Shown: piece by piece, positions 1 to 64,000 of the stretch
How positions within the stretch are numbered: the first letter of the stretch is position 1
How the letters are laid out: each line of letters starts with the position of its first letter
Source of the DNA: Extensimonas vulgaris
GTDB taxonomy: Bacteria > Pseudomonadota > Gammaproteobacteria > Burkholderiales > Burkholderiaceae_C
Direction: 5' to 3'
Assembly: GCF_003337425.1 (NCBI RefSeq)
Contig: NZ_QPJU01000003.1
Coordinates: forward strand, 62,001-126,000
DNA: 64,000 bases
Notes under the pieces: generated by a model
Told to the model about the DNA's origin: nothing
The model's database searches: none
The model's input: only the letters and a program-made list of their open reading frames with translations
Made by a program: the position numbers and the translations under genes

Positions 1-190
1 CGCTGCAGCCGATAAGGCTCCTCGAACGCGCGGAAGTCCTGTTCGGCCAGCGCGCCGGCAATCCAGTCCTGCACGCCAGGCAGGGCACGCACGCGCTCGA
101 CGTAGGCGGCAATGTGCGGTGGCACGGGCAGGCCGTAGGTGATGAGGCGCATGCACACCGGCGCGAAATACGCGTCTACGTTGCTGAAGT
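1..190 (-). pseudogene. 3' fragment of a duplicated glutathione S-transferase gene
   Basis: On the minus strand this stretch encodes the last ~60 residues of the GST that is intact at 7668-8351, with a handful of substitutions. Homology stops abruptly near 190. The same reading frame then continues upstream into unrelated sequence up to about 290. The window begins just after the stop-codon position of the equivalent intact gene. It is a truncated duplicate at the left edge of the AT-rich island and is probably non-functional. I cannot see whether an intact cca lies to its left. Confidence 0.8.
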
Positions 191-783
191 AACTCTGCAG
201 TTGATGCGGCGTCAACAAGGCAATGCGTTGCAGAGGGGCTCCCAGAGTCTTCTCGAGCTTTGATCTTGTGTTTGGGCACGGCATCGGCCAAACGATCGAA
301 TTTGATAGCACTCCAGCTAGGGCGCTAGGGGTGCAATTGACCTTTTAGAAAGTAGGGAAGGCATATGTGTGAGTTGCCAGTGGTTCACTAAGTCGGCGAA
401 TCTGCGAATCAGATGGTTCGCTATGCGATACATTGAACCAAAAAACACCACGCACCAAGATTCCGTGCTAGGATTAATAAATCAACGGGATCGGTAATAC
501 AGAAAACAAACCGCGCGATCCAAAAAATTCAGTTAGTAAATAGGTGAAAACCCTAGTCTATTATGCGTGAGCAGGAGTGGCTAGCTTTCTCTTGAAGCAT
601 GTGCATTGTTCGCGCTGGGCTACGTATTGTTTTAAGAATATGCTGTGGAAAAATAGCGAAAAATTTTAGATCGTAGAGAAGGTTTCGTGGGATTTTTTTG
701 GCTTTGAGTTGAAATCTTTGCGTTACTTTGCTGGGATAACTCTGTAAGCTTTACTTTTAAAATGAAGGCTATAGAAGTGAAAA
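191..783. other. AT-rich stretch without a recognised gene
   Basis: The junction between the gst fragment and the foreign island lies near 190-250. From about 300 onward the base composition becomes clearly AT-rich. I see no convincing coding region. The right part must contain the promoter of the IclR-type gene that starts at 784, but no single -35/-10 pair stands out among many AT-rich candidates. Confidence 0.6.
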
Positions 784-1539
784 ATGAAAGATCGTCAATT
801 TGTTAATGCGTTGGCGCGTGGCCTCGAGTTGCTTAAATGTTTTAATCCTAACGATCAGTATGTAGGAGTAAGCGAGCTCGCCCGCCGCACTGGCATTCCA
901 AAGCCGACAGTGTCACGACTAGCCGGTACGTTGAGTAAACTCGGTTATTTAGAATACTCAGATTCGTTGGGTAAATACAGCCTAGGAATTGGGGTGTTGG
1001 CTTTAGGCCACGCAAAAATCGCGAATTTAGATGTCAGATCTGCTGCAAGACCATTGATGGAGGAATTGGCGGAGTATTCCCAAATTTCAGTTTCCATAGG
1101 AATGCGCCATGAACTGAGCATGATATATGTCGACACCGTGCGCAGCAGTGCTCCAATTAGTTTGCAAAGAGGAATAGGCGCACGACTTCCAATTGGGACG
1201 ACATCCATAGGGCGAGCTTATATCTGTGGAGCATCAGACGAAGAAAGAAATGAAATCTTCGAGGGTCTGCAAGCAAAAAATAAGGAGGACTGGGTAAAAA
1301 TCAGGGATGGCATTAGAGAAGCTCTCAAAGACTACGCAAAATATGGTTTTTGTATATCGATAGGTGATTGGGTGACTGATATATGGGCTGTCGGTGTGCC
1401 TTACAAAAGCCCTGATGGAAAGTTATTGTCATTTAACTGCGGCGGCCCCGCGTTTATGCTGAAAGAGGAGAGGCTTAGAAATGATATCGGCCCACGGCTG
1501 CTTGAAATGGTAAACAAAATAAAAACTATTTACAAATAG
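784..1539 (+). CDS. IclR-family transcriptional regulator
   Basis: This 251-residue protein has the two-domain IclR layout. An N-terminal winged helix-turn-helix spans about residues 8-70, with the recognition helix in VSELARRTGIPKPTVSRL. A C-terminal effector domain spans about 80-245. IclR proteins in aromatic-catabolism clusters usually bind a pathway acid and activate or repress the adjacent operon. It is the only regulator in the AT-rich island and precedes the porin and catabolic genes in the same direction, so it probably controls them. Its codon use is AT-rich like the rest of the island. The family call is firm; effector and polarity are inference. Confidence 0.9.
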   Translation: MKDRQFVNALARGLELLKCFNPNDQYVGVSELARRTGIPKPTVSRLAGTLSKLGYLEYSDSLGKYSLGIGVLALGHAKIANLDVRSAARPLMEELAEYSQISVSIGMRHELSMIYVDTVRSSAPISLQRGIGARLPIGTTSIGRAYICGASDEERNEIFEGLQAKNKEDWVKIRDGIREALKDYAKYGFCISIGDWVTDIWAVGVPYKSPDGKLLSFNCGGPAFMLKEERLRNDIGPRLLEMVNKIKTIYK

Positions 1540-1675
1540 AATTTAAACTAAAATGAGCTGTGATCCAGTTCCATGTGTCCCAAAGGAGGTGCTTCCCAGA
1601 TTAAATGCATTTGTAAGACACGCAATTTTTTAGCTTAGTGTTTAGTATTCGATATTAATTAAATTAGGAGATATT

Positions 1676-2701
1676 ATGAGAAAAATGTTTTTAAAAGGTG
1701 TAATTGGTAAAGCTGCCCTTTTCATTTGTGCGTGCGCTTCTGCTCAAAGTTCGGTTCAGGTGGCAGGTGTTCTTGATGTTTATGCTGGATCAATGCGTTT
1801 TGCTGGGGACGCAGCCAGAGTTAGTGCCGTTGGGAGCGGAGGTCTTACAAGTTCATGGTTTGGCTTGCAAGGTTCTGAAGACCTGGGAAATGGAATCAAG
1901 GCTAATTTTTCGCTGACGAGTTTTGTCAGAATGGATACTGGTGAGCCAGGACGATTTACAAATGATCCATTTTTTTCAAGATCTTCTAATGTGGGGTTGT
2001 CCGGTGGATTTGGTAGTTTTTATTTAGGCAGAGGCCTTGCTCCAAGTTTCATGCCGGGAGTTTTAGCGAATCCATTCGCCGCTTCTACTACCGTTTCGCC
2101 TTTGCTTGTGCACATGTACGTTCCGTCAGCGCATTGGGTTACAACTGTTCCAGCAGATACGGTCTGGCCAAATCAGATAGTGTACACAACTCCTAATATT
2201 TATGGGCTGAAGGCAACTTTGCAGTATCAACTTGGTGAGATTCCCGGTGATAATGGCAAAAAGAATGTAGGGGGTAATTTAATATATACCAAAGATGCGT
2301 TGACATTGACGGCATTTTATGAAAGTGCTCAAATAAAAAACTTTCCCCCTATTTCTTATTCCGGGACTACGAAAAAGGATTGGATGATTTCTGGGGCCTA
2401 TGACTTTAATGTGGTTAAGACATACTTAAGCTACGGGCAGTCTAAAGCTGACAATAATCCAAGTAAGGCCAAGACTACACAAATTGGTGTTTCAATACCA
2501 ATATTTACATCGGGCAAAATTCTCGGGTCTTTTGCAGAAACCAAAAGAGACGTTGTAGATACTTCCAGAAAAACACTTACTGTAGGCTATGACTATAATT
2601 TTTCCAAGAGGACAGATGTGTATGCGGTGGCAATGAGCGATAAATTAACAAACACAACAACAGGGAATAGTTTTCTGGTTGGAATAAGGCATGGGTTTTG
2701 A
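1676..2701 (+). CDS. Gram-negative general porin (OmpC/Porin_4 type)
   Basis: This 341-residue outer-membrane beta-barrel protein has a basic start (MRKMF), a hydrophobic core ending in CACASAQ and a probable cleavage after AQ. The mature part has the SSVQVAGVLDVYAG opening typical of betaproteobacterial trimeric porins, alternating strand patterns, and the terminal phenylalanine (IRHGF) recognised by the BAM machinery. AGGAG at 1666-1670 supports the start. It lies between the regulator and the hydrolase, 32 bases before the latter, so it is probably the outer-membrane entry pore for the island's substrate. Substrate specificity cannot be read from sequence. Confidence 0.9.
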   Translation: MRKMFLKGVIGKAALFICACASAQSSVQVAGVLDVYAGSMRFAGDAARVSAVGSGGLTSSWFGLQGSEDLGNGIKANFSLTSFVRMDTGEPGRFTNDPFFSRSSNVGLSGGFGSFYLGRGLAPSFMPGVLANPFAASTTVSPLLVHMYVPSAHWVTTVPADTVWPNQIVYTTPNIYGLKATLQYQLGEIPGDNGKKNVGGNLIYTKDALTLTAFYESAQIKNFPPISYSGTTKKDWMISGAYDFNVVKTYLSYGQSKADNNPSKAKTTQIGVSIPIFTSGKILGSFAETKRDVVDTSRKTLTVGYDYNFSKRTDVYAVAMSDKLTNTTTGNSFLVGIRHGF

Positions 2702-2733
2702 GATTCGATTGGTCAACTTTTAAGGAGATTATT

Positions 2734-3588
2734 ATGACAGAAGTTGTTGAGAATTTTGTATCAGCTAATGGGCTGACTTCGTGCGTGCTTACGGCAGGCA
2801 ACCCAAAAAATCCCGCTGTATTTCTTTTGCATGGAGCGGGGCCTGGGGCAAATGCTGCAGCCAATTGGTATCATTTGATGCCTGATTTAGCAAAACATTT
2901 TTTTGTCATTGCTCCAGATTTGATTGGTTTTGGCAAGTCAACGATACCAAGCCCCGCGCCTGACAACATTATGAGATGGATAGGAATTCGCGTGGAGCAA
3001 TGTTTGGGTTTGATGGATTATTACCAAATTAAGATAGCTCATGTAGTTGGGAACTCGATGGGGGGGGCCCTTACTTTACAAATGATAAGTGAACAACCGG
3101 ATCGTTTTGACAAAGTTGTGCTCATGGGTTCGATAGGGGCGCCTGCACCAAGAACTCCTGAATTGGTGAGATTGCTTTCTTTCTATTCCGACCCTAGATT
3201 TGCAAGGTACAAGCAACTTATGCACAGCTTTGCCTACGATCCTGATTCTTTCGAAGGGATGGATGAAATAATAAACAATAGATATAAGATTGCTACCGAT
3301 CCAGAGACAATGGAGGTGGCTGCAAAGATGATTGATTCAATGAAAGTTGGCATCGAAGCACTAGCTATGCCTCCTTCGATTTTGAATAAGTTACCCCATC
3401 AAGTTTTAATATTCCATGGGCGTCAAGATAGAATAGTTCCATTGGATACTAGTCTTTATTTATTGCAACACCTGAAAAATGCAGAACTTTATGTTTTGGA
3501 TCGATCTGGACATTGGGCGCAACTACAACGGTGGGATGCTATGGGCCCAATGATTAAGAAGCATTTCGGGGTTGTTAATAATAGCTGA
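2734..3588 (+). CDS. alpha/beta hydrolase of the meta-cleavage product hydrolase group
   Basis: The start at 2734 is chosen because AAGGAG sits at 2722-2727; an in-frame ATG at 2698 lacks such a site. The 284-residue protein has the C-C bond hydrolase signature HGAGPGANA near residue 33, the nucleophile elbow GNSMGG, the acid in GRQDRIVP and the catalytic histidine in SGHWAQ. These features match the MhpC/BphD/XylF/CumD family, which splits ring-fission products into a 2-hydroxypentadienoate-type dienoate and an organic acid. The downstream hydratase and aldolase would take the dienoate. The exact ring-fission substrate is unknown. Confidence 0.82.
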   Translation: MTEVVENFVSANGLTSCVLTAGNPKNPAVFLLHGAGPGANAAANWYHLMPDLAKHFFVIAPDLIGFGKSTIPSPAPDNIMRWIGIRVEQCLGLMDYYQIKIAHVVGNSMGGALTLQMISEQPDRFDKVVLMGSIGAPAPRTPELVRLLSFYSDPRFARYKQLMHSFAYDPDSFEGMDEIINNRYKIATDPETMEVAAKMIDSMKVGIEALAMPPSILNKLPHQVLIFHGRQDRIVPLDTSLYLLQHLKNAELYVLDRSGHWAQLQRWDAMGPMIKKHFGVVNNS

Positions 3589-3639
3589 AGAGCATTATTA
3601 GCCTAACTATTCAAGGTGAAGGTATTGTTTTGAATTAAA

Positions 3640-3800
3640 CCCAGATCGTTCATTCTGGTTGTATCATCTGAATGTGAGTGGTAGCAAATTTGGGCGCGGA
3701 TAAGAAGCCGATGCCCCTTATCATGGGCGTTGACGCTGCTCCCAAATTGCCCGGCAGGTGTTACTGGAGGCATGGTCCATCGCGAAATGGACAATCTGGG
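3640..3800. mobile_element. Non-autonomous inverted-repeat element, family A, copy 1
   Basis: The element starts CCCAGAT and ends ATCTGGG, with further imperfect inverted-repeat match inward (left arm ...CGTTCATT, right arm AATGGACA...). It is flanked on both sides by TTAAA, a 5-bp target duplication (3635-3639 and 3801-3805). It shares its ends with the copies at 12418, 18231 and 18410, but the interior is different. It encodes no transposase. It lies inside the AT-rich island, so the element was active after or during the island's acquisition, or arrived with it. Confidence 0.75.
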
Positions 3801-3805
3801 TTAAA

Positions 3806-4268
3806 TTCACTCTTCCTTTTGTTTTGATAGTTGTCGTCAACACGATTTAATAAAATCGCTTGACCGTAATAGATCGGTCGACTGAGTTCTTAAAGATTTA
3901 AGTCGAGTCAGTTGAGTGGAGATTATGATAATTTTATTTTTCCAATTTTAAAATCAGAAGAGAGGTTTATCTATGATTTATAATGCTTTATACGCGAAAG
4001 AAATTAAAAAGTAGGTTGGTAATCTTGTTTGTGGCTGTCGAATCCAGATTAAAACGTTTGGTTGAAGATCTCGGCTGCGGATATAGCTACGAAGGCTCGT
4101 GGCAGATGTATTTGATGTCGAAACTTAGGTTTCCCGAATGAATAAGATCTGGTGAACTAAATTTACTAATCGCTCAAGGTTATATCTAATATTAAACGCT
4201 GAAAGCTAGTGCTGAAAAATTTCTTTCAATAAACGCTGATTTATTATTTCAATAATTCTTAAGATAAA
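3806..4268. other. AT-rich intergenic region, no supported gene
   Basis: Between the hydrolase and the permease I see only short open stretches. One, about 4032-4142 on the plus strand, would read 36 codons (with GYSYEGSWQMY in its middle) and might be a remnant of a decayed gene, but it has no clear start signal. The region is long enough to hold a second promoter for the permease-hydratase-aldolase genes. Confidence 0.5.
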
Positions 4269-4280
4269 ATGGAGCTTAAT

Positions 4281-5588
4281 ATGGAGACGCAAAATATATA
4301 TCTACGTTCTGCAATAACCAAAGTTCAGCGAAAGTTGGTGCCTATTTTTGCTGTGTTATTGCTTTTGTCCTTTATCGATAGATCTAATGTGGCATTTGCT
4401 GCACTGGAGATGAATAAGGATCTCGGATTCTCTCCAACTGTATACGCCACGGCAGTTAGTATATTTTTTATAGGATATATAATTTTTGAAATTCCGTCGA
4501 ACTATGCTCTTGGGATCTTTGGTGCAAAAAAATGGCTTGGATTGATAATATTTTTATGGGGCATTGCTTCGACCTGTTTGTTTCTTGTTAAGGACAGTCA
4601 GAGTTTTTATTTGCTTAGATTTTTGCTGGGCGTGGCTGAAGCGGGACTTTTGCCTGGTATTTTGTTGTATATGACATATTGGTTTCCTCAGGAGAACAGA
4701 GGGAAGATAAATGCATGGATTTTGGTGTCTATGCCATTGTCTATTGTGATTGGTGGCCCTGTTTCTGGCTTAATATTGGGGATGCCATTTTTTAATGGAT
4801 TGCTTGGACTGAAGACTTGGCAGTGGATGTTTATCATCGAAGGGTTGCCGGCTGTCATTGCCGGGGTTCTGATTGCGATTTTTCTTCCTAATAAACCAAA
4901 AGATGCTAAGTGGCTTAGTTCGAATGAACTTATGGCACTCCAGTCGTTGTTAGATAGCGAAAAAGCGGTTGCTGTGAAAAAAGAAGCACACGGCTTTTTG
5001 CGGGGGATATTTTCGCTCCCAGTTTTGCTTCTTGCTGGTGCATCTTTCGGTTCTCAATTTAGCGGATTCGGTTTGATATTTTGGATGCCGCAAATATTGA
5101 AAGGCTTCTCATTTTCCGTTTCGCAGATCGGTTTTTTGGTTGCCTTGCCATATATCTTTGCGCTACTAGGGGTATTGTTATTTGGTTACCTTGGCGATAA
5201 AACGGGACGCTACGTAACTTTTGCTGCGGCGCCAATGATTGCCGCCTCCATAGCCTTGATTGTTTCAGGGTTTTCGCATCAACCTATTTTGACGATAGTT
5301 TTGTTTTGTATTGCAGCTATTGGTATATTTGGCAATATGCCTTCTTTCTGGGCATTGCCGGGTAAGTATCTTAAAGGTGATGCCGTAGCAGGAAGTTTTG
5401 CAACTATTAACACGATCGGAGCTTTGGGGGGGTTTTTTGGGCCGTATGTAGTTGGCAGGCTCAAGGAGTCAAGTGGAGGGTTTACGGAGGCTTTGGTAGT
5501 ACTTGGTTGCGGCGCTATTTTGCTGCCGATATTTTTGGCAATTTTTGTCAAATATAACCATAAGCAAGGTGAAGTTTATGCTAAGTAA
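4281..5588 (+). CDS. MFS permease, anion:cation symporter type
   Basis: This is an inner-membrane major facilitator of 435 residues with about 12 hydrophobic segments. The opening, ending in LSFIDRSNVAFA, is characteristic of the anion:cation symporter group that takes up phthalate, hydroxyphenylacetate, glucarate and similar organic acids. An ATG at 4269 is possible, but 4281 has GGAG at 4271-4274 at a good distance and gives the usual N-terminus. Its stop codon overlaps the start of the hydratase gene, indicating translational coupling. In context it most likely imports the aromatic or dienoic acid metabolised by the island; the substrate is inferred only. Confidence 0.85.
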   Translation: METQNIYLRSAITKVQRKLVPIFAVLLLLSFIDRSNVAFAALEMNKDLGFSPTVYATAVSIFFIGYIIFEIPSNYALGIFGAKKWLGLIIFLWGIASTCLFLVKDSQSFYLLRFLLGVAEAGLLPGILLYMTYWFPQENRGKINAWILVSMPLSIVIGGPVSGLILGMPFFNGLLGLKTWQWMFIIEGLPAVIAGVLIAIFLPNKPKDAKWLSSNELMALQSLLDSEKAVAVKKEAHGFLRGIFSLPVLLLAGASFGSQFSGFGLIFWMPQILKGFSFSVSQIGFLVALPYIFALLGVLLFGYLGDKTGRYVTFAAAPMIAASIALIVSGFSHQPILTIVLFCIAAIGIFGNMPSFWALPGKYLKGDAVAGSFATINTIGALGGFFGPYVVGRLKESSGGFTEALVVLGCGAILLPIFLAIFVKYNHKQGEVYAK

Positions 5589-6381
5589 GTCATTGATAGA
5601 AAATTTGGCTTTGGAATTGGATGATTGCGAAAGAAATCGAAAGCAAACAAAGCAATTTTCTCTTAGGTATCCAGAGATGACCCTGGAGGATGGTTATGCG
5701 ATTGCGCAAAAATGGGTTGAGTTGAAATCCAAGAATGGTCAGCGCATTGTTGGGCACAAAATAGGCCTCACCTCTAAAACCATGCAGAGGTATAGCAGGA
5801 TATCTGAGCCTGATTACGGAGCTCTATTTGACAAAATGGTTTATGAGGCGAATGGGGATGTGCCTATGTCTAATTTCATTGAGCCGAAGGTTGAGGTCGA
5901 GTTGGCCTTTGTGCTAAAAAAGAAAATTGAAGGTTCTAATATTCGTATTGATGATGTAATTTCTGCGACGGATTTCGTTGTTCCTGCGGTTGAAATAATC
6001 GATGCGAGAATTGAGCGTGTTGATAAAGATACGGGCAAAATGCGTACGGTATTTGATACCATTTCAGACAACGCTGCCAACGCAGGTGTTATCTTGGGCA
6101 GTACTGCAGTAAAGCCAGAAAGTATTGATTTGCGTTGGGTGGCTTCACTCTTGTATAAAAACGGTACTATCGAGGAATCGGGCGTGGCCGCGGGAGTATT
6201 GAACCATCCAGCTAACGGGATTGTGTGGCTCGCAAATCGGTTAAGCAAATGGGGGCAATCTTTGCAACCAGGGGAAATTGTCCTTTCAGGATCTTTTACG
6301 CGCCCAATAGATGTTTCGCCGGGGGATGTATTCCACATTGATTATGGGGCAATGGGCTCTATTCCATTTAGGTTTGCTTGA
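5578..6381 (+). CDS. hpaH: 2-oxo-hept-4-ene-dioate / 2-oxopent-4-enoate hydratase
   Basis: This is a 267-residue member of the fumarylacetoacetase-like hydratases (HpaH, MhpD, DmpE). The central GHKIGLTSKTMQ and EPDYGAL stretches and the metal-binding acids in EPKVEVELAFVL and in the PAVEIIDARI segment are present. The wording around SKTMQRYSRISEPDYGAL is closest to my memory of HpaH of the homoprotocatechuate pathway. The start overlaps the permease stop by 11 bases and has AAGGTGAAG before it. It adds water to the dienoate released by the hydrolase, giving a 4-hydroxy-2-oxo acid for the next enzyme. HpaH versus MhpD specificity remains open. Confidence 0.85.
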   Translation: MLSKSLIENLALELDDCERNRKQTKQFSLRYPEMTLEDGYAIAQKWVELKSKNGQRIVGHKIGLTSKTMQRYSRISEPDYGALFDKMVYEANGDVPMSNFIEPKVEVELAFVLKKKIEGSNIRIDDVISATDFVVPAVEIIDARIERVDKDTGKMRTVFDTISDNAANAGVILGSTAVKPESIDLRWVASLLYKNGTIEESGVAAGVLNHPANGIVWLANRLSKWGQSLQPGEIVLSGSFTRPIDVSPGDVFHIDYGAMGSIPFRFA

Positions 6382-6390
6382 GGCGGCTAA

Positions 6391-7182
6391 ATGTATACTC
6401 ATGATAATAAATTCAAAAATAATCTCAAGGAGCCTGGGGTTCAATGTGGTGTGTGGTGTGTTTTGTCTAACCCATGCTCTACCGAGCTCGTCGCTTCTAT
6501 TGGTTTTGATTGGATTCTGCTGGATGTGGAGCATGCCCCAAACGATTTGCGTTCCATTTTGGCCCAATTGCAGGCCGTAGCTCCATATGACTCGACGCCC
6601 ATCGTCCGACTTCCTGATCACAGTATTACTGCAATAAAGCAATACCTTGATATTGGTGTTAAAAATTTATTAATACCAATGGTTGAAAATGCAACTCAAG
6701 CAAGAGAACTTGTATCTGCAGTGCGTTATCCACCAAGAGGTGTTCGTGGAATTGGCGCGGGATTGGCAAGGGCTTCGCGTTGGGGGGCGATAAAAAATTA
6801 TTTGCAAGACGCGGATGAGCAAATATGCTTGATTCTTCAGATTGAAACTGAGGATGGCTTGAATAATTTAGAAGAGATATTGGATGTTGAAGGCGTTGGC
6901 GCGATTTTTTTTGGGCCTTCCGACCTGGCTGCATCAATGGGTTTCATAGGGAATCCATCTGCTGATGCTGTAAAAAAAATAATTTGCGAGGGAATTTTTG
7001 CTGCCAAAAAGAGAAATGTTCCAACAGGAATACTTTCTTTCAATAAGTCCGATATCGTGGAGTACGTAAAAAGTGGTATTAATTTTATTGCGACTGGAGC
7101 AGATTCGTATATTTTGAGAGTGGGTGCTGAAGCGTTGCTGAGGGAGGGAAGATCTCTGACTAACTTAAGCCTTCATTCTTAA
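6391..7182 (+). CDS. hpaI: HpcH/HpaI-family class II aldolase
   Basis: This 263-residue TIM-barrel aldolase cleaves 4-hydroxy-2-oxo acids to pyruvate plus an aldehyde in a metal-dependent reaction. Visible family marks are the DVEHAPND loop after strand 2, RLPDH, the PPRGVRGIG segment followed by RASRW, the metal-site glutamate in QIETEDGL and the [10 protein letters not shown] motif. It starts 9 bases after the hydratase stop. It takes the place of the DmpG-type aldolase more usual in dienoate pathways, and no aldehyde dehydrogenase follows. Its stop codon overlaps the end of the truncated cca frame, so it marks the right edge of the island. Confidence 0.87.
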
Positions 7183-7601
7183 AATATGACCTTCAGGTCT
7201 TCGCGAAACGCGTCGCTCACGTGGCGCAGCACGCGGCGCTGCAAATCCTGCACCCCGCCATAAGGGTCGATAATGGCTCCAGAGCTTGCTGGATCAGCGC
7301 TGATAGCTATTGCATTGATAGTCAAGTCGCGCCGCGCGAGGTCTTGCTCCAGCGTCACGTCGGGCGAAGCCTGAACCACGAAGCCGCGGTAGCCGCGCCC
7401 GCTCTTGCGCTCGGTGCGCGCCAGCGCATATTCCTCGCGCGTCTGCGGGTGCAAAAACACCGGAAAGTCGCGCCCTACGGGCAAGTAGCCCAGCGCCGTC
7501 ATCTGCTCTGGCGTGGCGCCCACCACCACCCAGTCGCGGTCGTTCACGGGCCGGCCCAGCAACTGATCGCGCACCGCGCCGCCCACCATGTAGATTTGCA
7601 T
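7179..7601 (-). pseudogene. cca: Truncated CCA-adding tRNA nucleotidyltransferase (N-terminal third)
   Basis: The 140 residues begin [16 protein letters not shown] and carry the nucleotidyltransferase GG motif, the DRDW metal-site pair and the [10 protein letters not shown] motif. The frame then breaks inside the conserved DAFRED motif, where intact enzymes continue into the helical domain. The last residues (LKVIF) come from the island. A full enzyme has roughly 400 residues, so this copy should be inactive, and an essential intact cca must exist elsewhere. A short repeat of the AGCGCTGATAGCTATT type sits in frame at about 7274-7321. A second fragment of the same gene start lies at 10371-10477. 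Confidence 0.88.
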
Positions 7602-7667
7602 GGGGCAAGTGTAGTGGCGGCGCGGCCGGGTGGCGCGGGTGGTGCAGGGCGCCGGGCGGCGCAGTTT

Positions 7668-8351
7668 TCAGCGCTGCAGCCGATAGGGCTCCTCGAACGC
7701 GCGGAAGTCCTGCTCGGCCAGCGCGCCGGCAATCCAGTCCTGCACGCCGGGCAGGGCACGCACGCGCTCGACGTAGGCGGCGATGTGCGGCGGCACGGGC
7801 AGGCCGTAGGTGATGAGGCGCATGCACACCGGCGCGAAATACGCGTCCGCGATGCTGAAGCGGCCCAGCAGCAGCGGGCCGCCCGACGCCTGCAGCAAGG
7901 CGTCCCAAAGCTCCACCAGACGCTGCACGTCAGCGCGCACGCCGGCCTGGTCGCGCCAGACGAGGGCACCGATGTCGGGCAGGCGGGCTTCGATGTTCAT
8001 CGGGCAGTGGCTGCGCAGCGCGGTAAAGCCGCTGTGCATCTCGGCGCAGGCGCTGCGGCCCTGCGCGCGGGCGGCGGGGTCTTGCGGCCAGAGTTGTTTG
8101 GCCGGGTACTGTTCGGCCAAGGTCTCGGCAATGGCCAGAGAGTCCCACACGACGAGCGGGCCATCGACCAGCACGGGCACCTTCCCCGCAGGACTGATGC
8201 CTTGCAGGCTGCGCTTGAATTGCGAGTCGGGTGCGAAGCTGTCGAAACGTACCTTCACCTCATCGAAGGCGATGCCCGCCTGGCGCATCAGCACCCAGGG
8301 GCGCATGGACCACGAGGAGTAGTTTTTGTTGCCGATGTAGAGCTTGGGCAT
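7668..8351 (-). CDS. Glutathione S-transferase family protein
   Basis: This 227-residue cytosolic protein has an N-terminal thioredoxin-like domain (MPKLYIGNKNYSSWSMRPW, with the serine-rich SSWS near residue 11 as likely catalytic site and the conserved VPVLVDG proline loop). An all-helical C-terminal domain has the N-capping segment FSIADAYFAPV. The start at 8351 is chosen over upstream in-frame codons because it gives the standard GST N-terminus and has AAGGA upstream. The family conjugates glutathione to electrophiles or isomerises substrates; the substrate is unknown. The gene lies 66 bases upstream of cca on the same strand, and its 3' end is duplicated at 1-190. Confidence 0.88.
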   Translation of the reverse strand: MPKLYIGNKNYSSWSMRPWVLMRQAGIAFDEVKVRFDSFAPDSQFKRSLQGISPAGKVPVLVDGPLVVWDSLAIAETLAEQYPAKQLWPQDPAARAQGRSACAEMHSGFTALRSHCPMNIEARLPDIGALVWRDQAGVRADVQRLVELWDALLQASGGPLLLGRFSIADAYFAPVCMRLITYGLPVPPHIAAYVERVRALPGVQDWIAGALAEQDFRAFEEPYRLQR

Positions 8352-8514
8352 GGTCGGTTCCTTGGAAGTGGGTGTCGCGAAAACAACGCCGATTCTGCAC
8401 GGGGCGGTCAGCCGATGGCGAAGCGGCCTGCGCTTGCAAGTGCGCAAGAATCGGATGGATGCACGGGGCTTGCATCCGCTATCGTGGCGCCTGCTTTCAT
8501 TCCATAGCAATGCC

Positions 8515-9411
8515 ATGAATACCGCCAGCCTCGTTCGTCTGCTGCTTTTGTCCGCCATCTGGGGCGCTTCATTCCTGTTCATGCGCATTGGCGTGCCGTT
8601 CTTGGGCCCCTCCTTGCTGATTTTTGCGCGCGTGGGGTTTGCAGCCGTTTTTTTGCTGCTGGTAGGTGCCTACCTGCGCAAGCGCCTGCAGGTTCGCCAG
8701 CACTGGCGGCATTACCTCGTGCTGGGGCTGTTCAACTCGGCACTGCCCTTCGTCTTGTTTGCCTATGCGGCGCAAACGCTGTCGGCGTCCTTGCTGTCCG
8801 TCCTCAATGCGACGGCGCCGATATGGGCCGCAGCCATCGGTGCGGTTTGGCTGCGCACGCGGCTCACGCCCAAGGCGCTGTTCGGCATGGGGTTGGGCGT
8901 GCTGGGGGTGGCGCTGTTGGCCGGGGTCGAGGCGCTCACGTTGCCCCAAGGCGGCGCGCTGGCCATTGCGGCCGGCCTTGGGGCTGCTTTTTCGTATGGC
9001 ATCGCCACCACGTACACCAAAACGGCCAAGTCGGCAGAGCCTTTTGCCAACGCCCACGGCAGCATGTGGGCGGCCACCTTGCTGCTGGCGCCGTTCGCTT
9101 TGCATGCGCCCGCGCTGCCGGGCGTGCCGCCGTTGCACGTCATGCTTTCGGTCGTGGCGCTTGGGGTGGTGTGCAGCGGGGTAGCGTATTTGCTGTACTT
9201 TCGCTTGATCGCCGACCTTGGCGCCGCGCCTGCGTTGACCGTGACCTTTCTCATCCCGGTGTTCGGCATCCTCTGGGGCGTGATCTTTCTGGGCGAGCAC
9301 GTGGGTTGGCACACCTTGGTGGGCGGCCTGACGGTGTTGTGGGGAACGGCCTTGGTGACGGGGTTTTCCATTACCACCGTATTCCCCGGGAGGAAGCCCG
9401 ATGCCGCTTGA
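8515..9411 (+). CDS. EamA/DMT-superfamily transporter
   Basis: This 298-residue inner-membrane protein has about ten hydrophobic segments arranged as two repeated EamA halves. The first contains SAIWGASFLFMR, and the second ends with the family-typical PVFGILWGVIFLGE stretch. Members export amino acids, nucleosides or metabolites. The start ATG at 8515 gives the usual short cytoplasmic lead. The 3' end overlaps the Ada-like gene by 11 bases, so the two are probably co-transcribed. The exported compound cannot be inferred. Confidence 0.87.
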   Translation: MNTASLVRLLLLSAIWGASFLFMRIGVPFLGPSLLIFARVGFAAVFLLLVGAYLRKRLQVRQHWRHYLVLGLFNSALPFVLFAYAAQTLSASLLSVLNATAPIWAAAIGAVWLRTRLTPKALFGMGLGVLGVALLAGVEALTLPQGGALAIAAGLGAAFSYGIATTYTKTAKSAEPFANAHGSMWAATLLLAPFALHAPALPGVPPLHVMLSVVALGVVCSGVAYLLYFRLIADLGAAPALTVTFLIPVFGILWGVIFLGEHVGWHTLVGGLTVLWGTALVTGFSITTVFPGRKPDAA

Positions 9412-10285
9412 TGAATCCGCCGAGCAAAGCCGGCAATATGCACTCGTGGCGCGCGCCATTGCTTTCATCCGCGGGCACGCCACGCAACAGCCCTCGCTCG
9501 AAGAAATTGCCGCGGCCGTGCATGTCAGCCCTTTTCACCTGCAAAGGATTTTTGCGCAGTGGGCGGGCATATCGCCCAAGCGTTTTTTGCAGTATCTGAC
9601 TAAGGAATACGCCAAGCAGCAGTTGCTGGCATCGCGCGATGCCTTGTCGGTCACGGAAAACGCGGGGCTGAGCAGCGTCAGCCGCCTGCATGACTTGATG
9701 GTGAGCTGCGAAGCCATGACGCCCGCCGAAGTCAAGGCCTCAGGAGCAGGGGTGGAAATTTCTTTCGGCTTTGCCGCATCCCCTTTTGGCGAGGCCATGG
9801 TCGGCTGGACGCAGCGCGGGGTTTGCCATTTCGCGTTTTGCATTGCAGATCAACACGCTATGTTCGAGGAACTGGCCACTCGCTGGCCGAGGGCCAACTT
9901 GGAGCAGGATGACCTCAGCGCGCAACGCTTGCTGCAGCAAATCTTCCCCGCCACGCCGACCAAGGGGAGCGTGCACCTGGTTCTACGTGGTACCAATTTC
10001 CAGATCAAGGTGTGGGAGGCGCTGATTCACACCGAATTCGCCCAGGTGGTTTCATACCGGCAACTGGCCCAGCACGCCGGCTTTGCGCACGCCCAGCGCG
10101 CCGTGGGCCATGCGCTGGCAGTCAATCCGATCGGGTTTTTGATTCCGTGCCATCGCGTCATCCGTGAAAGCGGCGCGGCAGGCAACTACCGCTGGGGCGC
10201 CGATCGCAAGCTGGCGATGCTGGCGTGGGAGGCGGCCAGGCGCGGCGAACGATCTACACCGGCCACATCACCCCATGGTCGTTGA
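9401..10285 (+). CDS. AraC-type HTH plus O6-methylguanine-DNA methyltransferase (Ada-like)
   Basis: In this 294-residue protein an AraC-type helix-turn-helix (about residues 15-110, with SPFHLQRIF) is followed by a methylguanine methyltransferase domain. The methyltransferase domain has the suicide cysteine in IPCHRV and the downstream NYRWG helix. The N-terminal zinc domain of E. coli Ada, which senses methylphosphotriesters, is absent. It should remove alkyl groups from guanine or thymine; a regulatory role is uncertain. GGAGGAAG precedes the ATG. The last residues (TPATSPHGR) are encoded by the duplicated 5-FCL fragment, so the native C-terminus has been replaced. Confidence 0.87.
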   Translation: MPLDESAEQSRQYALVARAIAFIRGHATQQPSLEEIAAAVHVSPFHLQRIFAQWAGISPKRFLQYLTKEYAKQQLLASRDALSVTENAGLSSVSRLHDLMVSCEAMTPAEVKASGAGVEISFGFAASPFGEAMVGWTQRGVCHFAFCIADQHAMFEELATRWPRANLEQDDLSAQRLLQQIFPATPTKGSVHLVLRGTNFQIKVWEALIHTEFAQVVSYRQLAQHAGFAHAQRAVGHALAVNPIGFLIPCHRVIRESGAAGNYRWGADRKLAMLAWEAARRGERSTPATSPHGR

Positions 10286-10370
10286 GGATCGCGTCAAGCG
10301 GCTGGTCGTGCGGCTCGGGCTCGAAGTCGTCGATGAAGCCCGGCGCAAAGCCCAGCCCCACGGTGGTGGA
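10254..10370 (-). repeat. Duplicated 3' end of the 5-formyl-THF cyclo-ligase gene
   Basis: About 117 bases closely match 12651-12767, the end of the intact cyclo-ligase gene on the same strand, with a few substitutions. The fragment abuts a cca fragment at 10371. It forms the left member of a direct repeat that brackets the segment containing the chemoreceptor gene. Confidence 0.85.
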
Positions 10371-10477
10371 GCGTGGCGCCCACCACCACCCAGTCGCGGT
10401 CGTTCACGGGCCGGCCCAGCAGTTGATCGCGCACCGCGCCGCCCACCATGTAGATTTGCATGGGGCAAGTGTAGTGG
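10371..10477 (-). pseudogene. Fragment of the cca start and its leader
   Basis: The first ~30 codons of cca ([18 protein letters not shown]... on the minus strand) plus some leader bases are copied here from the 7513-7617 region with only one or two changes. Directly fused to the cyclo-ligase fragment, it makes a chimeric scar that cannot encode a functional enzyme. Confidence 0.85.
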
Positions 10478-10560
10478 GCTGCGGCAACCCTGACCGCCCC
10501 GTGCTGCCTCGCTAAATGGTCGCATTCGTACACGACATCTACAATGTTTTACGTTCTTTG

Positions 10561-10729
10561 CTAGCAGCCTGTCGGACTTTGGGCGTCGAAAGCGAGAATG
10601 GGCCCCAGCGAGGCCAGTTTTTGCCGGAATCGCCGCCCCATAGCGGGACTATGGGGCAAGAAAACGGTAAAAAATGGGCCGCTGCGGCACATTCGCAGCC
10701 GACGATTCCAAAGTCCGACAGGCTGCTAG
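10561..10729. mobile_element. Non-autonomous inverted-repeat element, family B, copy 1
   Basis: This 169-bp element has perfect terminal inverted repeats containing GCCTGTCGGACTTTGG, bordered by CTAG on both ends. An internal hairpin has arms CCCCATAG and CTATGGGG. Three near-identical copies lie at 33495, 41877 and 46708. No coding capacity is visible. It ends 43 bases before the chemoreceptor start and may therefore alter that gene's promoter. Confidence 0.8.
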
Positions 10730-10772
10730 AGTCGCGTTCCGTTTCATTCACCCAGGCCCAGGGAACACCACC

Positions 10773-12416
10773 ATGCGTACTTGGAAAGTCAGCCACCGTC
10801 TGCTGGCTGCGTTCGGTTTGATCATTCTTCTGTTGCTCGGTGTTGCGGTCTATAGCTTGTACGTCACGCGCAGCATCGACTTGGCCTTGAGTGCCAATGC
10901 TACGCAAAACGTGCGCATCCAGCGTGCCGCCATCAACTTCCGGGGGTCGGCGCACGATCGCTCGATCGCCGTGCGTGACGTGGTGCTCGCGCCCACCGAA
11001 AAAGAGCGCGACGCAGAAATCCAGGCCATCCAACGCCTTGCCGCTTTTTATGCCGAGGCGGGGCAGCAGCTCGACAAAACCCTCGCAGACAATGCGGGCA
11101 GTGTGCCGCTGGAAGTCCGCGCCATGGCGCAGGCGATTCACGAAGTCGAGCAACGCGCCGTGGCCAGCACCGCGCAAGTCGTGCAACTCGTGCAAGCCGG
11201 AGATCGACAGGCCGCAGAGGCTTTGCTGTGGCGCCAGGCCAAGCCCCAATACGTCGAATGGCTCGCGGCGATCAATCGTTTGATCGATTTCGAGGAGCAG
11301 CGCATCATCGCGAATACCGAATACGCCAACCATGCGGCAAGCCAATTCGCGGTCGTCCTGAGTGTCATCACGGTGCTGGCGGTGCTGATCGGCGCGGCCG
11401 CGATCGTCTGGGTTTCGCGCAGCATCACGCACGAATTGGGTGCCGAGCCCAATCAGGTTCGCGCCGTCGTGCAAGCCCTGCAAGAAGGCAATTTGGTGGT
11501 CGCCGTCGCGACCAAACCGGGCGACGAGTCGAGCGTGATAGCAGCGGTGCGGGAGATGCGTGCGCGCTTTCACAACCTCGTGGCCAAGGTGCGATCGAGT
11601 GTGATCCGCCTGCGCGATACCAGCGGCGAAATTTCACGCAGCAACCAAGACCTCGCCGAGCGCACGGAGCTGGCGATCCAGAGCCTCAGACAAACGACGC
11701 AAAGCATCGATCAGCTGGCAACCCTGGTGCAGCACAACGAACAGTCTGCGCACCAAGCGCGCGACTTGGTGTCTGCCGCAGCCGCGGCCGCCAGCGACGG
11801 CGGCGAAGTGATGCAGCGTGCCGTGCGCACCATGCAGGAAATCCACAAGAGCAGCCAGCAAATCGCGGACATCATCGGCGTGATCGACGGCATTGCCTTT
11901 CAGACGAACATCCTGGCGCTCAATGCCGCCGTGGAAGCTGCGCGCGCCGGTGAGCAAGGGCGCGGTTTTGCCGTCGTCGCTGCGGAGGTCCGGCGCCTTG
12001 CGCAGCGCAGCGCCGAAGCGGCCAAAGAAATCACATCCTTGATCCAGTCGAGCGTCGAAAAAATCGATTCGGGCAGCAAGTTCGTCGCCGACGCGGGGGC
12101 GCGCATGGAGCAGATCGTCGCAGGCGTCAAAAAAGCGGCGGAAATCATTGCAGAAACGAGTGCTTCGGCCGTAGAACAAAGCCAAGGCATCGCACAGGTC
12201 AATGGCGCCATTACCCAGCTGGAGCAAATGACCGAGCAAAACGGTGAAATGGCACGCAAAAGCCGAGAAATCGTGCAAAAACTGCAAGAGCAAGCCGAGG
12301 AGCTTGCACGGCTCGTCGAGGCGTTCCGCGTCGAAGACGATCCGTCCATGCGCACGGCCGCCCTGGTGCAAGGACCGCGCGACTGGCGCGTGCAAAACCG
12401 CCCGCAGCTGCGTTGA
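10773..12416 (+). CDS. Methyl-accepting chemotaxis protein
   Basis: This 547-residue inner-membrane chemoreceptor has a first membrane segment at about residues 8-30 and a helical periplasmic sensor of the four-helix-bundle type (about 35-188, with the [12 protein letters not shown] segment). A second membrane segment (about 190-212) is followed by HAMP and a cytoplasmic signalling domain. The highly conserved hairpin tip ([17 protein letters not shown], near residue 372) is intact, so it should couple to CheW/CheA. The sensor resembles those that detect small organic compounds; the ligand is unknown. The stop codon lies inside the target duplication of the element at 12418, so the original C-terminus may have been shortened. 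Confidence 0.92.
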
Positions 12417-12417
12417 A

Positions 12418-12643
12418 CCCAGATTGTCCATTTGGACGCGGGATGATGGTTCCCCGTCATTGCGAGGGCCGAAGGCCCGCGGCAATCCATGGGGCCTTGG
12501 CAACAGCGCCTGCGCACGCTGCGAAGGACAGGACTGGATTGCCGCGCCCCTGCGGGGCTCGCAATGACGGGTTTCTTTGTTGCGGCCAAAACCACCGCCA
12601 ACGCCCGCGTAGGTGCGCAGCACCGCCTAATGAACAATCTGGG
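12418..12643. mobile_element. Non-autonomous inverted-repeat element, family A, copy 2
   Basis: The ends CCCAGATTGTCCATT and AATGAACAATCTGGG are inverted repeats, and TTGAA flanks both sides (12413-12417 and 12644-12648) as a 5-bp target duplication. About 30-55 bases at each end match the copies at 18231 and 18410 in inverted orientation. The interior differs and holds a second, nested inverted repeat (CGTCATTGCGAG ... CTCGCAATGACG) of a kind widespread in bacterial genomes. No transposase is encoded. Confidence 0.82.
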
Positions 12644-12650
12644 TTGAAAG

Positions 12651-13223
12651 CTACACCGGCCACACCACTCCATGTTCGTTGAGGATCGCGTCGAGTGGCT
12701 GGTCGTGCGGCTCGGGCTCGAAGTCGTCGATGAAGCCCGGCGCAAAGCCCAGGCCCACGGTGGTGGGGCGCGGCTGCAGCGCGGCCAGGGTGCGGTCGTA
12801 AAAGCCGCCGCCGTAGCCCAGCCGGTAGCCGCCCGGCCCGTAGCCCACGCAGGGCACGAGCAGCAGCGTGGGCACGATCAGCTCGGTGTCCTTGGGCTTG
12901 GGAATGCCGTAGGCGTCTTGTTCCATGGGGCAGCCGGGGTACCAGGCGTGAAAGCTCAGCGTCTTGTGCGTCTTGTCGATCACGGGCAGGCCGATGCGCC
13001 GGCGCACGGGCTGGCTTTGCAGCTCGCCGTCTTCCTTCCAGCGGTGCAGCGCGGGCAGCGGGTCGAACTCGCCCTTGATGGGCCAGTACGCGCCGATCAC
13101 GGTGTCGGGGCGGCCGAGCAGCCAGATGCGCAGCACCTGCTGCAGGGCACGCACGCGCTCCGCGCGGTCGGGCAGGTTCAGGCGCTGCGCTACCAGGGCG
13201 CGCCGCAGGGCTGTTTTGTCCAT
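12651..13223 (-). CDS. 5-formyltetrahydrofolate cyclo-ligase
   Basis: This 190-residue cytosolic enzyme converts 5-formyl-THF to 5,10-methenyl-THF with ATP. The basic N-terminus (MDKTALRRALVAQR), the AYWPIKGEFD segment, and the C-terminal GYGPGGYRLGYGGGFYDR nucleotide-site loop are all typical of the YgfA/MTHFS family. The start is set by GGAGAGG at 13230-13236; a second in-frame ATG at 13241 is less likely. It is divergent from the lytic transglycosylase, with only 16 bases between the start codons. Its last ~117 bases are duplicated at 10254-10370. Confidence 0.92.
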   Translation of the reverse strand: MDKTALRRALVAQRLNLPDRAERVRALQQVLRIWLLGRPDTVIGAYWPIKGEFDPLPALHRWKEDGELQSQPVRRRIGLPVIDKTHKTLSFHAWYPGCPMEQDAYGIPKPKDTELIVPTLLLVPCVGYGPGGYRLGYGGGFYDRTLAALQPRPTTVGLGFAPGFIDDFEPEPHDQPLDAILNEHGVVWPV

Positions 13224-13239
13224 CGGATAATCCTCTCCC

Positions 13240-15231
13240 ATGCAATGGTCGAAGATTTTGACATCGCTCGCCGCCGTGCTGGCCGTGAGCGCACCACTGG
13301 CGTTTGCGCAGCCACAGGTGCCCAACCCCGGCGACGACACCATCCTCGAGATGCAGCAGGCCTTTCGCAAAGGCGACAAGCAAAGGCTGCAACAGCTTTT
13401 GCCCGCGGTGCGCGGCCACGCGCTCGAACCCTGGGCCGCGTATTGGGCGCTGCGCGCGCGCCTCGACGAAGCCAGCGCGCAGGAGGTGCAGGACTTTTTA
13501 CAGCGCTACGCCGGCACCTACCAGGAAGACCGCCTGCGCAACGACTGGCTGCTGCTCTTGGGTCAGCGGCGCGACTGGGCGCAGTTTGCGGCATTTCTGC
13601 CCGGCTACCGCATGGGCGACGACCATGAGGTGCGCTGCTACGCGCTGCTGATCGACGAGGTCGAGGGCCGCGCCGACGCGCGCGCCGCCGACGAGCTGCG
13701 CCGCCACTGGTACGCGCTGCGCGAGGCTGACGACGGCTGCACACAGGCCGCGAGCCGGTTTTACGCCGACGGCAAGATCAGCGCGCTCGACGTCTGGCGC
13801 AAGGCGCGCCTGGCCGTGGAAGCGAACAAGCCGCGTGCAGCGCGCAATGCCGTGGAAATCGTCGCGCCCGAGGCCCTGCCCGAGGCGCGCAGCATGTTCG
13901 AGTCGCCAAGCAAATACCTGCTCTCATTTGCCACCACGCGCGGCAGGCTGCGCCAGGAGCTCGTGACGCTCGCGCTGATCCGCCTCGCCGCCAGTGACGT
14001 GGACAACGCCGCGCGCCTGCTCGACGCGAAGTGGGCCGGCCAGCTTTCGCCCGAAGAGCGCAACTGGGCTTGGGGCGCAATAGGCAAGCAGGCGGCGCTG
14101 CGCCTGGCGCCCGAGGCGCTCGACTACTTTGCCAACGTCACGCGCGAGCGCGACCTGAGCGACGACATGCTGGCCTGGCAGGTGCGCGCCGCTTTGCGCG
14201 CGGGCCAGTGGAAAGCCGTGCGCCAGGCCATAGATGCGATGAGCGAGGACGCGCGCCGCGACAGCACCTGGGTGTATTGGAAGGCGCGCGCCCTGCTTGC
14301 GGGGCGCCACGTGAGCGACGCCGAGCGCACCCAGGCGCGCCAGCTGCTCGAGAGCATCGCCGGGCCGCAGGGCTTTTACGAGCAGCTCGCGCTCGAAGAG
14401 CTGGGCCAGCGCGTCAGCGTGCCGCCCGCGCCCGCGCCGCTCACGCCAGAAGAAAAAGCCGCCGCGCGCGCCAATGCGGCCTTGCAGCGCAGCCTCTACG
14501 CGATCGCGCTCGGCCTGCGCAGCGAAGGCGTGCGCGAGTGGAATTACGCCACCAATCTGCACACCCCCGGCGGCATGGGCGAGCGCGAACTGCTCGCGGC
14601 GGCCGACCTGGCCTGCGATCGCCACGTGTGGGACCGCTGCATCAACACCAGCGAGCGCACGCGCAGCGTGATGGACTACCGTCAGCGCTTTCCCATGCCG
14701 CTGCAGTCGCTCGTGGTGGCGCGCAGTCAGGCCATTGGGCTCGATCCGGCTTACGTCTATGGCTTGATCCGGCAGGAGAGCCGTTTCGTTCTCGACGCGC
14801 GCTCGGGCGTGGGCGCAGCGGGCTTGATGCAGATCATGCCCGCGACGGCGCGCTGGACGGCGCGCAAGATCGGCCTGACCGGCCTCACGCCCGATCAACT
14901 GGCCGACCGCGACACCAATGTCACGCTGGGCACGGCGTACCTCAAACTCGTGCTCGACAGCTTCGACGGCTCCATGCTGCTCGCCGCTGCCGCCTACAAC
15001 GCCGGCCCGGGCCGTCCACGCAACTGGCGCAACGGCCCCGTGCTCGAAGGTGCGATCTGGGCCGAGAACGTGCCATTCAGCGAAACGCGCGACTACGTGA
15101 AGAAGGTGCTTGCCAACACCACCAACTACGCGGCAGTGCTCACGGGCCAGCCGCAGTCGCTCAAGGCCCGCCTGGGCCAGGTGGGGCCGCGCAGCGATGC
15201 GCAGGCACAGACGAACGCCGACCTGCCTTGA
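13240..15231 (+). CDS. slt: Soluble lytic murein transglycosylase (Slt70-like)
   Basis: This 663-residue periplasmic enzyme has a signal peptide (residues 1-23, cleaved near AFAQ), a long alpha-helical superhelix with degenerate TPR-like repeats (about 30-470) and a C-terminal SLT domain. The catalytic glutamate lies in IRQESRF near residue 511, followed by GAAGLMQIMPATA and the AAYNAGPGRP motif. It cleaves the MurNAc-GlcNAc bond of peptidoglycan with formation of 1,6-anhydro ends. Domain order and length match E. coli Slt70. It is divergent from the cyclo-ligase gene and convergent with the metallo-hydrolase. Confidence 0.93.
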   Translation: MQWSKILTSLAAVLAVSAPLAFAQPQVPNPGDDTILEMQQAFRKGDKQRLQQLLPAVRGHALEPWAAYWALRARLDEASAQEVQDFLQRYAGTYQEDRLRNDWLLLLGQRRDWAQFAAFLPGYRMGDDHEVRCYALLIDEVEGRADARAADELRRHWYALREADDGCTQAASRFYADGKISALDVWRKARLAVEANKPRAARNAVEIVAPEALPEARSMFESPSKYLLSFATTRGRLRQELVTLALIRLAASDVDNAARLLDAKWAGQLSPEERNWAWGAIGKQAALRLAPEALDYFANVTRERDLSDDMLAWQVRAALRAGQWKAVRQAIDAMSEDARRDSTWVYWKARALLAGRHVSDAERTQARQLLESIAGPQGFYEQLALEELGQRVSVPPAPAPLTPEEKAAARANAALQRSLYAIALGLRSEGVREWNYATNLHTPGGMGERELLAAADLACDRHVWDRCINTSERTRSVMDYRQRFPMPLQSLVVARSQAIGLDPAYVYGLIRQESRFVLDARSGVGAAGLMQIMPATARWTARKIGLTGLTPDQLADRDTNVTLGTAYLKLVLDSFDGSMLLAAAAYNAGPGRPRNWRNGPVLEGAIWAENVPFSETRDYVKKVLANTTNYAAVLTGQPQSLKARLGQVGPRSDAQAQTNADLP

Positions 15232-15243
15232 GGCGCAGGGTGG

Positions 15244-15265
15244 GTGCGGGCAGCGCTGCCCGCAC
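15244..15265. terminator. GC-rich hairpin between convergent genes
   Basis: Perfect 11-base arms (GTGCGGGCAGC and GCTGCCCGCAC) meet without a loop, 12 bases after the slt stop and 14 before the stop of the convergent hydrolase. There is no T-tract, so it is at best a weak bidirectional or Rho-assisted terminator. Confidence 0.45.
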
Positions 15266-15279
15266 GCCCGCACCGGGGC

Positions 15280-16206
15280 TCAGGCATTGATCAGCACATC
15301 GCCTTCACGCCGTGCCGCGCCCGAGCGCACGAGCTCGTCCGCCAAGCTCTCGAGCCAGGCGCGGCGGCTCTGGTCGGCGAAATAGTTTTCATGCAGCATG
15401 CAAAAGTACGGCGTGCCCTCGCCCCAGGCGCAAATGAAGGTCAGCGTGGTCTGCTGCCATTCGAGCAGCTTGTATTTGAGTAAGACCTTGGCGGCATAGA
15501 GCGCGTGCTTGCGCGGGTCTTGCATGAAGCCCTCGAGGCGCCGGCGCGCCACGTCGAGTGCGCGCGCCACGTCGCTGAACATGGGCCCATGGCCCGGCAG
15601 CACCAGGCGCGGCTGCAGCGATTCGATCACGTCGAAGGTGGCGCCGACCTCGGCAAACGCGCTCTCGCCTTCGAGCTCGGGGAACACCACGCCAAAGCCG
15701 TTCGCCCAGAGCGCGTCGGCCGAGATCAGGATGCGCTCCTGCGGCTCGAACAGCACCACGGCGTGCGGATCATGGCCCGGCGCGGCATGCACCTGCCAGA
15801 GCCGGTCGCCGAGCGGGATTTCGCTGCCCGGCTCTAATACGCCGTCGATCTGAAAGCGCGGGCATTCCTGCCCCGTGGGTGTGTAGCTCAGCGCATACGG
15901 GTCCCAGTCGCGCACGTGGGCCGCGAGGCCGGGCGGGATGACGGTCTGCACCTCGGGCCAGGCACTTTGCAGGGCCGCGTTGCCGCCGCAGTGGTCGCTG
16001 TGCAAATGCGTGTTGAGGATGCGCTCGAGCGGCCGCCCGCCGAGCGCGGCGCGCACCAGTTCCACGGTCTGTGCGCCGTGGCTGTGGTAGCCGGTATCGA
16101 CGATGGCCGTGCCGTGGCGGCCCTGGAAAATGATGCTGTTGGCCGATAGCCAGCCGCGCTCGAACAAGGCCATGTCTGGCGGGAGTGTGGGCGGTGCAGA
16201 TGCCAT
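15280..16206 (-). CDS. MBL-fold metallo-hydrolase
   Basis: This 308-residue metallo-beta-lactamase-fold protein has the zinc motif HLHSDH, further ligands in the HDPH, ADALW and GHGPMF segments and a C-terminal helical extension. The start at 16206 (MASAPPTLPPDMALFERG) leads directly into the first strand; a longer in-frame frame upstream lacks conserved content. Related proteins hydrolyse thioesters or lactones, but the substrate here is not evident. It converges with slt. Confidence 0.8.
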   Translation of the reverse strand: MASAPPTLPPDMALFERGWLSANSIIFQGRHGTAIVDTGYHSHGAQTVELVRAALGGRPLERILNTHLHSDHCGGNAALQSAWPEVQTVIPPGLAAHVRDWDPYALSYTPTGQECPRFQIDGVLEPGSEIPLGDRLWQVHAAPGHDPHAVVLFEPQERILISADALWANGFGVVFPELEGESAFAEVGATFDVIESLQPRLVLPGHGPMFSDVARALDVARRRLEGFMQDPRKHALYAAKVLLKYKLLEWQQTTLTFICAWGEGTPYFCMLHENYFADQSRRAWLESLADELVRSGAARREGDVLINA

Positions 16207-16391
16207 GGTGGTGAAATTTCGAGTGCAGTAAAAGGGCGGTGCAGGGGCGACGTGATGGCAGCGGGCTCTGCGCAGGTTCGCTGAGCGAACGGTTGTTTGG
16301 TAAGGTTGCCCGATTTTGCCAATTTTCCGCCGGTTGCGTACAGCCGGTGTTTCGGCAAGGACGTGGACGGCAATGACCCAAAGGAGTGGAC

Positions 16392-17339
16392 ATGAATGCA
16401 CGCTGGCAGCGCGCCGTGGTGTTGGGTTCCTGGCTTGCATGGATCGCCTGGATGGCCTGGCAATGGCCGCGCTCGCCCGCCCATGCGCTTGCGGGCTGGG
16501 CCCTGGCCTGGGGGGTGTACGGGCTCGTGCAGGCGCTGCCTTTCATTTTCATGTGGCGCGCCAACCGGCGCGAGCCCGTGCCGCGCCCCGGTTTGGCGCA
16601 ACTGCTGCACGCCTGGGCCGCCGAAGCGCTGCAGGCTTGCGTGGTGTTCGGCTGGCGCCAGCCTTTTTGCGAACATGCCGGACCCGACTGGCTGCCCGAA
16701 CCGTCGCCGCAGGGGCAGGCGGCGCGCCGCGGCGTGGTGCTGTTGCATGGTTTTTTGTGCAACCGCGGCTTCTGGCTGCCCTGGATGCGCATGCTGCGCG
16801 CGCGCGGTCATGCCTATGTGGCGCTGACGCTGGAGCCCGCGTTCGGCTCGATCGACGACTACGCCCCGGACATAGACGCTGCGGTGCGCCGCGTGACGGC
16901 AGCCACGGGCATGCCGCCCGTCATCATCGGCCACAGCATGGGAGGCCTCGCGGCGCGTGCGTGGTTGCGGGCCTACGCCGGTCTTGGCAATGAAAAAGCC
17001 GGCACTGCAGACGCAGAGGCAGTAGAGCGTCGCGTGCACCGCATCATCACGCTGGGCTCACCGCACGGGGGCACCTGGAGCGCGCGCTTCAGTGCTGCCG
17101 ACAACGCGCGCCAAATGCGCCTGGGCAGCGCCTGGTTGCGCGCCCTGCAGCGGCAAGAGCCGGCGAGCCGCGGCGCGCTCTTTACCTGCTGGTATTCGAA
17201 TTGCGACAGCGTCGTCTTTCCCGCGCGCACGGCCACACTGCCCGGCGCGGACAACCGGCTGGTGCCAGGGGTTGCGCACTTGCAGATGGCTTTCCATGCA
17301 CCACTGGTGCAAGCCTGCCTGGAACTGCTCGACGCTTGA
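16392..17339 (+). CDS. Membrane-anchored alpha/beta hydrolase (lipase-like)
   Basis: In this 315-residue protein two N-terminal hydrophobic segments (about residues 8-25 and 33-55) are followed by an alpha/beta-hydrolase domain. The oxyanion loop is LLHGFLCN, the nucleophile motif GHSMGG, and LGSPHGGTW and a late GVAHLQM histidine follow. This layout is that of triacylglycerol-lipase or PGAP1-like esterases attached to the inner membrane. AAGGAG at 16381-16386 supports the ATG at 16392. The substrate is not known. Confidence 0.8.
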   Translation: MNARWQRAVVLGSWLAWIAWMAWQWPRSPAHALAGWALAWGVYGLVQALPFIFMWRANRREPVPRPGLAQLLHAWAAEALQACVVFGWRQPFCEHAGPDWLPEPSPQGQAARRGVVLLHGFLCNRGFWLPWMRMLRARGHAYVALTLEPAFGSIDDYAPDIDAAVRRVTAATGMPPVIIGHSMGGLAARAWLRAYAGLGNEKAGTADAEAVERRVHRIITLGSPHGGTWSARFSAADNARQMRLGSAWLRALQRQEPASRGALFTCWYSNCDSVVFPARTATLPGADNRLVPGVAHLQMAFHAPLVQACLELLDA

Positions 17340-17465
17340 GCCCCAACGCGGATGGCCGCCATAAGGGCTATTACTTACCCCCAAGAGCGCAGACCACTTC
17401 TACAGTTGGGGTAGTACCACAATTTTGTTGCAGCGCAGCAAACGCGGGCGGATAATGCCGGGCAT

Positions 17466-17479
17466 TAGGGTAAACCCTA
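17466..17479. promoter_or_regulatory. Short palindrome upstream of the GNAT gene
   Basis: TAGGGTAAACCCTA is a perfect dyad with a 2-base centre, ending 10 bases before the start codon at 17490. Its position over the probable ribosome-binding or transcription-start region suggests an operator, but I cannot name the regulator. Confidence 0.35.
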
Positions 17480-17489
17480 GGATGAAACC

Positions 17490-18224
17490 ATGATCGCTAG
17501 CCAAGACCAGAACAAAACCTCTTCCGAGGCGGCCCCAAATGCGCCGCAGGTCCGTCCTGCTGCCGCTTTTCCATCGCAGCAGACGCACCACCGCCTGCCC
17601 GTGATGGTGCCGATTCGCGCGCTCGGGCCGCAGCACCGTGAGCGCATCAAAGCCCATTTGCTGCAACTCGATGCGCGTGACCGCTACCTGCGCTTCGGCT
17701 ACGCCGCGACCGACGAGCAGATCGAGCGCTACGTCGATTCGATCAATTTCGATCGCGACGAAGTGTTCGGCATCTTCAACCGGCGCCTGGAGCTCATCGC
17801 CATGGCGCACCTGGCGTTCAGCGAGCACCCCGAATACAAGCACTGCGCGGAGTTCGGCGTGTCCGTGCTCAAGCAGGCGCGCGGCAAGGGGCTGGGGGCG
17901 CGCCTGTTCGAGCGTGCCGTGATGCACGCCCGCAATGAAGGCGTGAACATGATGTTCATCCACGCGCTGACCGAAAACGTGCCCATGCTCAAAATTGCGC
18001 GCAAAGCCGGCGCCGTGGTGCGTTACGAGGGCTCGGAATCCGAAGCCTTCTTGCAACTGCCGCCTGCAAATTTCGACACGCGCATGGCCGAGCTGGTGGA
18101 GGAGCAGTACGCCGAGCTCGACTACCAGTTCAAAAAGCAGGCCAAGCATTTTTGGGATTTTCTCTCTGGCTTGCAGGAGATCCGCCAGGGAGTGCGCGAA
18201 GCGCGCCACAAGTCTGCGCAGTGA
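17490..18224 (+). CDS. GNAT-family N-acetyltransferase
   Basis: This is a 244-residue protein with one GNAT domain at about residues 35-185. The acetyl-CoA loop is in KQARGKGLGARLFERA, and the preceding strand is AEFGVSVL. The N-terminal ~35 residues are polar and probably disordered, and the C-terminal ~50 residues are helical and charged. The acceptor is unknown. Its stop is followed within 7 bases by two tandem family A elements, which may provide or disturb its terminator. Confidence 0.85.
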   Translation: MIASQDQNKTSSEAAPNAPQVRPAAAFPSQQTHHRLPVMVPIRALGPQHRERIKAHLLQLDARDRYLRFGYAATDEQIERYVDSINFDRDEVFGIFNRRLELIAMAHLAFSEHPEYKHCAEFGVSVLKQARGKGLGARLFERAVMHARNEGVNMMFIHALTENVPMLKIARKAGAVVRYEGSESEAFLQLPPANFDTRMAELVEEQYAELDYQFKKQAKHFWDFLSGLQEIRQGVREARHKSAQ

Positions 18225-18230
18225 GATGAT

Positions 18231-18404
18231 CCCAGATTGTCCATTAGGCGGTGCTGCGCACCTACGCGGGCGTTGGCGGACGTCTGCCGGTCATTTTGGC
18301 CGCGGCTTCGGCGTCCATGGCACTGGCCATGGACTTCTCACCCGCGACCAAACTGCCGCGCCAGCCGCCTCGCCACCATCCCGCGTCCTAATGAACAATC
18401 TGGG
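18231..18404. mobile_element. Non-autonomous inverted-repeat element, family A, copy 3
   Basis: This 174-bp element has ends CCCAGATTGTCCATT and AATGAACAATCTGGG, flanked by ATGAT on both sides (18226-18230 and 18405-18409). It is a near-perfect tandem partner of the next copy and shares that copy's interior. Confidence 0.85.
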
Positions 18405-18409
18405 ATGAT

Positions 18410-18583
18410 CCCAGATTGTCCATTAGGCGGTGCTGCGCACCTACGCGGGCGTTGGCGGATGTCTGCCGGTCATTTTGGCCGCGGCTTCGGCGTCCATGGC
18501 ACTGGCCATGGACTTCTCACCCGCGACCAAACTGCCACGCCAGCCGCCTCGCCACCATCCCGCGTCCTAACGAACCATCTGGG
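18410..18583. mobile_element. Non-autonomous inverted-repeat element, family A, copy 4
   Basis: This is a second 174-bp copy directly after the first, sharing the ATGAT spacer; a third ATGAT follows at 18584-18588. Only a few bases differ, which indicates recent tandem duplication or insertion next to an existing copy. Confidence 0.85.
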
Positions 18584-18706
18584 ATGATGGCTGCGGCCGG
18601 AGCGTTGGCGCGGCACGCTCGACGCTCCGTGCGGACGTTCTGTCGCGCCGATCCGCTATCCTAGAGGGCTGATTCGCTTTTCTCGCGTGCCGTGCACGCC
18701 AAGATC

Positions 18707-19576
18707 GTGTCCGACCCTTATCCCGCCCGATTTCCCGAAAAGGAAGACAAGCGCAGTTTCCTGCAAAAAGTGGCCGAGTTCATTCATCCCGGCCCGGAAT
18801 CCAAGCAGGAGCTCATCGAAGTGCTCGCAGAAGCCGAGGAAAACGGTCTCATCAGCGCCGACGCGCGCGTGATGCTCGAACATGTGATCCGGCTGGCCGA
18901 CATGAGTGCGGGCGACGTGATGGTCGCCGCACCGCGCATGGATTTGATCGATATCGATGCTCCGCTCGACACCTTGCTGGACCTCGTGATCCAAACCGGG
19001 CATTCACGCTTTCCGGTGTACCAGGGCGAGCGCGAGAACATCATCGGCACCTTGATGGCCAAGGATTTGCTCAAGCTGCAGCGCGCCCCGGGCCTGAGCG
19101 TGCGTGCGCTGCTGCGCCCGGCGGTGTTCGTGCCCGAGAGCAAGGCGCTCAACGACTTGCTGCGCGAGTTTCGTGCAAACCGCAACCATCTGGCCGTGGT
19201 GATCGACGAGTTTGGCCGCGTTGCGGGCCTGATCACCATCGAGGACGTGCTCGAGCAGATCGTCGGCGAGATCGAGGACGAGTTCGACGTCCCCGAAGAA
19301 GAAGGCGATATTTTCGCTTTGGCCGACGGCACCTACCGCGTGAGCGGCGACACGCCCGTGGAGCGCATTTGCGAGATGTTTGGCGCGCAGTTGCAAGGCG
19401 ACGAGGCCGCAGAGCAGTTCGACACCATCGGCGGGCTGGTGGCGCACGAAATGGGCCACGTGCCCAAGCGCGGCGAGCAGCTGCAGCTCGCAGGGCTGCA
19501 CTTCACGGTGCTGCACACCAAGGGCGGTGCGGTGCGCTGGTTCAAGGTGGCGCGCAGCGCCGACGCTGCGGGCTGA
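18707..19576 (+). CDS. corC: CorC/HlyC-family protein with CBS domains
   Basis: This 289-residue cytosolic protein has a paired CBS domain (about residues 55-180, with GDVMVAAPRMDL and GLITIEDVLEQIVGEI) and a C-terminal CorC_HlyC domain. The family is linked to Mg/Co efflux and to membrane or RNA-processing functions; it lacks the DUF21 membrane part. I chose GTG 18707 because homologs typically begin MSDPYP; GTG 18692 would add five residues, and neither has a strong ribosome-binding site. It overlaps lnt by one base (TGATG), an arrangement conserved in proteobacteria. Confidence 0.88.
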   Translation: MSDPYPARFPEKEDKRSFLQKVAEFIHPGPESKQELIEVLAEAEENGLISADARVMLEHVIRLADMSAGDVMVAAPRMDLIDIDAPLDTLLDLVIQTGHSRFPVYQGERENIIGTLMAKDLLKLQRAPGLSVRALLRPAVFVPESKALNDLLREFRANRNHLAVVIDEFGRVAGLITIEDVLEQIVGEIEDEFDVPEEEGDIFALADGTYRVSGDTPVERICEMFGAQLQGDEAAEQFDTIGGLVAHEMGHVPKRGEQLQLAGLHFTVLHTKGGAVRWFKVARSADAAG

Positions 19577-21213
19577 TGGGCGCGGTTTTGCATTTGCGCG
19601 CTGCGGGGGGGGCGCTTTTCCTCGCTGCGTTGGCCGGCGTCGCGCAGGCCATGTCGCTTGCCTGGCCCGGCAGCGGTGCGCCGCAGTGGTGGCTGCAGAT
19701 CGTGTCGCTCGCGGTGTTTGCGCGCCTGTTGTGCCAGCCGATTTCGTGGCGGCGCGCCGCGCTGTGGGGCTGGGTTTTCGCGACGGCCTGGCTCGCGGCG
19801 ACTTTCTGGTGGCTGTTCATCTCCATGCACACCTACGCCGGTTTGGCGGCGCCGCTGGCAGCGGCAGCGGTGCTCGCGCTCGCGCTGTTTCTCGGCAGCT
19901 ACTATGCCGTGGTTTCAGGGCTTTTTCGGGCATTTGCGCCCGTCCATAAAGCGTGGGCAGCTCTCTTTTTTGCTGCATGCTGGCTGTTTGCGGAGCTCGC
20001 GCGCGGCACCTGGTGGACGGGCTTTCCATGGGGCGCGGGCGGCTACGCACATGTAGAGGGGCCGCTGGCCGCGCTCGCGCGCTGGGTCGGCGTCTATGGC
20101 ATCGGCGCCGTGGCGGCGGCGCTCGCGATGGGGCTGGCGCAGCTCCACCTGCAGGACTTGCGCCGCACGCGCACCTGGGTGCTCGTGGCCGCGCTGGCGC
20201 TGCTGCTGGCCGCGGCGCACGGGCAGCGCGCCTGCGCTTTGGGCGCGCTTGACGGGGTGCCTGGTTGCGCCCGATCGGTGGCGGGCACAGAAGGTGGGGC
20301 GCAGGCGGCGGGGGGCGTGAGTCTCGCGCTGCTGCAAGGCAATATCCCGCAGGACGAAAAATTCCAGCCCGGCACGGGCGTAGCGCTGGCGCTGCGCTGG
20401 TACGGCGAGTCCTTGCGCAGCGCGCAGGCGGCGCTGGTGGTGGCGCCCGAGACGGCGATCCCGCTGCTGCCGCAGCAGCTCATCCCCGGCTACCTCGAGG
20501 GCATTGCGGCGCATTTCACGCAAGGCGCGCAGGCGGGCCTGCTCGGCATCCCGCTGGGCGATGCCGACCTCGGCTACACCAATTCGGCGCTGGGTTTCGC
20601 GCCGGGGCAGGCTGCGCCGTACCGCTACGACAAGCACCACCTCGTGCCCTTTGGCGAGTTCATCCCGCCGTTTTTCCGCTGGTTCACCGAGATGATGAAC
20701 ATCCCGCTGGGCGACTTCAGCCGCGGCGCCGTGCCCCAGCCTTCGTTCGCCTGGGCCGGGCAGCGCTTTGCGCCCAACATCTGCTACGAGGATTTGTTCG
20801 GCGAGGAGCTCGCCGCGCGCTTTGCCGACGCGGCGCAGGCGCCCACGGTGTTCGTCAACCTCAGCAACATCGCGTGGTTCGGTGACACGCTGGCCATAGA
20901 CCAGCACTTGCAGATCAGCCGCATGCGCGCGCTCGAGTTCGAGCGCCCCATGGTGCGCGCGACGAACACTGGCGCCACGGCCATCATCGACTACCGCGGC
21001 GTGGTCACGCACCAGCTCCCGCGCTTCACGCGCGGCGTGCTCTACGGCGCGGTGCAGGGCCGCGGCATGAACGCCGCGCAAGATGGCGACCAGCGCACGC
21101 CCTACGCGCGCTGGGCTGCGCGCTGGGGGCTTGCGCCGCTGTGGTTTGCGGCGGTGCTGGTGCTTTTGTGGACCTGTGTTGCGCGACCAGGACGCGACCA
21201 GGGCGTGCGGTGA
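19576..21213 (+). CDS. lnt: Apolipoprotein N-acyltransferase
   Basis: This 545-residue inner-membrane enzyme adds the third acyl chain to the N-terminal cysteine of lipoproteins. About six hydrophobic segments lie in the first ~200 residues. A nitrilase-like periplasmic domain carries the Glu-Lys-Cys triad: the Glu in APETAIPLL, the Lys in YDKHHLVPFGEF and the Cys in NICYEDLFGEE. The start overlaps the corC stop, implying translational coupling. Length and residues are all consistent with a functional enzyme. Confidence 0.94.
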   Translation: MGAVLHLRAAGGALFLAALAGVAQAMSLAWPGSGAPQWWLQIVSLAVFARLLCQPISWRRAALWGWVFATAWLAATFWWLFISMHTYAGLAAPLAAAAVLALALFLGSYYAVVSGLFRAFAPVHKAWAALFFAACWLFAELARGTWWTGFPWGAGGYAHVEGPLAALARWVGVYGIGAVAAALAMGLAQLHLQDLRRTRTWVLVAALALLLAAAHGQRACALGALDGVPGCARSVAGTEGGAQAAGGVSLALLQGNIPQDEKFQPGTGVALALRWYGESLRSAQAALVVAPETAIPLLPQQLIPGYLEGIAAHFTQGAQAGLLGIPLGDADLGYTNSALGFAPGQAAPYRYDKHHLVPFGEFIPPFFRWFTEMMNIPLGDFSRGAVPQPSFAWAGQRFAPNICYEDLFGEELAARFADAAQAPTVFVNLSNIAWFGDTLAIDQHLQISRMRALEFERPMVRATNTGATAIIDYRGVVTHQLPRFTRGVLYGAVQGRGMNAAQDGDQRTPYARWAARWGLAPLWFAAVLVLLWTCVARPGRDQGVR

Positions 21214-21291
21214 TTGGATAATCGCTGTTTTGCGCACAGTACGCGCGGCCGGGGCGCAAGCTTTTTTGCCCCATCTTGGAGCACGTTTGAC

Positions 21292-21834
21292 ATGGTAGAT
21301 TCTTTTTCCTACGAGCAACTGATCGCCTCGGCAGAAGGCCGGTTGTTCGGCCCCGACAGCGGCCGCCTGCCGCTGCCGCCCATGCTGATGTTCGACCGCA
21401 TCACGCACATCGACGACGATGGCGGTGCGCATGGGCTGGGAAAGATCCGTGCCGAGCTCGACGTGCGCCCTGACCTCTGGTTTTTTGCCTGCCACTTCAA
21501 AGGAGACCCGGTGATGCCGGGCTGCCTCGGGCTGGACGCCATGTGGCAGCTGATCGGCTTTTACCTGACCTGGCTGCGCCTGCCGGGCCGCGGGCGCGCG
21601 CTCGGTGCGGGCGAGGTCAAGTTCACCGGCGAGGTCGGACCCGAGGCCAAGCTCGTGAGCTACGACATCGACATCAAGCGCGTGATCAAGCGCAAACTGG
21701 TCATGGCCATAGGCGACGCGCGCATGTGCGTCGATGGTCAGGAAATCTACGTCGCCAACGACCTGCGCGTGGGGCTGTTCCAGAAGGACAAGGGGCTCGG
21801 CGCCGGCGCGCAGCAAAGTCCAGTCTCAGCTTAG
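21292..21834 (+). CDS. fabA: 3-hydroxydecanoyl-ACP dehydratase/isomerase
   Basis: This 180-residue hot-dog-fold enzyme introduces the cis double bond in anaerobic unsaturated fatty acid synthesis. The active-site histidine lies in [16 protein letters not shown] and the helix acid in GLDAMW. GGAG precedes the ATG, and the upstream in-frame extension shows no homology. It is followed 17 bases later by fabB, the usual partner, in one operon. Confidence 0.94.
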
Positions 21835-21851
21835 CCTTGAGGAGTCACAGC

Positions 21852-23078
21852 ATGAGCAGCAAGCAACGCGTAGTCATCACCGGCACCGGCATCGTCTCTT
21901 GCATAGGCAACGACAGCGCCAGCGTTACGGCGGCGCTGCGTGCGGGGCGTTCGGGCATTCGCGCCATGCCCGAATTTGCCGAAATGGGCCTGCGCAGCCA
22001 GGTTGCGGGCGTGCCGCAGATCGACCTTGACGCGCATATCGATCGCAAGCAGCGGCGCTTCATGGGCGACGCCGCAGCCTATGCGCATGTGGCGCTGGCG
22101 CAGGCGATCGCGCAGGCGGGCCTCACGCCGGCCGAAGTCTCGCACCCGCGCACGGGGCTCATCATGGGCTCGGGCGGCGGCTCGCCGGCCAACCAGATCG
22201 AGGCTGCCGATATTTTGCGCAGCAAGGGCATACGGCGCGTGGGGCCCTATCAGGTCACGCGCTGCATGAGTTCCACCGTCTCGGCGTGCCTGTCCACGAA
22301 CTTTGGCATCAAGGGCATCAACTATTCGATCACCTCGGCCTGCAGCACCTCGGCGCACTGCATAGGCGTGGCCGCGCAGCAGATCGCTTTCGGCCTGCAG
22401 GACGTGATGTTCGCGGGTGGCGGCGAGGAGCTGAGCTGGGGCATGGGCATGCTGTTCGACGCCATGGGCGCGATGTCCAGCGCCTACAACGCCACGCCCG
22501 AAAAAGCCTCGCGCCCCTACGATGCGCACCGCGACGGCTTCGTGATCGCGGGCGGCGGTGGCGCCGTGGTGCTCGAAAGCCTCGCACACGCGCAGGCGCG
22601 CGGCGCCACCATCCTCGGTGAGGTGGTGGGCTTTGGCGCCACCTCGGATGGCGTGGATATGGTTGCGCCCTCGGGCGACGGCGCCGTGGCCTGCATGCGC
22701 CAGGCGATCGCGGGCCTGCACGAGCCCATCGACTACATCAACACGCACGGCACCTCCACGCCCGTGGGCGACGTGCCCGAGCTGCGTGCGATCCGCACCG
22801 TGTTTGGCGATGCGATTCCGCCGTTTTCCTCGACCAAGTCGCTCACCGGCCACTCGCTCGGCGCGACGGGCGTGCAGGAGGTCATCTATTGCCTCTTGAT
22901 GCTGCAGCAAGGTTTCATCGCGGGCTCGATCAACGTCGAGACGCCCGATCCTGCGGTAGAAGGCATGCCGCTCGTGCGCGAAACGCGTGACGCGGCTATC
23001 CGCACGGCCTTGTCCAACAGCTTCGGCTTCGGCGGCACCAACGCCTGCCTGGTGCTGCGCCGTTGGGACGGCGCTTGA
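21852..23078 (+). CDS. fabB: Beta-ketoacyl-ACP synthase I
   Basis: This is a 408-residue condensing enzyme. The Cys-His-His triad is visible as [19 protein letters not shown] and TGHSLGATG, and the glycine-rich [10 protein letters not shown] tail is present. GGAG lies 7 bases before the ATG. It elongates cis-3-decenoyl-ACP made by FabA. Its pairing with fabA supports FabB rather than FabF. Confidence 0.94.
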
Positions 23079-23154
23079 GGGCGCGCGCCGCCATCTTCCG
23101 TCTCTTTTCCAATCACCGACCGCCGCGCGGCACCCAGGCCGCGCGCTTCACGCC

Positions 23155-24060
23155 ATGCTCAACTTTCAGCAAATCATCCTCACACTGCAGCAATACTGGG
23201 CTGCCCAGGGCTGCGCGCTTTTGCAGCCTTATGACATGGAAGTCGGCGCTGGTACTTCGCATACAGCTACATTTTTAAGAGCAATCGGCCCCGAACCCTG
23301 GAAGGCCGCCTACGTGCAGCCCAGCCGCCGCCCCAAGGACGGTCGCTACGGTGAAAACCCCAACCGCCTGCAGCACTACTACCAATACCAGGTCGTGCTC
23401 AAGCCCGCACCGAGCAACATCCTCGAGCTGTATCTGGGCTCGCTCGAGGCGCTGGGGTTCGACTTGAAGAAAAACGACGTGCGCTTCGTCGAGGACGATT
23501 GGGAAAACCCCACGCTGGGCGCTTGGGGGCTGGGCTGGGAGGTGTGGCTCAACGGCATGGAGGTGACCCAGTTCACCTACTTCCAGCAGGTCGGCGGCCT
23601 GGACTGCCGCCCGATCACGGGCGAAATCACCTACGGTCTGGAGCGTCTGGCGATGTACCTGCAAGGCGTGGACAACGTTTACGACCTGCAGTGGACCGAG
23701 GGGCTGAGCTATGGCGACGTGTACCTGCAAAACGAAAAAGAGCAGTCCGCGTACAACTTCGAGCACAGCGACGCGGCCTTTTTGTTCACGGCCTTCGACG
23801 CGCACGAAAAGCAGGCCAAATACCTGATGGAGCAGCAGCTCGCGTTGCCCGCCTACGAGCAGGTGCTCAAGGCCGCGCACACCTTCAATTTGCTGGACGC
23901 GCGCGGCGCGATCAGCGTGACCGAGCGCGCCGCCTACATAGGCCGCATCCGCAACCTCGCGCGCGCCGTGGCGCAGAGCTACTACGACAGCCGCGAGCGC
24001 CTGGGCTTTCCGATGGCGCCGCGCGAATGGGTGGCGCAGCTCGCGCCCAAGGCGGCCTGA
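23155..24060 (+). CDS. glyQ: Glycyl-tRNA synthetase alpha subunit
   Basis: This 301-residue catalytic subunit is part of the alpha2-beta2 bacterial glycyl-tRNA synthetase. Class II motifs are visible: [24 protein letters not shown] and [15 protein letters not shown]. The start [15 protein letters not shown] is the family's normal N-terminus. The beta subunit gene normally follows directly; here a toxin-antitoxin pair of about 0.9 kb lies between. Confidence 0.95.
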
Positions 24061-24090
24061 GCGGTGCGCGATGGGGCGTGCGGCCTCTAC

Positions 24091-24114
24091 AATGTAGATA
24101 CGAGTATCTACATT
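24091..24114. promoter_or_regulatory. Perfect palindrome, likely antitoxin operator
   Basis: Eleven-base arms AATGTAGATAC and GTATCTACATT are separated by GA. It is the only AT-rich patch here and lies 22 bases before the antitoxin start; TACAAT at 24088-24093 could serve as the -10 box inside it. AbrB-type antitoxins commonly repress their own promoter by binding such dyads. Confidence 0.7.
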
Positions 24115-24136
24115 TGCGCCGCGAAAGGAGCCGACC

Positions 24137-24433
24137 ATGGGAGCGAATGACCTGCCCACCGAGGGCCTGGACTTGACCGTGAGCCGCTGGGGCAACAGCC
24201 TCGCGGTGCGCCTGCCCGCAGCGCTCGCGCGCGAGCTCGGCGTGCGCGAGGGCGACACGCTGCACCTGCAGCCGCCCGAAGCCACGCCGGGCGGTGCCTG
24301 GCAGCTGTCGGCACGGCGCCAGCGCCCCAAGCTGAGCAAAGAGGAATGGATTGCGCGTGCGCGGGCGCACCTGGCCAGCATGCCGCTGACCGAGTCGGTG
24401 ATCGAGGAAGTGCGCGCCAATGAACGCTATTGA
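24137..24433 (+). CDS. AbrB/SpoVT-type antitoxin
   Basis: This 98-residue protein has a swapped-hairpin AbrB domain at about residues 12-50 (VSRWGNSLAVRLPAALAREL, then REGDTLHL). A charged C-terminal tail (about 58-98) would wrap the toxin. AAGGAG at 24125-24130 precedes the ATG. It should neutralise the PIN toxin that starts 42 bases downstream and repress the shared promoter through the palindrome at 24091. Confidence 0.87.
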   Translation: MGANDLPTEGLDLTVSRWGNSLAVRLPAALARELGVREGDTLHLQPPEATPGGAWQLSARRQRPKLSKEEWIARARAHLASMPLTESVIEEVRANERY

Positions 24434-24475
24434 CAGCGCCTTGAGCACCTGCCGACGCAAGCCCCCCAATCCTCC

Positions 24476-24946
24476 ATGCCCCTCACGACCCTACACCGCC
24501 CGCAGCGCCGCTGGGACGCCACCTACGTCGATACCAGCGTATGGTGTGCCTACTGCTTTCATGAAAGCGAAGGCGCAGCCGTGATCGATTGGATGGCGCA
24601 GGCCGACATGTCGCACCTGGGCACCGCCTGGTGGGCCGAGACCGAATTTGCCAGCGCCTTGAGCATCCAGGTGCGCAAAAAGGCGCTCACGGGCCCGCGC
24701 CTGCAGCTGGCACGCGAGCGCTTCATCGAAGCCATGGACATGGTGCACCGCCTGAACGTGATCGAGGCCGATTTCCTGCAAGCCGCCGACTGGGTGGCCG
24801 ATGCGGCAAGCGGTCTGCGCGGCGGCGACGCGCTGCACCTTGCGGTGGCGCAGCGCCACGGCTGCAAGGCCGTGGCCACGCTGGACGCCGCGATGCAGGC
24901 GAGCGCGCAGCGGCTCGGGTTTCGAATCGTTGAACTTTTGTCATAG
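24476..24946 (+). CDS. PIN-domain toxin (VapC-like ribonuclease)
   Basis: This 156-residue protein contains a PIN domain with the four acids expected for metal-dependent RNA cleavage: YVDTSVW, WAETEFASAL, RGGDALHLAVA and TLDAAMQ. Such toxins usually cleave tRNA or rRNA. It lies between glyQ and glyS, ending 7 bases before glyS, so glyS is probably translated from transcripts that also carry the toxin. All catalytic acids are intact. Target RNA cannot be predicted. Confidence 0.87.
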   Translation: MPLTTLHRPQRRWDATYVDTSVWCAYCFHESEGAAVIDWMAQADMSHLGTAWWAETEFASALSIQVRKKALTGPRLQLARERFIEAMDMVHRLNVIEADFLQAADWVADAASGLRGGDALHLAVAQRHGCKAVATLDAAMQASAQRLGFRIVELLS

Positions 24947-24953
24947 GAATGGA

Positions 24954-27140
24954 ATGAACGCCAACGCGAATCTGCTGGTGGAATTGTTCGTCGAAGAACT
25001 GCCGCCCAAAGCGCTGAAGAAACTGGGCGAGTCTTTCGCCGGCGTGCTTGCCGAGCAGCTGCGCGCGCAAGGGCTGGCCGCGGCCGACGCCAAGGTTACG
25101 GCCTATGCCTCGCCGCGGCGCCTGGGCGCCCACATCACTGGCGTGGCCGCCAAGGCCGCCGACCAAGCCGTGCGCCAAAAGCTCATGCCCGTGGCCGTGG
25201 GGCTGGACGCGCAAGGCAATCCGACGCCAGCGCTGCGCAAAAAATTGCAGGCCCTGGGTGTGGACGTGGGCAGCGACGCTGCGCTCGCCGCGGTGCTCGC
25301 GCGCCTGCAGCGTGCCTCCGACGGCAAGACCGAGGCGCTGTTTCTCGACAGCGTGGCGCCGGGCGCAACGCTCGCCGTGGGCTTGCAAAAAGCCCTGCAC
25401 GAAGCCATCGCCAGGCTGCCCATCCCCAAGGTGATGAGCTACCAGCTCGAAACCGATTGTGAGCTGCCGGGCTGGAGCACGGTGCACTTCGTGCGCCCCG
25501 CGCATGGCCTGGTGGCGTTGCACGGCGCGCAGGTGGTGCCGGTGCACGCGCTGGGCCTGCGCGCGGGGCGCCACACGCACGGCCACCGCTTCGAGGCGCA
25601 GGCCGAGCCGATCGAGCTGGCGCACGCCGACGCCTACGCCGAGGCGCTGCGCACGCAAGGCGCGGTGATTGCGCACTTCGGCGAACGCCGCGCGGTCATC
25701 GAATCGCAGCTGAATCAGGCTGCAGCCAAGGCAGGGCCAGCGCTGACAGCTATCAAAGACGATGCACTGCTGGATGAGGTGACGGCGCTGGTCGAGCGCC
25801 CGAACGTGCTCGTGTGCGAATTCGAGCGCGAGTTCCTCGAGGTGCCGCAGGAGTGCCTGATCCTGACCATGCAGGCGAACCAGAAATACTTTCCGCTGCT
25901 CGACGCGGCGGGCAAGCTCACGAACCGCTTTCTCGTGGTCAGCAACATCTGCCCGCAAGACGCGAGCGCGGTGATCGGCGGCAACGAGCGCGTGGTGCGC
26001 CCGCGCCTCGCGGACGCCAAATTTTTCTTCGACCAGGACCGCAAAAAGCCACTCGCGAGCCGCGTGCCGCAGCTGGCCAAGGTGGTCTATCACAACCGGC
26101 TCGGCACGCAGCTCGAGCGCGTGCAGCGCGTGCGCGCGATCGCGCGGGCGATCGTGCAGCAGCTCGCCGCGGCGGCCGAGGCCGAGGCTGCGGGCGCGTG
26201 GCGCGCGCTGGCCTTGCAGGCCGACCAGGCCGCCGAGCTCGCCAAAGCCGACCTGCTCACCGACATGGTGGGCGAATTCCCTGAGCTGCAAGGCACCATG
26301 GGCCGCTACTACGCGTTGCACGACGGCCTGCCGGCGGAAGTGGCCGACGCCATCGAAGACCATTACAAGCCGCGTTTTGCGGGCGACAGCCTGCCGCGCG
26401 GCCCCGTGGGCGTGGTGGTGGCGCTGGCCGACAAGCTCGAGACGCTGGTGGGCATGTTCGGCATCGGCAACCTGCCCACGGGCGAGCGCGACCCGTTCGC
26501 GCTGCGCCGCCACGCGCTCGGCGTGATCCGCATGCTGATCGACAAGGCGCTGCCGCTGGAGCTCGACGCGCTGCTCGGCGCCGCCGTGCCCGCGTTCGGC
26601 AGCCTGATCGAAGACCCGCGTGTGCCGCTCGCCGACTTCATCTACGAGCGCCTCGCGGGCCTGCTGCGCGAGCAGGGCTACGCGGCGCGCGCGGTCGAGG
26701 CCGTGCTCGCGCTGCGCCCGCAGCGCCTGGCCGACGTGCCTAAGCGCCTGCAGGCCGTGCGCGCGTTTGCCACGCTGCCCGAGGCCGAAGCCCTGGCCGC
26801 GGCGAACAAGCGCATCGCCAACATCCTCAAAAAAGCCGGCGACGCCGAGGAAGTGGTCGATCCGCACGTGAGCGAGTTGCTGCTGCAGGAGCCTGCGGAA
26901 AAAGCCCTCTACGCGGCCATGCTGCACACCGTGCCGCGCGCCGATGCGCAGTTTGCCGCGGGCGACTACACCGGGTCGCTGCGCACCCTGGCAGCGTTGC
27001 GCACGCCGGTGGATGCGTTCTTCGACGACGTGATGGTCAACGCCGAACAGCTCGACGTGCGCCTGAACCGCCTGGGGCTGCTCAAGGCGCTGCACCTCGC
27101 GATGAACCGCGTGGCCGATCTCTCGCGCCTGGCCGTGTGA
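24954..27140 (+). CDS. glyS: Glycyl-tRNA synthetase beta subunit
   Basis: This 728-residue subunit recognises tRNA-Gly and contains an HD-like domain and a C-terminal anticodon-binding domain. Recognisable parts are LLVELFVEELPPKAL at the start, YASPRRL, GVVVALADKLETLVGMF and the C-terminal DDVMVN segment. TAGGA overlaps the toxin stop just upstream. A short AGCGCTGACAGCTATCAAAGA repeat is encoded in frame near 25735-25762. Length matches the family. Confidence 0.95.
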   Translation: MNANANLLVELFVEELPPKALKKLGESFAGVLAEQLRAQGLAAADAKVTAYASPRRLGAHITGVAAKAADQAVRQKLMPVAVGLDAQGNPTPALRKKLQALGVDVGSDAALAAVLARLQRASDGKTEALFLDSVAPGATLAVGLQKALHEAIARLPIPKVMSYQLETDCELPGWSTVHFVRPAHGLVALHGAQVVPVHALGLRAGRHTHGHRFEAQAEPIELAHADAYAEALRTQGAVIAHFGERRAVIESQLNQAAAKAGPALTAIKDDALLDEVTALVERPNVLVCEFEREFLEVPQECLILTMQANQKYFPLLDAAGKLTNRFLVVSNICPQDASAVIGGNERVVRPRLADAKFFFDQDRKKPLASRVPQLAKVVYHNRLGTQLERVQRVRAIARAIVQQLAAAAEAEAAGAWRALALQADQAAELAKADLLTDMVGEFPELQGTMGRYYALHDGLPAEVADAIEDHYKPRFAGDSLPRGPVGVVVALADKLETLVGMFGIGNLPTGERDPFALRRHALGVIRMLIDKALPLELDALLGAAVPAFGSLIEDPRVPLADFIYERLAGLLREQGYAARAVEAVLALRPQRLADVPKRLQAVRAFATLPEAEALAAANKRIANILKKAGDAEEVVDPHVSELLLQEPAEKALYAAMLHTVPRADAQFAAGDYTGSLRTLAALRTPVDAFFDDVMVNAEQLDVRLNRLGLLKALHLAMNRVADLSRLAV

Positions 27141-27173
27141 CGCCAGAACGCCCATTTGCGCAGGAGCCCTCCC

Positions 27174-27809
27174 ATGAAGCTCGCGATTCTCGACCGTGAC
27201 GGCACGCTGAACCTGCCGGGAGACGGCTACATCGCCTCGCCCGACGAGTGGATCGTGCTGCCCGGCGCGCTCGAAGCCGTCGCGCGCCTCAACCGTGCGG
27301 GCTGGCGCGTCGTGCTTGCGTGCAACCAGCCGGGGCTGGGGCGCGGCCTGTTCGACGTGACGGTGCTCAACGCCATCCACGCGAAGATGTACCGCCAGCT
27401 CGCAGCGCTGGGGGCGCGCATCGATGCGGTGTTTTTCTGCCCGCATGCGCCGCAGGACGCCTGCGACTGCTGCTTGCCCCGGCCAGCGCTGCTCGCGCAG
27501 ATTTGCGAGCGCTACGGCGTCGAAGCGCCGCAGTTGCTCGTGGCGGGCGCCAGCGCGGCCTTGCTGGAGGCCGCCAGCGCGCTGGGCGTGCGCGCTTTGC
27601 ACTGCGTGGCTGCGAATGCGCCGCACGCAGACTTGCCCGCGGGTACGCAGGTGCACGCGAGCCTCGCGGCGATGGTCGAGCAGGTGCTGCAAGAGGCGCA
27701 GCCGCCCCTCGCGGCCGCTACGCCCGGCGCGCGCGATGCGCCAGTACCCACCGAGGCGCCGCTGCCCTTGCCGGTGGCGCCCACGCCCGGTGCGCCGCAC
27801 GCCGCATGA
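27174..27809 (+). CDS. GmhB-like HAD phosphatase with altered catalytic motifs
   Basis: The 211-residue protein aligns with D-glycero-D-manno-heptose-1,7-bisphosphate 7-phosphatase, an ADP-heptose/LPS enzyme, and occupies its usual place between glyS and plsC. HAD motif I (LDRDGTLN) and the zinc ligands (CPHAPQDACDC) are intact. Motif II reads ACNQPGLGRG where a threonine is usual before NQ. The motif III region reads CCLP where CRKP is usual. Motif IV reads VAGASAALL where a GD pair is expected. A proline/alanine-rich tail of about 30 residues is added. It may be a pseudoenzyme or a diverged phosphatase. Confidence 0.8.
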   Translation: MKLAILDRDGTLNLPGDGYIASPDEWIVLPGALEAVARLNRAGWRVVLACNQPGLGRGLFDVTVLNAIHAKMYRQLAALGARIDAVFFCPHAPQDACDCCLPRPALLAQICERYGVEAPQLLVAGASAALLEAASALGVRALHCVAANAPHADLPAGTQVHASLAAMVEQVLQEAQPPLAAATPGARDAPVPTEAPLPLPVAPTPGAPHAA

Positions 27810-27934
27810 GGCCGCTTTCGGGCAGATGCTATGCCGGGCGTTCGAGCACACCGCGTATTTGCTTGCATAATGGTAGCTACCAGCGCACGTCTAGCAATGG
27901 CTACACTGCAAAAACACTCTTGAAGATCTGACGC

Positions 27935-28714
27935 ATGGCCCTGTTGCGCTCTCTGCTCCATCTGCTCTGGATGGCCATCACCGTCGTGCCCTATACGCTG
28001 GCGATTTTGCTGTGCCGCGTCTTGGGCGCGTCCAAGGCGGTGCTCTACCGCATCGCCCGCGCCTGGCTGGCGCTGTCCATCCACGCGGCGCAATGGTTTT
28101 TGGGCATACGCCCGCGCATCCAGGGCATGGAAAATCTGCCCACCGACCCGCGCCAGGGTGTGGTGCTGCTGTGCAAGCACCAATCGACGTACGAAACCTT
28201 TCTGATGCCGGCGATCATGCCGCACCCCTTGGCCTACGTGTTCAAAAAGGAGTTGCTGCGCATCCCCTTCTTCGGCTGGTCGATCGGCAGCCTCGACATG
28301 ATCCACATCGACCGCAAAGATGGCGTGCGTGCGTTCCAAAAGCTCGTGCAGCAAGGGCAGCGCCTGCTCGACCAGGGCACGTGGATCATCATGTTTCCCG
28401 AGGGCACGCGCATCCCGCGCGGCCAAAAGGGCGAATACAAAAGCGGCGGCACGCGCCTGGCCATACGCACGGGCGTGCCCGTGGTGCCGATCGCCGTGAC
28501 CTCGGCGCGCGTGTGGCCACCCAAGGCTTTCGTCAAGCGTCCCGGCGTGGTCGATGTCTCCATCGGCAAGCCCATCCCGAGCCAGGGACGGCGGCCCGAC
28601 GAACTGATGCAGGAAGTCGAAAACTGGATAGAGGCCGAAATGCGCCGCCTCGATCCCGAAGCCTACCCGGCACAACCTTCCGAGCCATCCAAGAAGGGCG
28701 CCGACCAGCCATGA
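27935..28714 (+). CDS. plsC: 1-acyl-sn-glycerol-3-phosphate acyltransferase
   Basis: This 259-residue inner-membrane enzyme makes phosphatidic acid. It has an N-terminal hydrophobic segment (about residues 10-30), the acyltransferase block with KHQSTYET (HX4E form of the catalytic motif), VFKKELLRIPFFGW and the substrate-binding FPEGTR. The stop overlaps the next start (ATGA). It follows the GmhB-like gene in the common Burkholderiales order. Confidence 0.93.
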   Translation: MALLRSLLHLLWMAITVVPYTLAILLCRVLGASKAVLYRIARAWLALSIHAAQWFLGIRPRIQGMENLPTDPRQGVVLLCKHQSTYETFLMPAIMPHPLAYVFKKELLRIPFFGWSIGSLDMIHIDRKDGVRAFQKLVQQGQRLLDQGTWIIMFPEGTRIPRGQKGEYKSGGTRLAIRTGVPVVPIAVTSARVWPPKAFVKRPGVVDVSIGKPIPSQGRRPDELMQEVENWIEAEMRRLDPEAYPAQPSEPSKKGADQP

Positions 28715-29616
28715 TCGCGCAGCTGCTGCAAGGATTGCTGGATGGCTGGGGCGCTGCAGCGCAACCGGACGCGCTGCAAAGTTCAAGGCAAAAAAGCCTT
28801 GTAAACAAGACAGATCAAGCGCCAATAGCTCCTGAAAACGAAGCTACTGTGGTGTTTTTTCGGCATCCCGCGGCGCAGCGGCAGGTCGTGCTTGGCGGCG
28901 TGCTGGTGGCGTATGCGCTGCAGCGTGTGCGTCGGCGCAGCATAGGCTTCGTGGTCGATGGGGAAGGGCTCACGGTGCGCGCGCCCGCAGGCGTGGCGCT
29001 GGCCGAGATCGAGCACGCGCTGCACGGCAAGGCGGGCTGGATCGTGCGCAAGCTGCACGAGGTGCGCGTGCTGCAGCAGCGCCGCGAAGCCGGGCGCATC
29101 GTCTGGGCCCACGGCGCGCAACTGCCCTACCTGGGTGCGCCGCTGGGCTTGCATTTGGACGGCATGCAGGGTGGGCGGGTGCAACTGGTGCAAGAGCCGG
29201 CGCAAGAGCCGGCCTCTGTGCCCGCGCGCGCACTGCGTCTTCCGTTGCAGCCAGAGGCCACGGCGCAGCAGATACGCACGCGGGTGCAGGCGTGGTTCCA
29301 GCGCCAGGCGCGCAGCCACTTTACCGCGCGGCTCGAGCACTTTGCGCCGCAGCTCGAGGTGCGCTGGCAGCGGCTCAGCCTCTCGAGCGCACGCACACGC
29401 TGGGGCAGCGCGAGCGCCGACGGCTCCATCCGGCTGAACTGGCGCCTGCTGCACTACACGCCGGCGCTGATCGACTACGTGGTGGTGCACGAGCTCGCCC
29501 ACCTGCGCGAGATGAACCACAGCCCGCGTTTTTGGCGCATCGTCGAAGGCGTGTTGCCCGATTACGCCACGCGCCGTCAGCAATTGCGTGCCCAGCCTGC
29601 GCCGTTGTGGGACTGA
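28711..29616 (+). CDS. YgjP-like (M48/SprT-type) metallopeptidase domain protein
   Basis: In this 301-residue protein the C-terminal part carries VVVHELAHLREMNHSP, an HExxH zinc site with a third histidine, preceded by RTRWGSASADGSIRLNW. This is the DUF45/YgjP signature. Homologs are putative zinc peptidases of unknown substrate. The start overlaps the plsC stop. Codons about 35-46 (28813-28848) come from an AT-richer short repeat (GCGCCAATAGCTCCTG) inserted in frame near the N-terminus, outside the conserved domain. Confidence 0.85.
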   Translation: MIAQLLQGLLDGWGAAAQPDALQSSRQKSLVNKTDQAPIAPENEATVVFFRHPAAQRQVVLGGVLVAYALQRVRRRSIGFVVDGEGLTVRAPAGVALAEIEHALHGKAGWIVRKLHEVRVLQQRREAGRIVWAHGAQLPYLGAPLGLHLDGMQGGRVQLVQEPAQEPASVPARALRLPLQPEATAQQIRTRVQAWFQRQARSHFTARLEHFAPQLEVRWQRLSLSSARTRWGSASADGSIRLNWRLLHYTPALIDYVVVHELAHLREMNHSPRFWRIVEGVLPDYATRRQQLRAQPAPLWD

Positions 29617-29645
29617 AGCGCAACGTCCCGCCCGAAGATCGAGCC

Positions 29646-30653
29646 ATGACCACCCCAACCGATCCCGCGCCTGCAACGCACACCAGCGCCGGCAGTGCGC
29701 CTGCGCCACCATCGCTCGCTTACCTGCCCGTGGCCTTGTTCACCACCGTGATGGGCGTGGCGGGGCTCGCGCTGGCCTGGGCCAAAGCCAGCGCCCTCGC
29801 GGGTGCGCCCGCGCTGCCCGCGCTGTGTCTGCGCGGGGTGGCGACGGCGCTGTATGTGGTGCTTTTCGTGCTCTATGCCCTCAAGGCGCTGCGCTACCCC
29901 GCGCAGGTGGCGGCCGAGCGCGCGCACCCGGTGCAGGTCAACTTCTTTCCGGCGATCTCCACCGGCATGGTGCTGCTGTCCATCGCCTGGCTGCCCACGC
30001 TGCCGGGTGTGGCGCATGGGCTGTGGAGCGTGGGCGCCGCGGCGCATCTGGTGTTGACCCTGCACGCCGTGGGCAGCTGGATCTTCCATCCGCACTACAG
30101 CATCCAGCACGCGAGCCCCGCCTGGTTCATCCCCGCCGTGGGCAACGTCCTCATGCCTATCGTCGGCATGCAGTGGGCGCCGCCCGACATCAGCTGGTTC
30201 TTTTTCAGCATCGGCGTGGTGTTCTGGCTCGTGCTCATGACCATCGTGCTCTACCGCCTGTTTTTCCATGAGCCGCTGCCGCCGCCCATGCGGCCCACGC
30301 TGGCGATCTTGCTCGCGCCGCCCTCGGCGGGCTGCGTCGCCTACCTGGCGCTCACAGGGCAGGTCGATGGCTTTGCGCGTGTGCTGTATTCGATGGCGCT
30401 GTTCGTCTTTTTGCTGCTCGCAAGCCATGTGCGGCAATTCGCGCGCCTGCCTTTTTCCACGGCGGCCTGGGGCTACTCGTTTCCGCTCGCGGCGTTCACG
30501 ATGGCGAGCTTCGAGATGGCGCACCGCAGCGCCTACGCGTGGTACGCCGTGCTGGCCTGGGCCGGGCTGGCGTTGCTCACCGTGGTCGTCACCTGGCTGG
30601 CTTGGCGCACGCTGCGCGCTGCCCTGCACGGGCAGTTCAGCCGGCCACAATGA
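29646..30653 (+). CDS. TDT/SLAC1-family transporter (TehA-like)
   Basis: This 335-residue inner-membrane protein has about ten hydrophobic segments. The first (LPVALFTTVMGVAGLALA), the FFPAISTGM stretch, WFIPAVGNVLMPIVG and the late FPLAAFTMASFEMA match the TehA/C4-dicarboxylate/SLAC1 anion channel family. Members move tellurite, malate, sulfite or chloride. The neighbouring downstream sulfur-handling fusion makes sulfite export an attractive guess, but that is only inference. Confidence 0.8.
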   Translation: MTTPTDPAPATHTSAGSAPAPPSLAYLPVALFTTVMGVAGLALAWAKASALAGAPALPALCLRGVATALYVVLFVLYALKALRYPAQVAAERAHPVQVNFFPAISTGMVLLSIAWLPTLPGVAHGLWSVGAAAHLVLTLHAVGSWIFHPHYSIQHASPAWFIPAVGNVLMPIVGMQWAPPDISWFFFSIGVVFWLVLMTIVLYRLFFHEPLPPPMRPTLAILLAPPSAGCVAYLALTGQVDGFARVLYSMALFVFLLLASHVRQFARLPFSTAAWGYSFPLAAFTMASFEMAHRSAYAWYAVLAWAGLALLTVVVTWLAWRTLRAALHGQFSRPQ

Positions 30654-30747
30654 GCGACGGACAGGCGCGGCGTCTCGATGCTGGCGGCCTGGCTGAAAAA
30701 TGGGCCCGTGCAGAATTTGCCGTTTTCGTGTTTTACTCCCCCACGCC

Positions 30748-31878
30748 ATGTTTCCTCTGCAACTTTTCGACCCGCAGTCGAGCTCCTACACCTACGTGCT
30801 GCACGACCCGGCCACGCGCGAGGCGCTCGTCATTGACCCGGTCGATGAACAGCTCGAGCGCGACCTCGGCGTGCTGCAGGCGCAGGGCTTGCGTCTGCGC
30901 TGGGTGCTCGAGACGCACGCGCACGCCGACCACGTGACGAGCGCAGCGCGCCTGGCCGAGCATACGGGTGCGCGCCTGGCCGCGCCTGCGGGCTGCGGCA
31001 TAGGCACGGCCGCGGTACAACTGCAACACGGCGACACGCTGACATTCGGCGCCGAGACCCTGCGCGCGCTGCACACGCCCGGGCACACCGCGGGCAGCAT
31101 GTGCTACCTCTGGCGCGACCACGTGTTCACCGGCGACACGCTGCTGATCGACGGTTGCGGGCGCACCGACTTCCAATCGGGCAGCGCCGCGGCGCTGTAC
31201 CGCAGCATCCACACGCAGCTGTTCACGCTGCCGGGCGACACCCTGGTCTGGCCCGGCCACGACTACCACGGCCGCAGCCACTCGACCATAGGCGCCGAAA
31301 AAGCCGGCAACGCGCGCCTTGCGGGGCGCAGCGAGGATGAGTTCATCGCGCTCATGGCGCAACTGAAGCTGCCGCGCCCGCAGCGCATGGACACCGCCGT
31401 GCCAGCGAATCTGCACTCGGGGCTGCCTCCGCATCCGCGCCATGATGCCGACGGCGCCGCTGCTGCCGCCCAGCAGCCGCGCCCCGCGAGCGGCTACGCG
31501 GGCGACATCCCGCCCCAGCTGGCCTGGCAATGGGTGCAGCAAGGCCGGGGCGTGCTCGTCGATGTGCGCAGCGACGCCGAGCGTGCCTGGGTCGGCGAAG
31601 TGCCCGGCGCCCTCGCCGTGCCCTGGAAGCAGTGGCCCGACATGCTGCCCAACCCCGACTTCGACGCGCAGCTGTGCGCCGCCGTGCCGCGCGGCATGCC
31701 GGCGCTGCTGATCTGCCGCAGCGGCGTGCGCTCCATCGCCGCCGCGCGCCGTGCGACCGCGCTGGGCCTCACGGCGTACAACGTGCTCGAGGGCTTCGAG
31801 GGGGATCTCGACCTGCACGCGCAGCGCGGGCGCCTGGGGGGTTGGCGCTTCCATGGCCTGCCCTGGCGCCAGAGCTGA
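30748..31878 (+). CDS. Persulfide dioxygenase-rhodanese fusion
   Basis: In this 376-residue protein an ETHE1-like metallo-beta-lactamase domain (about residues 1-235; ETHAHADH near 57, TPGHTAGS, DGCGRTDFQ, WPGHDYHGR) is fused to a C-terminal rhodanese domain (about 260-365). The active cysteine is in LLICRSGVRS near residue 323. ETHE1-type enzymes oxidise glutathione persulfide to sulfite, and the rhodanese would transfer sulfur between thiosulfate or sulfite and glutathione. The same fusion has been characterised in Burkholderia (PRF). Both active sites look intact. Confidence 0.9.
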   Translation: MFPLQLFDPQSSSYTYVLHDPATREALVIDPVDEQLERDLGVLQAQGLRLRWVLETHAHADHVTSAARLAEHTGARLAAPAGCGIGTAAVQLQHGDTLTFGAETLRALHTPGHTAGSMCYLWRDHVFTGDTLLIDGCGRTDFQSGSAAALYRSIHTQLFTLPGDTLVWPGHDYHGRSHSTIGAEKAGNARLAGRSEDEFIALMAQLKLPRPQRMDTAVPANLHSGLPPHPRHDADGAAAAAQQPRPASGYAGDIPPQLAWQWVQQGRGVLVDVRSDAERAWVGEVPGALAVPWKQWPDMLPNPDFDAQLCAAVPRGMPALLICRSGVRSIAAARRATALGLTAYNVLEGFEGDLDLHAQRGRLGGWRFHGLPWRQS

Positions 31879-31954
31879 GGCCGAGTGCTGTCGCGCCGAT
31901 GGCCTCACGTGCGCTGCGGCTGCGCGAGGGTAGCTGAAACCCCATAATCCGCCC

Positions 31955-32728
31955 ATGACATTCCTCGCCATAGACGTCGGCAACACGCGCCTCAAGTGGG
32001 CTTTGTACGACGCGCACCGCCCGGGCGCCGCGCTGCTCGCGCAGGGCACCGAGTTCCTCGAGCACATCGACCGCCTGGCCGAAGGCAGCTGGGCGAATCT
32101 GCCAGCCCCCAAGCGCATGCTCGGTTGCGTGGTCGCAGGCGACATCGCGCGGCGCCGCGTGGTCGAGCAGATGGAGCTGTGGGACGTGACGCCGCAGTGG
32201 GTCGTGCCCTCGGCGCAGGAAGCGGGCCTGACCAACGGTTACGACTACCCCTCGCGCCTGGGTGCAGACCGCTGGGTGGCCATGATAGGCGCGCGCCACC
32301 ATGTGCTTGCGCAAGGCGCGCCGCGCCCCATCGTACTCGTGATGGTGGGTACGGCCGTGACCGTGGAGTGCATAGATGCTGCGGGCAACTTTCTCGGCGG
32401 CCTGATCCTGCCGGGCCACGGCATCATGCTGCGCGCGCTCGAGGCCGGCACGGCGGGCCTGCACGTGCCCACGGGCGAGGTGCGGCTCTTTCCCACGAAC
32501 ACCAGCGACGCGCTCACGAGCGGCGGCACCTACGCCATCGCCGGCGCGGTCGAGCGCATGTACCAGCACCTGCTGCAGCGCTGCGGCGAAGAGCCCGCCT
32601 GCCTCATGACCGGCGGCGCGGGCTGGAAGATGGCGCCCAGCATGACGCGCCCATTCGAGCTCGTAGAGAACCTGATCTTCGACGGCTTGCTGCAGATTGC
32701 GATGCGGCGTTTTGGCGACGCGGACTGA
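31955..32728 (+). CDS. coaX: Type III pantothenate kinase
   Basis: This 257-residue cytosolic kinase of the ASKHA fold catalyses the first step of CoA synthesis. The phosphate loop ([11 protein letters not shown]), the [12 protein letters not shown] stretch with the catalytic aspartate, the VGTAVTVE motif and the [11 protein letters not shown] segment are all present. It stands alone; birA, its frequent neighbour in proteobacteria, is not adjacent. Its stop is followed within a few bases by the 378-bp tandem repeat. Confidence 0.92.
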
Positions 32729-32734
32729 GCAAAA

Positions 32735-33113
32735 AACCGTAATTGGGGTCAGATTTTCCAATTTCCGGGCGGTGGTGACGGGGCAAAGGGCGGGTGCCGG
32801 GATGTGCGCCCGGCGGCGCACCTACTTTTCTTGTCTCGCCAAGAAAAGTAGGCAAAAGAAGGCGACCCTGCTGTCTGCGTCCCTGTGCGCCTCACGGCGC
32901 CCAGGGCAACCTGCGGTGCTCGCGCCCGGCGGGGTCGCGCGAAACTCGCTGCGCTCAAACAATCGCGCGCCCTTGATCCGCCGGGCGCTGCGCTCCTCGG
33001 CGCATACAGAAGGGCCAGGGATACCGCACGGGCCATCGCTACGCTCGGCCTTTTGCAACGCCCCCGTTTCGCTGCAAAACAACCCGTCATTGTGGGCCCC
33101 GCAGGGGGTGCGG
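32735..33113. repeat. 378-bp tandem repeat, unit 1
   Basis: The unit starts AACCGTAATTGGGGTCAGA and contains a perfect 13-base-arm hairpin at 32821-32852 (CCTACTTTTCTTG, CAAGAAAAGTAGG). The second unit follows directly, nearly identical. Open frames inside it are duplicated with it and show no domain. I recognise the AATTGGGGTCAGA ends and the CTACTTTTCTT hairpin as recurrent intergenic sequences in Burkholderiales. Confidence 0.85.
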
Positions 33114-33490
33114 AACCGTAATTGGGGTCAGATTCCAATTTCCGGGCGGTGGTGACGGGGCAAAGGGCGGGTGCCGGGATGTGCGCCCGGCGGCGCACCT
33201 ACTTTTCTTGTCTCGCCAAGAAAAGTAGGCAAAAGAAGGCGACCCTGCTGTCTGCGTCCCTGTGCGCCTCACGGCGCCCAGGGCAACCTGCGGTGCTCAC
33301 GCCCGGCGGGGTCGCGCGAAACTCGCTGCGCTCAAACAATCGCGCGCCCTTGATCCGCCGGGCGCTGCGCTCCTCGGCGCATACAGAAGGGCCAGGGATA
33401 CCGCACGGGCCATCGCTACGCTCGGCCTTTTGCAACGCCCCCGTTTCGCTGCAAAGCAACCCGTCATTGCGGGCCCCACAGGGGGTGAGG
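33114..33490. repeat. 378-bp tandem repeat, unit 2
   Basis: This second unit differs from the first by a 2-base deletion after GGGGTCAGATT and a few substitutions. Its hairpin is at 33198-33229. It ends four bases before the family B element at 33495. No gene is supported here. Confidence 0.85.
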
Positions 33491-33494
33491 GAAT

Positions 33495-33662
33495 CTAGGA
33501 GCCTGTCGGACTTTGGGCGTCGAAAGCGAGAAGGTGCCCCAGCGAGGCCAGTTTTTGCCGGATTCGCCGCCCCATAGCGGGACTATGGGGCAAGAAGACG
33601 GTAAAAATGGGCCGCTGCGGCGCATTCGCAGCCGACGATTCCAAAGTCCGACAGGCTGCCAG
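33495..33662. mobile_element. Non-autonomous inverted-repeat element, family B, copy 2
   Basis: CTAGGAGCCTGTCGGACTTT begins the left end; the right end is its near inverted copy, closing in CCAG instead of CTAG. The interior is nearly identical to the other three copies, including the CCCCATAG/CTATGGGG hairpin. It lies 16 bases beyond the stop of the photolyase gene and may act as that gene's 3' boundary. Confidence 0.8.
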
Positions 33663-33678
33663 AGCGCTGGGAGTGACC

Positions 33679-35163
33679 TTACGTGCCCATTCCGTTTTGC
33701 GCCTTCACCACCGCGTAGCGCGCGAGCGTGCGCAGGCGGGCGCTGGCGTGCTCGACGATGGGAAGTGGGTAGTCCTGCCCCAGCGTGATGCCCGCGGCCT
33801 GCTGGGTGTGGCGATCCATGGTCCACGGGGCGTGCAAAAAGGGCAGGGGTACGCGCGCGAGCTCGGGGACGTAGCGGCGGATGAAGTCGCCCTGGGGGTC
33901 GAACTTTTGCGACTGGCTCACGGGGTTGAAGATGCGAAAGTACGGCTGAGCGTCGCAGCCGCTCGAGGCGGCCCATTGCCAGTTGCCGTTGTTTGCGGCA
34001 AGGTCGAAGTCGTTGAGCTGCGCGGCAAAGTGGCGCTCGCCCAGGCGCCAGTCGATCCCCAGGTCTTTGCACAGGAACGAGGCCGTGAGCATGCGCAGGC
34101 GGTTGTGCATCCAGCCGCAGTGCAGCAGTTGCCGCATCGCTGCGTCAACGAGCGGGTAGCCGGTGCGCCCGGCCTGCCACGCGGCCAGGCCCTGTGGCCA
34201 GTCGTCCCATTCGATCGCGTCATATGCGGGTTTGAACGCGCGCTCGACCACGTGCGGGAAGTGGTCGAGGATCATGAAGAAAAAGTCGCGCCAGATGAGC
34301 TCGTCGAGCCAGGCGTCGGCGCGCAGGGCGAGCGCGTGGCGCACGAGTTCGCGGATCGCGATGGTGCCAAAGCGCAGATGCACCGAAAGATAGCTCACGC
34401 CGCGGCGTGCGGGGTAGTCGCGCAGGTCCGCATAGCGCTGGATGCGCCCCTGCGCGAACGACTCCCAGAGCGCGCGTGCACCGGGCATGCCGGGCGTGAT
34501 GCCGAGCTCGGGCAGGTTCGTTGCTTCGAAGCCGATGTCGGCGAGCGTAGGGATGCCGGTCGACAGGTGGGGCGGCGGGCTTGCGATCGGGCCTGCGCAG
34601 GGGTGCGCGGCAAGGTCGGGTAGCTCGTCTGGCGGCGCGTGCGGGGATGCGTGCTGCAGCAGGCGTTGGCGCCAGGCATTTTTGTAGGGCGTGAAGACGG
34701 TGAACGGCGTGCCCGCGCGTGTGCGCACGGCGTCACCGTCGAAGACCACCTGGTCTTTGTGCAGGTGCAGCGCGATGCCCAGTGGCGCGAGCGCGTGTGC
34801 CACGGCCTGGTCGCGCGCCTTGGCGGCGGGCTCGTAGTCGCGATTCGCGTGCACGGCGCCCACGGCGAGGGCCTGGGCGAGCGCCGGAATGTGCTGCACG
34901 GCGCGGCCATGGCGCACGATCAGGGCGCCGCCGCGCGCGCGCAAGGCGGCGTCGAGCGCCTGCAGGCTGCCGTGGATGAAGTGCACCCGCCGGTCACGCC
35001 GGCTCGGCAGCGCGTCGAGTATGTCGGTGTCGAAAACGAAGACGCAATACACCGCGCCACCCGTGCGCAGTGCGGCGCTGAGCGCGGCGTGGTCGTGGTC
35101 GCGCAGGTCGCGCCGGAACCATACGAGCGCGGGCGGCGGCGCAACTGGGTTGCGTGCGGTCAT
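33679..35163 (-). CDS. phrB: Deoxyribodipyrimidine photolyase
   Basis: This 494-residue enzyme repairs cyclobutane pyrimidine dimers with blue light. It has the N-terminal alpha/beta antenna domain (LVWFRRDLRDHDHAAL) and the C-terminal FAD domain. Conserved segments are GVSYLSVHLRFG, WRDFFF, GYPLVDAAMRQL, GWMHNRLRM and the FAD-contacting DFDLAANNGNWQW. Length is normal for class I photolyases. Its start overlaps the stop of the upstream TPR gene (ATGA), so the two form an operon. Confidence 0.94.
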   Translation of the reverse strand: MTARNPVAPPPALVWFRRDLRDHDHAALSAALRTGGAVYCVFVFDTDILDALPSRRDRRVHFIHGSLQALDAALRARGGALIVRHGRAVQHIPALAQALAVGAVHANRDYEPAAKARDQAVAHALAPLGIALHLHKDQVVFDGDAVRTRAGTPFTVFTPYKNAWRQRLLQHASPHAPPDELPDLAAHPCAGPIASPPPHLSTGIPTLADIGFEATNLPELGITPGMPGARALWESFAQGRIQRYADLRDYPARRGVSYLSVHLRFGTIAIRELVRHALALRADAWLDELIWRDFFFMILDHFPHVVERAFKPAYDAIEWDDWPQGLAAWQAGRTGYPLVDAAMRQLLHCGWMHNRLRMLTASFLCKDLGIDWRLGERHFAAQLNDFDLAANNGNWQWAASSGCDAQPYFRIFNPVSQSQKFDPQGDFIRRYVPELARVPLPFLHAPWTMDRHTQQAAGITLGQDYPLPIVEHASARLRTLARYAVVKAQNGMGT

Positions 35164-35936
35164 CAGCCCTCGAGCTCGGCGCGCGCGAGCTCCACGTCCA
35201 GGTGCTCGGCCGCGTCCAGCGGCGCGATGGCGGCGGCTTGCTCATAAAGCCGCGTCGCTTCGTCCATTTTGGGTTCGCCTTCGAGCATCATCAACGCGTT
35301 CGCGTATTCGATCAGGCCGATGGTCGATTGCGGGTGCAGCGCAAGCCCTTGGCGCAGGTGCGCGAGCGCGGTTTCCTTCTTCGCGCCGAAGGTCATCTGC
35401 CCCACGAGCGGCCCGAGCTTGTCTATGACCTCGGCGTCGAAGGCGCCGAGTGCGATGTGTGCGTGCGCGTGCTGCGGCGCAAGCGCCAGGGTTTTTTGCA
35501 GTGACTCCTTGACCGCGTTGCCCAGGCCCTGGGCGACGGCTTTGGCGACGCTGATGCTCTGGCCGTAGCGGGCGAGCGCATACGCGCGCCAGAACCAGGC
35601 GTTGGGGTTGTCGGGCGCGTCGGCGGCTTGCGCCTGCGCGCGCTCGGCCACCTGCAGCAGCAAGTCCTGGCGTGCCGACTCGCTGGGTTCGAGGTAGTTG
35701 GCGTACAGCGCCGTGGCCTTGTTTGCCACCGTGAGGCCTGCACCGCCCAGGCGCTGCCCGAGTTCGGCCGCCTCCTGGAACTGGCCGCTGTGCAGCAGCA
35801 GCCAGGCGTGCTGCAGTTTCTCGTCGCTGGGGTAGGGCTCGGCGTCGCCCGCGTGCAGGCGTGGCCACAGTTGCTTCAGACGCGCGGGGTCGAAGCGGTA
35901 GAGGTCGCTGTAGGGGAAAGGGGTCCATTGCGCCAT
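35163..35936 (-). CDS. TPR-repeat protein of unknown function
   Basis: This 257-residue soluble protein lacks a signal peptide and contains several degenerate tetratricopeptide helices (for example HAWLLLHSGQFQEAAEL, ETALAHLRQGLALHPQS and ATRLYEQAAAIAPLD). TPR proteins mediate protein contacts; no enzymatic motif is visible. It precedes phrB with a 3-base overlap, and its 5' end overlaps the TetR gene by 61 bases in the same direction, so all three may be co-transcribed. Confidence 0.78.
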   Translation of the reverse strand: MAQWTPFPYSDLYRFDPARLKQLWPRLHAGDAEPYPSDEKLQHAWLLLHSGQFQEAAELGQRLGGAGLTVANKATALYANYLEPSESARQDLLLQVAERAQAQAADAPDNPNAWFWRAYALARYGQSISVAKAVAQGLGNAVKESLQKTLALAPQHAHAHIALGAFDAEVIDKLGPLVGQMTFGAKKETALAHLRQGLALHPQSTIGLIEYANALMMLEGEPKMDEATRLYEQAAAIAPLDAAEHLDVELARAELEG

Positions 35937-36664
35937 GGTGCGTCTCCGGGCTGGGATGGGAATTTTGCAGGCAATCCGTGTGCCGGCCAGGCGGCGCCGG
36001 GGCTGGGCAGGGAGTCGCTGCGCTGAATCAGGGCCAGCAGGGCCTGGCGTTGCGGCGCGCACAGTTGGGCTGCGAGCAGGTACAGCGCGTGCTGCGTGCC
36101 GCGCGCAATCGCCGCGGGTGCGTTTTCGGGCTCGAGGGCATGGCGGGGATCGTGCAGGTATTCGAAGCTCGGCCAATAGCTGAGCACGATGGCCATATCG
36201 ACCGCGGTGGCGCAGCGCACGGGCGGGGCCAAAGGCAGCAGGGCCTGGGCCTGCTCCAGGCAGCACAGCAAGGTGTGCAGCGCGTCGGTTTTTTGCCGCA
36301 GCAACTGCGGCATTTGCAGCTCCAGGCGGTGGTTGCGCGCAAGCAAGTCGTTGAGGTCGCGGTACAGGAAGCGAAATTCCCAGATGCGCGTGAGCAGGGC
36401 GTGCACGAAGTGCCAGGCCTGCCCGACTTCGCGCACGCTGCCCGCCATCTCCAGCACCGCGGGCAGCGCCAGTGCATAGCGATCGCACAGGGCGTTCACG
36501 AGTACCTCTTTGCCAGCGAAGTGGTAGTACAGGTTGCCCGTGCTGATGCGCAGCTCGGCCGCGAGCCGTGTGGTCGAGACTTGCGGTTCACCGAAACGGT
36601 TGAACAGCGCGAGCGCGGTTTCGAGAATCCGCTCGGCGGTGCGGCGTGGCGCTTTTTTGACCAT
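35876..36664 (-). CDS. TetR-family transcriptional regulator
   Basis: This 262-residue protein has an N-terminal helix-turn-helix (about residues 8-55; RILETALALFNRFGEPQVSTTRLAAELRIS read in parts, with NLYYHFAGKE typical of TetR) and a helical ligand domain. The C-terminal ~30 residues are low-complexity and overlap the TPR gene. The ATG at 36664 gives a standard TetR start; the much longer open frame upstream is not coding. It is divergent from rfbD, with 192 bases between, and could regulate itself and that gene. Confidence 0.85.
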   Translation of the reverse strand: MVKKAPRRTAERILETALALFNRFGEPQVSTTRLAAELRISTGNLYYHFAGKEVLVNALCDRYALALPAVLEMAGSVREVGQAWHFVHALLTRIWEFRFLYRDLNDLLARNHRLELQMPQLLRQKTDALHTLLCCLEQAQALLPLAPPVRCATAVDMAIVLSYWPSFEYLHDPRHALEPENAPAAIARGTQHALYLLAAQLCAPQRQALLALIQRSDSLPSPGAAWPAHGLPAKFPSQPGDAPWRNGPLSPTATSTASTPRV

Positions 36665-36856
36665 GGACGGCTCTTTGTCGTGTGGGTACGCGGCGGTTTT
36701 GGCGCATGGGTACTCGTCTCCTGCCGCTACTCTAACCGAGCCGGGCTTGTGCAATGCAGCATCCGTGCAAGCGCGATGCGCAGCGATGCGAGGTAGGGGC
36801 GTCGCAACGATAATTTGCGCCCATCGGCTCGCGCAGCGCCAAAAATCATCACTGCC

Positions 36857-37753
36857 ATGGACATTCTGCTTTTGGGTAAAAACGGCCAGCTCGGCTGGGA
36901 GCTGCAGCGCAGCCTGGCGCCGCTGGGCCATGTCACCATGCTCGACCGCCACAGCACGGCGCATTGCGGCGACCTCGCGCGCCCTGCCGATCTCGCGGCC
37001 ACGGTGCGGGCGCTGCGCCCCGCGGTCATCGTCAACGCAGCGGCCTACACCGCCGTCGATCGCGCCGAGAGCGAGCCCGAATTGGCGCATACCGTCAACG
37101 CCGTTGCGCCCGGTGTGCTCGCCGAAGAGGCCGCGCGCCTGGGCGCTTGGCTCGTGCACTACAGCAGCGACTACGTTTTTGACGGCAGCGGCAGCCGTCC
37201 CTGGCGCGAGACCGACGCACCGGCGCCGCTGAACGTCTATGGCCGTAGCAAGTGGGAGGGCGAGCAGCGCATCCGGCAGGCGGGCGCGCAGCACCTCATC
37301 GTGCGCACCAGCTGGGTTTACGGCGCGCGCGGCGGCAACTTCGCCAAAACCATGCTGCGCCTGGCGCAAGAGCGCGAACGCCTCACCGTCATCGACGACC
37401 AATGGGGCGCGCCCACGGGGGCCGATCTGCTTGCAGACTGCACTGCGCACATGCTGCGCCATGTCCAGGTGCGGCCGCAAGACGGCGGCTTGTACCACCT
37501 CGCCGCAGCCGGTGAAGCGACCTGGTTTTCGTATGCAAAATACGTTCTAGAGCAGGTGCGGCAAGCGCTTCCAGCTCTCGAAATAAAAGCAAAAGAGCTG
37601 CTTCCCATCCCCACGAGCGCCTACCCCCTGCCGGCGCCGCGCCCGCACAATTCGCGCCTCGATTGCCGCCGCCTGCAGGAACGCTTCGGGCTCGTGCTGC
37701 CGCCGTGGCAGCAGGGCGTGGCGCGCATGTTGCAGGAGGTTTTCCTGCCATGA
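36857..37753 (+). CDS. rfbD: dTDP-4-dehydrorhamnose reductase
   Basis: This 298-residue short-chain reductase of the RmlD type makes dTDP-L-rhamnose for O-antigen or other glycans. It has the NADPH loop LLLGKNGQLGWEL, NAAAYTAVDRAE, SSDYVFDG, the YGRSKWEGE catalytic Tyr-Lys pair and the RTSWVYG segment. It stands alone, without rfbA, B or C nearby. A short repeat (GCAAGCGCTTCCAGCTCTCG ...) is encoded in frame at about 37561-37604. Confidence 0.92.
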   Translation: MDILLLGKNGQLGWELQRSLAPLGHVTMLDRHSTAHCGDLARPADLAATVRALRPAVIVNAAAYTAVDRAESEPELAHTVNAVAPGVLAEEAARLGAWLVHYSSDYVFDGSGSRPWRETDAPAPLNVYGRSKWEGEQRIRQAGAQHLIVRTSWVYGARGGNFAKTMLRLAQERERLTVIDDQWGAPTGADLLADCTAHMLRHVQVRPQDGGLYHLAAAGEATWFSYAKYVLEQVRQALPALEIKAKELLPIPTSAYPLPAPRPHNSRLDCRRLQERFGLVLPPWQQGVARMLQEVFLP

Positions 37754-37877
37754 AGTGCCATGCGCGCAGGCCCCGGGCTTGCGGCGCCAGCAAGTTTTAT
37801 GATGCGCGCCCTTGCGCTCGCGTCTGGCGTGCGCATGCGTCCCGTGCCCCCGCCTTCATCCTTTCGGAGAACCCGCC

Positions 37878-39218
37878 ATGTTGACCGCCGAGCAGCTCGA
37901 AGCGTCCGCCCGCCCAGCCCCCAGATTGCCTTGGTACAAGATTCTTTACGTGCAGGTGTTGATTGCCATTGCGATTGGCGTTGCACTGGGCTACTTTTGG
38001 CCCGACACGGGCGCGGCCATGAAGCCGCTGGGCGACGCTTTCATCAAGCTCGTGAAGATGATCATCGCGCCGGTGATCTTCCTGACCGTCGTCACCGGCA
38101 TCGCGGGCATGAGCAACCTCAAGACCGTGGGGCGCGTGGTCGGCAAGGCGATGGTGTATTTTTTGACCTTTTCCACGCTCGCGCTCGTGGTCGGCATGGT
38201 CGTGGCCAACGTGCTGCAGCCGGGCGCGGGCATGAACATCGACCCGGCATCGCTCGATACCAGCAAGGTCGCCAGCTACGTGAGCAAGGCGCACGACGCC
38301 ACCATCACCGGCTTTTTGCTCAACATCATCCCGAACACGGTGGTGAGCCCGCTCGTCGAGGGCGACATTTTGCAGGTGCTGTTCGTGGCGGTGCTGTTTG
38401 GCATTGCGCTCGCCTCGGTCGGTGACAAGGGCAAGCCGATCCTGAGCTTTTTCGAGCACATGTCGGTGCCGGTGTTCAAGCTCGTGGCGATTTTGATGAA
38501 GGCCGCGCCGCTGGGCGCGTTCGGCGCCATGGCCTTCACGGTGGGCAAATACGGCATCAAGTCGATCGGCAACATGGCCTACCTGATTTTGGCCTTCTAC
38601 ATCACGGCCTTGCTGTTCGTGCTCGTCGTGCTCGGCCTGGTGGCGCGCTACAACGGCTTTTCCATCGTCAAGCTCATTCGCTACATCAAGGAAGAATTGC
38701 TGCTCGTGCTCGGCACCAGTTCGTCCGAATCGGCGCTACCCAATCTGATGCACAAGATGGAAAAGGCCGGCTGCGGCAAGTCCGTCGTGGGCCTGGTGAT
38801 CCCCACCGGGTACTCGTTCAACCTCGACGGCACCAACATCTACATGACCATGGCCGCCTTGTTCATCGCGCAGGCGCTGAACATCCACCTGAGTCTGACG
38901 CACCAGATTTTGCTGCTGCTCGTGGCCATGATCAGCTCCAAGGGCGCGGCGGGCGTGACCGGCGCGGGCTTCATCACGCTCGCGGCCACGCTCGCCGTGG
39001 TGCCCGAGCTGCCCGTCGCGGGCATGGCCCTGATTCTGGGCATAGACCGCTTCATGTCCGAATGCCGTGCGCTGACCAACTTCGTTGGCAATGCCTGCGC
39101 CGCCGTGGTCGTGGCGCGCTGGGAAGGCCAGCTCGACCAGGAAAGGCTCGCCTACGTGCTCGACCATCCCGAGGTCGTGCACGAGGAGCTGCTGGTCGGG
39201 CCGACGGCGGACGACTGA
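37878..39218 (+). CDS. dctA: C4-dicarboxylate/proton (or sodium) symporter
   Basis: This is a 446-residue inner-membrane carrier of the DAACS family for succinate, fumarate, malate and aspartate. Key marks are the [11 protein letters not shown] entry helix, the re-entrant serine-rich loop [13 protein letters not shown], the [16 protein letters not shown] motif and the [16 protein letters not shown] motif. The cytochrome gene starts three bases after its stop, so read-through is likely. No DctB/DctD regulators are in the window. Confidence 0.93.
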
Positions 39219-39220
39219 CG

Positions 39221-40045
39221 ATGCGGCGCACATTGGTACCAGGGCTGCAATGGGTGGCACATTTGCGCCGCGCGGCCCAGGCGTGCGCGATGGTGGCCAT
39301 GCTGCTCGTCGCGGGTACGGCTGCGGCGCAAGATGCCACGGCAGCCGCACCACCCAGCAGTTCCACGGCCATGACCCAGGCGCCGCCTGCTTCGGCGGCT
39401 GTTGACATGGCGCCGCGCGTGCGCGCCTGCACGCTGTGCCACGGCAAGGAAGGGCGCGCGACGCCCGAGGGCTACTTTCCGCGCATCGCGGGCAAGCCGG
39501 CGGGTTATCTGGCGAACCAGCTGTTCAACTTTCGCGACGGGCGGCGCAATTACGCGCCCATGAGCCACCTGCTCGAAACGCTCAGCGACGCCTACCTGCA
39601 CGAGATCGCGGCCTACTTTGCGGCGCTGGATCTGCCCTATCCGCCACCGCCCGCGCCGCAGGCCGCGCCCGCACAGATCGCGCTCGGGCAGCGCCTCGTG
39701 CAGCACGGCGACGCGGCGCGCCGCCTGCCCGCGTGCGTGCAGTGCCACGGCAGCGCCATGACGGGCGTGGCGCCCGCCATTCCCGGCCTGCTCGGGCTGC
39801 CGCGCGACTACCTCAACAGCCAGCTCGGCGCCTGGCAGACCGGCCAGCGCCACGCGCAGGCGCCCGACTGCATGGCCGAAGTGGCGCGCAAACTGTCGGC
39901 CGACGAGGTCAGCGCGATCTCTGCCTGGCTCGCCGCGCAGCCCGTGCCCGCGCACGGCAAACCCGCGGCGCAGCTGCCCGCGCCGCTGCCGCTGCGCTGC
40001 GGCGGCGTCGCGCTGCCCGCGGCCGACCAGAGGGGGCGCACATGA
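39221..40045 (+). CDS. Diheme cytochrome c (c4-like)
   Basis: This 274-residue exported protein has a signal segment (residues about 15-37, ending GTAAAQ) and two CxxCH heme sites (CTLCH and CVQCH). They are arranged in two similar domains as in cytochrome c4/c553 proteins, with methionines such as APMSHL and DCMAEV as possible axial ligands. It overlaps the next cytochrome gene by 4 bases (ATGA), so both form one electron-transfer unit in the periplasm. Confidence 0.88.
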   Translation: MRRTLVPGLQWVAHLRRAAQACAMVAMLLVAGTAAAQDATAAAPPSSSTAMTQAPPASAAVDMAPRVRACTLCHGKEGRATPEGYFPRIAGKPAGYLANQLFNFRDGRRNYAPMSHLLETLSDAYLHEIAAYFAALDLPYPPPPAPQAAPAQIALGQRLVQHGDAARRLPACVQCHGSAMTGVAPAIPGLLGLPRDYLNSQLGAWQTGQRHAQAPDCMAEVARKLSADEVSAISAWLAAQPVPAHGKPAAQLPAPLPLRCGGVALPAADQRGRT

Positions 40046-41373
40046 AGCGCGTGCGCTGGACGCTGGCCCTGGTGCTGCTGGTGCTGCTGGTGCTCGCCGG
40101 CGCGGTGGGCGCTTTGCTGCTGCGCGAATTGCAGGGCGCAGGGGAAGAAGGGGCTGCGGCCGCGCGCGCTCCGGCGGCGGCTTCTGCCGCAGCCCAGGCC
40201 GACTTGCGCGCACGTGGCGCCTATCTGGCGCGCGTGGGCAACTGCATGGGCTGCCACACCGCGCGCGGCGGCGCGCCCTACGCGGGCGGGCGGCCCATCG
40301 AAACGCCCTTCGGCACGCTCTACGGCCCCAACCTCACGCCCGACGCGCAAACGGGCCTGGGCCGCTGGACGGCCGACGACTTCTGGCGCGCGCTGCACCA
40401 CGGCCGCGCGCGCGACGGGCGCCTGCTGTACCCGGCCTTTCCGTACCCCGACTACACCCACGTCACGCGCGCCGATGCCGACGCGATCTACGCCTATCTG
40501 CAAAGCCTGCCGCCCGTGGCGCAGCCCAGCCGCGCGCATGCGCTGCGCTTTCCCTACGACACGCAGCTTGCGCTCGCGGCCTGGCGCGTGCTGTTCTTCA
40601 CGCCCGGGCGCGGCGACGGCGCAGCCGCAGACCCCGCGCGCGACGCGCAGTGGAACCGCGGCGCCTACCTCGTGAACGGCCTGGCGCACTGCGGCGCCTG
40701 CCACACGCCGCGCAACCTGCTCGGCGCGAGTCGGGCCGACCGGGCGCTCGGCGGCGGCCTGATTCCGGCGCAGAACTGGTACGCGCCCGCGCTCGACGCG
40801 GCGAGCGAGGCCGGCGTCGCGCACTGGCCGCTCGACGACGTGGTCGCGCTGCTGCGCACGGGCGTCACACGCGCAGCATCCGCCACGCCACAGGCCAGCG
40901 TCAGCGGCCCCATGGCCGAGGTGGTGTTTGGCAGCACGCAGTACCTGAGCGAGGAGGATGCGCGCGCCATGGCCGTGTACCTGCAAGCGCTGCCCGAGCG
41001 CGCCGCGCCCCCCGCGCCGCCCATTGCCGCGCCGCCGCGCAGGCTGATGCAGCGCGGCGCAGAGATTTACCACGACCACTGCGCCCAGTGCCACGGCGCG
41101 CAAGGGCAGGGCGAGCGCGGCGCCTTCCCCGCGCTCGCGGGCAACCGCGCCGTGCTGCTGGCCGAGCCGACGAACCTCGTGCGCATGATCCTGCAAGGCG
41201 GCTACGCGCCCGCCACCGCTGGCAACCCGCGCCCCTACGGCATGCCGCCCTACCACCAGCTGCTGGGCGACGAAGACGTGGCCGCGGTCGCGACCTTCGT
41301 GCGCAATGCCTGGGGCAACCATGCCGCGGCGCTCGATACCATAGACGTTTATCACGTCAGGGAGCGGCGCTGA
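40042..41373 (+). CDS. Triheme membrane-anchored cytochrome c (alcohol dehydrogenase subunit II-like)
   Basis: This 443-residue protein has an N-terminal membrane anchor (about residues 6-28), an alanine-rich linker and three CxxCH sites (CMGCH, CGACH, CAQCH). This is the layout of the cytochrome subunits of membrane alcohol, gluconate or aldehyde dehydrogenases. Further conserved parts are GTLYGPNLTPD and LVNGLAHCGACH. No dehydrogenase subunit is adjacent, so its electron donor is unclear; it may shuttle electrons with the upstream diheme protein to a terminal oxidase. Confidence 0.88.
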   Translation: MKRVRWTLALVLLVLLVLAGAVGALLLRELQGAGEEGAAAARAPAAASAAAQADLRARGAYLARVGNCMGCHTARGGAPYAGGRPIETPFGTLYGPNLTPDAQTGLGRWTADDFWRALHHGRARDGRLLYPAFPYPDYTHVTRADADAIYAYLQSLPPVAQPSRAHALRFPYDTQLALAAWRVLFFTPGRGDGAAADPARDAQWNRGAYLVNGLAHCGACHTPRNLLGASRADRALGGGLIPAQNWYAPALDAASEAGVAHWPLDDVVALLRTGVTRAASATPQASVSGPMAEVVFGSTQYLSEEDARAMAVYLQALPERAAPPAPPIAAPPRRLMQRGAEIYHDHCAQCHGAQGQGERGAFPALAGNRAVLLAEPTNLVRMILQGGYAPATAGNPRPYGMPPYHQLLGDEDVAAVATFVRNAWGNHAAALDTIDVYHVRERR

Positions 41374-41458
41374 CTCCCTTGCGCTACGCGCCACCGCGCT
41401 GCGTTTTGCTGCCTGTGCGGGGTTTTGTTCGCTACTTCTTTTTTTGATGGGCTTTCGC

Positions 41459-41833
41459 ATGTCCACCACTGCCACCCCAGCCACCTCCGACCCCGCGCGC
41501 GGCTGGTGGGCCATTTGCCTGTGCGCCGCCTGGTGCGGCACCTGCGGCAGCTACCGCGCGGTGTTCGACGCGCTCGCAGCTGCGCACCCGCAGGTGCGTT
41601 TCGAGTGGGTGGACATCGAGGACGAGGCCGATCTCGTCGATGAGCTGGACGTGGAGACCTTTCCCACGCTGCTGCTGGCCGACGGGCGCACGGCGCGCTT
41701 TTTGGGCCCGCTACTGCCGCAAGCCGGGGCGCTCGCGCAACTGCTCGCGCGCCTGCCACGCGAGTCGGGCACCGACGCCGGCCCCGAGGCACAGGCCGTG
41801 TTCGAGCGCGTGCGTGCTGCGCGCGAAGGCTGA
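41459..41833 (+). CDS. Thioredoxin-family protein
   Basis: This 124-residue protein has a thioredoxin fold with the redox pair CGTC in CLCAAWCGTC and the cis-proline in VETFPTLLL. It lacks a signal peptide. The start MSTTATPATS at 41459 is preferred; ATG 41447 is also in frame. The active-site second pair (GT instead of GP) and the extra upstream cysteine differ from classical thioredoxin. It may assist the cytochrome genes upstream, but no specific partner is shown. Confidence 0.82.
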   Translation: MSTTATPATSDPARGWWAICLCAAWCGTCGSYRAVFDALAAAHPQVRFEWVDIEDEADLVDELDVETFPTLLLADGRTARFLGPLLPQAGALAQLLARLPRESGTDAGPEAQAVFERVRAAREG

Positions 41834-41834
41834 T

Positions 41835-41880
41835 TTGCTATCTAAATAGTAGCTAATAGCGCTTGATAAATAAGCGCTAG
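41835..41880. repeat. Short interspersed repeat with hairpin
   Basis: TAGCGCTT and AAGCGCTA (41857-41864 and 41872-41879) flank GATAAAT and are preceded by GCTATCTAAATAGTAGCT. It is the most complete copy of a short repeat that recurs at about 50442 and 54034 and, degenerate, inside several genes. It may terminate the thioredoxin transcript. The family B element begins within its final CTAG. Confidence 0.6.
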
Positions 41881-42045
41881 GAGCCTGTCGGACTTTGGGC
41901 GTCGAAAGCGAGAATGTGCCCCAGCGAGGCCAGTTTTTGTCGGATTCGCAGCCCCATAGTGGTGCTATGGGGCAAGAAGCCGGTAAAAAATGGGCCGCTG
42001 CGGCGCATTCGCAGCCGACGATTCCAAAGTCCGACAGGCTCCTAA
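41877..42045. mobile_element. Non-autonomous inverted-repeat element, family B, copy 3
   Basis: This copy is 169 bases with the same GCCTGTCGGACTTTGG ends and the CCCCATAG/CTATGGGG internal stem, whose loop is changed to TGGTG. It is inserted at the CTAG that ends the short repeat at 41835-41880 and lies 74 bases beyond the modC stop. Confidence 0.8.
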
Positions 42046-42119
42046 TGGCCTTTTTCTCAAAAAATCCGCGGGTCTCTTGGCCGCGCTGCGCTCGTCACCG
42101 CGGGCATGCCGGGCGTGTG

Positions 42120-43268
42120 TCAACCCAGCAGCGCCACGGCCTTGATCTGCGCCCACACCGGCATGCCCACGGTCAGGTGCAGCTGGTCGCAGGAAAAGCG
42201 CGTGATGCGCGCGAGCAGCGGCGTGCCGCCGGCGTCCAGGCGCACCAGCGTGTGCGCGGGGGTGTCGGCGCTGCAGAGGCCCGTGACGGTGGCGGGCAGG
42301 CGGTTGAGGATGGAGCTGCCCGGCGCGGGCGCGAGCGCCAGGCTCACGTCGCGGGCCTGTACCTGCAGGCGCAGGCGCGTGCCCGGTGCGAGCGGCGTGG
42401 GGTGCGGCGCGAGTAGCTCGCCGCCGGCAAAGCCCAGGCGCAGTAATTCGTAGGCGCTGTCGTAGTCCTGCACCGTGGCCTCGATCAGCACGGCGGCGCT
42501 GGCGCTTTGTGCCGTGGGCAGGTCGATGCGCGCGAGGGTTTCGGCGATCGGGCCGCTCGCAAGCACCTGGCCCGTCGCACGGCCGCCGCCGAGCAGCACC
42601 AGGTGGTCGGCGAGCTGGATCACCTCGTCGAGCGCGTGCGAAACATAGAGCACGGGGATGTCGAGCTCGGCGCGCAGGCGTGCGAGGTAGGGCAGGATCT
42701 CCGCCTTGCGCTGCGCGTCGAGCGCGGCGAGCGGCTCGTCCATGAGCAGCAGCCGCGGCGCGGTGAGCAGCGCGCGCGCAATGGCCACGCGCTGGCGTTC
42801 GCCGCCCGAAAGCGTATCGGGCCGCCGCCGCAGCAAGTGACCTATGCCCAGCAGTTCGATCGCCTGCGCGCGCGGCACGCGCCGCGCCGCAGCCGGGATG
42901 CGCCGCAGGCCGTAGTCGAGGTTGCGCGCCACGTCCAGGTGCGCAAACAGGCTCGCCTCCTGGAACACATAGCCCAGCGGGCGCCGGTGCGTGGGCACGA
43001 AGCGCTGCGCGTCCTGCCAGACGGCGCCGTTGACCGCGAGGTGGCCGCCCGCGTGCCGCTCCAGCCCGGCGATGGCGCGCAGCAAGCTGGTCTTGCCCGA
43101 GCCCGAGGCGCCAAACAGCGCCGTGACGCCGCGCCCCGGCAGATGCAGGTCGGCGTGCAGCGTGAAGCCGGGGTAGGCGATGGCAAAGCGCGCCTCTATG
43201 CCGTCCCTTGCGCGGTCTGCTTCGCTTGCCGCGCCCTGCGCATGCACGGCGATGCCTTCAGCCGGCAT
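42120..43268 (-). CDS. modC: Molybdate ABC transporter, ATP-binding protein
   Basis: This 382-residue ATPase has Walker A (GASGSGKTS), Q-loop (YVFQEASLF), signature (LSGGERQR), Walker B (LLLMDEP) and H-loop (VSHALDE). A C-terminal TOBE/Mop domain (about residues 305-380, with [16 protein letters not shown]) binds molybdate-like oxyanions. It powers ModB. The start at 43268 overlaps the modB stop by 11 bases. It is the last gene of modEABC. Confidence 0.94.
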
Positions 43269-44007
43269 GGCGCCTCCCCGCGCCGCGGCCATAGAGCCAC
43301 AGCAGCACGACGAAGCTGAACGCCAGCATGCCGCCGGCGAGCGCGTGCGCCTGGGCATACTCCATGGCCTCGACGTGGTTGTAGATTTGTATCGACACCA
43401 CGCGCGTTTGCTGCGGGATGTTGCCGCCCATCATCAGCACCACCCCGAACTCGCCCACCGTGTGCGCAAAGCCGAGCACGCCCGCAGTCAAAAAACCTGG
43501 CCGCGCGAGCGGCAGCGCGACGCTCACGAAGCGATCCCATGGCGCGGCGCGCAAGGTGGCGGCGACTTCGAGCGGGCGGTTGCCCACCGCTTCGAACGCC
43601 TGCTGCAGCGGCTGCACCACGAAAGGCAGCGAATACACCATCGAAGCCAGCACCAGCCCGCCAAAGGTAAAAGGCAGCGGCCCGAGGCCCCAGGCTTGCA
43701 TGAGCCGCCCCACCGGCCCCTGCGGCCCGAGCAGCACGAGCAGGTAAAACCCCAACACCGTGGGCGGCAGCACCAGCGGGAGCGCCACCACGGCGCCCAC
43801 CGGCCCCTTCCACCACGCGCGCGTGCGCGCCAGCCACCAGGCGAGCGGCGTGGCGAGCACGAGCAGCAGCACCGTGGTCGTGGCGGCAAGCCGCAGGGTC
43901 AGCGCAATGGCCGACCAGTCGTCGGGGCCGAGCAGCGAGGACAAGGCCGCGAAAGCCGGGGCTGCGCCGGCATCGGATGGAGGAGCGGAGGACATGGCGG
44001 CAGGCAT
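43258..44007 (-). CDS. modB: Molybdate ABC transporter, permease
   Basis: This 249-residue inner-membrane protein has about five to six membrane segments ([36 protein letters not shown] and others). The EAA loop contacts ModC ([18 protein letters not shown]), and the [17 protein letters not shown] segment is characteristic of ModB/CysT permeases. ATG 43995 would be an alternative start four residues later. It lies between modA (23 bases) and modC (overlap). Confidence 0.92.
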
Positions 44008-44030
44008 GGCAGAAAGGATGGTGTGGGGGC

Positions 44031-45687
<1,657 letters not shown>

Positions 45688-45709
45688 CGTGGGCACCTTC
45701 TTTGGATAG

Positions 45710-45733
45710 CGGAATATACAAAACTACATAACC
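45710..45733. promoter_or_regulatory. ModE operator
   Basis: CGGAATAT, seven bases, then TACATAACC reproduces the architecture I recall for the E. coli modA operator (CGTTATAT-N7-TACATAACG). It lies between the divergent modE and mop genes, 22 bases before the modE start codon, where bound ModE would block transcription of modEABC. A much weaker match (CGCTATGG-N7-TATACA) sits at 45816-45839 nearer to the mop gene. Confidence 0.7.
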
Positions 45734-45929
45734 AATTGGGCCAATTCCTGACAGTCACGACGCTTGGAAGGTCTTTGTTGAAACCGATGCGAGGCAAGAG
45801 ATGGAAAGCGCCAGGCGCTATGGTTGTGGATATACAGGACTTGCGCCTACACTGATCCACGCCATGCAGCAAGCATGCGCGATAGTTTCAAAGACATAAC
45901 GCAACCATTTCCATTGGAAAGGAGTCACC

Positions 45930-46358
45930 ATGAAAGTCAGTGCCCGCAACGTCTTTCACGGCAAGGTCAGCGCCATCACTGCCGGCGCCGTGAACAGCGA
46001 GGTCGAGCTCACCACCGACGGCGGCCACAAGCTCGTGGCCATCGTCACGCAGGCGAGCGTGCGCGAGCTGGGCCTCGCGCCCGGCAAGCCGGCGTTCGCG
46101 CTCGTCAAGGCCTCGTGGGTCATGCTGCTGACCGACGACGCAGGCGTGCGCCTGTCCGCGCGCAACCGTCTGCGCGGCACGGTGAGCAAACTGGTGCCAG
46201 GCGCGATCAACACGGACGTGGTGCTCACCCTGCCCGGCGGCAGCCAGGTGCACGCGGTAATCACCAGCGAAGCCGTGCGCGAACTGGAACTCAAAGAAGG
46301 CAGCCCCGCGACCGCGCTCATCAAGGCCAGCCATGTGGTGCTGGGGGTGGCAGGGTGA
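45930..46358 (+). CDS. Molybdopterin-binding (Mop/ModG-type) di-TOBE protein
   Basis: This 142-residue cytosolic protein is made only of two TOBE domains (about residues 1-70 and 72-142), each starting with an SARN motif and ending in a KAS(W/H)V stretch. Such molbindins store or buffer molybdate. GGAAAGGAG precedes the ATG. It is divergent from modE and shares the control region containing the ModE operator. A strong terminator follows. Confidence 0.92.
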   Translation: MKVSARNVFHGKVSAITAGAVNSEVELTTDGGHKLVAIVTQASVRELGLAPGKPAFALVKASWVMLLTDDAGVRLSARNRLRGTVSKLVPGAINTDVVLTLPGGSQVHAVITSEAVRELELKEGSPATALIKASHVVLGVAG

Positions 46359-46418
46359 GGCGCTGATGCGGCCCATCGGCCACCTGTGCGTCGGCCAGTA
46401 GTTCCACTCTCATTCCAA

Positions 46419-46445
46419 AATCCCGGCGCAAGCCGGGATTTTTTT
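46419..46445 (+). terminator. Rho-independent terminator of the mop gene
   Basis: AATCCCGGC, loop GCAA, GCCGGGATT, then five further T residues. It lies 61 bases beyond the mop stop and is the clearest intrinsic terminator in the window. The 262 bases from here to the family B element at 46708 hold no recognised gene or site. Confidence 0.88.
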
Positions 46446-46707
46446 CGGGATGGCATTCGAATTCAGGTCGGCGCTGGAATCAATGAATGACGACGCCAGC
46501 TTCCCTGCCCTGTGCAAGCCCGCGCCCCCTCTTCCCACGCCCCCCAAAAAACCACCCGCGAGACTGCAGCATGCAAGCGGCGCATGTCCACGACGGGGCG
46601 AGTGCCGCTAAACTGTCAAGCAAACGTTTGTTTGGCTCGGCGCTCGGCGGTCTCGGGGGAATTCCAGAGATTTTGGCCGCAAAGCGCCGTGCAGCATGTG
46701 TGAGCAG

Positions 46708-46876
46708 CTAGGAGCCTGTCGGACTTTGGGCGTCGAAAGCGAGAAGGTGCCCCAGCGAGGCCAGTTTTTGCCGGATTCGCAGCCCCATAGCGGGACTATG
46801 GGGCAAGAAGACGGTAAAAAATGGGCCGCTGCGGTGCATTCGCAGCCGACGATTCCAAAGTCCGACAGGCTCCTAG
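46708..46876. mobile_element. Non-autonomous inverted-repeat element, family B, copy 4
   Basis: This is a complete 169-bp copy bordered by CTAG on both ends, with ends CTAGGAGCCTGTCGGACTTT. It ends only 16 bases before the SDR start codon at 46893, so the ribosome-binding site (AAGGAG, 46882-46887) is just outside while the -10/-35 region of any close promoter would fall inside the element. Confidence 0.83.
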
Positions 46877-46892
46877 GAATCAAGGAGTTTTC

Positions 46893-47642
46893 ATGGAACT
46901 GGGTTTGCAAGGCAAGGTGGCCATCGTCACGGGGTCGGGGCGGGGGATTGGGGCGGAGACGGTGCGGGCGCTGGCCGAGGAAGGGGCGCGCGTGGTTGTG
47001 ACCGACATCGACGGTGCGGTGGCGGCCGAGACCTGCGCGGCGCTGCAGCGCGATGGGCTGCAGGCGATTGCGCTGGCGGCGGACGTGACGCGCAGCGCCG
47101 ACGTGGAGCGGCTCGTGCAGGCGGCGCTCGACGCCTTTGGCGGCGTGCACATCCTCGTGAACAACGCAGGCTTTGCGCGCGATGCGCGCATCGTCAAGCT
47201 CAGCGAGGCCGATTGGGACGCGGTGGTGGACACCATCCTCAAGGGGGCGTTTTTGTGCAGCAAGGCCGTGGTGCCGACCATGGCCGAGCAGCAGTGGGGG
47301 CGCATCATCAACATTTCTTCGCGCGCGCACCTGGGCAATCCGGGGCAGGCCAATTACTCGGCGGCCAAGGCGGGCATTCTGGGCTTCAGCAGTGCGCTGT
47401 CGCTGGAGCTCGGGCGCAACGGCATCACCGTGAACACCGTCGCGCCGGGCTTTATCGAGACCGACGGCGTGCGCAACCTGCCGCACTACGCCAAGATCAA
47501 GGAAAACGCCCTTGCGCGCACGCCCGTGGGCCGCGTGGGCCAGCCGCGCGACATCGCGAGCGCGGTGTGCTTTCTTGCGAGCGAGCTCGCGGGCTACGTG
47601 AGCGGCGCCGTGCTGCATGTGACGGGCGGGCGCTACGGCTGA
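46893..47642 (+). CDS. Short-chain dehydrogenase/reductase (FabG-like)
   Basis: This is a 249-residue classical SDR. The cofactor loop is VTGSGRGIGAE, VVVTDID suggests NAD preference, and NNAG, the catalytic ISS serine and YSAAK are present. It likely oxidises a 3-hydroxyacyl-CoA to the 3-oxo form in the CoA pathway encoded downstream. It is the first gene of a nine-gene co-directional cluster and begins immediately after a family B element. Confidence 0.88.
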   Translation: MELGLQGKVAIVTGSGRGIGAETVRALAEEGARVVVTDIDGAVAAETCAALQRDGLQAIALAADVTRSADVERLVQAALDAFGGVHILVNNAGFARDARIVKLSEADWDAVVDTILKGAFLCSKAVVPTMAEQQWGRIINISSRAHLGNPGQANYSAAKAGILGFSSALSLELGRNGITVNTVAPGFIETDGVRNLPHYAKIKENALARTPVGRVGQPRDIASAVCFLASELAGYVSGAVLHVTGGRYG

Positions 47643-47750
47643 CGGCGCGCGGCTGCTGCGTGCCGCGGCTACGGGCACCGACCCTGCGTTGCGGCTTCTT
47701 GCGCCGGCTTTTCCCCTGTTCTCCTTTCCACCCTTCACGGAAGATGCACC

Positions 47751-48899
47751 ATGGATTTTGGCTTTACCCCTGAACAAGACACGCTGCGCGACGCGGTGCG
47801 GCGCTTCATGCGCGAGCGTGTGGCGCCGCGCATCGACGAGTGCGAAAAGAAGCGCGAATTTGCCTGGGACTTGCTGCCGCAGCTGCAGCAGTTCGGCTAC
47901 CTGGGCGGGCTGCTGCCCGAGTCGGCGGGCGGCTTTGGGCTGCGTTACGTGGACTGGGCGATCTTGATGGAAGAGGCGGGCTACTGCTGGCTGTCGCTGC
48001 GCGTGATGATGAACTCGCTCAACATCATCGCCTCGCTGCTGCACCGCCACGGCACGCCCGCGCAACAGCAGCGCTTTCTCGCGCCGCTGCTCGCGGGCCA
48101 GCTGCGCCACTGGATGGCGATCACCGAGCCCAACCACGGCTCCAACGTGGCTGGCATCGAGACGCGCGCCGAAGACCGCGGCGACCATTACCTCGTCAAC
48201 GGCGAAAAGCTCTGGATCACCAACGGCATCCACGGCGACTTCGGCGTGCTCGTGGCGCGCACCTACAGCGCCACTTGCGACGGCGGCATCAGCCTGCTCC
48301 TGATCGACCGCCAGGAGACGCAGTACCAGGCGCGGCGCGCCGACGTGATGTTCATCCGCGCCACGGGCACCTCGCAGCTGAGCTTTCAAGACGCCATCGT
48401 GCCCAAGGCGAACCTGCTGGGCAAGGAGGGCGAGGGGCTCAAGTCCATCCTCACGGGGCTGAACTTCGGGCGCCTCAATGTGGCCATGGGCGCGGTGGGC
48501 GCGGCGCGTGCGGCGCTTGATTTGTCCATCGACTACGCCAAGCAGCGCAAGCAGTTCGGGCGCGTTATCGGCGGCTTTCAGCTCGTGCAAAAGCTCATCG
48601 TGGACATGATGGTGCGCTGCGAGGCGGCGCGCGCGCTCGGCTACCGCGCGGCCTGGACGCTGGACCAGGGTGGCACGGCGCGCACCGAATGCTCGATCGC
48701 CAAGCTCTACGCCGCCGAGGCCGCGCACGAGGTGGCCAGCATGGCGCTGCAGGTGCACGGCGGCTCGGGCTACAGCGAGGACTTGCCGATCGAGCGCATC
48801 TTCCGTGACACGCGCGGCGGCATGATCCCCGAAGGCACGACCGAGATCCAGACCCTGATCATCGGCCGCGAGGTGCTGGGGATTTCCGCCTTCCATTGA
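47751..48899 (+). CDS. Acyl-CoA dehydrogenase
   Basis: This is a 382-residue FAD enzyme. It has an N-terminal helical domain (FTPEQDTLRDAVRRFM), the central WMAITEPNHGSNVAG flavin-contact stretch, the ITNGIHGDFGVLVA region and the C-terminal QVHGGSGYSEDLPIER segment with a GTTE base motif (PEGTTEIQ). It introduces a 2,3-double bond in an acyl-CoA and passes electrons to ETF. It is distinct from the second dehydrogenase of the cluster (54145). Substrate unknown. Confidence 0.9.
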   Translation: MDFGFTPEQDTLRDAVRRFMRERVAPRIDECEKKREFAWDLLPQLQQFGYLGGLLPESAGGFGLRYVDWAILMEEAGYCWLSLRVMMNSLNIIASLLHRHGTPAQQQRFLAPLLAGQLRHWMAITEPNHGSNVAGIETRAEDRGDHYLVNGEKLWITNGIHGDFGVLVARTYSATCDGGISLLLIDRQETQYQARRADVMFIRATGTSQLSFQDAIVPKANLLGKEGEGLKSILTGLNFGRLNVAMGAVGAARAALDLSIDYAKQRKQFGRVIGGFQLVQKLIVDMMVRCEAARALGYRAAWTLDQGGTARTECSIAKLYAAEAAHEVASMALQVHGGSGYSEDLPIERIFRDTRGGMIPEGTTEIQTLIIGREVLGISAFH

Positions 48900-48912
48900 A
48901 AGAGGTGACACC

Positions 48913-50439
48913 ATGGGCATGAGCCTGCTCAAAGCCTTGCGCCTGAATGCGCGCCGCGTGCCGCAGCGCACGGCCCTGCGCTTTCGCGACACGCGGATGA
49001 GTTACGCCGAGCTCCTGCAGGCCACCGAACGCGCGATGTGCGCGCTGGCCGATCTGGGCATTGCGCCCGGCGAAAAGGTGCCGCTGCTGTCGTTCAACCA
49101 CCCCGACATGCTCGTGGCCTACTTTGCGCTCACGGGGTTGGGCGCGGTGCCGGCGCCGCTCAACTACCGCCTGAGCGACGACGACCTGCGCTACGGCATG
49201 GACGCCGCGCACGCGCGCTGGGCCTTGCTGGGTTCGGGCTTTGCCGAGCGCGCCGAGGCGCTCGCGAGCCCCGCGCGGCGCTGGATCTGGTTTGGCGACG
49301 CGGCTGCGCAGGCGCCGCAAGTCCCGCGCGCCGAGCTGCGCTGGGGCGATCTGCTCGCGCAGGCCGGCGGCACACCGCCCGAGGGACGTGACGGCAGCAC
49401 CATCATGCTGCACACCTCGGGCACCACGGGCCGGCCCAAGGGCGCGCTGCGCTCGCGCTTCGGCTTCGAGGAGCGCGCGATCGAGCAGGGCTTCGGCATG
49501 GACGACCACACCTTGTGCGTGCTGCCGCTGTGCCTGTCGGCGGGCTGCGTGTATGCGCTGCTGCCGCTGTACCTGGGCGCGAGCGTGTCGCTGCAAGAGC
49601 ACTTCGACGCGGGCGCGGTGCTCGACGCGATCGAGCGCGAGCGCATCCATTCGGCCATGCTGCTGCCCGCGATGCTGCAGCGCATAGTCGAGCACCCGCG
49701 CTTTGCCACGGCCGACCTGAGCAGCCTGCGCGTGATCCAGTCGGGCGCGGGCGCGATTCCCGCCGCGCTCAAGCGCACGCTGCTCGATCGGCTGGGCGAC
49801 GGCGTGCTCAACATCTACGCGGCCTCGACCGAGGTCGGGCCCTACGCCAACCTCAAAGGGCCCGAAGTGCGCGCGCATTTGGACGGCAATTGCGTGGGGC
49901 GGCCGTTTTTTGGCGTGGAGCTCAAACTGCTCGCCGACGACGGCCACGAAGTGCCCACGGGCGAGGTCGGCGAAATCTGCTGCCGCAGCGATTCGCAGTA
50001 CGACGGCTACTTCGAGGACGAGGCGCTCACCGCGAGCACGCGGCGCGGCGAATTCCTCACCGTGGGCGACCTCGGGCGCTTCGACGCGGACGGGCTGCTG
50101 TATTTCGTGGGCCGCAAGCGCGACATCATCAAAAGCGGCGGCATCAACGTGCACGCCTCCGAGATCGAAGATGTGCTGCAGCAACACCCCGCCGTGGCCG
50201 AGGCGCACTGCATCGGCCTGCCCGACGAGCGCTGGACGGAGCTGATCTGCGCCGTGATCGTGCTGCGCCCCGGCGCGCAGGCGAGCGCCGACGAGATCGC
50301 TGCGTTTGCCGCCGAGCGCCTCGCGCCCTACAAAAAGCCGCGCCGCGTGGTCTTCGTCGATGAAGTGCCGCGCAACCTCACGGGGCGCGTGCTCAAGGCC
50401 CAGCTGGTCGAGCAGGTGCTCGCGGGCGCGCACCGTTGA
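48913..50439 (+). CDS. Acyl-CoA synthetase (AMP-forming ligase)
   Basis: This is a 508-residue ANL-superfamily ligase. It has the P-loop-like MLHTSGTTGRPKGAL, the YAASTEVGPY motif, the hinge region FLTVGDLGRFDADGLLYFVG followed by RKRDIIKSGG, and the C-terminal lysine region NLTGRVLKAQLVEQ. It activates a carboxylic acid to its CoA thioester. It starts 13 bases after the dehydrogenase. The acid is not evident from the sequence; context suggests a medium or branched organic acid. Confidence 0.9.
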   Translation: MGMSLLKALRLNARRVPQRTALRFRDTRMSYAELLQATERAMCALADLGIAPGEKVPLLSFNHPDMLVAYFALTGLGAVPAPLNYRLSDDDLRYGMDAAHARWALLGSGFAERAEALASPARRWIWFGDAAAQAPQVPRAELRWGDLLAQAGGTPPEGRDGSTIMLHTSGTTGRPKGALRSRFGFEERAIEQGFGMDDHTLCVLPLCLSAGCVYALLPLYLGASVSLQEHFDAGAVLDAIERERIHSAMLLPAMLQRIVEHPRFATADLSSLRVIQSGAGAIPAALKRTLLDRLGDGVLNIYAASTEVGPYANLKGPEVRAHLDGNCVGRPFFGVELKLLADDGHEVPTGEVGEICCRSDSQYDGYFEDEALTASTRRGEFLTVGDLGRFDADGLLYFVGRKRDIIKSGGINVHASEIEDVLQQHPAVAEAHCIGLPDERWTELICAVIVLRPGAQASADEIAAFAAERLAPYKKPRRVVFVDEVPRNLTGRVLKAQLVEQVLAGAHR

Positions 50440-50441
50440 AA

Positions 50442-50475
50442 TGCTATTGAATAAAGAGCTGGTAGCGCTTGGTAC
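50442..50475. repeat. Short interspersed repeat, partial copy
   Basis: GCTATTGAATAAAGAGCTGG followed by TAGCGCTTGGTA resembles the repeat at 41835. It makes the 82-base gap between the ligase and the MaoC gene noticeably AT-rich. Confidence 0.5.
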
Positions 50476-50521
50476 ATCTACACGAAAGCCGTTTTTTATC
50501 TAAATTGTGTGAGGAATTTGC

Positions 50522-51010
50522 ATGAACATCCCCGCCCCCGCCTTGCAAGCCCGCCCGTTCTTTTTTGAAGACCTGAACGTGGGTGACTTTTTCGACAGCC
50601 CCACGCGCACCATCACCGAGGCCGACGTGGTCAACTTTGCCTGCCTGTCGGCGGACTTCAACCGCCTGCACGTCGATGCCGAATACGCCAAGGGCACGGC
50701 CTACGGCCAGCGCATCGCGCACGGGCTGCTGGTGCTCGCGGTGATGTCGGGCCTGGTCACGCGCATGCTGCTGAACCAGCACCTCGAGCCCAACCTGATG
50801 GGGCTGCTCGACATCCAGTGCCGCTTCCCCAAGCCGACCTTCATCGGCGACACCGTGCAGGTGCGCGTCTTCGTGGCCGAGAAAACCGCCACCTCCAAGC
50901 CCGACCGCGGCGTGGTCGCGTTCCGCCGCGAGGTGGTCAACCAGCGTGGCGAAGTCGTGGTCGAGGGCGTGTGGAAGCTGCTCGTGCGGCGCCGGCCCGT
51001 CGAGGTGTGA
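50522..51010 (+). CDS. MaoC-like (R)-specific enoyl-CoA hydratase
   Basis: This is a 162-residue hot-dog-fold hydratase. The catalytic Asp and His of hydratase 2 are seen as LSADFNRLHVDAEYAK, followed by GQRIAHGLLVLAVMSGL. It would hydrate a 2-enoyl-CoA to the 3-hydroxyacyl-CoA. A crotonase-type hydratase is also encoded in the cluster, so two stereochemically different hydrations may occur. Confidence 0.88.
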   Translation: MNIPAPALQARPFFFEDLNVGDFFDSPTRTITEADVVNFACLSADFNRLHVDAEYAKGTAYGQRIAHGLLVLAVMSGLVTRMLLNQHLEPNLMGLLDIQCRFPKPTFIGDTVQVRVFVAEKTATSKPDRGVVAFRREVVNQRGEVVVEGVWKLLVRRRPVEV

Positions 51011-51045
51011 AGCGTCCGTTTTCCCTCGTTTTGGAGCCCCGCCCT

Positions 51046-51837
51046 ATGAGCATCAAGACCGACATCGGCTTTACCACGCAAGACCAGATCTTCGTGCGCG
51101 GCCGCAATCTGAGCGAAGACATCCTCGGCAAGATGGACTTCATCGACATGATTTATTTCACCGCCACGGGCCAGGAGCCGAGCGCCCCCTTGCGCGCGAT
51201 GATGAACGCGATCATCGTCACCGCGACCGACCACGGCCTCACGCCCAGCGCGATCGCCGCGCGCATGACCATCCTGGGCGCGCCCGAGTCGCTGCAGGGC
51301 GCGGTGGCCGCCGGGCTGCTCGGCGCGGGCAACCACTTTCTCGGCACCATGCAAAACGCCGCGCAGTTCGCACAGGACCACATCGGCAGCCTGACGCTCG
51401 AGTCGCCTGACGCCGAAGTGGCCGCGCAGGCGCGCAGCGTGGTCAAAAGCTACCGCGCGGCCAAGCGCATCCTGCCCGGCATGGGCCACCCCATCCACAT
51501 CCACGGCGACCCGCGCACGCCGCGGCTGCGCCAGATCGCGCGCGACAACGGCTTCGACGGCAAGCACTGGCGCTTCATGTGCGCGGTGGAACAGGCCGCC
51601 AAGGACGAATACGGCCGCCTGCTGCCCATGAACGCCGCGGGCGCCGTGGGCGCGAGCGTCTCGGACATGGGCCTCGCGCCGATCTGGGCGCGCGCGTTTG
51701 CGCTGATCGGGCGCTCGGCCGGGCTGCTCGCGCACCTCATGGACGAGGCCGCGAAGCCGCTCGGGCAAAAAATCTGGGACTTGATCCTCGCGCAGGACGA
51801 CTCGGCCCAGCTCGCCGGCCTCGCGCCGCGCAACTGA
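51046..51837 (+). CDS. Citryl-CoA lyase-like protein (short citrate-synthase fold)
   Basis: This 263-residue protein has the citrate synthase large-domain pattern, including the active-site histidine motif LPGMGHPIHIHGDPR and the late SVSDMGLAPIWARAFALIGR segment with a possible catalytic aspartate. It is much shorter than citrate synthase (about 430 residues) and resembles citryl-CoA lyases, which cleave a tertiary hydroxyacyl-CoA to acetyl-CoA and an oxo acid. In this cluster it is the only candidate carbon-carbon lyase or thiolase substitute. The reaction is inferred. Confidence 0.8.
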   Translation: MSIKTDIGFTTQDQIFVRGRNLSEDILGKMDFIDMIYFTATGQEPSAPLRAMMNAIIVTATDHGLTPSAIAARMTILGAPESLQGAVAAGLLGAGNHFLGTMQNAAQFAQDHIGSLTLESPDAEVAAQARSVVKSYRAAKRILPGMGHPIHIHGDPRTPRLRQIARDNGFDGKHWRFMCAVEQAAKDEYGRLLPMNAAGAVGASVSDMGLAPIWARAFALIGRSAGLLAHLMDEAAKPLGQKIWDLILAQDDSAQLAGLAPRN

Positions 51838-51967
51838 GGATGGCGCGGCGCCGTCCTGCGCACGATGGCGTTGCCCATCTTCGCTTGCCCGCATTCCACC
51901 GCCGCACCTGACGGCCACCCCCCCCCCGAACCACCATTCCCTTTTTGCCACTGCTTTGAAAAACTCC

Positions 51968-53101
51968 ATGAACTTCGCCGCTTCCGCCTCTGCCCCCGCC
52001 CCGCTCGCGGGCCTGACCGTGCTCGATCTGACCGAACTGCTGCCCGGCCCCTACGCCACGCAGCAAATGGTCGAAATGGGCGCGACCGTGATCAAGGTCG
52101 AGCGCCCCGGCGGCGACAACGCGCGCGGCATGTTCCCGGGGCTGTTTGCCGCCGTGAACCGCGGCAAGAAAAGCATCGTGCTCGACCTCAAGACCGACGC
52201 CGACCGCGCCACGCTCCAGCAGCTCGCGCAGCAGGCCGACGTGCTCATCGAGGGCTACCGCCCCGGCGTCACGACGCGCCTGGGCATCGATTACGCGAGC
52301 CTCAGCGCGCTCAACCCGCGCCTCATTTATTGCTCGATCAGCGGCTACGGCCAGACCGGCCCGGCGCGCCTGTGGCCGGGGCACGACCTCAACTACGCAG
52401 GCATCGCCGGCGTGGTGGCGCTCTCGGGCCACGGCAGCGAGCCCGACTACAGCATCGGCATCCCCGTGGGCGACCTCGCCGCGGCGATGTACGCGCTCGT
52501 GAGCATCCTCGGCGCGCTGCACAGCCGCGCCCGCACGCAAAAGGGCCAGTACCTCGACGTGGCCATCACCGACGCGCTCGCGAGCTGGGTCGTGCCGCGC
52601 CTGGGCGTGTGGAACGAGGCGCGGCAAAAGGGCGAAGTGTTCGACAAGTCCAGGCTCATGAACCACCCCGGCTACGGCATCTTCCGCACCCAAGACCAGC
52701 GCTACATCACCATTGGCGCGATCGAGACGCCGTTCTGGCGCCGCCTCGTGCAGGCGCTCGAACTGAAAGAGTTTGCCGACCCGGCCTACGAGGACTTCGC
52801 CACGCGCAGCCAGGCCTACGAAGCCATCACCGCCGCGCTCGCGCAGCGCATCGCCACGCAGAGCTACGCGCACTGGGCCGCGCTGCTCGAGCGCGCCGAC
52901 GTGCCCTTCGGCCCGCTCAACACGCTCGACGACCTCGCCGACGATCCGCAGCTCAAGGCGCGCGGGCTGGTGCAGCACATAGGCAACGCGCAGATGATCG
53001 CCTTCCCCGTGCCCATGCAGGGCATCGCAGGCGTGGCGCAGGGCGTGCCCGCGCTCGGCGCGCACCAGGCCGAGGTGCTGCAAGCGCTCGCCACGCGCTG
53101 A
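51968..53101 (+). CDS. CaiB/BaiF family CoA-transferase
   Basis: This 377-residue class III CoA-transferase has the N-terminal VLDLTELLPGPYATQ and VIKVERPGGDNAR motifs, INGYGQ-like ISGYGQTGP, and the catalytic aspartate in GIPVGDLAAAM. It moves CoA between a pathway acyl-CoA and a carboxylate. Start ATG 51968 is preferred over an upstream TTG. With the ligase it gives two ways of activating acids in this cluster. Confidence 0.9.
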   Translation: MNFAASASAPAPLAGLTVLDLTELLPGPYATQQMVEMGATVIKVERPGGDNARGMFPGLFAAVNRGKKSIVLDLKTDADRATLQQLAQQADVLIEGYRPGVTTRLGIDYASLSALNPRLIYCSISGYGQTGPARLWPGHDLNYAGIAGVVALSGHGSEPDYSIGIPVGDLAAAMYALVSILGALHSRARTQKGQYLDVAITDALASWVVPRLGVWNEARQKGEVFDKSRLMNHPGYGIFRTQDQRYITIGAIETPFWRRLVQALELKEFADPAYEDFATRSQAYEAITAALAQRIATQSYAHWAALLERADVPFGPLNTLDDLADDPQLKARGLVQHIGNAQMIAFPVPMQGIAGVAQGVPALGAHQAEVLQALATR

Positions 53102-53185
53102 TTCAATCCGCCCCCCACACACGCGCGCCACCCATTGCATGGCAGATTCGCTTTCCAACCCCCGCCGCACGGCCAAGGAGCTCTC

Positions 53186-53998
53186 ATGGCAAGTCCAACA
53201 TTCGAAACCATCCACCTGGACATCGACGCGCTCGGGGTCGCGCGCCTCACGCTCGCGCGCCCCGACATGCACAACGCGCTCAACCCCACCATGTTCGAGG
53301 AAATCGACCAAGCGCTCGACACCATAGAGGCCGACCCGACGGCGCGCGTGGTGGTGCTCAGCGGCGCGGGCGAGAGCTTCTGCGCAGGCGGCGACTTCCG
53401 CTGGCAGCAAAGCCAGCGCGAGCAAAACCGCGCGAGCCGCATCCGCAGCGGCATGCCGCTGGCCCATGTGCTCGCGCGGCTCGACACCTTCGGGCGCCCC
53501 ATCATCGGCCGCATCAACGGCTCGGCCTACGGCGGCGGCGTCGGACTGATCTCGATCTGCGACGTGGTCGTGGCCGTGGACAGCGCCAAGATTTCGCTCA
53601 GCGAAGTGCGCCTGGGCCTGGTGCCCGCGACCATTTCACCTTATGTCGCAGCCAAGCTCGGCCCGAGCTACGCGCGCCGCGTGTTCTTGAACGGCAAGAT
53701 CATGAGCGCCGCCGAGGCGCAGCGCTACGGCCTGGTGCACGAGGTCGTCCCTGCGGCCGAGCTCGACCAGGCCGTGAACGCCGAAATCGACCTCGCGCTC
53801 GCCTGCGCCCCGGGCGCGGTGCAGATGACGAAAAAACTGGTGCAGTACGTGCTCGCGCACGACATGGCCGACAACCTGATCTACACCGTCGATCGCCTCG
53901 CCGACTTCTGGGAAACCGACGAAGCCCGCGAGGGCCTCACGAGCTTCTACGAAAAACGCGCCCCGGCCTGGCGCCGCAAGCACAGCGACAAGGCGTGA
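53186..53998 (+). CDS. Enoyl-CoA hydratase/isomerase (crotonase family)
   Basis: This is a 270-residue crotonase-fold enzyme. Oxyanion-hole segments GESFCAGGDFRW and GSAYGGGVGL and the acid in SLSEVRLGLVPA are seen. The FCAGGD and terminal FYEKRAPAW resemble methylglutaconyl-CoA hydratase-type members more than short-chain hydratases. AAGGAG at 53175-53180 sets the ATG at 53186. It should act on a branched or carboxylated enoyl-CoA. Confidence 0.87.
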   Translation: MASPTFETIHLDIDALGVARLTLARPDMHNALNPTMFEEIDQALDTIEADPTARVVVLSGAGESFCAGGDFRWQQSQREQNRASRIRSGMPLAHVLARLDTFGRPIIGRINGSAYGGGVGLISICDVVVAVDSAKISLSEVRLGLVPATISPYVAAKLGPSYARRVFLNGKIMSAAEAQRYGLVHEVVPAAELDQAVNAEIDLALACAPGAVQMTKKLVQYVLAHDMADNLIYTVDRLADFWETDEAREGLTSFYEKRAPAWRRKHSDKA

Positions 53999-54033
53999 GC
54001 ACCGTGCGCCAACCGTCCAAATTTCTAGAAAAT

Positions 54034-54080
54034 GCAATCAAAAAAGGAGCTGATTGCGCTTTGATATAAAGCGCTAGTTG
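54034..54080. repeat. Short interspersed repeat with hairpin
   Basis: CAATCAAAAAAGGAGCTG precedes GCGCTTT-GATAT-AAAGCGC (54056-54074). It sits in the 146-base AT-rich gap between the hydratase and second dehydrogenase genes and could stop or attenuate the transcript there. Confidence 0.55.
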
Positions 54081-54144
54081 GCATTTTTATAGGTATAAAT
54101 TCACAATCAAAAACGTAGCATTTAGCCCACCCAGGAGACCCACC

Positions 54145-55311
54145 ATGCGCTACACCCACGAACACCGCGAAATCCAGCAGACCCTCAAGCGCTTCATCGA
54201 CGACGAGATCAACCCCCATGTCGATGAATGGGAGGAGGCCGAAATCTTCCCCGCGCACGAGGTCTTCAAAAAACTCGGCAACCTGGGCCTGCTCGGGCTC
54301 ACCAAACCGCAGGAATACGGCGGCGCGGGGCTCGACTACAGCTACAGCGTGGCCATGGCCGAGGCGCTCGGGCACATCGAGTGCGGCGCGATTCCCATGG
54401 CCATCGGCGTGCAAACCGACATGTGCACGCCGGCGCTCGCGCGCTTTGGCAGCGACGAGCTGCGCCGGCAGTTCCTCGCACCCGCGATCGCGGGCGACAT
54501 GGTGGGCTGCATCGGCGTGTCCGAGCCCGGCGCGGGCAGCGACGTGGCGGGCATCAAGAGCCGCGCGCGCAAGGACGGCGACGACTACGTCATCAGCGGC
54601 CAGAAGATGTGGATCACCAACAGCCTGCAGGCCGACTGGATGTGCATGCTGGTCAACACCGGCGATGGCCCCATCCACAAGAACAAAACCTTGGTCATGG
54701 TGCCCATGCGCGAAAACGGCAAGCTGCGCCCCGGCATCGAGGTCGCGCGCAAGATCAAGAAAATCGGCATGAACGCGAGCGACACGGGTCTGATCTACTT
54801 CGACGAGGTGCGCGTGCCGCAGCGCTACCGCATCGGCGAGGAGGGCAAGGGCTTCATCTACCAGATGCAGCAGTTCCAGGAGGAGCGCTTGTGGGCCGCG
54901 GCGAGCTGCCTGCAGTCGCTCACCAACTGCATCCAGTGGACCATCGAATGGGCGCAGGAGCGCAAGTTGTTCGGCGGCGCGCTGGCTGACAAACAGTGGG
55001 TGCAGTTCAAGCTCGCCGAGCTCAAGGCCGAGGTCGAGGCGCTGCGAGCGCTGGTGTACCAGGCGTGCGAGCACTACGTCGCCGGCGAAGACGTGACCGA
55101 GTGGGCCACCATGGCCAAGCTCAAGGCCGGACGCCTGAACCGCATCGTGCCCGACACCTGCCTGCAGTTCTGGGGCGGCATGGGTTTCACCTGGGAAAAC
55201 AAGGTGTCGCGCATGTACCGCGACGGGCGCATCGCCTCGATCGGCGGCGGCGCCGACGAAGTCATGCTCGGCATCCTGGCGAAGATCATGCGCATAGGTT
55301 CGCAGAGCTGA
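54145..55311 (+). CDS. Acyl-CoA dehydrogenase, citronellyl-CoA dehydrogenase-like subgroup
   Basis: This 388-residue FAD enzyme has CIGVSEPGAGSDVAGI, WITNSLQADWMCML and a C-terminal WGGMGFTWENKVSRMYRD. Where many acyl-CoA dehydrogenases have the catalytic EGT motif, it has SIGGGADEVM, as in isovaleryl- and citronellyl-CoA dehydrogenase relatives whose base lies elsewhere. This points to a branched substrate. Its N-terminus (MRYTHEHREIQQTLKRFI) is normal. It is the second dehydrogenase of the cluster. Confidence 0.88.
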   Translation: MRYTHEHREIQQTLKRFIDDEINPHVDEWEEAEIFPAHEVFKKLGNLGLLGLTKPQEYGGAGLDYSYSVAMAEALGHIECGAIPMAIGVQTDMCTPALARFGSDELRRQFLAPAIAGDMVGCIGVSEPGAGSDVAGIKSRARKDGDDYVISGQKMWITNSLQADWMCMLVNTGDGPIHKNKTLVMVPMRENGKLRPGIEVARKIKKIGMNASDTGLIYFDEVRVPQRYRIGEEGKGFIYQMQQFQEERLWAAASCLQSLTNCIQWTIEWAQERKLFGGALADKQWVQFKLAELKAEVEALRALVYQACEHYVAGEDVTEWATMAKLKAGRLNRIVPDTCLQFWGGMGFTWENKVSRMYRDGRIASIGGGADEVMLGILAKIMRIGSQS

Positions 55312-55342
55312 TCTCCACCCACTTTTTGCGAAAAAGGACTCC

Positions 55343-55795
55343 ATGAGCGGCACCTACATTCAAGAAAAACTCCGCCCCAACCACTGCTTCGGCTGCGGGC
55401 CGGACAACCCCTACGGGCTGCAGATCCACAGCTTTTGGGAGGGCGACGAAGTCGTCTGCCGCTGGACGCCCAAGCACTACATGACCGGCCCGCCCAACTT
55501 TCTCTACGGCGGCATCTCGGCGAGCCTGATCGACTGCCACTCGCTCAACGCCGCCATCGCTTGGGCCAACCGCCAGGCCGGGCATGAGGACGCGTTCGAC
55601 CCTGAGCTTTTCATGGTCACGGGCACGATGACGATCAAGTACCACAAGCCCGTGCCCATGCGCGAGGTGGAGCTGCGCGCGCGCATCGCCAAGGTCGAGG
55701 GCCGCAAATACCTCGTGCACACCGACGTCCTGAGCGACGGCGAGCGCTGCGTGAGCGGCGAGGTGCTGGCGATACGCATTGCGCGCATGGGGTAA
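55343..55795 (+). CDS. PaaI-type acyl-CoA thioesterase
   Basis: This 150-residue hot-dog-fold protein has the opening NHCFGCGPDNPYGL and the LYGGISASLIDCHS helix that carry the active site in this thioesterase group. It may release the final product or rescue CoA from dead-end thioesters in the cluster. It is the last gene of the nine-gene run; 126 bases separate it from the binding-protein gene. Confidence 0.85.
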   Translation: MSGTYIQEKLRPNHCFGCGPDNPYGLQIHSFWEGDEVVCRWTPKHYMTGPPNFLYGGISASLIDCHSLNAAIAWANRQAGHEDAFDPELFMVTGTMTIKYHKPVPMREVELRARIAKVEGRKYLVHTDVLSDGERCVSGEVLAIRIARMG

Positions 55796-55921
55796 AAAAC
55801 GGCCGTTGGCGCAGTAGCAGGCAGTTTCACCGAGATCAAAGCTGATGTGCCTGCAAGGAGCGGATGCGAACCAGAAGTTTCGCGCCGCACGCAGTTACCG
55901 CTGGTTAAACTTGCGGCCATC

Positions 55922-57196
55922 GTGAAAAAGACATTGTTACGTTCGTGGGCTTTGCTGGGCATGGGCCTTTTCATGGCCTGCGTGGCATGGGCGCAGACGT
56001 CTGCGGCTGTGCCTGCGGCCGCCAAAGCGCCGCTCGTGATCGCCCATGTCGCGCCCACGAGCGGGCGTTTCGCGCTGCACGCTGAAGCCGATCGGCGCGG
56101 CGCCGAGATGGCCATCGAGGAGTTCAACGCGCGCGGCGGCGTGCTCGGGCGCGAGGTGGTGCTGGTCGCGCGTGACCCCACGCTCGACAAGGCGCGCGCG
56201 GCGCAGGTGGCGCAGCAGCTCATCACCGAGAGCAAGGTGGGCTTTTTGCTCGGCGCCATCGATTCGGGCGTAGCCGCGAGCATGTCCGCGGTCTGCCAGC
56301 AGTACGGCGTGCTGTTCATCAACACCAATTCGTCCGCGCCGTCCGAATCGGTCGAAAACGCGCACCGCAGCAAATTCACGTTCGACGCCAACGGCGCCAA
56401 TTTCAACCGGGCCCTGCTGCAGTACGCGCTGGCGCAGCGCCCCGGCAAGCGCGTGGTGCTGCTCACCGAAGACAACGACTGGGGCCGCAGCAACGCCGCC
56501 GCTTCGCGCGCCATCGTGGCCGAATACGGCGGCAGCGTGGTGGGCGAAGTGCTGGTGCCGGTCGCGCTGCCAGACCCGGCGGGCGCGCTGCGGCAGGTTG
56601 CAGCCATTGCTGCCGACGTGGTGGCGGTCAACGTCAGCGGCAGCAACCAGATCCGCCTGTTCGCGCAAATCGACCCCGCGGTGTTCGAGGCGCAGTCCTG
56701 GGTCGTCGGCGAGGTCGATTGGGAGGAGCTCTACCCCGCGCCCGGCACGCCGCGCCCGCTTTACGGCACCACCTGGGCCTGGAACCTCGACACGCCGGGC
56801 ACGGCGCAGTTCGTGGCGCGCTACCGCGAGCGCTATCGCCACACCCAGCGGCTGCCCTACCCCGGCGACGTGACCCACGCCGCCTACCTGGCCACCAAGG
56901 CGCTGCTCTCGGCCATGGAGCGCACCGGCAGCACCGACAACCACGCGCTGATCCGCGCGCTCGAGGGCATGCGCTGGAGCGCGCGCGAGCGCATGCAGCA
57001 CGACGACGCCTATATGGATCCGCAGAGCCACCATCTGCAGCAGACCATCTACATCGCCACCTGGAAGCCGCGCCCCGACCGGCCCGAGCTCAGCCAGGTG
57101 ATCCTCGGCCACCTGCCACCCGCGCAGGTACGCTACGTGCCCGAAGGCAAGACGCAACTTGAGCCTCTGGCCAGCATGCCGCGCTATGCGCCTTGA
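55922..57196 (+). CDS. Periplasmic ligand-binding protein (Peripla_BP_6, ABC-type)
   Basis: This 424-residue exported protein has a signal peptide (MKKTLLRSWALL ... ending CVAWAQ) and the bilobal branched-chain amino-acid/amide-binding fold (VIAHVAPTSGRFALHA, GAEMAIEEFNARGGVLGR, NTNSSAPSES). GTG 55922 is chosen because it begins the signal peptide. No permease or ATPase genes are nearby; instead a GGDEF-EAL membrane protein starts 18 bases later. A role as an extracellular sensor for that protein is likely. Confidence 0.88.
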   Translation: MKKTLLRSWALLGMGLFMACVAWAQTSAAVPAAAKAPLVIAHVAPTSGRFALHAEADRRGAEMAIEEFNARGGVLGREVVLVARDPTLDKARAAQVAQQLITESKVGFLLGAIDSGVAASMSAVCQQYGVLFINTNSSAPSESVENAHRSKFTFDANGANFNRALLQYALAQRPGKRVVLLTEDNDWGRSNAAASRAIVAEYGGSVVGEVLVPVALPDPAGALRQVAAIAADVVAVNVSGSNQIRLFAQIDPAVFEAQSWVVGEVDWEELYPAPGTPRPLYGTTWAWNLDTPGTAQFVARYRERYRHTQRLPYPGDVTHAAYLATKALLSAMERTGSTDNHALIRALEGMRWSARERMQHDDAYMDPQSHHLQQTIYIATWKPRPDRPELSQVILGHLPPAQVRYVPEGKTQLEPLASMPRYAP

Positions 57197-57214
57197 TGCG
57201 CGAATCGACGTGCG

Positions 57215-59677
57215 ATGAAGAAATTTCATCTCGGTCTGATCGGTCGTATCGCGCTTGTGGTGATCGCGATCGAAGTGCTGGCCTTCGGTGCGCTCGGCTG
57301 GTTCTACATCGACCGCTTCAGCCGCGCGATCGCCGAGCGCACCTATGCGCGCCTGCACCAGATCGGGCACATGATCGCTGCCGAAGACTTGCCTATAGGC
57401 ATGGTGGCGCGGCCGCCGATCATGTCCGACCTCGTGGGCCTGCCTTACCTCGAAGGCATGGTGATCGGCGGCAACGGCCGCGTCATCGTGGCGAGCAACC
57501 CGGCGCAGCTCGGGCGTCTGGCCGCGCAGGTGTCGGGTTGGGACGCTGCATGGCTCGCGCCCGGTGCGCCCGAGGATCGCTTCGTCGCGCGCGGCGAAGC
57601 GCTCACCTTCGTTTTGCGCCCGCGCAGCGCTGCCGATGTTGCGCCCACCTACACCACAGTGCTCACGGTGAGCACCGCGCCGCTCGTGGCCACGCAGCGC
57701 GCCATTGCCTGGGGTGGATTCGCAGGCTCGCTGCTGTTCATCGTGCTCACATCGGTGGCCATCGTGCTGTTTGCGCGGCGGCTGATCACGCGGCGTGTCG
57801 ATCAGTCGTTGCGGGTTTTGAAGCGCGTCGAACAGGGCGAGCTCGATGCGCGCATTCCCGTCACGGGCCATGACGAGCTCGGCCTGCTGCAGCGCGGCGT
57901 GAACGCGATGACGGAGCAACTCGCCCGCCTGCTCGCGCAGCAGCAGCGCCATGTCGAAGCGCTGCGCGCGCAGAAAGAACTGCTCGCCTCCGTGATCGAA
58001 AACGCGCCCATCCGCGTGTTCTGGAAAGACCGCGACTCGCGCATCATGGGATGCAACACCCAGTTCGCGCGCGACGCCGGCGCGCAACGACCCGAGCAGC
58101 TCATAGGCAAGACCGATGAGGAGCTGCCCTGGCGCGACCAGGCCCAGGCCTACCGTGCCGACGATCAGCAGGTCATGGCGAGCGGCCAGCCCAAGCTCGA
58201 CTACGAGGAGCCGCAGACCACGCCCGAGGGCCGCACCATCTGGCTCAGCACCTCCAAGGTGCCGCTGCGCGACGCTGCAGGCCAGGTTTCGGGCTTGCTC
58301 GGCATTTACGCCGACATCACCGAGCGCAAGCAGGCGCAGGAGCAGGTGTACCGGCTCGCCTATTTCGATGCCTTGACAGGCCTGCCCAACCGCACGCAGC
58401 TGCTCGAGCGCCTGCGCCAGACCATGGCGTGTTGCAGCGGCGGGGCTTGCGACAGTGGCACCTGCGGCGCGCTGCTGTTCATCGACCTCGACGACTTCAA
58501 GGCCATCAACGAAACCGCCGGGCACGACATAGGCGACTTGCTGCTGCAGCAGGCGGCGCAGCGCCTGCGCGCAAGCGTGCGCCCCGAGGACATGGTGGCG
58601 CGCGCGGGCGGCGATGAATTCCTGGTGCTGTTGCCCCTGCAGAATGCGAGCGAAGCGGCGGTCGTGCACCTCGTCGAAACCGTGGGCGCGCGCATGCTCG
58701 AGGCCTTGAACCAGAACTACCGCCTCGACGGCATGGTCTTTCACTGCACCGCGAGCATAGGCGCCACGCTCTTGCACGGACGCGACACGTCGGTCGAAGA
58801 ACTGCTCAAGCAGGCCGACATGGCCCTGTACCAGGCCAAGGACGCGGGGCGCAATGCGCTGCGTTTTTTCGACGCCGAGATGGCCAGTGCCGTGCGCGCG
58901 CGCATGGCGCTCGAAAAAGACCTGCGCGAGGCCCTGCCGCAGGGGCAGCTCACATTGCATTACCAACTGCAGGTCGATGGCGCAGGGCGCGCCACGGGCG
59001 CCGAGGTGCTGCTGCGCTGGCAGCACCCGCAGCGCGGCATGGTCTCGCCCGCCGCCTTCATCCCGCTGGCCGAAAAGACGGGCCTGATCCTGCCCATAGG
59101 CCAGTGGGTGCTGCACGCGGCTTGCGTGCAGCTCGCCGCGTGGGCCGGTCAACCCGAAACCGCACAGCTCACACTCGCGGTCAACCTCAGCGCGCAGCAG
59201 CTGCGCCAGGCAGACTTCGTCGCGCAGGTGCTGCAGGTGCTCGATGAAACGGGCGCGAATCCGCAGCGCCTCAAGCTCGAGCTCACCGAGAGCATGCTGG
59301 TGAGCAACGTCGAAGATGCGATCGAAAAAATGCAGGCCCTCAAGGCGCGCGGCGTGCGCTTTGCACTCGACGACTTTGGCACCGGTTATTCCTCGCTCGC
59401 CTACTTGCGGCGCCTGCCGCTGGATCAGCTCAAGATCGACCAGTCGTTCGTGCGCGACGTGCTCGGCGACCCCAGCGCCGCCGCGCTCGCGCAGTCCATC
59501 GTCGCCCTGGCGCAGACCATGGGCCTGGGCGTGATCGCCGAGGGCGTGGAGACCGCGGAGCAGCGCGAGTTTCTGGCCCGCGTGGGCTGCCACGCCTACC
59601 AGGGCTACCACTTCGGCCGTCCCGTGCCGCTGGCGGAGTTCGAGGCGCAAATGCAGGCGCTGCGCGCGGCGGGCTGA
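57215..59677 (+). CDS. Membrane GGDEF-EAL protein with HAMP and PAS domains
   Basis: This 820-residue c-di-GMP protein has membrane segments at about residues 8-30 and 168-190 enclosing a periplasmic domain. HAMP (about 190-245), PAS (about 255-370, VFWKDRDSRIMGCN), GGDEF (motif ARAGGDEF near 465) and EAL (about 560-815) follow. The EAL signature is EVLLRWQHP (EVL variant near 597), but ELTESML, LDDFGTGYSSL and GVIAEGVET are intact, so both synthesis and hydrolysis are possible. It forms an operon with the preceding binding protein, which may deliver its signal. Confidence 0.9.
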   Translation: MKKFHLGLIGRIALVVIAIEVLAFGALGWFYIDRFSRAIAERTYARLHQIGHMIAAEDLPIGMVARPPIMSDLVGLPYLEGMVIGGNGRVIVASNPAQLGRLAAQVSGWDAAWLAPGAPEDRFVARGEALTFVLRPRSAADVAPTYTTVLTVSTAPLVATQRAIAWGGFAGSLLFIVLTSVAIVLFARRLITRRVDQSLRVLKRVEQGELDARIPVTGHDELGLLQRGVNAMTEQLARLLAQQQRHVEALRAQKELLASVIENAPIRVFWKDRDSRIMGCNTQFARDAGAQRPEQLIGKTDEELPWRDQAQAYRADDQQVMASGQPKLDYEEPQTTPEGRTIWLSTSKVPLRDAAGQVSGLLGIYADITERKQAQEQVYRLAYFDALTGLPNRTQLLERLRQTMACCSGGACDSGTCGALLFIDLDDFKAINETAGHDIGDLLLQQAAQRLRASVRPEDMVARAGGDEFLVLLPLQNASEAAVVHLVETVGARMLEALNQNYRLDGMVFHCTASIGATLLHGRDTSVEELLKQADMALYQAKDAGRNALRFFDAEMASAVRARMALEKDLREALPQGQLTLHYQLQVDGAGRATGAEVLLRWQHPQRGMVSPAAFIPLAEKTGLILPIGQWVLHAACVQLAAWAGQPETAQLTLAVNLSAQQLRQADFVAQVLQVLDETGANPQRLKLELTESMLVSNVEDAIEKMQALKARGVRFALDDFGTGYSSLAYLRRLPLDQLKIDQSFVRDVLGDPSAAALAQSIVALAQTMGLGVIAEGVETAEQREFLARVGCHAYQGYHFGRPVPLAEFEAQMQALRAAG

Positions 59678-59712
59678 AAAACACGTACCGCCGAGCCATT
59701 TTTTTCTTATCC

Positions 59713-60909
59713 ATGAACCAAAACCTTGCCCTGCTGGCGCTGTGCCAGGGTCTTTTTCTGACCAACAACGTCGTCTTCATCGCCATCAACGGACTCGTGG
59801 GGCTGCAGCTTGCGCCGCAGGGCTGGATGGCCACGCTGCCGGTGATGGGCTACGTGGTCGGCGGCGCGCTTTCGACCGCGCTGGTGGCGCGCAGTCAGGC
59901 GCTGTGGGGGCGCAAGGCTTCGTTCCAGGCGGGGCTGCTGGTGGCGCTGCTGTCGGCGCTGCTGTGCGCCTGGGCGGCGGTGGGCCGGCAGTTCTGGTTG
60001 CTGTGCGCGGCCACCGTGGTCGCGGGGTACTACAACGCCAATGCGCAGCTGTACCGCTTTGCCGCGGTGGAGCTGGCACCGCCGCAGGCGCGCGAGCGCG
60101 CCGTCTCGCTCGTGCTCGCGGGCGGCCTGATCGGCGCCGTGGCCGGGCCCTACCTGGCGCGCGTCACGCGCACGCTGTTTGCCGTGCCGTTTGCGGGCGC
60201 GTACCTGGCGCTGGTCGGCGTGGCGCTGCTGTCCATGGCCTGCATGGCGGGCATACGCTTTCCTGCGGCTGCACAGCCATCCTCCGCGCACAAGGGCGCG
60301 GCCGCCGCAGCACCTGCCCCAGGCCGCAGCGTGGCCGAGTTGCTGCGCGAGCCCGCGTTTGCCGTGGCCGTGCTCGGTGCGGCGCTGGGCTACGGCGTCA
60401 TGAACCTGCTCATGGCCGCGACGCCGCTGGCCATGCAGGTGTGCGGCTTCAGCTTCGACGACGCGGCCCAGGTGCTGCAGTGGCACGTGATCGGCATGTT
60501 CGCGCCGGGCTTCTTTACGGGGCGCCTGATCGAGCGCTGGGGCGCCGTGCGCATCATGGCCGTGGGCGTGCTGCTCAACCTCGCCTGCGTGGGCGTGGCG
60601 CTGGCGGGGCTGGAGCTGCGGCATTTCGGCGTGGCGCTGTTTTTGCTCGGCGTGGGCTGGAACTTTCTGTTCACGGGCAGCACCACGCTCGCCGTGCGGG
60701 CCTACCGCCCCGAAGAAAAAGACCGCGCCCAGGCGGCGATCAACTTCTTCGTCTTCGCCACCATGGCCGTGACCTCATTCTCCTCGGGCGCGCTCGTGAC
60801 CACGCAGGGCTGGGTGCTGCTCAACTACGGCTCGCTCGCGCCCATCGCGCTCGTGGCGCTGGGTTTGCTGTGGCTCGCCGCGCGCCAGAGGATGCTTGCG
60901 AAACAGTAG
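59713..60909 (+). CDS. MFS transporter
   Basis: This is a 398-residue inner-membrane protein with about 12 hydrophobic segments in two halves joined by a polar loop near residue 190. The first segment (LCQGLFLTNNVVFIAINGLVG) and GYYNANAQLYRFA resemble uncharacterised MFS permeases (YbfB-like or sugar-efflux-like). It lies 35 bases after the GGDEF-EAL gene and may be in the same transcript. Substrate unknown. Confidence 0.82.
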   Translation: MNQNLALLALCQGLFLTNNVVFIAINGLVGLQLAPQGWMATLPVMGYVVGGALSTALVARSQALWGRKASFQAGLLVALLSALLCAWAAVGRQFWLLCAATVVAGYYNANAQLYRFAAVELAPPQARERAVSLVLAGGLIGAVAGPYLARVTRTLFAVPFAGAYLALVGVALLSMACMAGIRFPAAAQPSSAHKGAAAAAPAPGRSVAELLREPAFAVAVLGAALGYGVMNLLMAATPLAMQVCGFSFDDAAQVLQWHVIGMFAPGFFTGRLIERWGAVRIMAVGVLLNLACVGVALAGLELRHFGVALFLLGVGWNFLFTGSTTLAVRAYRPEEKDRAQAAINFFVFATMAVTSFSSGALVTTQGWVLLNYGSLAPIALVALGLLWLAARQRMLAKQ

Positions 60910-60968
60910 CTGCTTGCGCTTGCTGCGCCTGCGTGAAACGGTATTTTGTCTTGTAATTTTCGATGGCT

Positions 60969-61490
60969 TCACGCCGCAGGTGAAGAGGAATTGCGCGCCG
61001 CCTGAAAGCTTGCCAAGGGCAGAAACAAGGTACGAGGTGACTCCGGTAGGGCGATGAATCCGTGGTGACGGTAAAAGGCCACCGCCGCCTCGTCCTTGGC
61101 GTCCACCACCATGGCGTGGGCGGCGATTTCCGAGCGCAGGGAGCGCTCGAGCGCATCGGCCAGCAACGCGCCGCCCAGCCCTTGGCCTTGGAAGTGCCGG
61201 TCGACTGCAAGCCGCCCCAGGCGCACCGCTGGTACTGTGGGGTAACGCGGCAGCTTTTTGGCGATCTGCGCAGGGAGCGCGGCCAGCAGCAGACTCGCCG
61301 CTGCCAGCGTGTAGTAGCCGGCGATGCGCTGGCCCTCGTCCAGGGCCACGAAGCAGGCAGCCACGCGGCGACGCTGGTCCTGCGTGACTTGTTCGCGCAA
61401 ATAACGATCCAGGGCCGCGGAGCCGCTGTCGAAGGTGACGCGCTCGTGGGCAGCCGCGAGCGCAGCCAGCCGAAACGGTGTGCCGCTCAT
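60969..61490 (-). CDS. GNAT-family toxin (TacT-like)
   Basis: This 173-residue acetyltransferase has the acetyl-CoA loop DRHFQGQGLGGALLADAL and the YRHHGFIALP strand typical of toxins that acetylate aminoacyl-tRNA. The FDSGSAALDRYLREQ opening is also typical of TacT proteins. Its start overlaps the stop of the upstream DUF1778 antitoxin (ATGA), the standard arrangement. It is convergent with the MFS gene. Confidence 0.88.
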   Translation of the reverse strand: MSGTPFRLAALAAAHERVTFDSGSAALDRYLREQVTQDQRRRVAACFVALDEGQRIAGYYTLAAASLLLAALPAQIAKKLPRYPTVPAVRLGRLAVDRHFQGQGLGGALLADALERSLRSEIAAHAMVVDAKDEAAVAFYRHHGFIALPESPRTLFLPLASFQAARNSSSPAA

Positions 61491-61813
61491 TCTTGCAAAA
61501 GTGCGCGCCGCCGCTGCACTGCGCGCTCGAGCGCCGGAGTGGGCGGTGGCGGCGAGAGCAGCGCCTGGGCGAAGCATTCCTGGTCGGCGAGCGAAAGCTG
61601 CAAGACCGTGGCTTGTTCGATGGCGCGCTGCGCGGCATCCTGAACGGCAGCCACGACGAAGTCGGTCACGCTGCGCCCTTGTAGTTCGGCGGCATGCCTG
61701 AGCAAGGTCTGCAGTTCGGGGCTGATGCGGGCTTCGAGCCGGGCAGTGGCGCGGGCGCCGGTGCGAGGAGCGACAGGGGGCGTTGGGCGAGAGCCGGTGG
61801 CGACCGAGGACAT
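61487..61813 (-). CDS. DUF1778 ribbon-helix-helix antitoxin
   Basis: This 108-residue protein has a ribbon-helix-helix DNA-binding segment (about residues 22-65; ARLEARISPELQTLLRHAAELQ read in parts, then SVTDFVVAAVQDAA) and a C-terminal toxin-neutralising tail containing LADQECFAQALL. The start at 61813 (MSSVATGS) is preferred to upstream in-frame codons. It should repress its own promoter and inhibit the GNAT toxin. Confidence 0.87.
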   Translation of the reverse strand: MSSVATGSRPTPPVAPRTGARATARLEARISPELQTLLRHAAELQGRSVTDFVVAAVQDAAQRAIEQATVLQLSLADQECFAQALLSPPPPTPALERAVQRRRALLQE

Positions 61814-61874
61814 GGTAGCAATCTCCGAAAGAACGAAAATTGTCCGGCAATAAGCCGTACAAGTCAAGCCCTCA

Positions 61875-62729
61875 TCAAGTTGCGCACGGCGGTCCGCTGC
61901 CATGCTGGCACTCCCCCATGCGCCGCAGCCACCCGAGCCCCTGCGAGGTGTCTCCCGCGGGGCGGTATTCGCAGCCTATCCAGCCGTCCCAGCCCAGCGC
62001 GTCGATCAGCGCGAACAGGTAGGGGTAGTTGAGCTCGCCCAGGTCGGGCTCGTGGCGCTCGGGCACGCCGGCGATCTGGATATGCCCCACGCGGCCCGTG
62101 GGCAGGTACTGGCGCAGCTTGGTGCTCAGGTCGCCCTCGACGATCTGGCAGTGGTACAAGTCCATTTGCACCTTGAGGTTGGGTGCCTGCACGGCGTCGA
62201 GCAGCGCGTGCGCCTGCGCCTGGCGGTTCAGCACGTAGCCCGGCATGTCGCGCGGGTTGATGGGCTCGATCAGCACTTCGCGCCCGCACTGAGCGGCCTG
62301 CGCTGCGGCCCAGCGCAGGTTGGAAGCGAGCTGCTGCAGCAGCACCGCGCGCTCGGCTTCTGCGCAGCCCGGTGGCGCAATGCCCGACATCACGTGGATA
62401 CGCGGGCAGTGCAGCACCTCGGCATATTCGAGCGCCTGCAGCACGCCGGCGCGGAATTCGGCCTCGTGCCCCGGCAGCGCCGCCGTGCCGCGCAGGCCCT
62501 GCGCCCAGGCTTCGGCCATGGCGCTGCGCTGCGTGCCGCCCGCGGGCGCGTTGAACAGCACGAGCTGCAGGTCGTGCGCGGCCAGCTGCGCGGCCAGCGC
62601 GCTCGCCTCGAAGGCGTAGGGAAACTGGCACTCCACGGCCGTGAAACCGTCGCGCGCGGCGGCGGCAAAGCGCTCGAGAAAGGGCAGCTCGGCGTACATC
62701 AGGCTCAGATTGGCAGCAAAGCGGGGCAT
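61875..62729 (-). CDS. hyi: Hydroxypyruvate isomerase / 2-oxo-tetronate isomerase-like protein
   Basis: This 284-residue xylose-isomerase-like TIM barrel has [14 protein letters not shown] at the start, VECQFPYAF, the metal-site glutamates in [40 protein letters not shown] and [10 protein letters not shown]. These features match Hyi/OtnI, which interconvert hydroxypyruvate and tartronate semialdehyde or act on 2-oxo-tetronate. No gcl or glxR neighbours are present. The last residues (about 270-284) diverge from the usual end. Confidence 0.87.
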
Positions 62730-62854
62730 GGGGCAGGGCTCGTGATCGGGGAAAACCAGGGGAATGGGCACGCGCAGCGGCATTTGCCGATGGGCTTGAC
62801 TATGATCGTTGATCGTCGCACCGACCCGCACCAACCACCCACCGGAGCCAAGCC

Positions 62855-63574
62855 ATGATAGACCTCTACACCGCCGGCACGCCCAACGGCCACAAAGTAT
62901 CGATCGCGCTCGAGGAGCTCGGTCTGCCCTACGAGCTCAAGGTGCTCGACCTGGCCAAGAACGAGCAGAAGTCGCCCGAATTCCTCGCCATCAACCCCAA
63001 CGGCCGCATCCCCGCGATCGTCGATCACGACGAGGACGACTTTGCCGTGTTCGAGTCCGGCGCGATCCTGATCTACCTCGCCGAAAAAACCGGCCGCCTC
63101 ATGCCCACCGACCGCAAGGGCCGCTCGCGCGTGATCCAGTGGCTGATGTTCCAGATGGGCGGCGTGGGCCCCATGATGGGCCAGGCCAACGTGTTCTACC
63201 GCTACTTCCCGGAAAAAATCCAGCCCGTGATCGACCGCTTCCAGGGCGAGTGCAAGCGCCTGTTTCGCGTGCTCGACGGCCACCTCAAAGACCACGAATA
63301 CCTCGCGGGCGACTACTCGATCGCCGACATCGCCAACTGGGCCTGGGTGCGCACGCACCGCTGGTCGGGCATAGAAATCGACGACCTGCCGCACCTCAAG
63401 CGCTGGCGCGACGCCATCCGCGCGCGCCCCGCCGTGCAGCGCGGCATCGAGCGCCCACCGTCCAAGATCGACCTCACGCGCGACGGCGACGAAAAAGCCG
63501 CGCAGTTCGCACAAGAGGCGCGTGCCATGGTCGAAATGGGCCAGTCCAAAGACGCTGCGCCGCCGGCACGCTGA
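62855..63574 (+). CDS. Glutathione S-transferase (YghU/YfcG-like)
   Basis: This 239-residue protein has a thioredoxin-like N-domain ([17 protein letters not shown], with the Thr/Asn catalytic pair of nu-class GSTs, and [11 protein letters not shown]) and a helical C-domain ([13 protein letters not shown], then [12 protein letters not shown]). Nu-class enzymes reduce disulfides or peroxides with glutathione. It is divergent from hyi and followed 47 bases later by another GST gene. Confidence 0.9.
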
Positions 63575-63621
63575 CGCTCATCCCCACGGACATCCATTCA
63601 CCCACCAACAAGGAGACGACA

Positions 63622-64000
63622 ATGCTGCTCTACACCACCGCGCGCGCCCCGAACCCGCGCCGCGTGCTCATGTTCCTGGCCGAAAAAGGCATCCACGACA
63701 TTCCGCTCCAGGAAATCGACCTCAACGCGCAGGAGCACAAGACCGAGGCCTTTCGTGCCAAGAGCCCGCTGGCCAAGGTGCCCGCGCTCGAGCTCGACGA
63801 CGGCCGCGTGCTGACCGAGACGCGCGCCATCTGCACCTACATCGAAGGCCTGCACCCCGAGCCCAACCTCATGGGGCGTGACTTCGAGGAGCGCGCCTTC
63901 ATCGAAATGGCCGACCGCCGCGCCGAGTGGTATTTGCTCGCCAACATCGCGAATTGCGTGCGCCACACGCACCCGGGCCTCGCGCCGCTCGAGCAGCCGC
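63622..64000 (+). CDS. Glutathione S-transferase, 5' part (cut by window end)
   Basis: The first 126 residues are visible. The N-terminal thioredoxin-like domain is complete (MLLYTTARAPNPRRVLMFLAEKG, SPLAKVPALELDDG, LTETRAICTYIE) and the helical domain has begun. AAGGAG at 63610-63615 precedes the start. It follows the nu-class GST in the same direction. The remainder lies beyond 64000. Confidence 0.88.
   Translation, partial: MLLYTTARAPNPRRVLMFLAEKGIHDIPLQEIDLNAQEHKTEAFRAKSPLAKVPALELDDGRVLTETRAICTYIEGLHPEPNLMGRDFEERAFIEMADRRAEWYLLANIANCVRHTHPGLAPLEQP

Follow-up and report, generated by a model that had tools for sequence, protein, structure and literature searches.

A conserved acyl-CoA oxidation cluster of Extensimonas vulgaris with a citrate-synthase-fold protein where a thiolase would be expected

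A nine-gene acyl-CoA cluster

We analysed a 64,000-nucleotide stretch of the Extensimonas vulgaris genome (contig NZ_QPJU01000003.1, positions 62,001 to 126,000; hereafter the window), in which nine open reading frames, all on the + strand and free of internal stops, occupy positions 46893–55795. Profile searches returned the gene content that an earlier note on this DNA had claimed: an SDR, two acyl-CoA dehydrogenases (ACADs), an AMP-dependent ligase, a MaoC hydratase, a lyase-like protein (CCL), a CaiB-type transferase, a crotonase and a thioesterase. The GGGADE motif and the 263-residue lyase-like protein that it had described were likewise recovered. The genes and the one that follows them are listed below, with protein identities in brackets, mostly to Roseovarius indicus.

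46893–47642, + strand: SDR, FabG/BbsD-like candidate 3-hydroxyacyl-CoA dehydrogenase, 249 aa (62% in R. indicus)
47751–48899, + strand: acyl-CoA dehydrogenase ACAD1, 382 aa (65.5% in R. indicus)
48913–50439, + strand: AMP-dependent acyl-CoA ligase, 508 aa (60% in R. indicus)
50522–51010, + strand: MaoC-type enoyl-CoA hydratase, 162 aa (76% in R. indicus)
51046–51837, + strand, stop included: CCL, citrate-synthase-fold protein annotated as citryl-CoA lyase, NF004868, 263 aa (78% in R. indicus)
51956–53101, + strand: class III (CaiB/BaiF) CoA-transferase, PF02515 (64% in R. indicus)
53183–53998, + strand: crotonase-family hydratase (ECH), NF005675 at 348.7 bits, slightly below the cut-off of 350
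54145–55311, + strand: acyl-CoA dehydrogenase ACAD2 with the GGGADE motif, 388 aa (best match in the R. indicus locus 31%)
55343–55795, + strand: hotdog-fold thioesterase, 4HBT, 150 aa (94% in G135)
55847–57196, + strand: LivK-type periplasmic binding protein, PF13458, directly after the nine genes (93% in L001)

The top profile models of the SDR are FabG-type (275 bits, below the cut-off of 296), and its PDB matches are led by the (3R)-hydroxyacyl-CoA dehydrogenase 2et6, followed by BbsD (7pcs_B, E 2.4e-65) and FabG (6.5e-62). The SDR is thus almost as near to FabG reductases, which we counted against the 3-oxoacyl-CoA reading set out below. The CaiB/BaiF protein matches PF02515 at 346 bits, with racemases scoring lower, and a transferase role is predicted from this match. 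The second-best model of the crotonase is gamma-carboxygeranoyl-CoA hydratase (206 bits against a cut-off of 426), and neither the crotonase nor the thioesterase has a match in the R. indicus locus. The LivK-type protein perhaps takes up the substrate acid.

By Pfam and NCBIfam profiles the nine genes include neither a thiolase nor an HMG-CoA lyase nor a biotin carboxylase, in agreement with the earlier note. The bbs-type set of CaiB transferase, ACAD, hydratase and SDR is present together, whereas a BbsAB thiolase is absent from the cluster, as are the biotin carboxylase pair and HMG-CoA lyase expected of an Atu/Liu pathway. Across the whole genome PF00108 has 11 matches (10 above cut-off) and PF00682 has four; within the window neither has a match above cut-off, and a single PF00108 match below cut-off lies at window position 22284. 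A search of a phage collection gave no match.

Active-site residues of CCL

CCL scores 328.8 bits against NF004868 (PRK06224.1-5, named citryl-CoA lyase; cut-off 193) and matches the citryl-CoA lyase 6hxp in the PDB (E 2.6e-32). The NF004868 model is broad: the L077 protein, in which the catalytic His and Asp are kept, also passes it (208 bits) and fits PRK06224.1-6 better. To represent the family we took the best CCL match at each of 74 loci longer than 6 kb and removed identical proteins, leaving 70 with the window's included; this set contains neither the second copies of L002 and L048 nor L077, a short locus.

The positions of H274 and D375 of pig citrate synthase are replaced in all 70 distinct members, none of which has His at the first or Asp at the second (Phe98 and Ala198 in the window's CCL), while both residues are present in 6hxp, L077 and the genome's own citrate synthase. 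The mapping agrees between phmmer alignment to 6hxp and hhalign alignments to L077 and the genome's own GltA. This replacement throughout the NF004868 members examined is what is new here, and it sets the database name 'citryl-CoA lyase' against the absence of two chemistry-critical positions. On the oxo-acid side, the H238, R329 and R401 positions are kept in 70/70 and H320 in 65/70 (H320 and R329 correspond to H148 and R157 in the window's CCL). CCL shares Ser68 and Arg73 with 6hxp, L077 and the genome's GltA in a profile alignment with a one-residue insertion in 6hxp and L077. Besides F98 and A198, CCL differs from true lyases at P80 (70/70), E/D81 (69/70) and Q84 (68/70), and a P-[ED]-x-x-Q motif spans positions 80–84 in nearly all 70 members.

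Because the known means of making or protonating the acetyl-CoA enolate is gone with these two residues, any cleavage would need another mechanism, and canonical cleavage of citryl-CoA or citramalyl-CoA is not expected of this family, which counts against the mechanism in the earlier note. The NCBIfam name and score would make CCL a true citryl-CoA lyase or a (2-methyl)citrate synthase. We regard this as highly improbable given the replaced catalytic pair, and a citrate synthase is already encoded elsewhere in the genome. In the family as a whole many positions of the pocket do not vary, among the cluster's genes CCL has changed least between the window and R. indicus (78% versus 60–76% for the other five found there), and its dN/dS against L001 is low, at 0.14; together these speak for a catalyst. 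A structure prediction from 12 sequences reached a mean pLDDT of 62 and a pTM of 0.57.

Gene neighbourhoods across the family

In 14 of the 20 loci of clade A, to which the window belongs, an ACAD, a hydratase and an SDR occur within 8 kb, compared to 0 of 40 control regions that were placed by hand at set contig fractions on records other than plasmids and those behind L002–L011. Genes were labelled with 98 reference proteins, some of which come from the loci themselves, and the rates in control regions may therefore be too low. Six clade-A loci are without the trio, three of them cut off upstream (L006, L007 and L011) and three not (L047, L052 and L082), and a thiolase-fold gene is found in one of the 20. 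The trio occurs in 3/35 loci of clade T and 0/15 of clade NS (17/70 across the family), which we counted against CCL as a thiolase stand-in. Four clade NS loci were inspected and included an intradiol-dioxygenase-like gene in L113 and L126 and a methionine-synthase-like gene in L105 and L126.

Thiolase-fold genes near CCL are not depleted relative to controls (3/70 versus 3/40, p 0.67). For comparison we used the 18 loci around the nearest ACAD1 or MaoC relatives (L197–L214); two further ones, L195 and L196, were left out as degraded versions of the window's cluster. The trio is present in six of these loci and a thiolase-fold gene in seven. Among trio loci a thiolase-fold gene occurs in 4/6 comparators versus 1/14 in clade A (p 0.014), in a small test whose comparator loci are not independent and whose thiolase-fold proteins, judging from their motif, may not be classical thiolases. 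Three comparators (L197–L199) encode ACAD1 relatives of 59–61% and no CCL, together with an NDP-forming ligase, CaiB, a divergent thiolase-fold gene, ECH and SDR.

CoA-activating genes are found near 67/70 family members compared to 6/40 control regions, and are the partner common to all clades, as the trio is not. This pattern, together with the two replaced catalytic positions, is in line with a reading in which CCL breaks no C–C bond and acts as a CoA-ester hydrolase, an isomerase or a non-catalytic partner of CoA-activating enzymes, cleavage being left to a thiolase encoded elsewhere, for which the 10 PF00108 matches above cut-off offer candidates. Such folds are paired in ATP-citrate lyase and in citryl-CoA synthetase/lyase. 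However, hydrolysing a freshly made CoA ester would be futile, and the signs of a conserved catalyst described above argue against this reading, which we consider rather unlikely.

Relatives and probable transfer of the cluster

The search for a conserved cluster that the earlier note had proposed was successful: the core order recurs, beyond what chance would give, in seven of 10 Rhodobacterales loci, the other three lying on contigs that end upstream, and is kept more loosely in other Comamonadaceae. Rhodobacterales CCLs are 76–78% identical to the window's, and three of the records are on conjugative plasmids. The cassette seems to have reached Extensimonas by horizontal transfer, presumably in that direction. 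In the related Extensimonas cluster L001 there are two genes without counterpart in the window, one for a third ACAD and the other for a second LivK-type binding protein. In another clade, Rhodococcus DMU1 has contiguous ACAD, MaoC, SDR and CCL genes followed by TRAP genes. The family, whose members come from bacteria and from at least one haloarchaeon, is also found without beta-oxidation genes.

Plasmids of Sulfitobacter and Sagittula carry family members of another clade; on them SDR, CCL, ACAD and MaoC are adjoined by an annotated HMG-CoA lyase, and CCL is therefore not its stand-in there. This bears on the mechanism in the earlier note, by which the crotonase or MaoC protein forms a tertiary 3-hydroxyacyl-CoA from a branched or dicarboxylic acid and CCL, replacing HMG-CoA lyase, splits it by a retro-aldol reaction to acetyl-CoA and an oxo acid. 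The known reaction of the fold, in citryl-CoA lyase 6hxp, is a split of the same kind, the oxo-acid-side residues are kept, and gamma-carboxygeranoyl-CoA hydratase is the second-best model of the crotonase, all of which we counted in favor of this mechanism. The comparator clusters also carry thiolase-fold proteins of the lipid-transfer type, a group that includes retro-aldolases. Against it, both enolate-chemistry residues are replaced in every member, the SDR is superfluous for such a cleavage and yet belongs to the conserved core, an annotated HMG-CoA lyase stands beside CCL in L084 and L186, and the crotonase has no match in the R. indicus cluster. We judge the mechanism unlikely. What the earlier note had observed is confirmed as real and conserved, and its mechanism is partly supported: the acyl-CoA oxidation cassette with a citrate-synthase-fold protein at the thiolase's place holds, and the tertiary 3-hydroxyacyl-CoA split is not supported.

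A possible route

Our preferred reading, which we put forward tentatively and at somewhat below even probability, is that the genes form a horizontally acquired, bbs-like cassette that oxidises a small carboxylic acid, with CCL breaking the C–C bond in place of a thiolase. The acid would be taken up from outside and loaded with CoA by the AMP-dependent ligase or the CaiB transferase, after which ACAD1 would form the 2-enoyl-CoA, MaoC the 3-hydroxyacyl-CoA and the SDR the 3-oxoacyl-CoA. CCL would then release one acyl-CoA, be it acetyl-CoA or a different one, together with a carboxylic acid or a second acyl-CoA. The SDR in the core and the HMG-CoA lyase that accompanies CCL on the Sulfitobacter and Sagittula plasmids favor a 3-oxoacyl-CoA over a tertiary 3-hydroxyacyl-CoA as substrate, and the retained carboxylate- and carbonyl-side residues suggest that it bears a second carboxylate.

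In relatives an NDP-forming acyl-CoA ligase gene lies directly upstream of CCL, and one is close to 12/20 clade-A CCLs. This proximity hints at hydrolysis rather than thiolysis, and in many relatives the ligase could re-activate the free acid. No such ligase was found in the window's cluster, the nearest in the genome being 40% identical, which we counted against our preferred reading. More broadly, NF004868 proteins of this kind may be a new class of enzymes that have the citrate synthase fold with a remodelled acyl-CoA side of the active site and that cleave C–C bonds or convert CoA thioesters in some other way. They would serve in the breakdown of carboxylic acids and, within the clade of the window, replace thiolase; this wider proposal we consider doubtful. 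Should CCL prove to cleave, the repertoire of acyl-chain cleavage would gain a thiolase substitute; should it not, a widespread annotation would still be corrected. Either way, the genes that recur beside CCL leave a small set of candidate substrates and reactions.

Comparison with known systems

Benzylsuccinate beta-oxidation is encoded by the bbs genes (BbsEF, BbsG, BbsH, BbsCD and BbsAB). The cluster shares with them the grouping of CaiB-type transferase, acyl-CoA dehydrogenase, hydratase and SDR, and BbsD comes second among the PDB matches of the SDR; the cluster differs in its core MaoC, its AMP-dependent ligase (an NDP-forming one in relatives) and the citrate-synthase-fold protein instead of the BbsAB thiolase. 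Hydrogenobacter citryl-CoA lyase (6hxp) works with citryl-CoA synthetase. CCL resembles it in fold family, length and, in relatives, the NDP-forming ligase directly upstream, but differs in the replaced His and Asp and in its beta-oxidation-type neighbours. The Atu/Liu pathway for acyclic terpenes and leucine uses a biotin carboxylase pair and HMG-CoA lyase. ACADs, AMP-dependent ligase and a crotonase with gamma-carboxygeranoyl-CoA hydratase as second-best model are shared with it, whereas the carboxylase and HMG-CoA lyase are missing from the cluster; in L084 and L186 both adjoin CCL, which is there an extra gene.

The itaconate/methylsuccinate cluster comprises a CoA-transferase, an ACAD, a hydratase and, as CoA-ester lyase, an (S)-citramalyl-CoA lyase, a set similar to the window's, and its abstract names no SDR (PMC12290011). 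We assume that this lyase is CitE-type and not of the citrate synthase fold. In the genome of the window, a CCL paralogue lies in a CaiB-MmgE-CitE-CCL cluster (the MmgE label being ours). Among the literature matches listed, which covered few subscription journals, neither the NF004868 proteins nor the nine-gene set was the subject of a study, and we found no described pathway with exactly this set, as the earlier note had supposed.

Two further systems were considered. VceA/VceB (PMC11837543) was weighed as the analogue of a ligase/beta-keto-acid pair and left aside, and ThnP (PMC11659651), weighed as an earlier example of CoA transfer within a dicarboxylate, was ruled out as a family I transferase.

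Gene content of the cluster

The window lies within contig C3 of a 3.09-Mb genome. Gene calls and family profiles confirm the nine genes that the earlier note had listed, all on the forward strand: SDR (a candidate 3-hydroxyacyl-CoA dehydrogenase), the acyl-CoA dehydrogenase (ACAD) ACAD1, an AMP-ligase, MaoC, the citrate-synthase-fold protein CCL, the class III CoA-transferase CaiB, the crotonase-type hydratase ECH, ACAD2 and a thioesterase, after which a LivK-type binding protein gene comes next.

46893–55795, +, nine-gene cluster, SDR to thioesterase
51046–51837, +, CCL, 263 amino acids, database name "citryl-CoA lyase", family model NF004868

A literature search yielded, among the matches listed, no study of NF004868 proteins or of this gene set. 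We regard the cluster as a catabolic cluster of the beta-oxidation type, a known kind, with a probably misnamed enzyme family. By names judged from sequence, a molybdate-uptake-like block lies upstream and a GGDEF/EAL protein downstream, and window positions 784–7182 hold genes for an IclR regulator, a porin, an MhpC-like hydrolase, an MFS transporter, an MhpD/oxalocrotonate-decarboxylase-like protein and an HpcH-like aldolase. GC is 0.43–0.47 over positions 1–8000 versus about 0.63–0.72 elsewhere, and the 784–7182 stretch resembles an aromatic meta-cleavage island of foreign origin. Separately, one acyl-CoA dehydrogenase query gave 36 matches in the 3.1-Mb genome, which suggests an acyl-CoA-rich catabolic repertoire for this genome taken by itself.

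CCL retains one half of the citrate synthase pocket

CCL matches NF004868 at 328.8 bits, and its nearest solved relative is the Hydrogenobacter citryl-CoA lyase 6hxp (E = 2.6e-32). In alignment with 6hxp, a locus whose protein keeps the catalytic residues (L077) and the genome's own citrate synthase (GltA), Phe98 and Ala198 stand at the positions of pig H274 and D375, the catalytic His and Asp. At position 98 the 70 distinct family proteins carry F (52), I (9), V (6) or Y (3); at position 198 they carry T (35), A (19), S (9), N (6) or V (1). H63, R157 and R223, which correspond to H238, R329 and, by our assignment, R401, occur in 70/70, and H148 (H320) in 65/70 (Q in four, S in one). Three further positions, P80 (70/70), E/D81 (69/70) and Q84 (68/70), are unlike 6hxp, L077 and GltA, all of which carry Asn at position 81. 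By these alignments, the pocket retains its oxo-acid-holding half, and the changes fall in the half responsible for forming the acetyl-CoA enolate, with the new acid at position 81 as a candidate residue at most. The name "citryl-CoA lyase" is probably wrong for NF004868. CCL has a dN/dS of 0.14 against the Extensimonas perlucida cluster (0.08–0.33 for the other eight genes) and ranks first in conservation among the six cluster genes found in Roseovarius indicus. A CCL role without C–C cleavage is a real contender, though less likely than not.

Gene company and a proposed cleavage step

Neighbours up to 8 kb away were counted for the 70 proteins, which fall into clades A (including the window), T and NS, and compared with 40 control regions. 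CoA-activating genes (CaiB, AMP- or NDP-ligase) were nearby in 67/70 versus 6/40 controls, and carboxylate-transport genes in 48/70 versus 13/40. The trio of ACAD, hydratase and SDR occurred in 14/20 clade A, 3/35 clade T and 0/15 clade NS loci, and in 0/40 controls. A thiolase-fold gene was near 1/20 clade A loci. We found no depletion near CCL relative to control regions (3/70 versus 3/40, p = 0.67); the thiolase contrast emerges against other beta-oxidation loci. Among 18 comparators, loci that lack CCL and hold the closest relatives of ACAD1 or MaoC, six had the trio and four of these a thiolase-fold gene, versus 1/14 trio loci of clade A (p = 0.014, a value flattered by close relatives on both sides). 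Three comparators (L197–L199), whose ACAD1 relatives are 59–61% identical, carry an NDP-ligase together with CaiB and, in divergent orientation, a thiolase-fold gene, ECH and SDR; this is almost the window's cassette with another gene in the cleavage slot. For the L199 thiolase-fold protein, the best model is lipid-transfer protein NF006102 (290 bits), ahead of that for the benzoylsuccinyl-CoA thiolase BbsB (246 bits); neither score reaches the cut-off. At the site of the thiolase Cys, the L198 and L199 proteins read ENASASG, and they may therefore lie outside the classical thiolases.

The most economical reading of clade A is a turn of beta-oxidation like that of benzylsuccinate (bbs), ending in C–C cleavage by CCL. 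We infer a chemistry in which the 3-oxo group would be bound where citrate synthase holds oxaloacetate, H148 would help water or CoA add to it, and collapse of the adduct would expel an acyl-CoA enolate; unlike citrate synthase, CCL would have to work without His274 and Asp375. The earlier note had CCL replace a thiolase by retro-aldol splitting of a tertiary alcohol, which we consider unlikely.

Conservation, transfer and loss

The nine proteins are 93–97% identical to those of E. perlucida HX2-24, and we accordingly assign the window to a species of Extensimonas (Comamonadaceae). Of the 11 CCL relatives recovered in a genome-contig scan, one belongs to E. perlucida (96%) and the remaining ten to Rhodobacterales (76–78%). 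The order SDR-ACAD1-AMP-ligase-MaoC-CCL-CaiB is whole in 7/10 Rhodobacterales loci, the contigs of the other three ending upstream; six of the ten have a full-length NDP-forming acyl-CoA ligase between MaoC and CCL, and six a third ACAD after CaiB. Plasmids of R. indicus and Paracoccus sp. carry this core too, downstream of TRAP transporter genes, and a Sagittula plasmid has it in partly eroded form; all three plasmids typed as conjugative. Among 299 Comamonadaceae genomes, 46 have a family member at E ≤ 1e-40; apart from the window's own genome, the 97% ortholog is confined to G222, apparently the genome of the E. perlucida cluster. More distant clade A loci of Comamonadaceae keep SDR-ACAD-MaoC-NDP-ligase-CCL-CaiB (L048, L051) or the same genes in altered order (L049), with tripartite tricarboxylate binding proteins in the vicinity. 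In L048, about 11 kb separates two NF004868 genes (4242–5009 and 15720–16505), each preceded by SDR, MaoC and an NDP-ligase-like gene; the first copy carries Ser in place of H320, and its matched frame was reported to contain a stop.

A tree of 72 proteins places clade A (20 rows) on one side of a branch with support 99/91. The two Extensimonas CCLs nest among Rhodobacterales rows (97/69, unstarred by the tree program), which suggests acquisition by transfer from the Rhodobacterales side. The E. perlucida cluster additionally has a third ACAD, whose best match in the window's genome is ACAD1 (41%), and a second LivK-type binding protein; flanking DNA aligns at 91–95%. A third Extensimonas genome has SDR and ACAD1 (97–98%) followed directly by the thioesterase and binding protein (93–94%), all genes between ACAD1 and the thioesterase, CCL included, being absent from that locus. 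In another Comamonadaceae genome, AMP-ligase (79%) and MaoC (84%) adjoin a broken CCL.

CCL relatives in other genomic contexts

In Rhodococcus DMU1 an ACAD-MaoC-SDR-CCL run precedes TRAP genes, and none of the genes within 8 kb was labelled as CoA-activating. Sulfitobacter and Sagittula combine CCL with a carboxylase pair, HMG-CoA lyase, SDR, ACAD and MaoC; the haloarchaeon Natrinema with ACADs, ligase, ECH and SDR; and Limimaricola with a CoA-transferase, CoA-ester lyase, ACAD and MmgE/PrpD. CaiB is near 13/15 NS loci; of four inspected, two have an intradiol-dioxygenase-like gene alongside (L113, L126) and two a methionine-synthase-like gene (L105, L126), which suggests use in aromatic ring-cleavage pathways. 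The family extends beyond beta-oxidation; its members have a CoA ester in common, whose acid may bear a carboxylate or carbonyl group towards the conserved Arg/His side. The window's genome itself encodes a CCL paralog in the setting CaiB, MmgE, CitE, CCL. This second NF004868-type protein (contig C4, 83386–84117; loci L013 and L055), 41% identical and likewise without the catalytic His and Asp, follows MmgE/PrpD and CitE within a CaiB/ACAD/ECH/AMP-ligase cluster.
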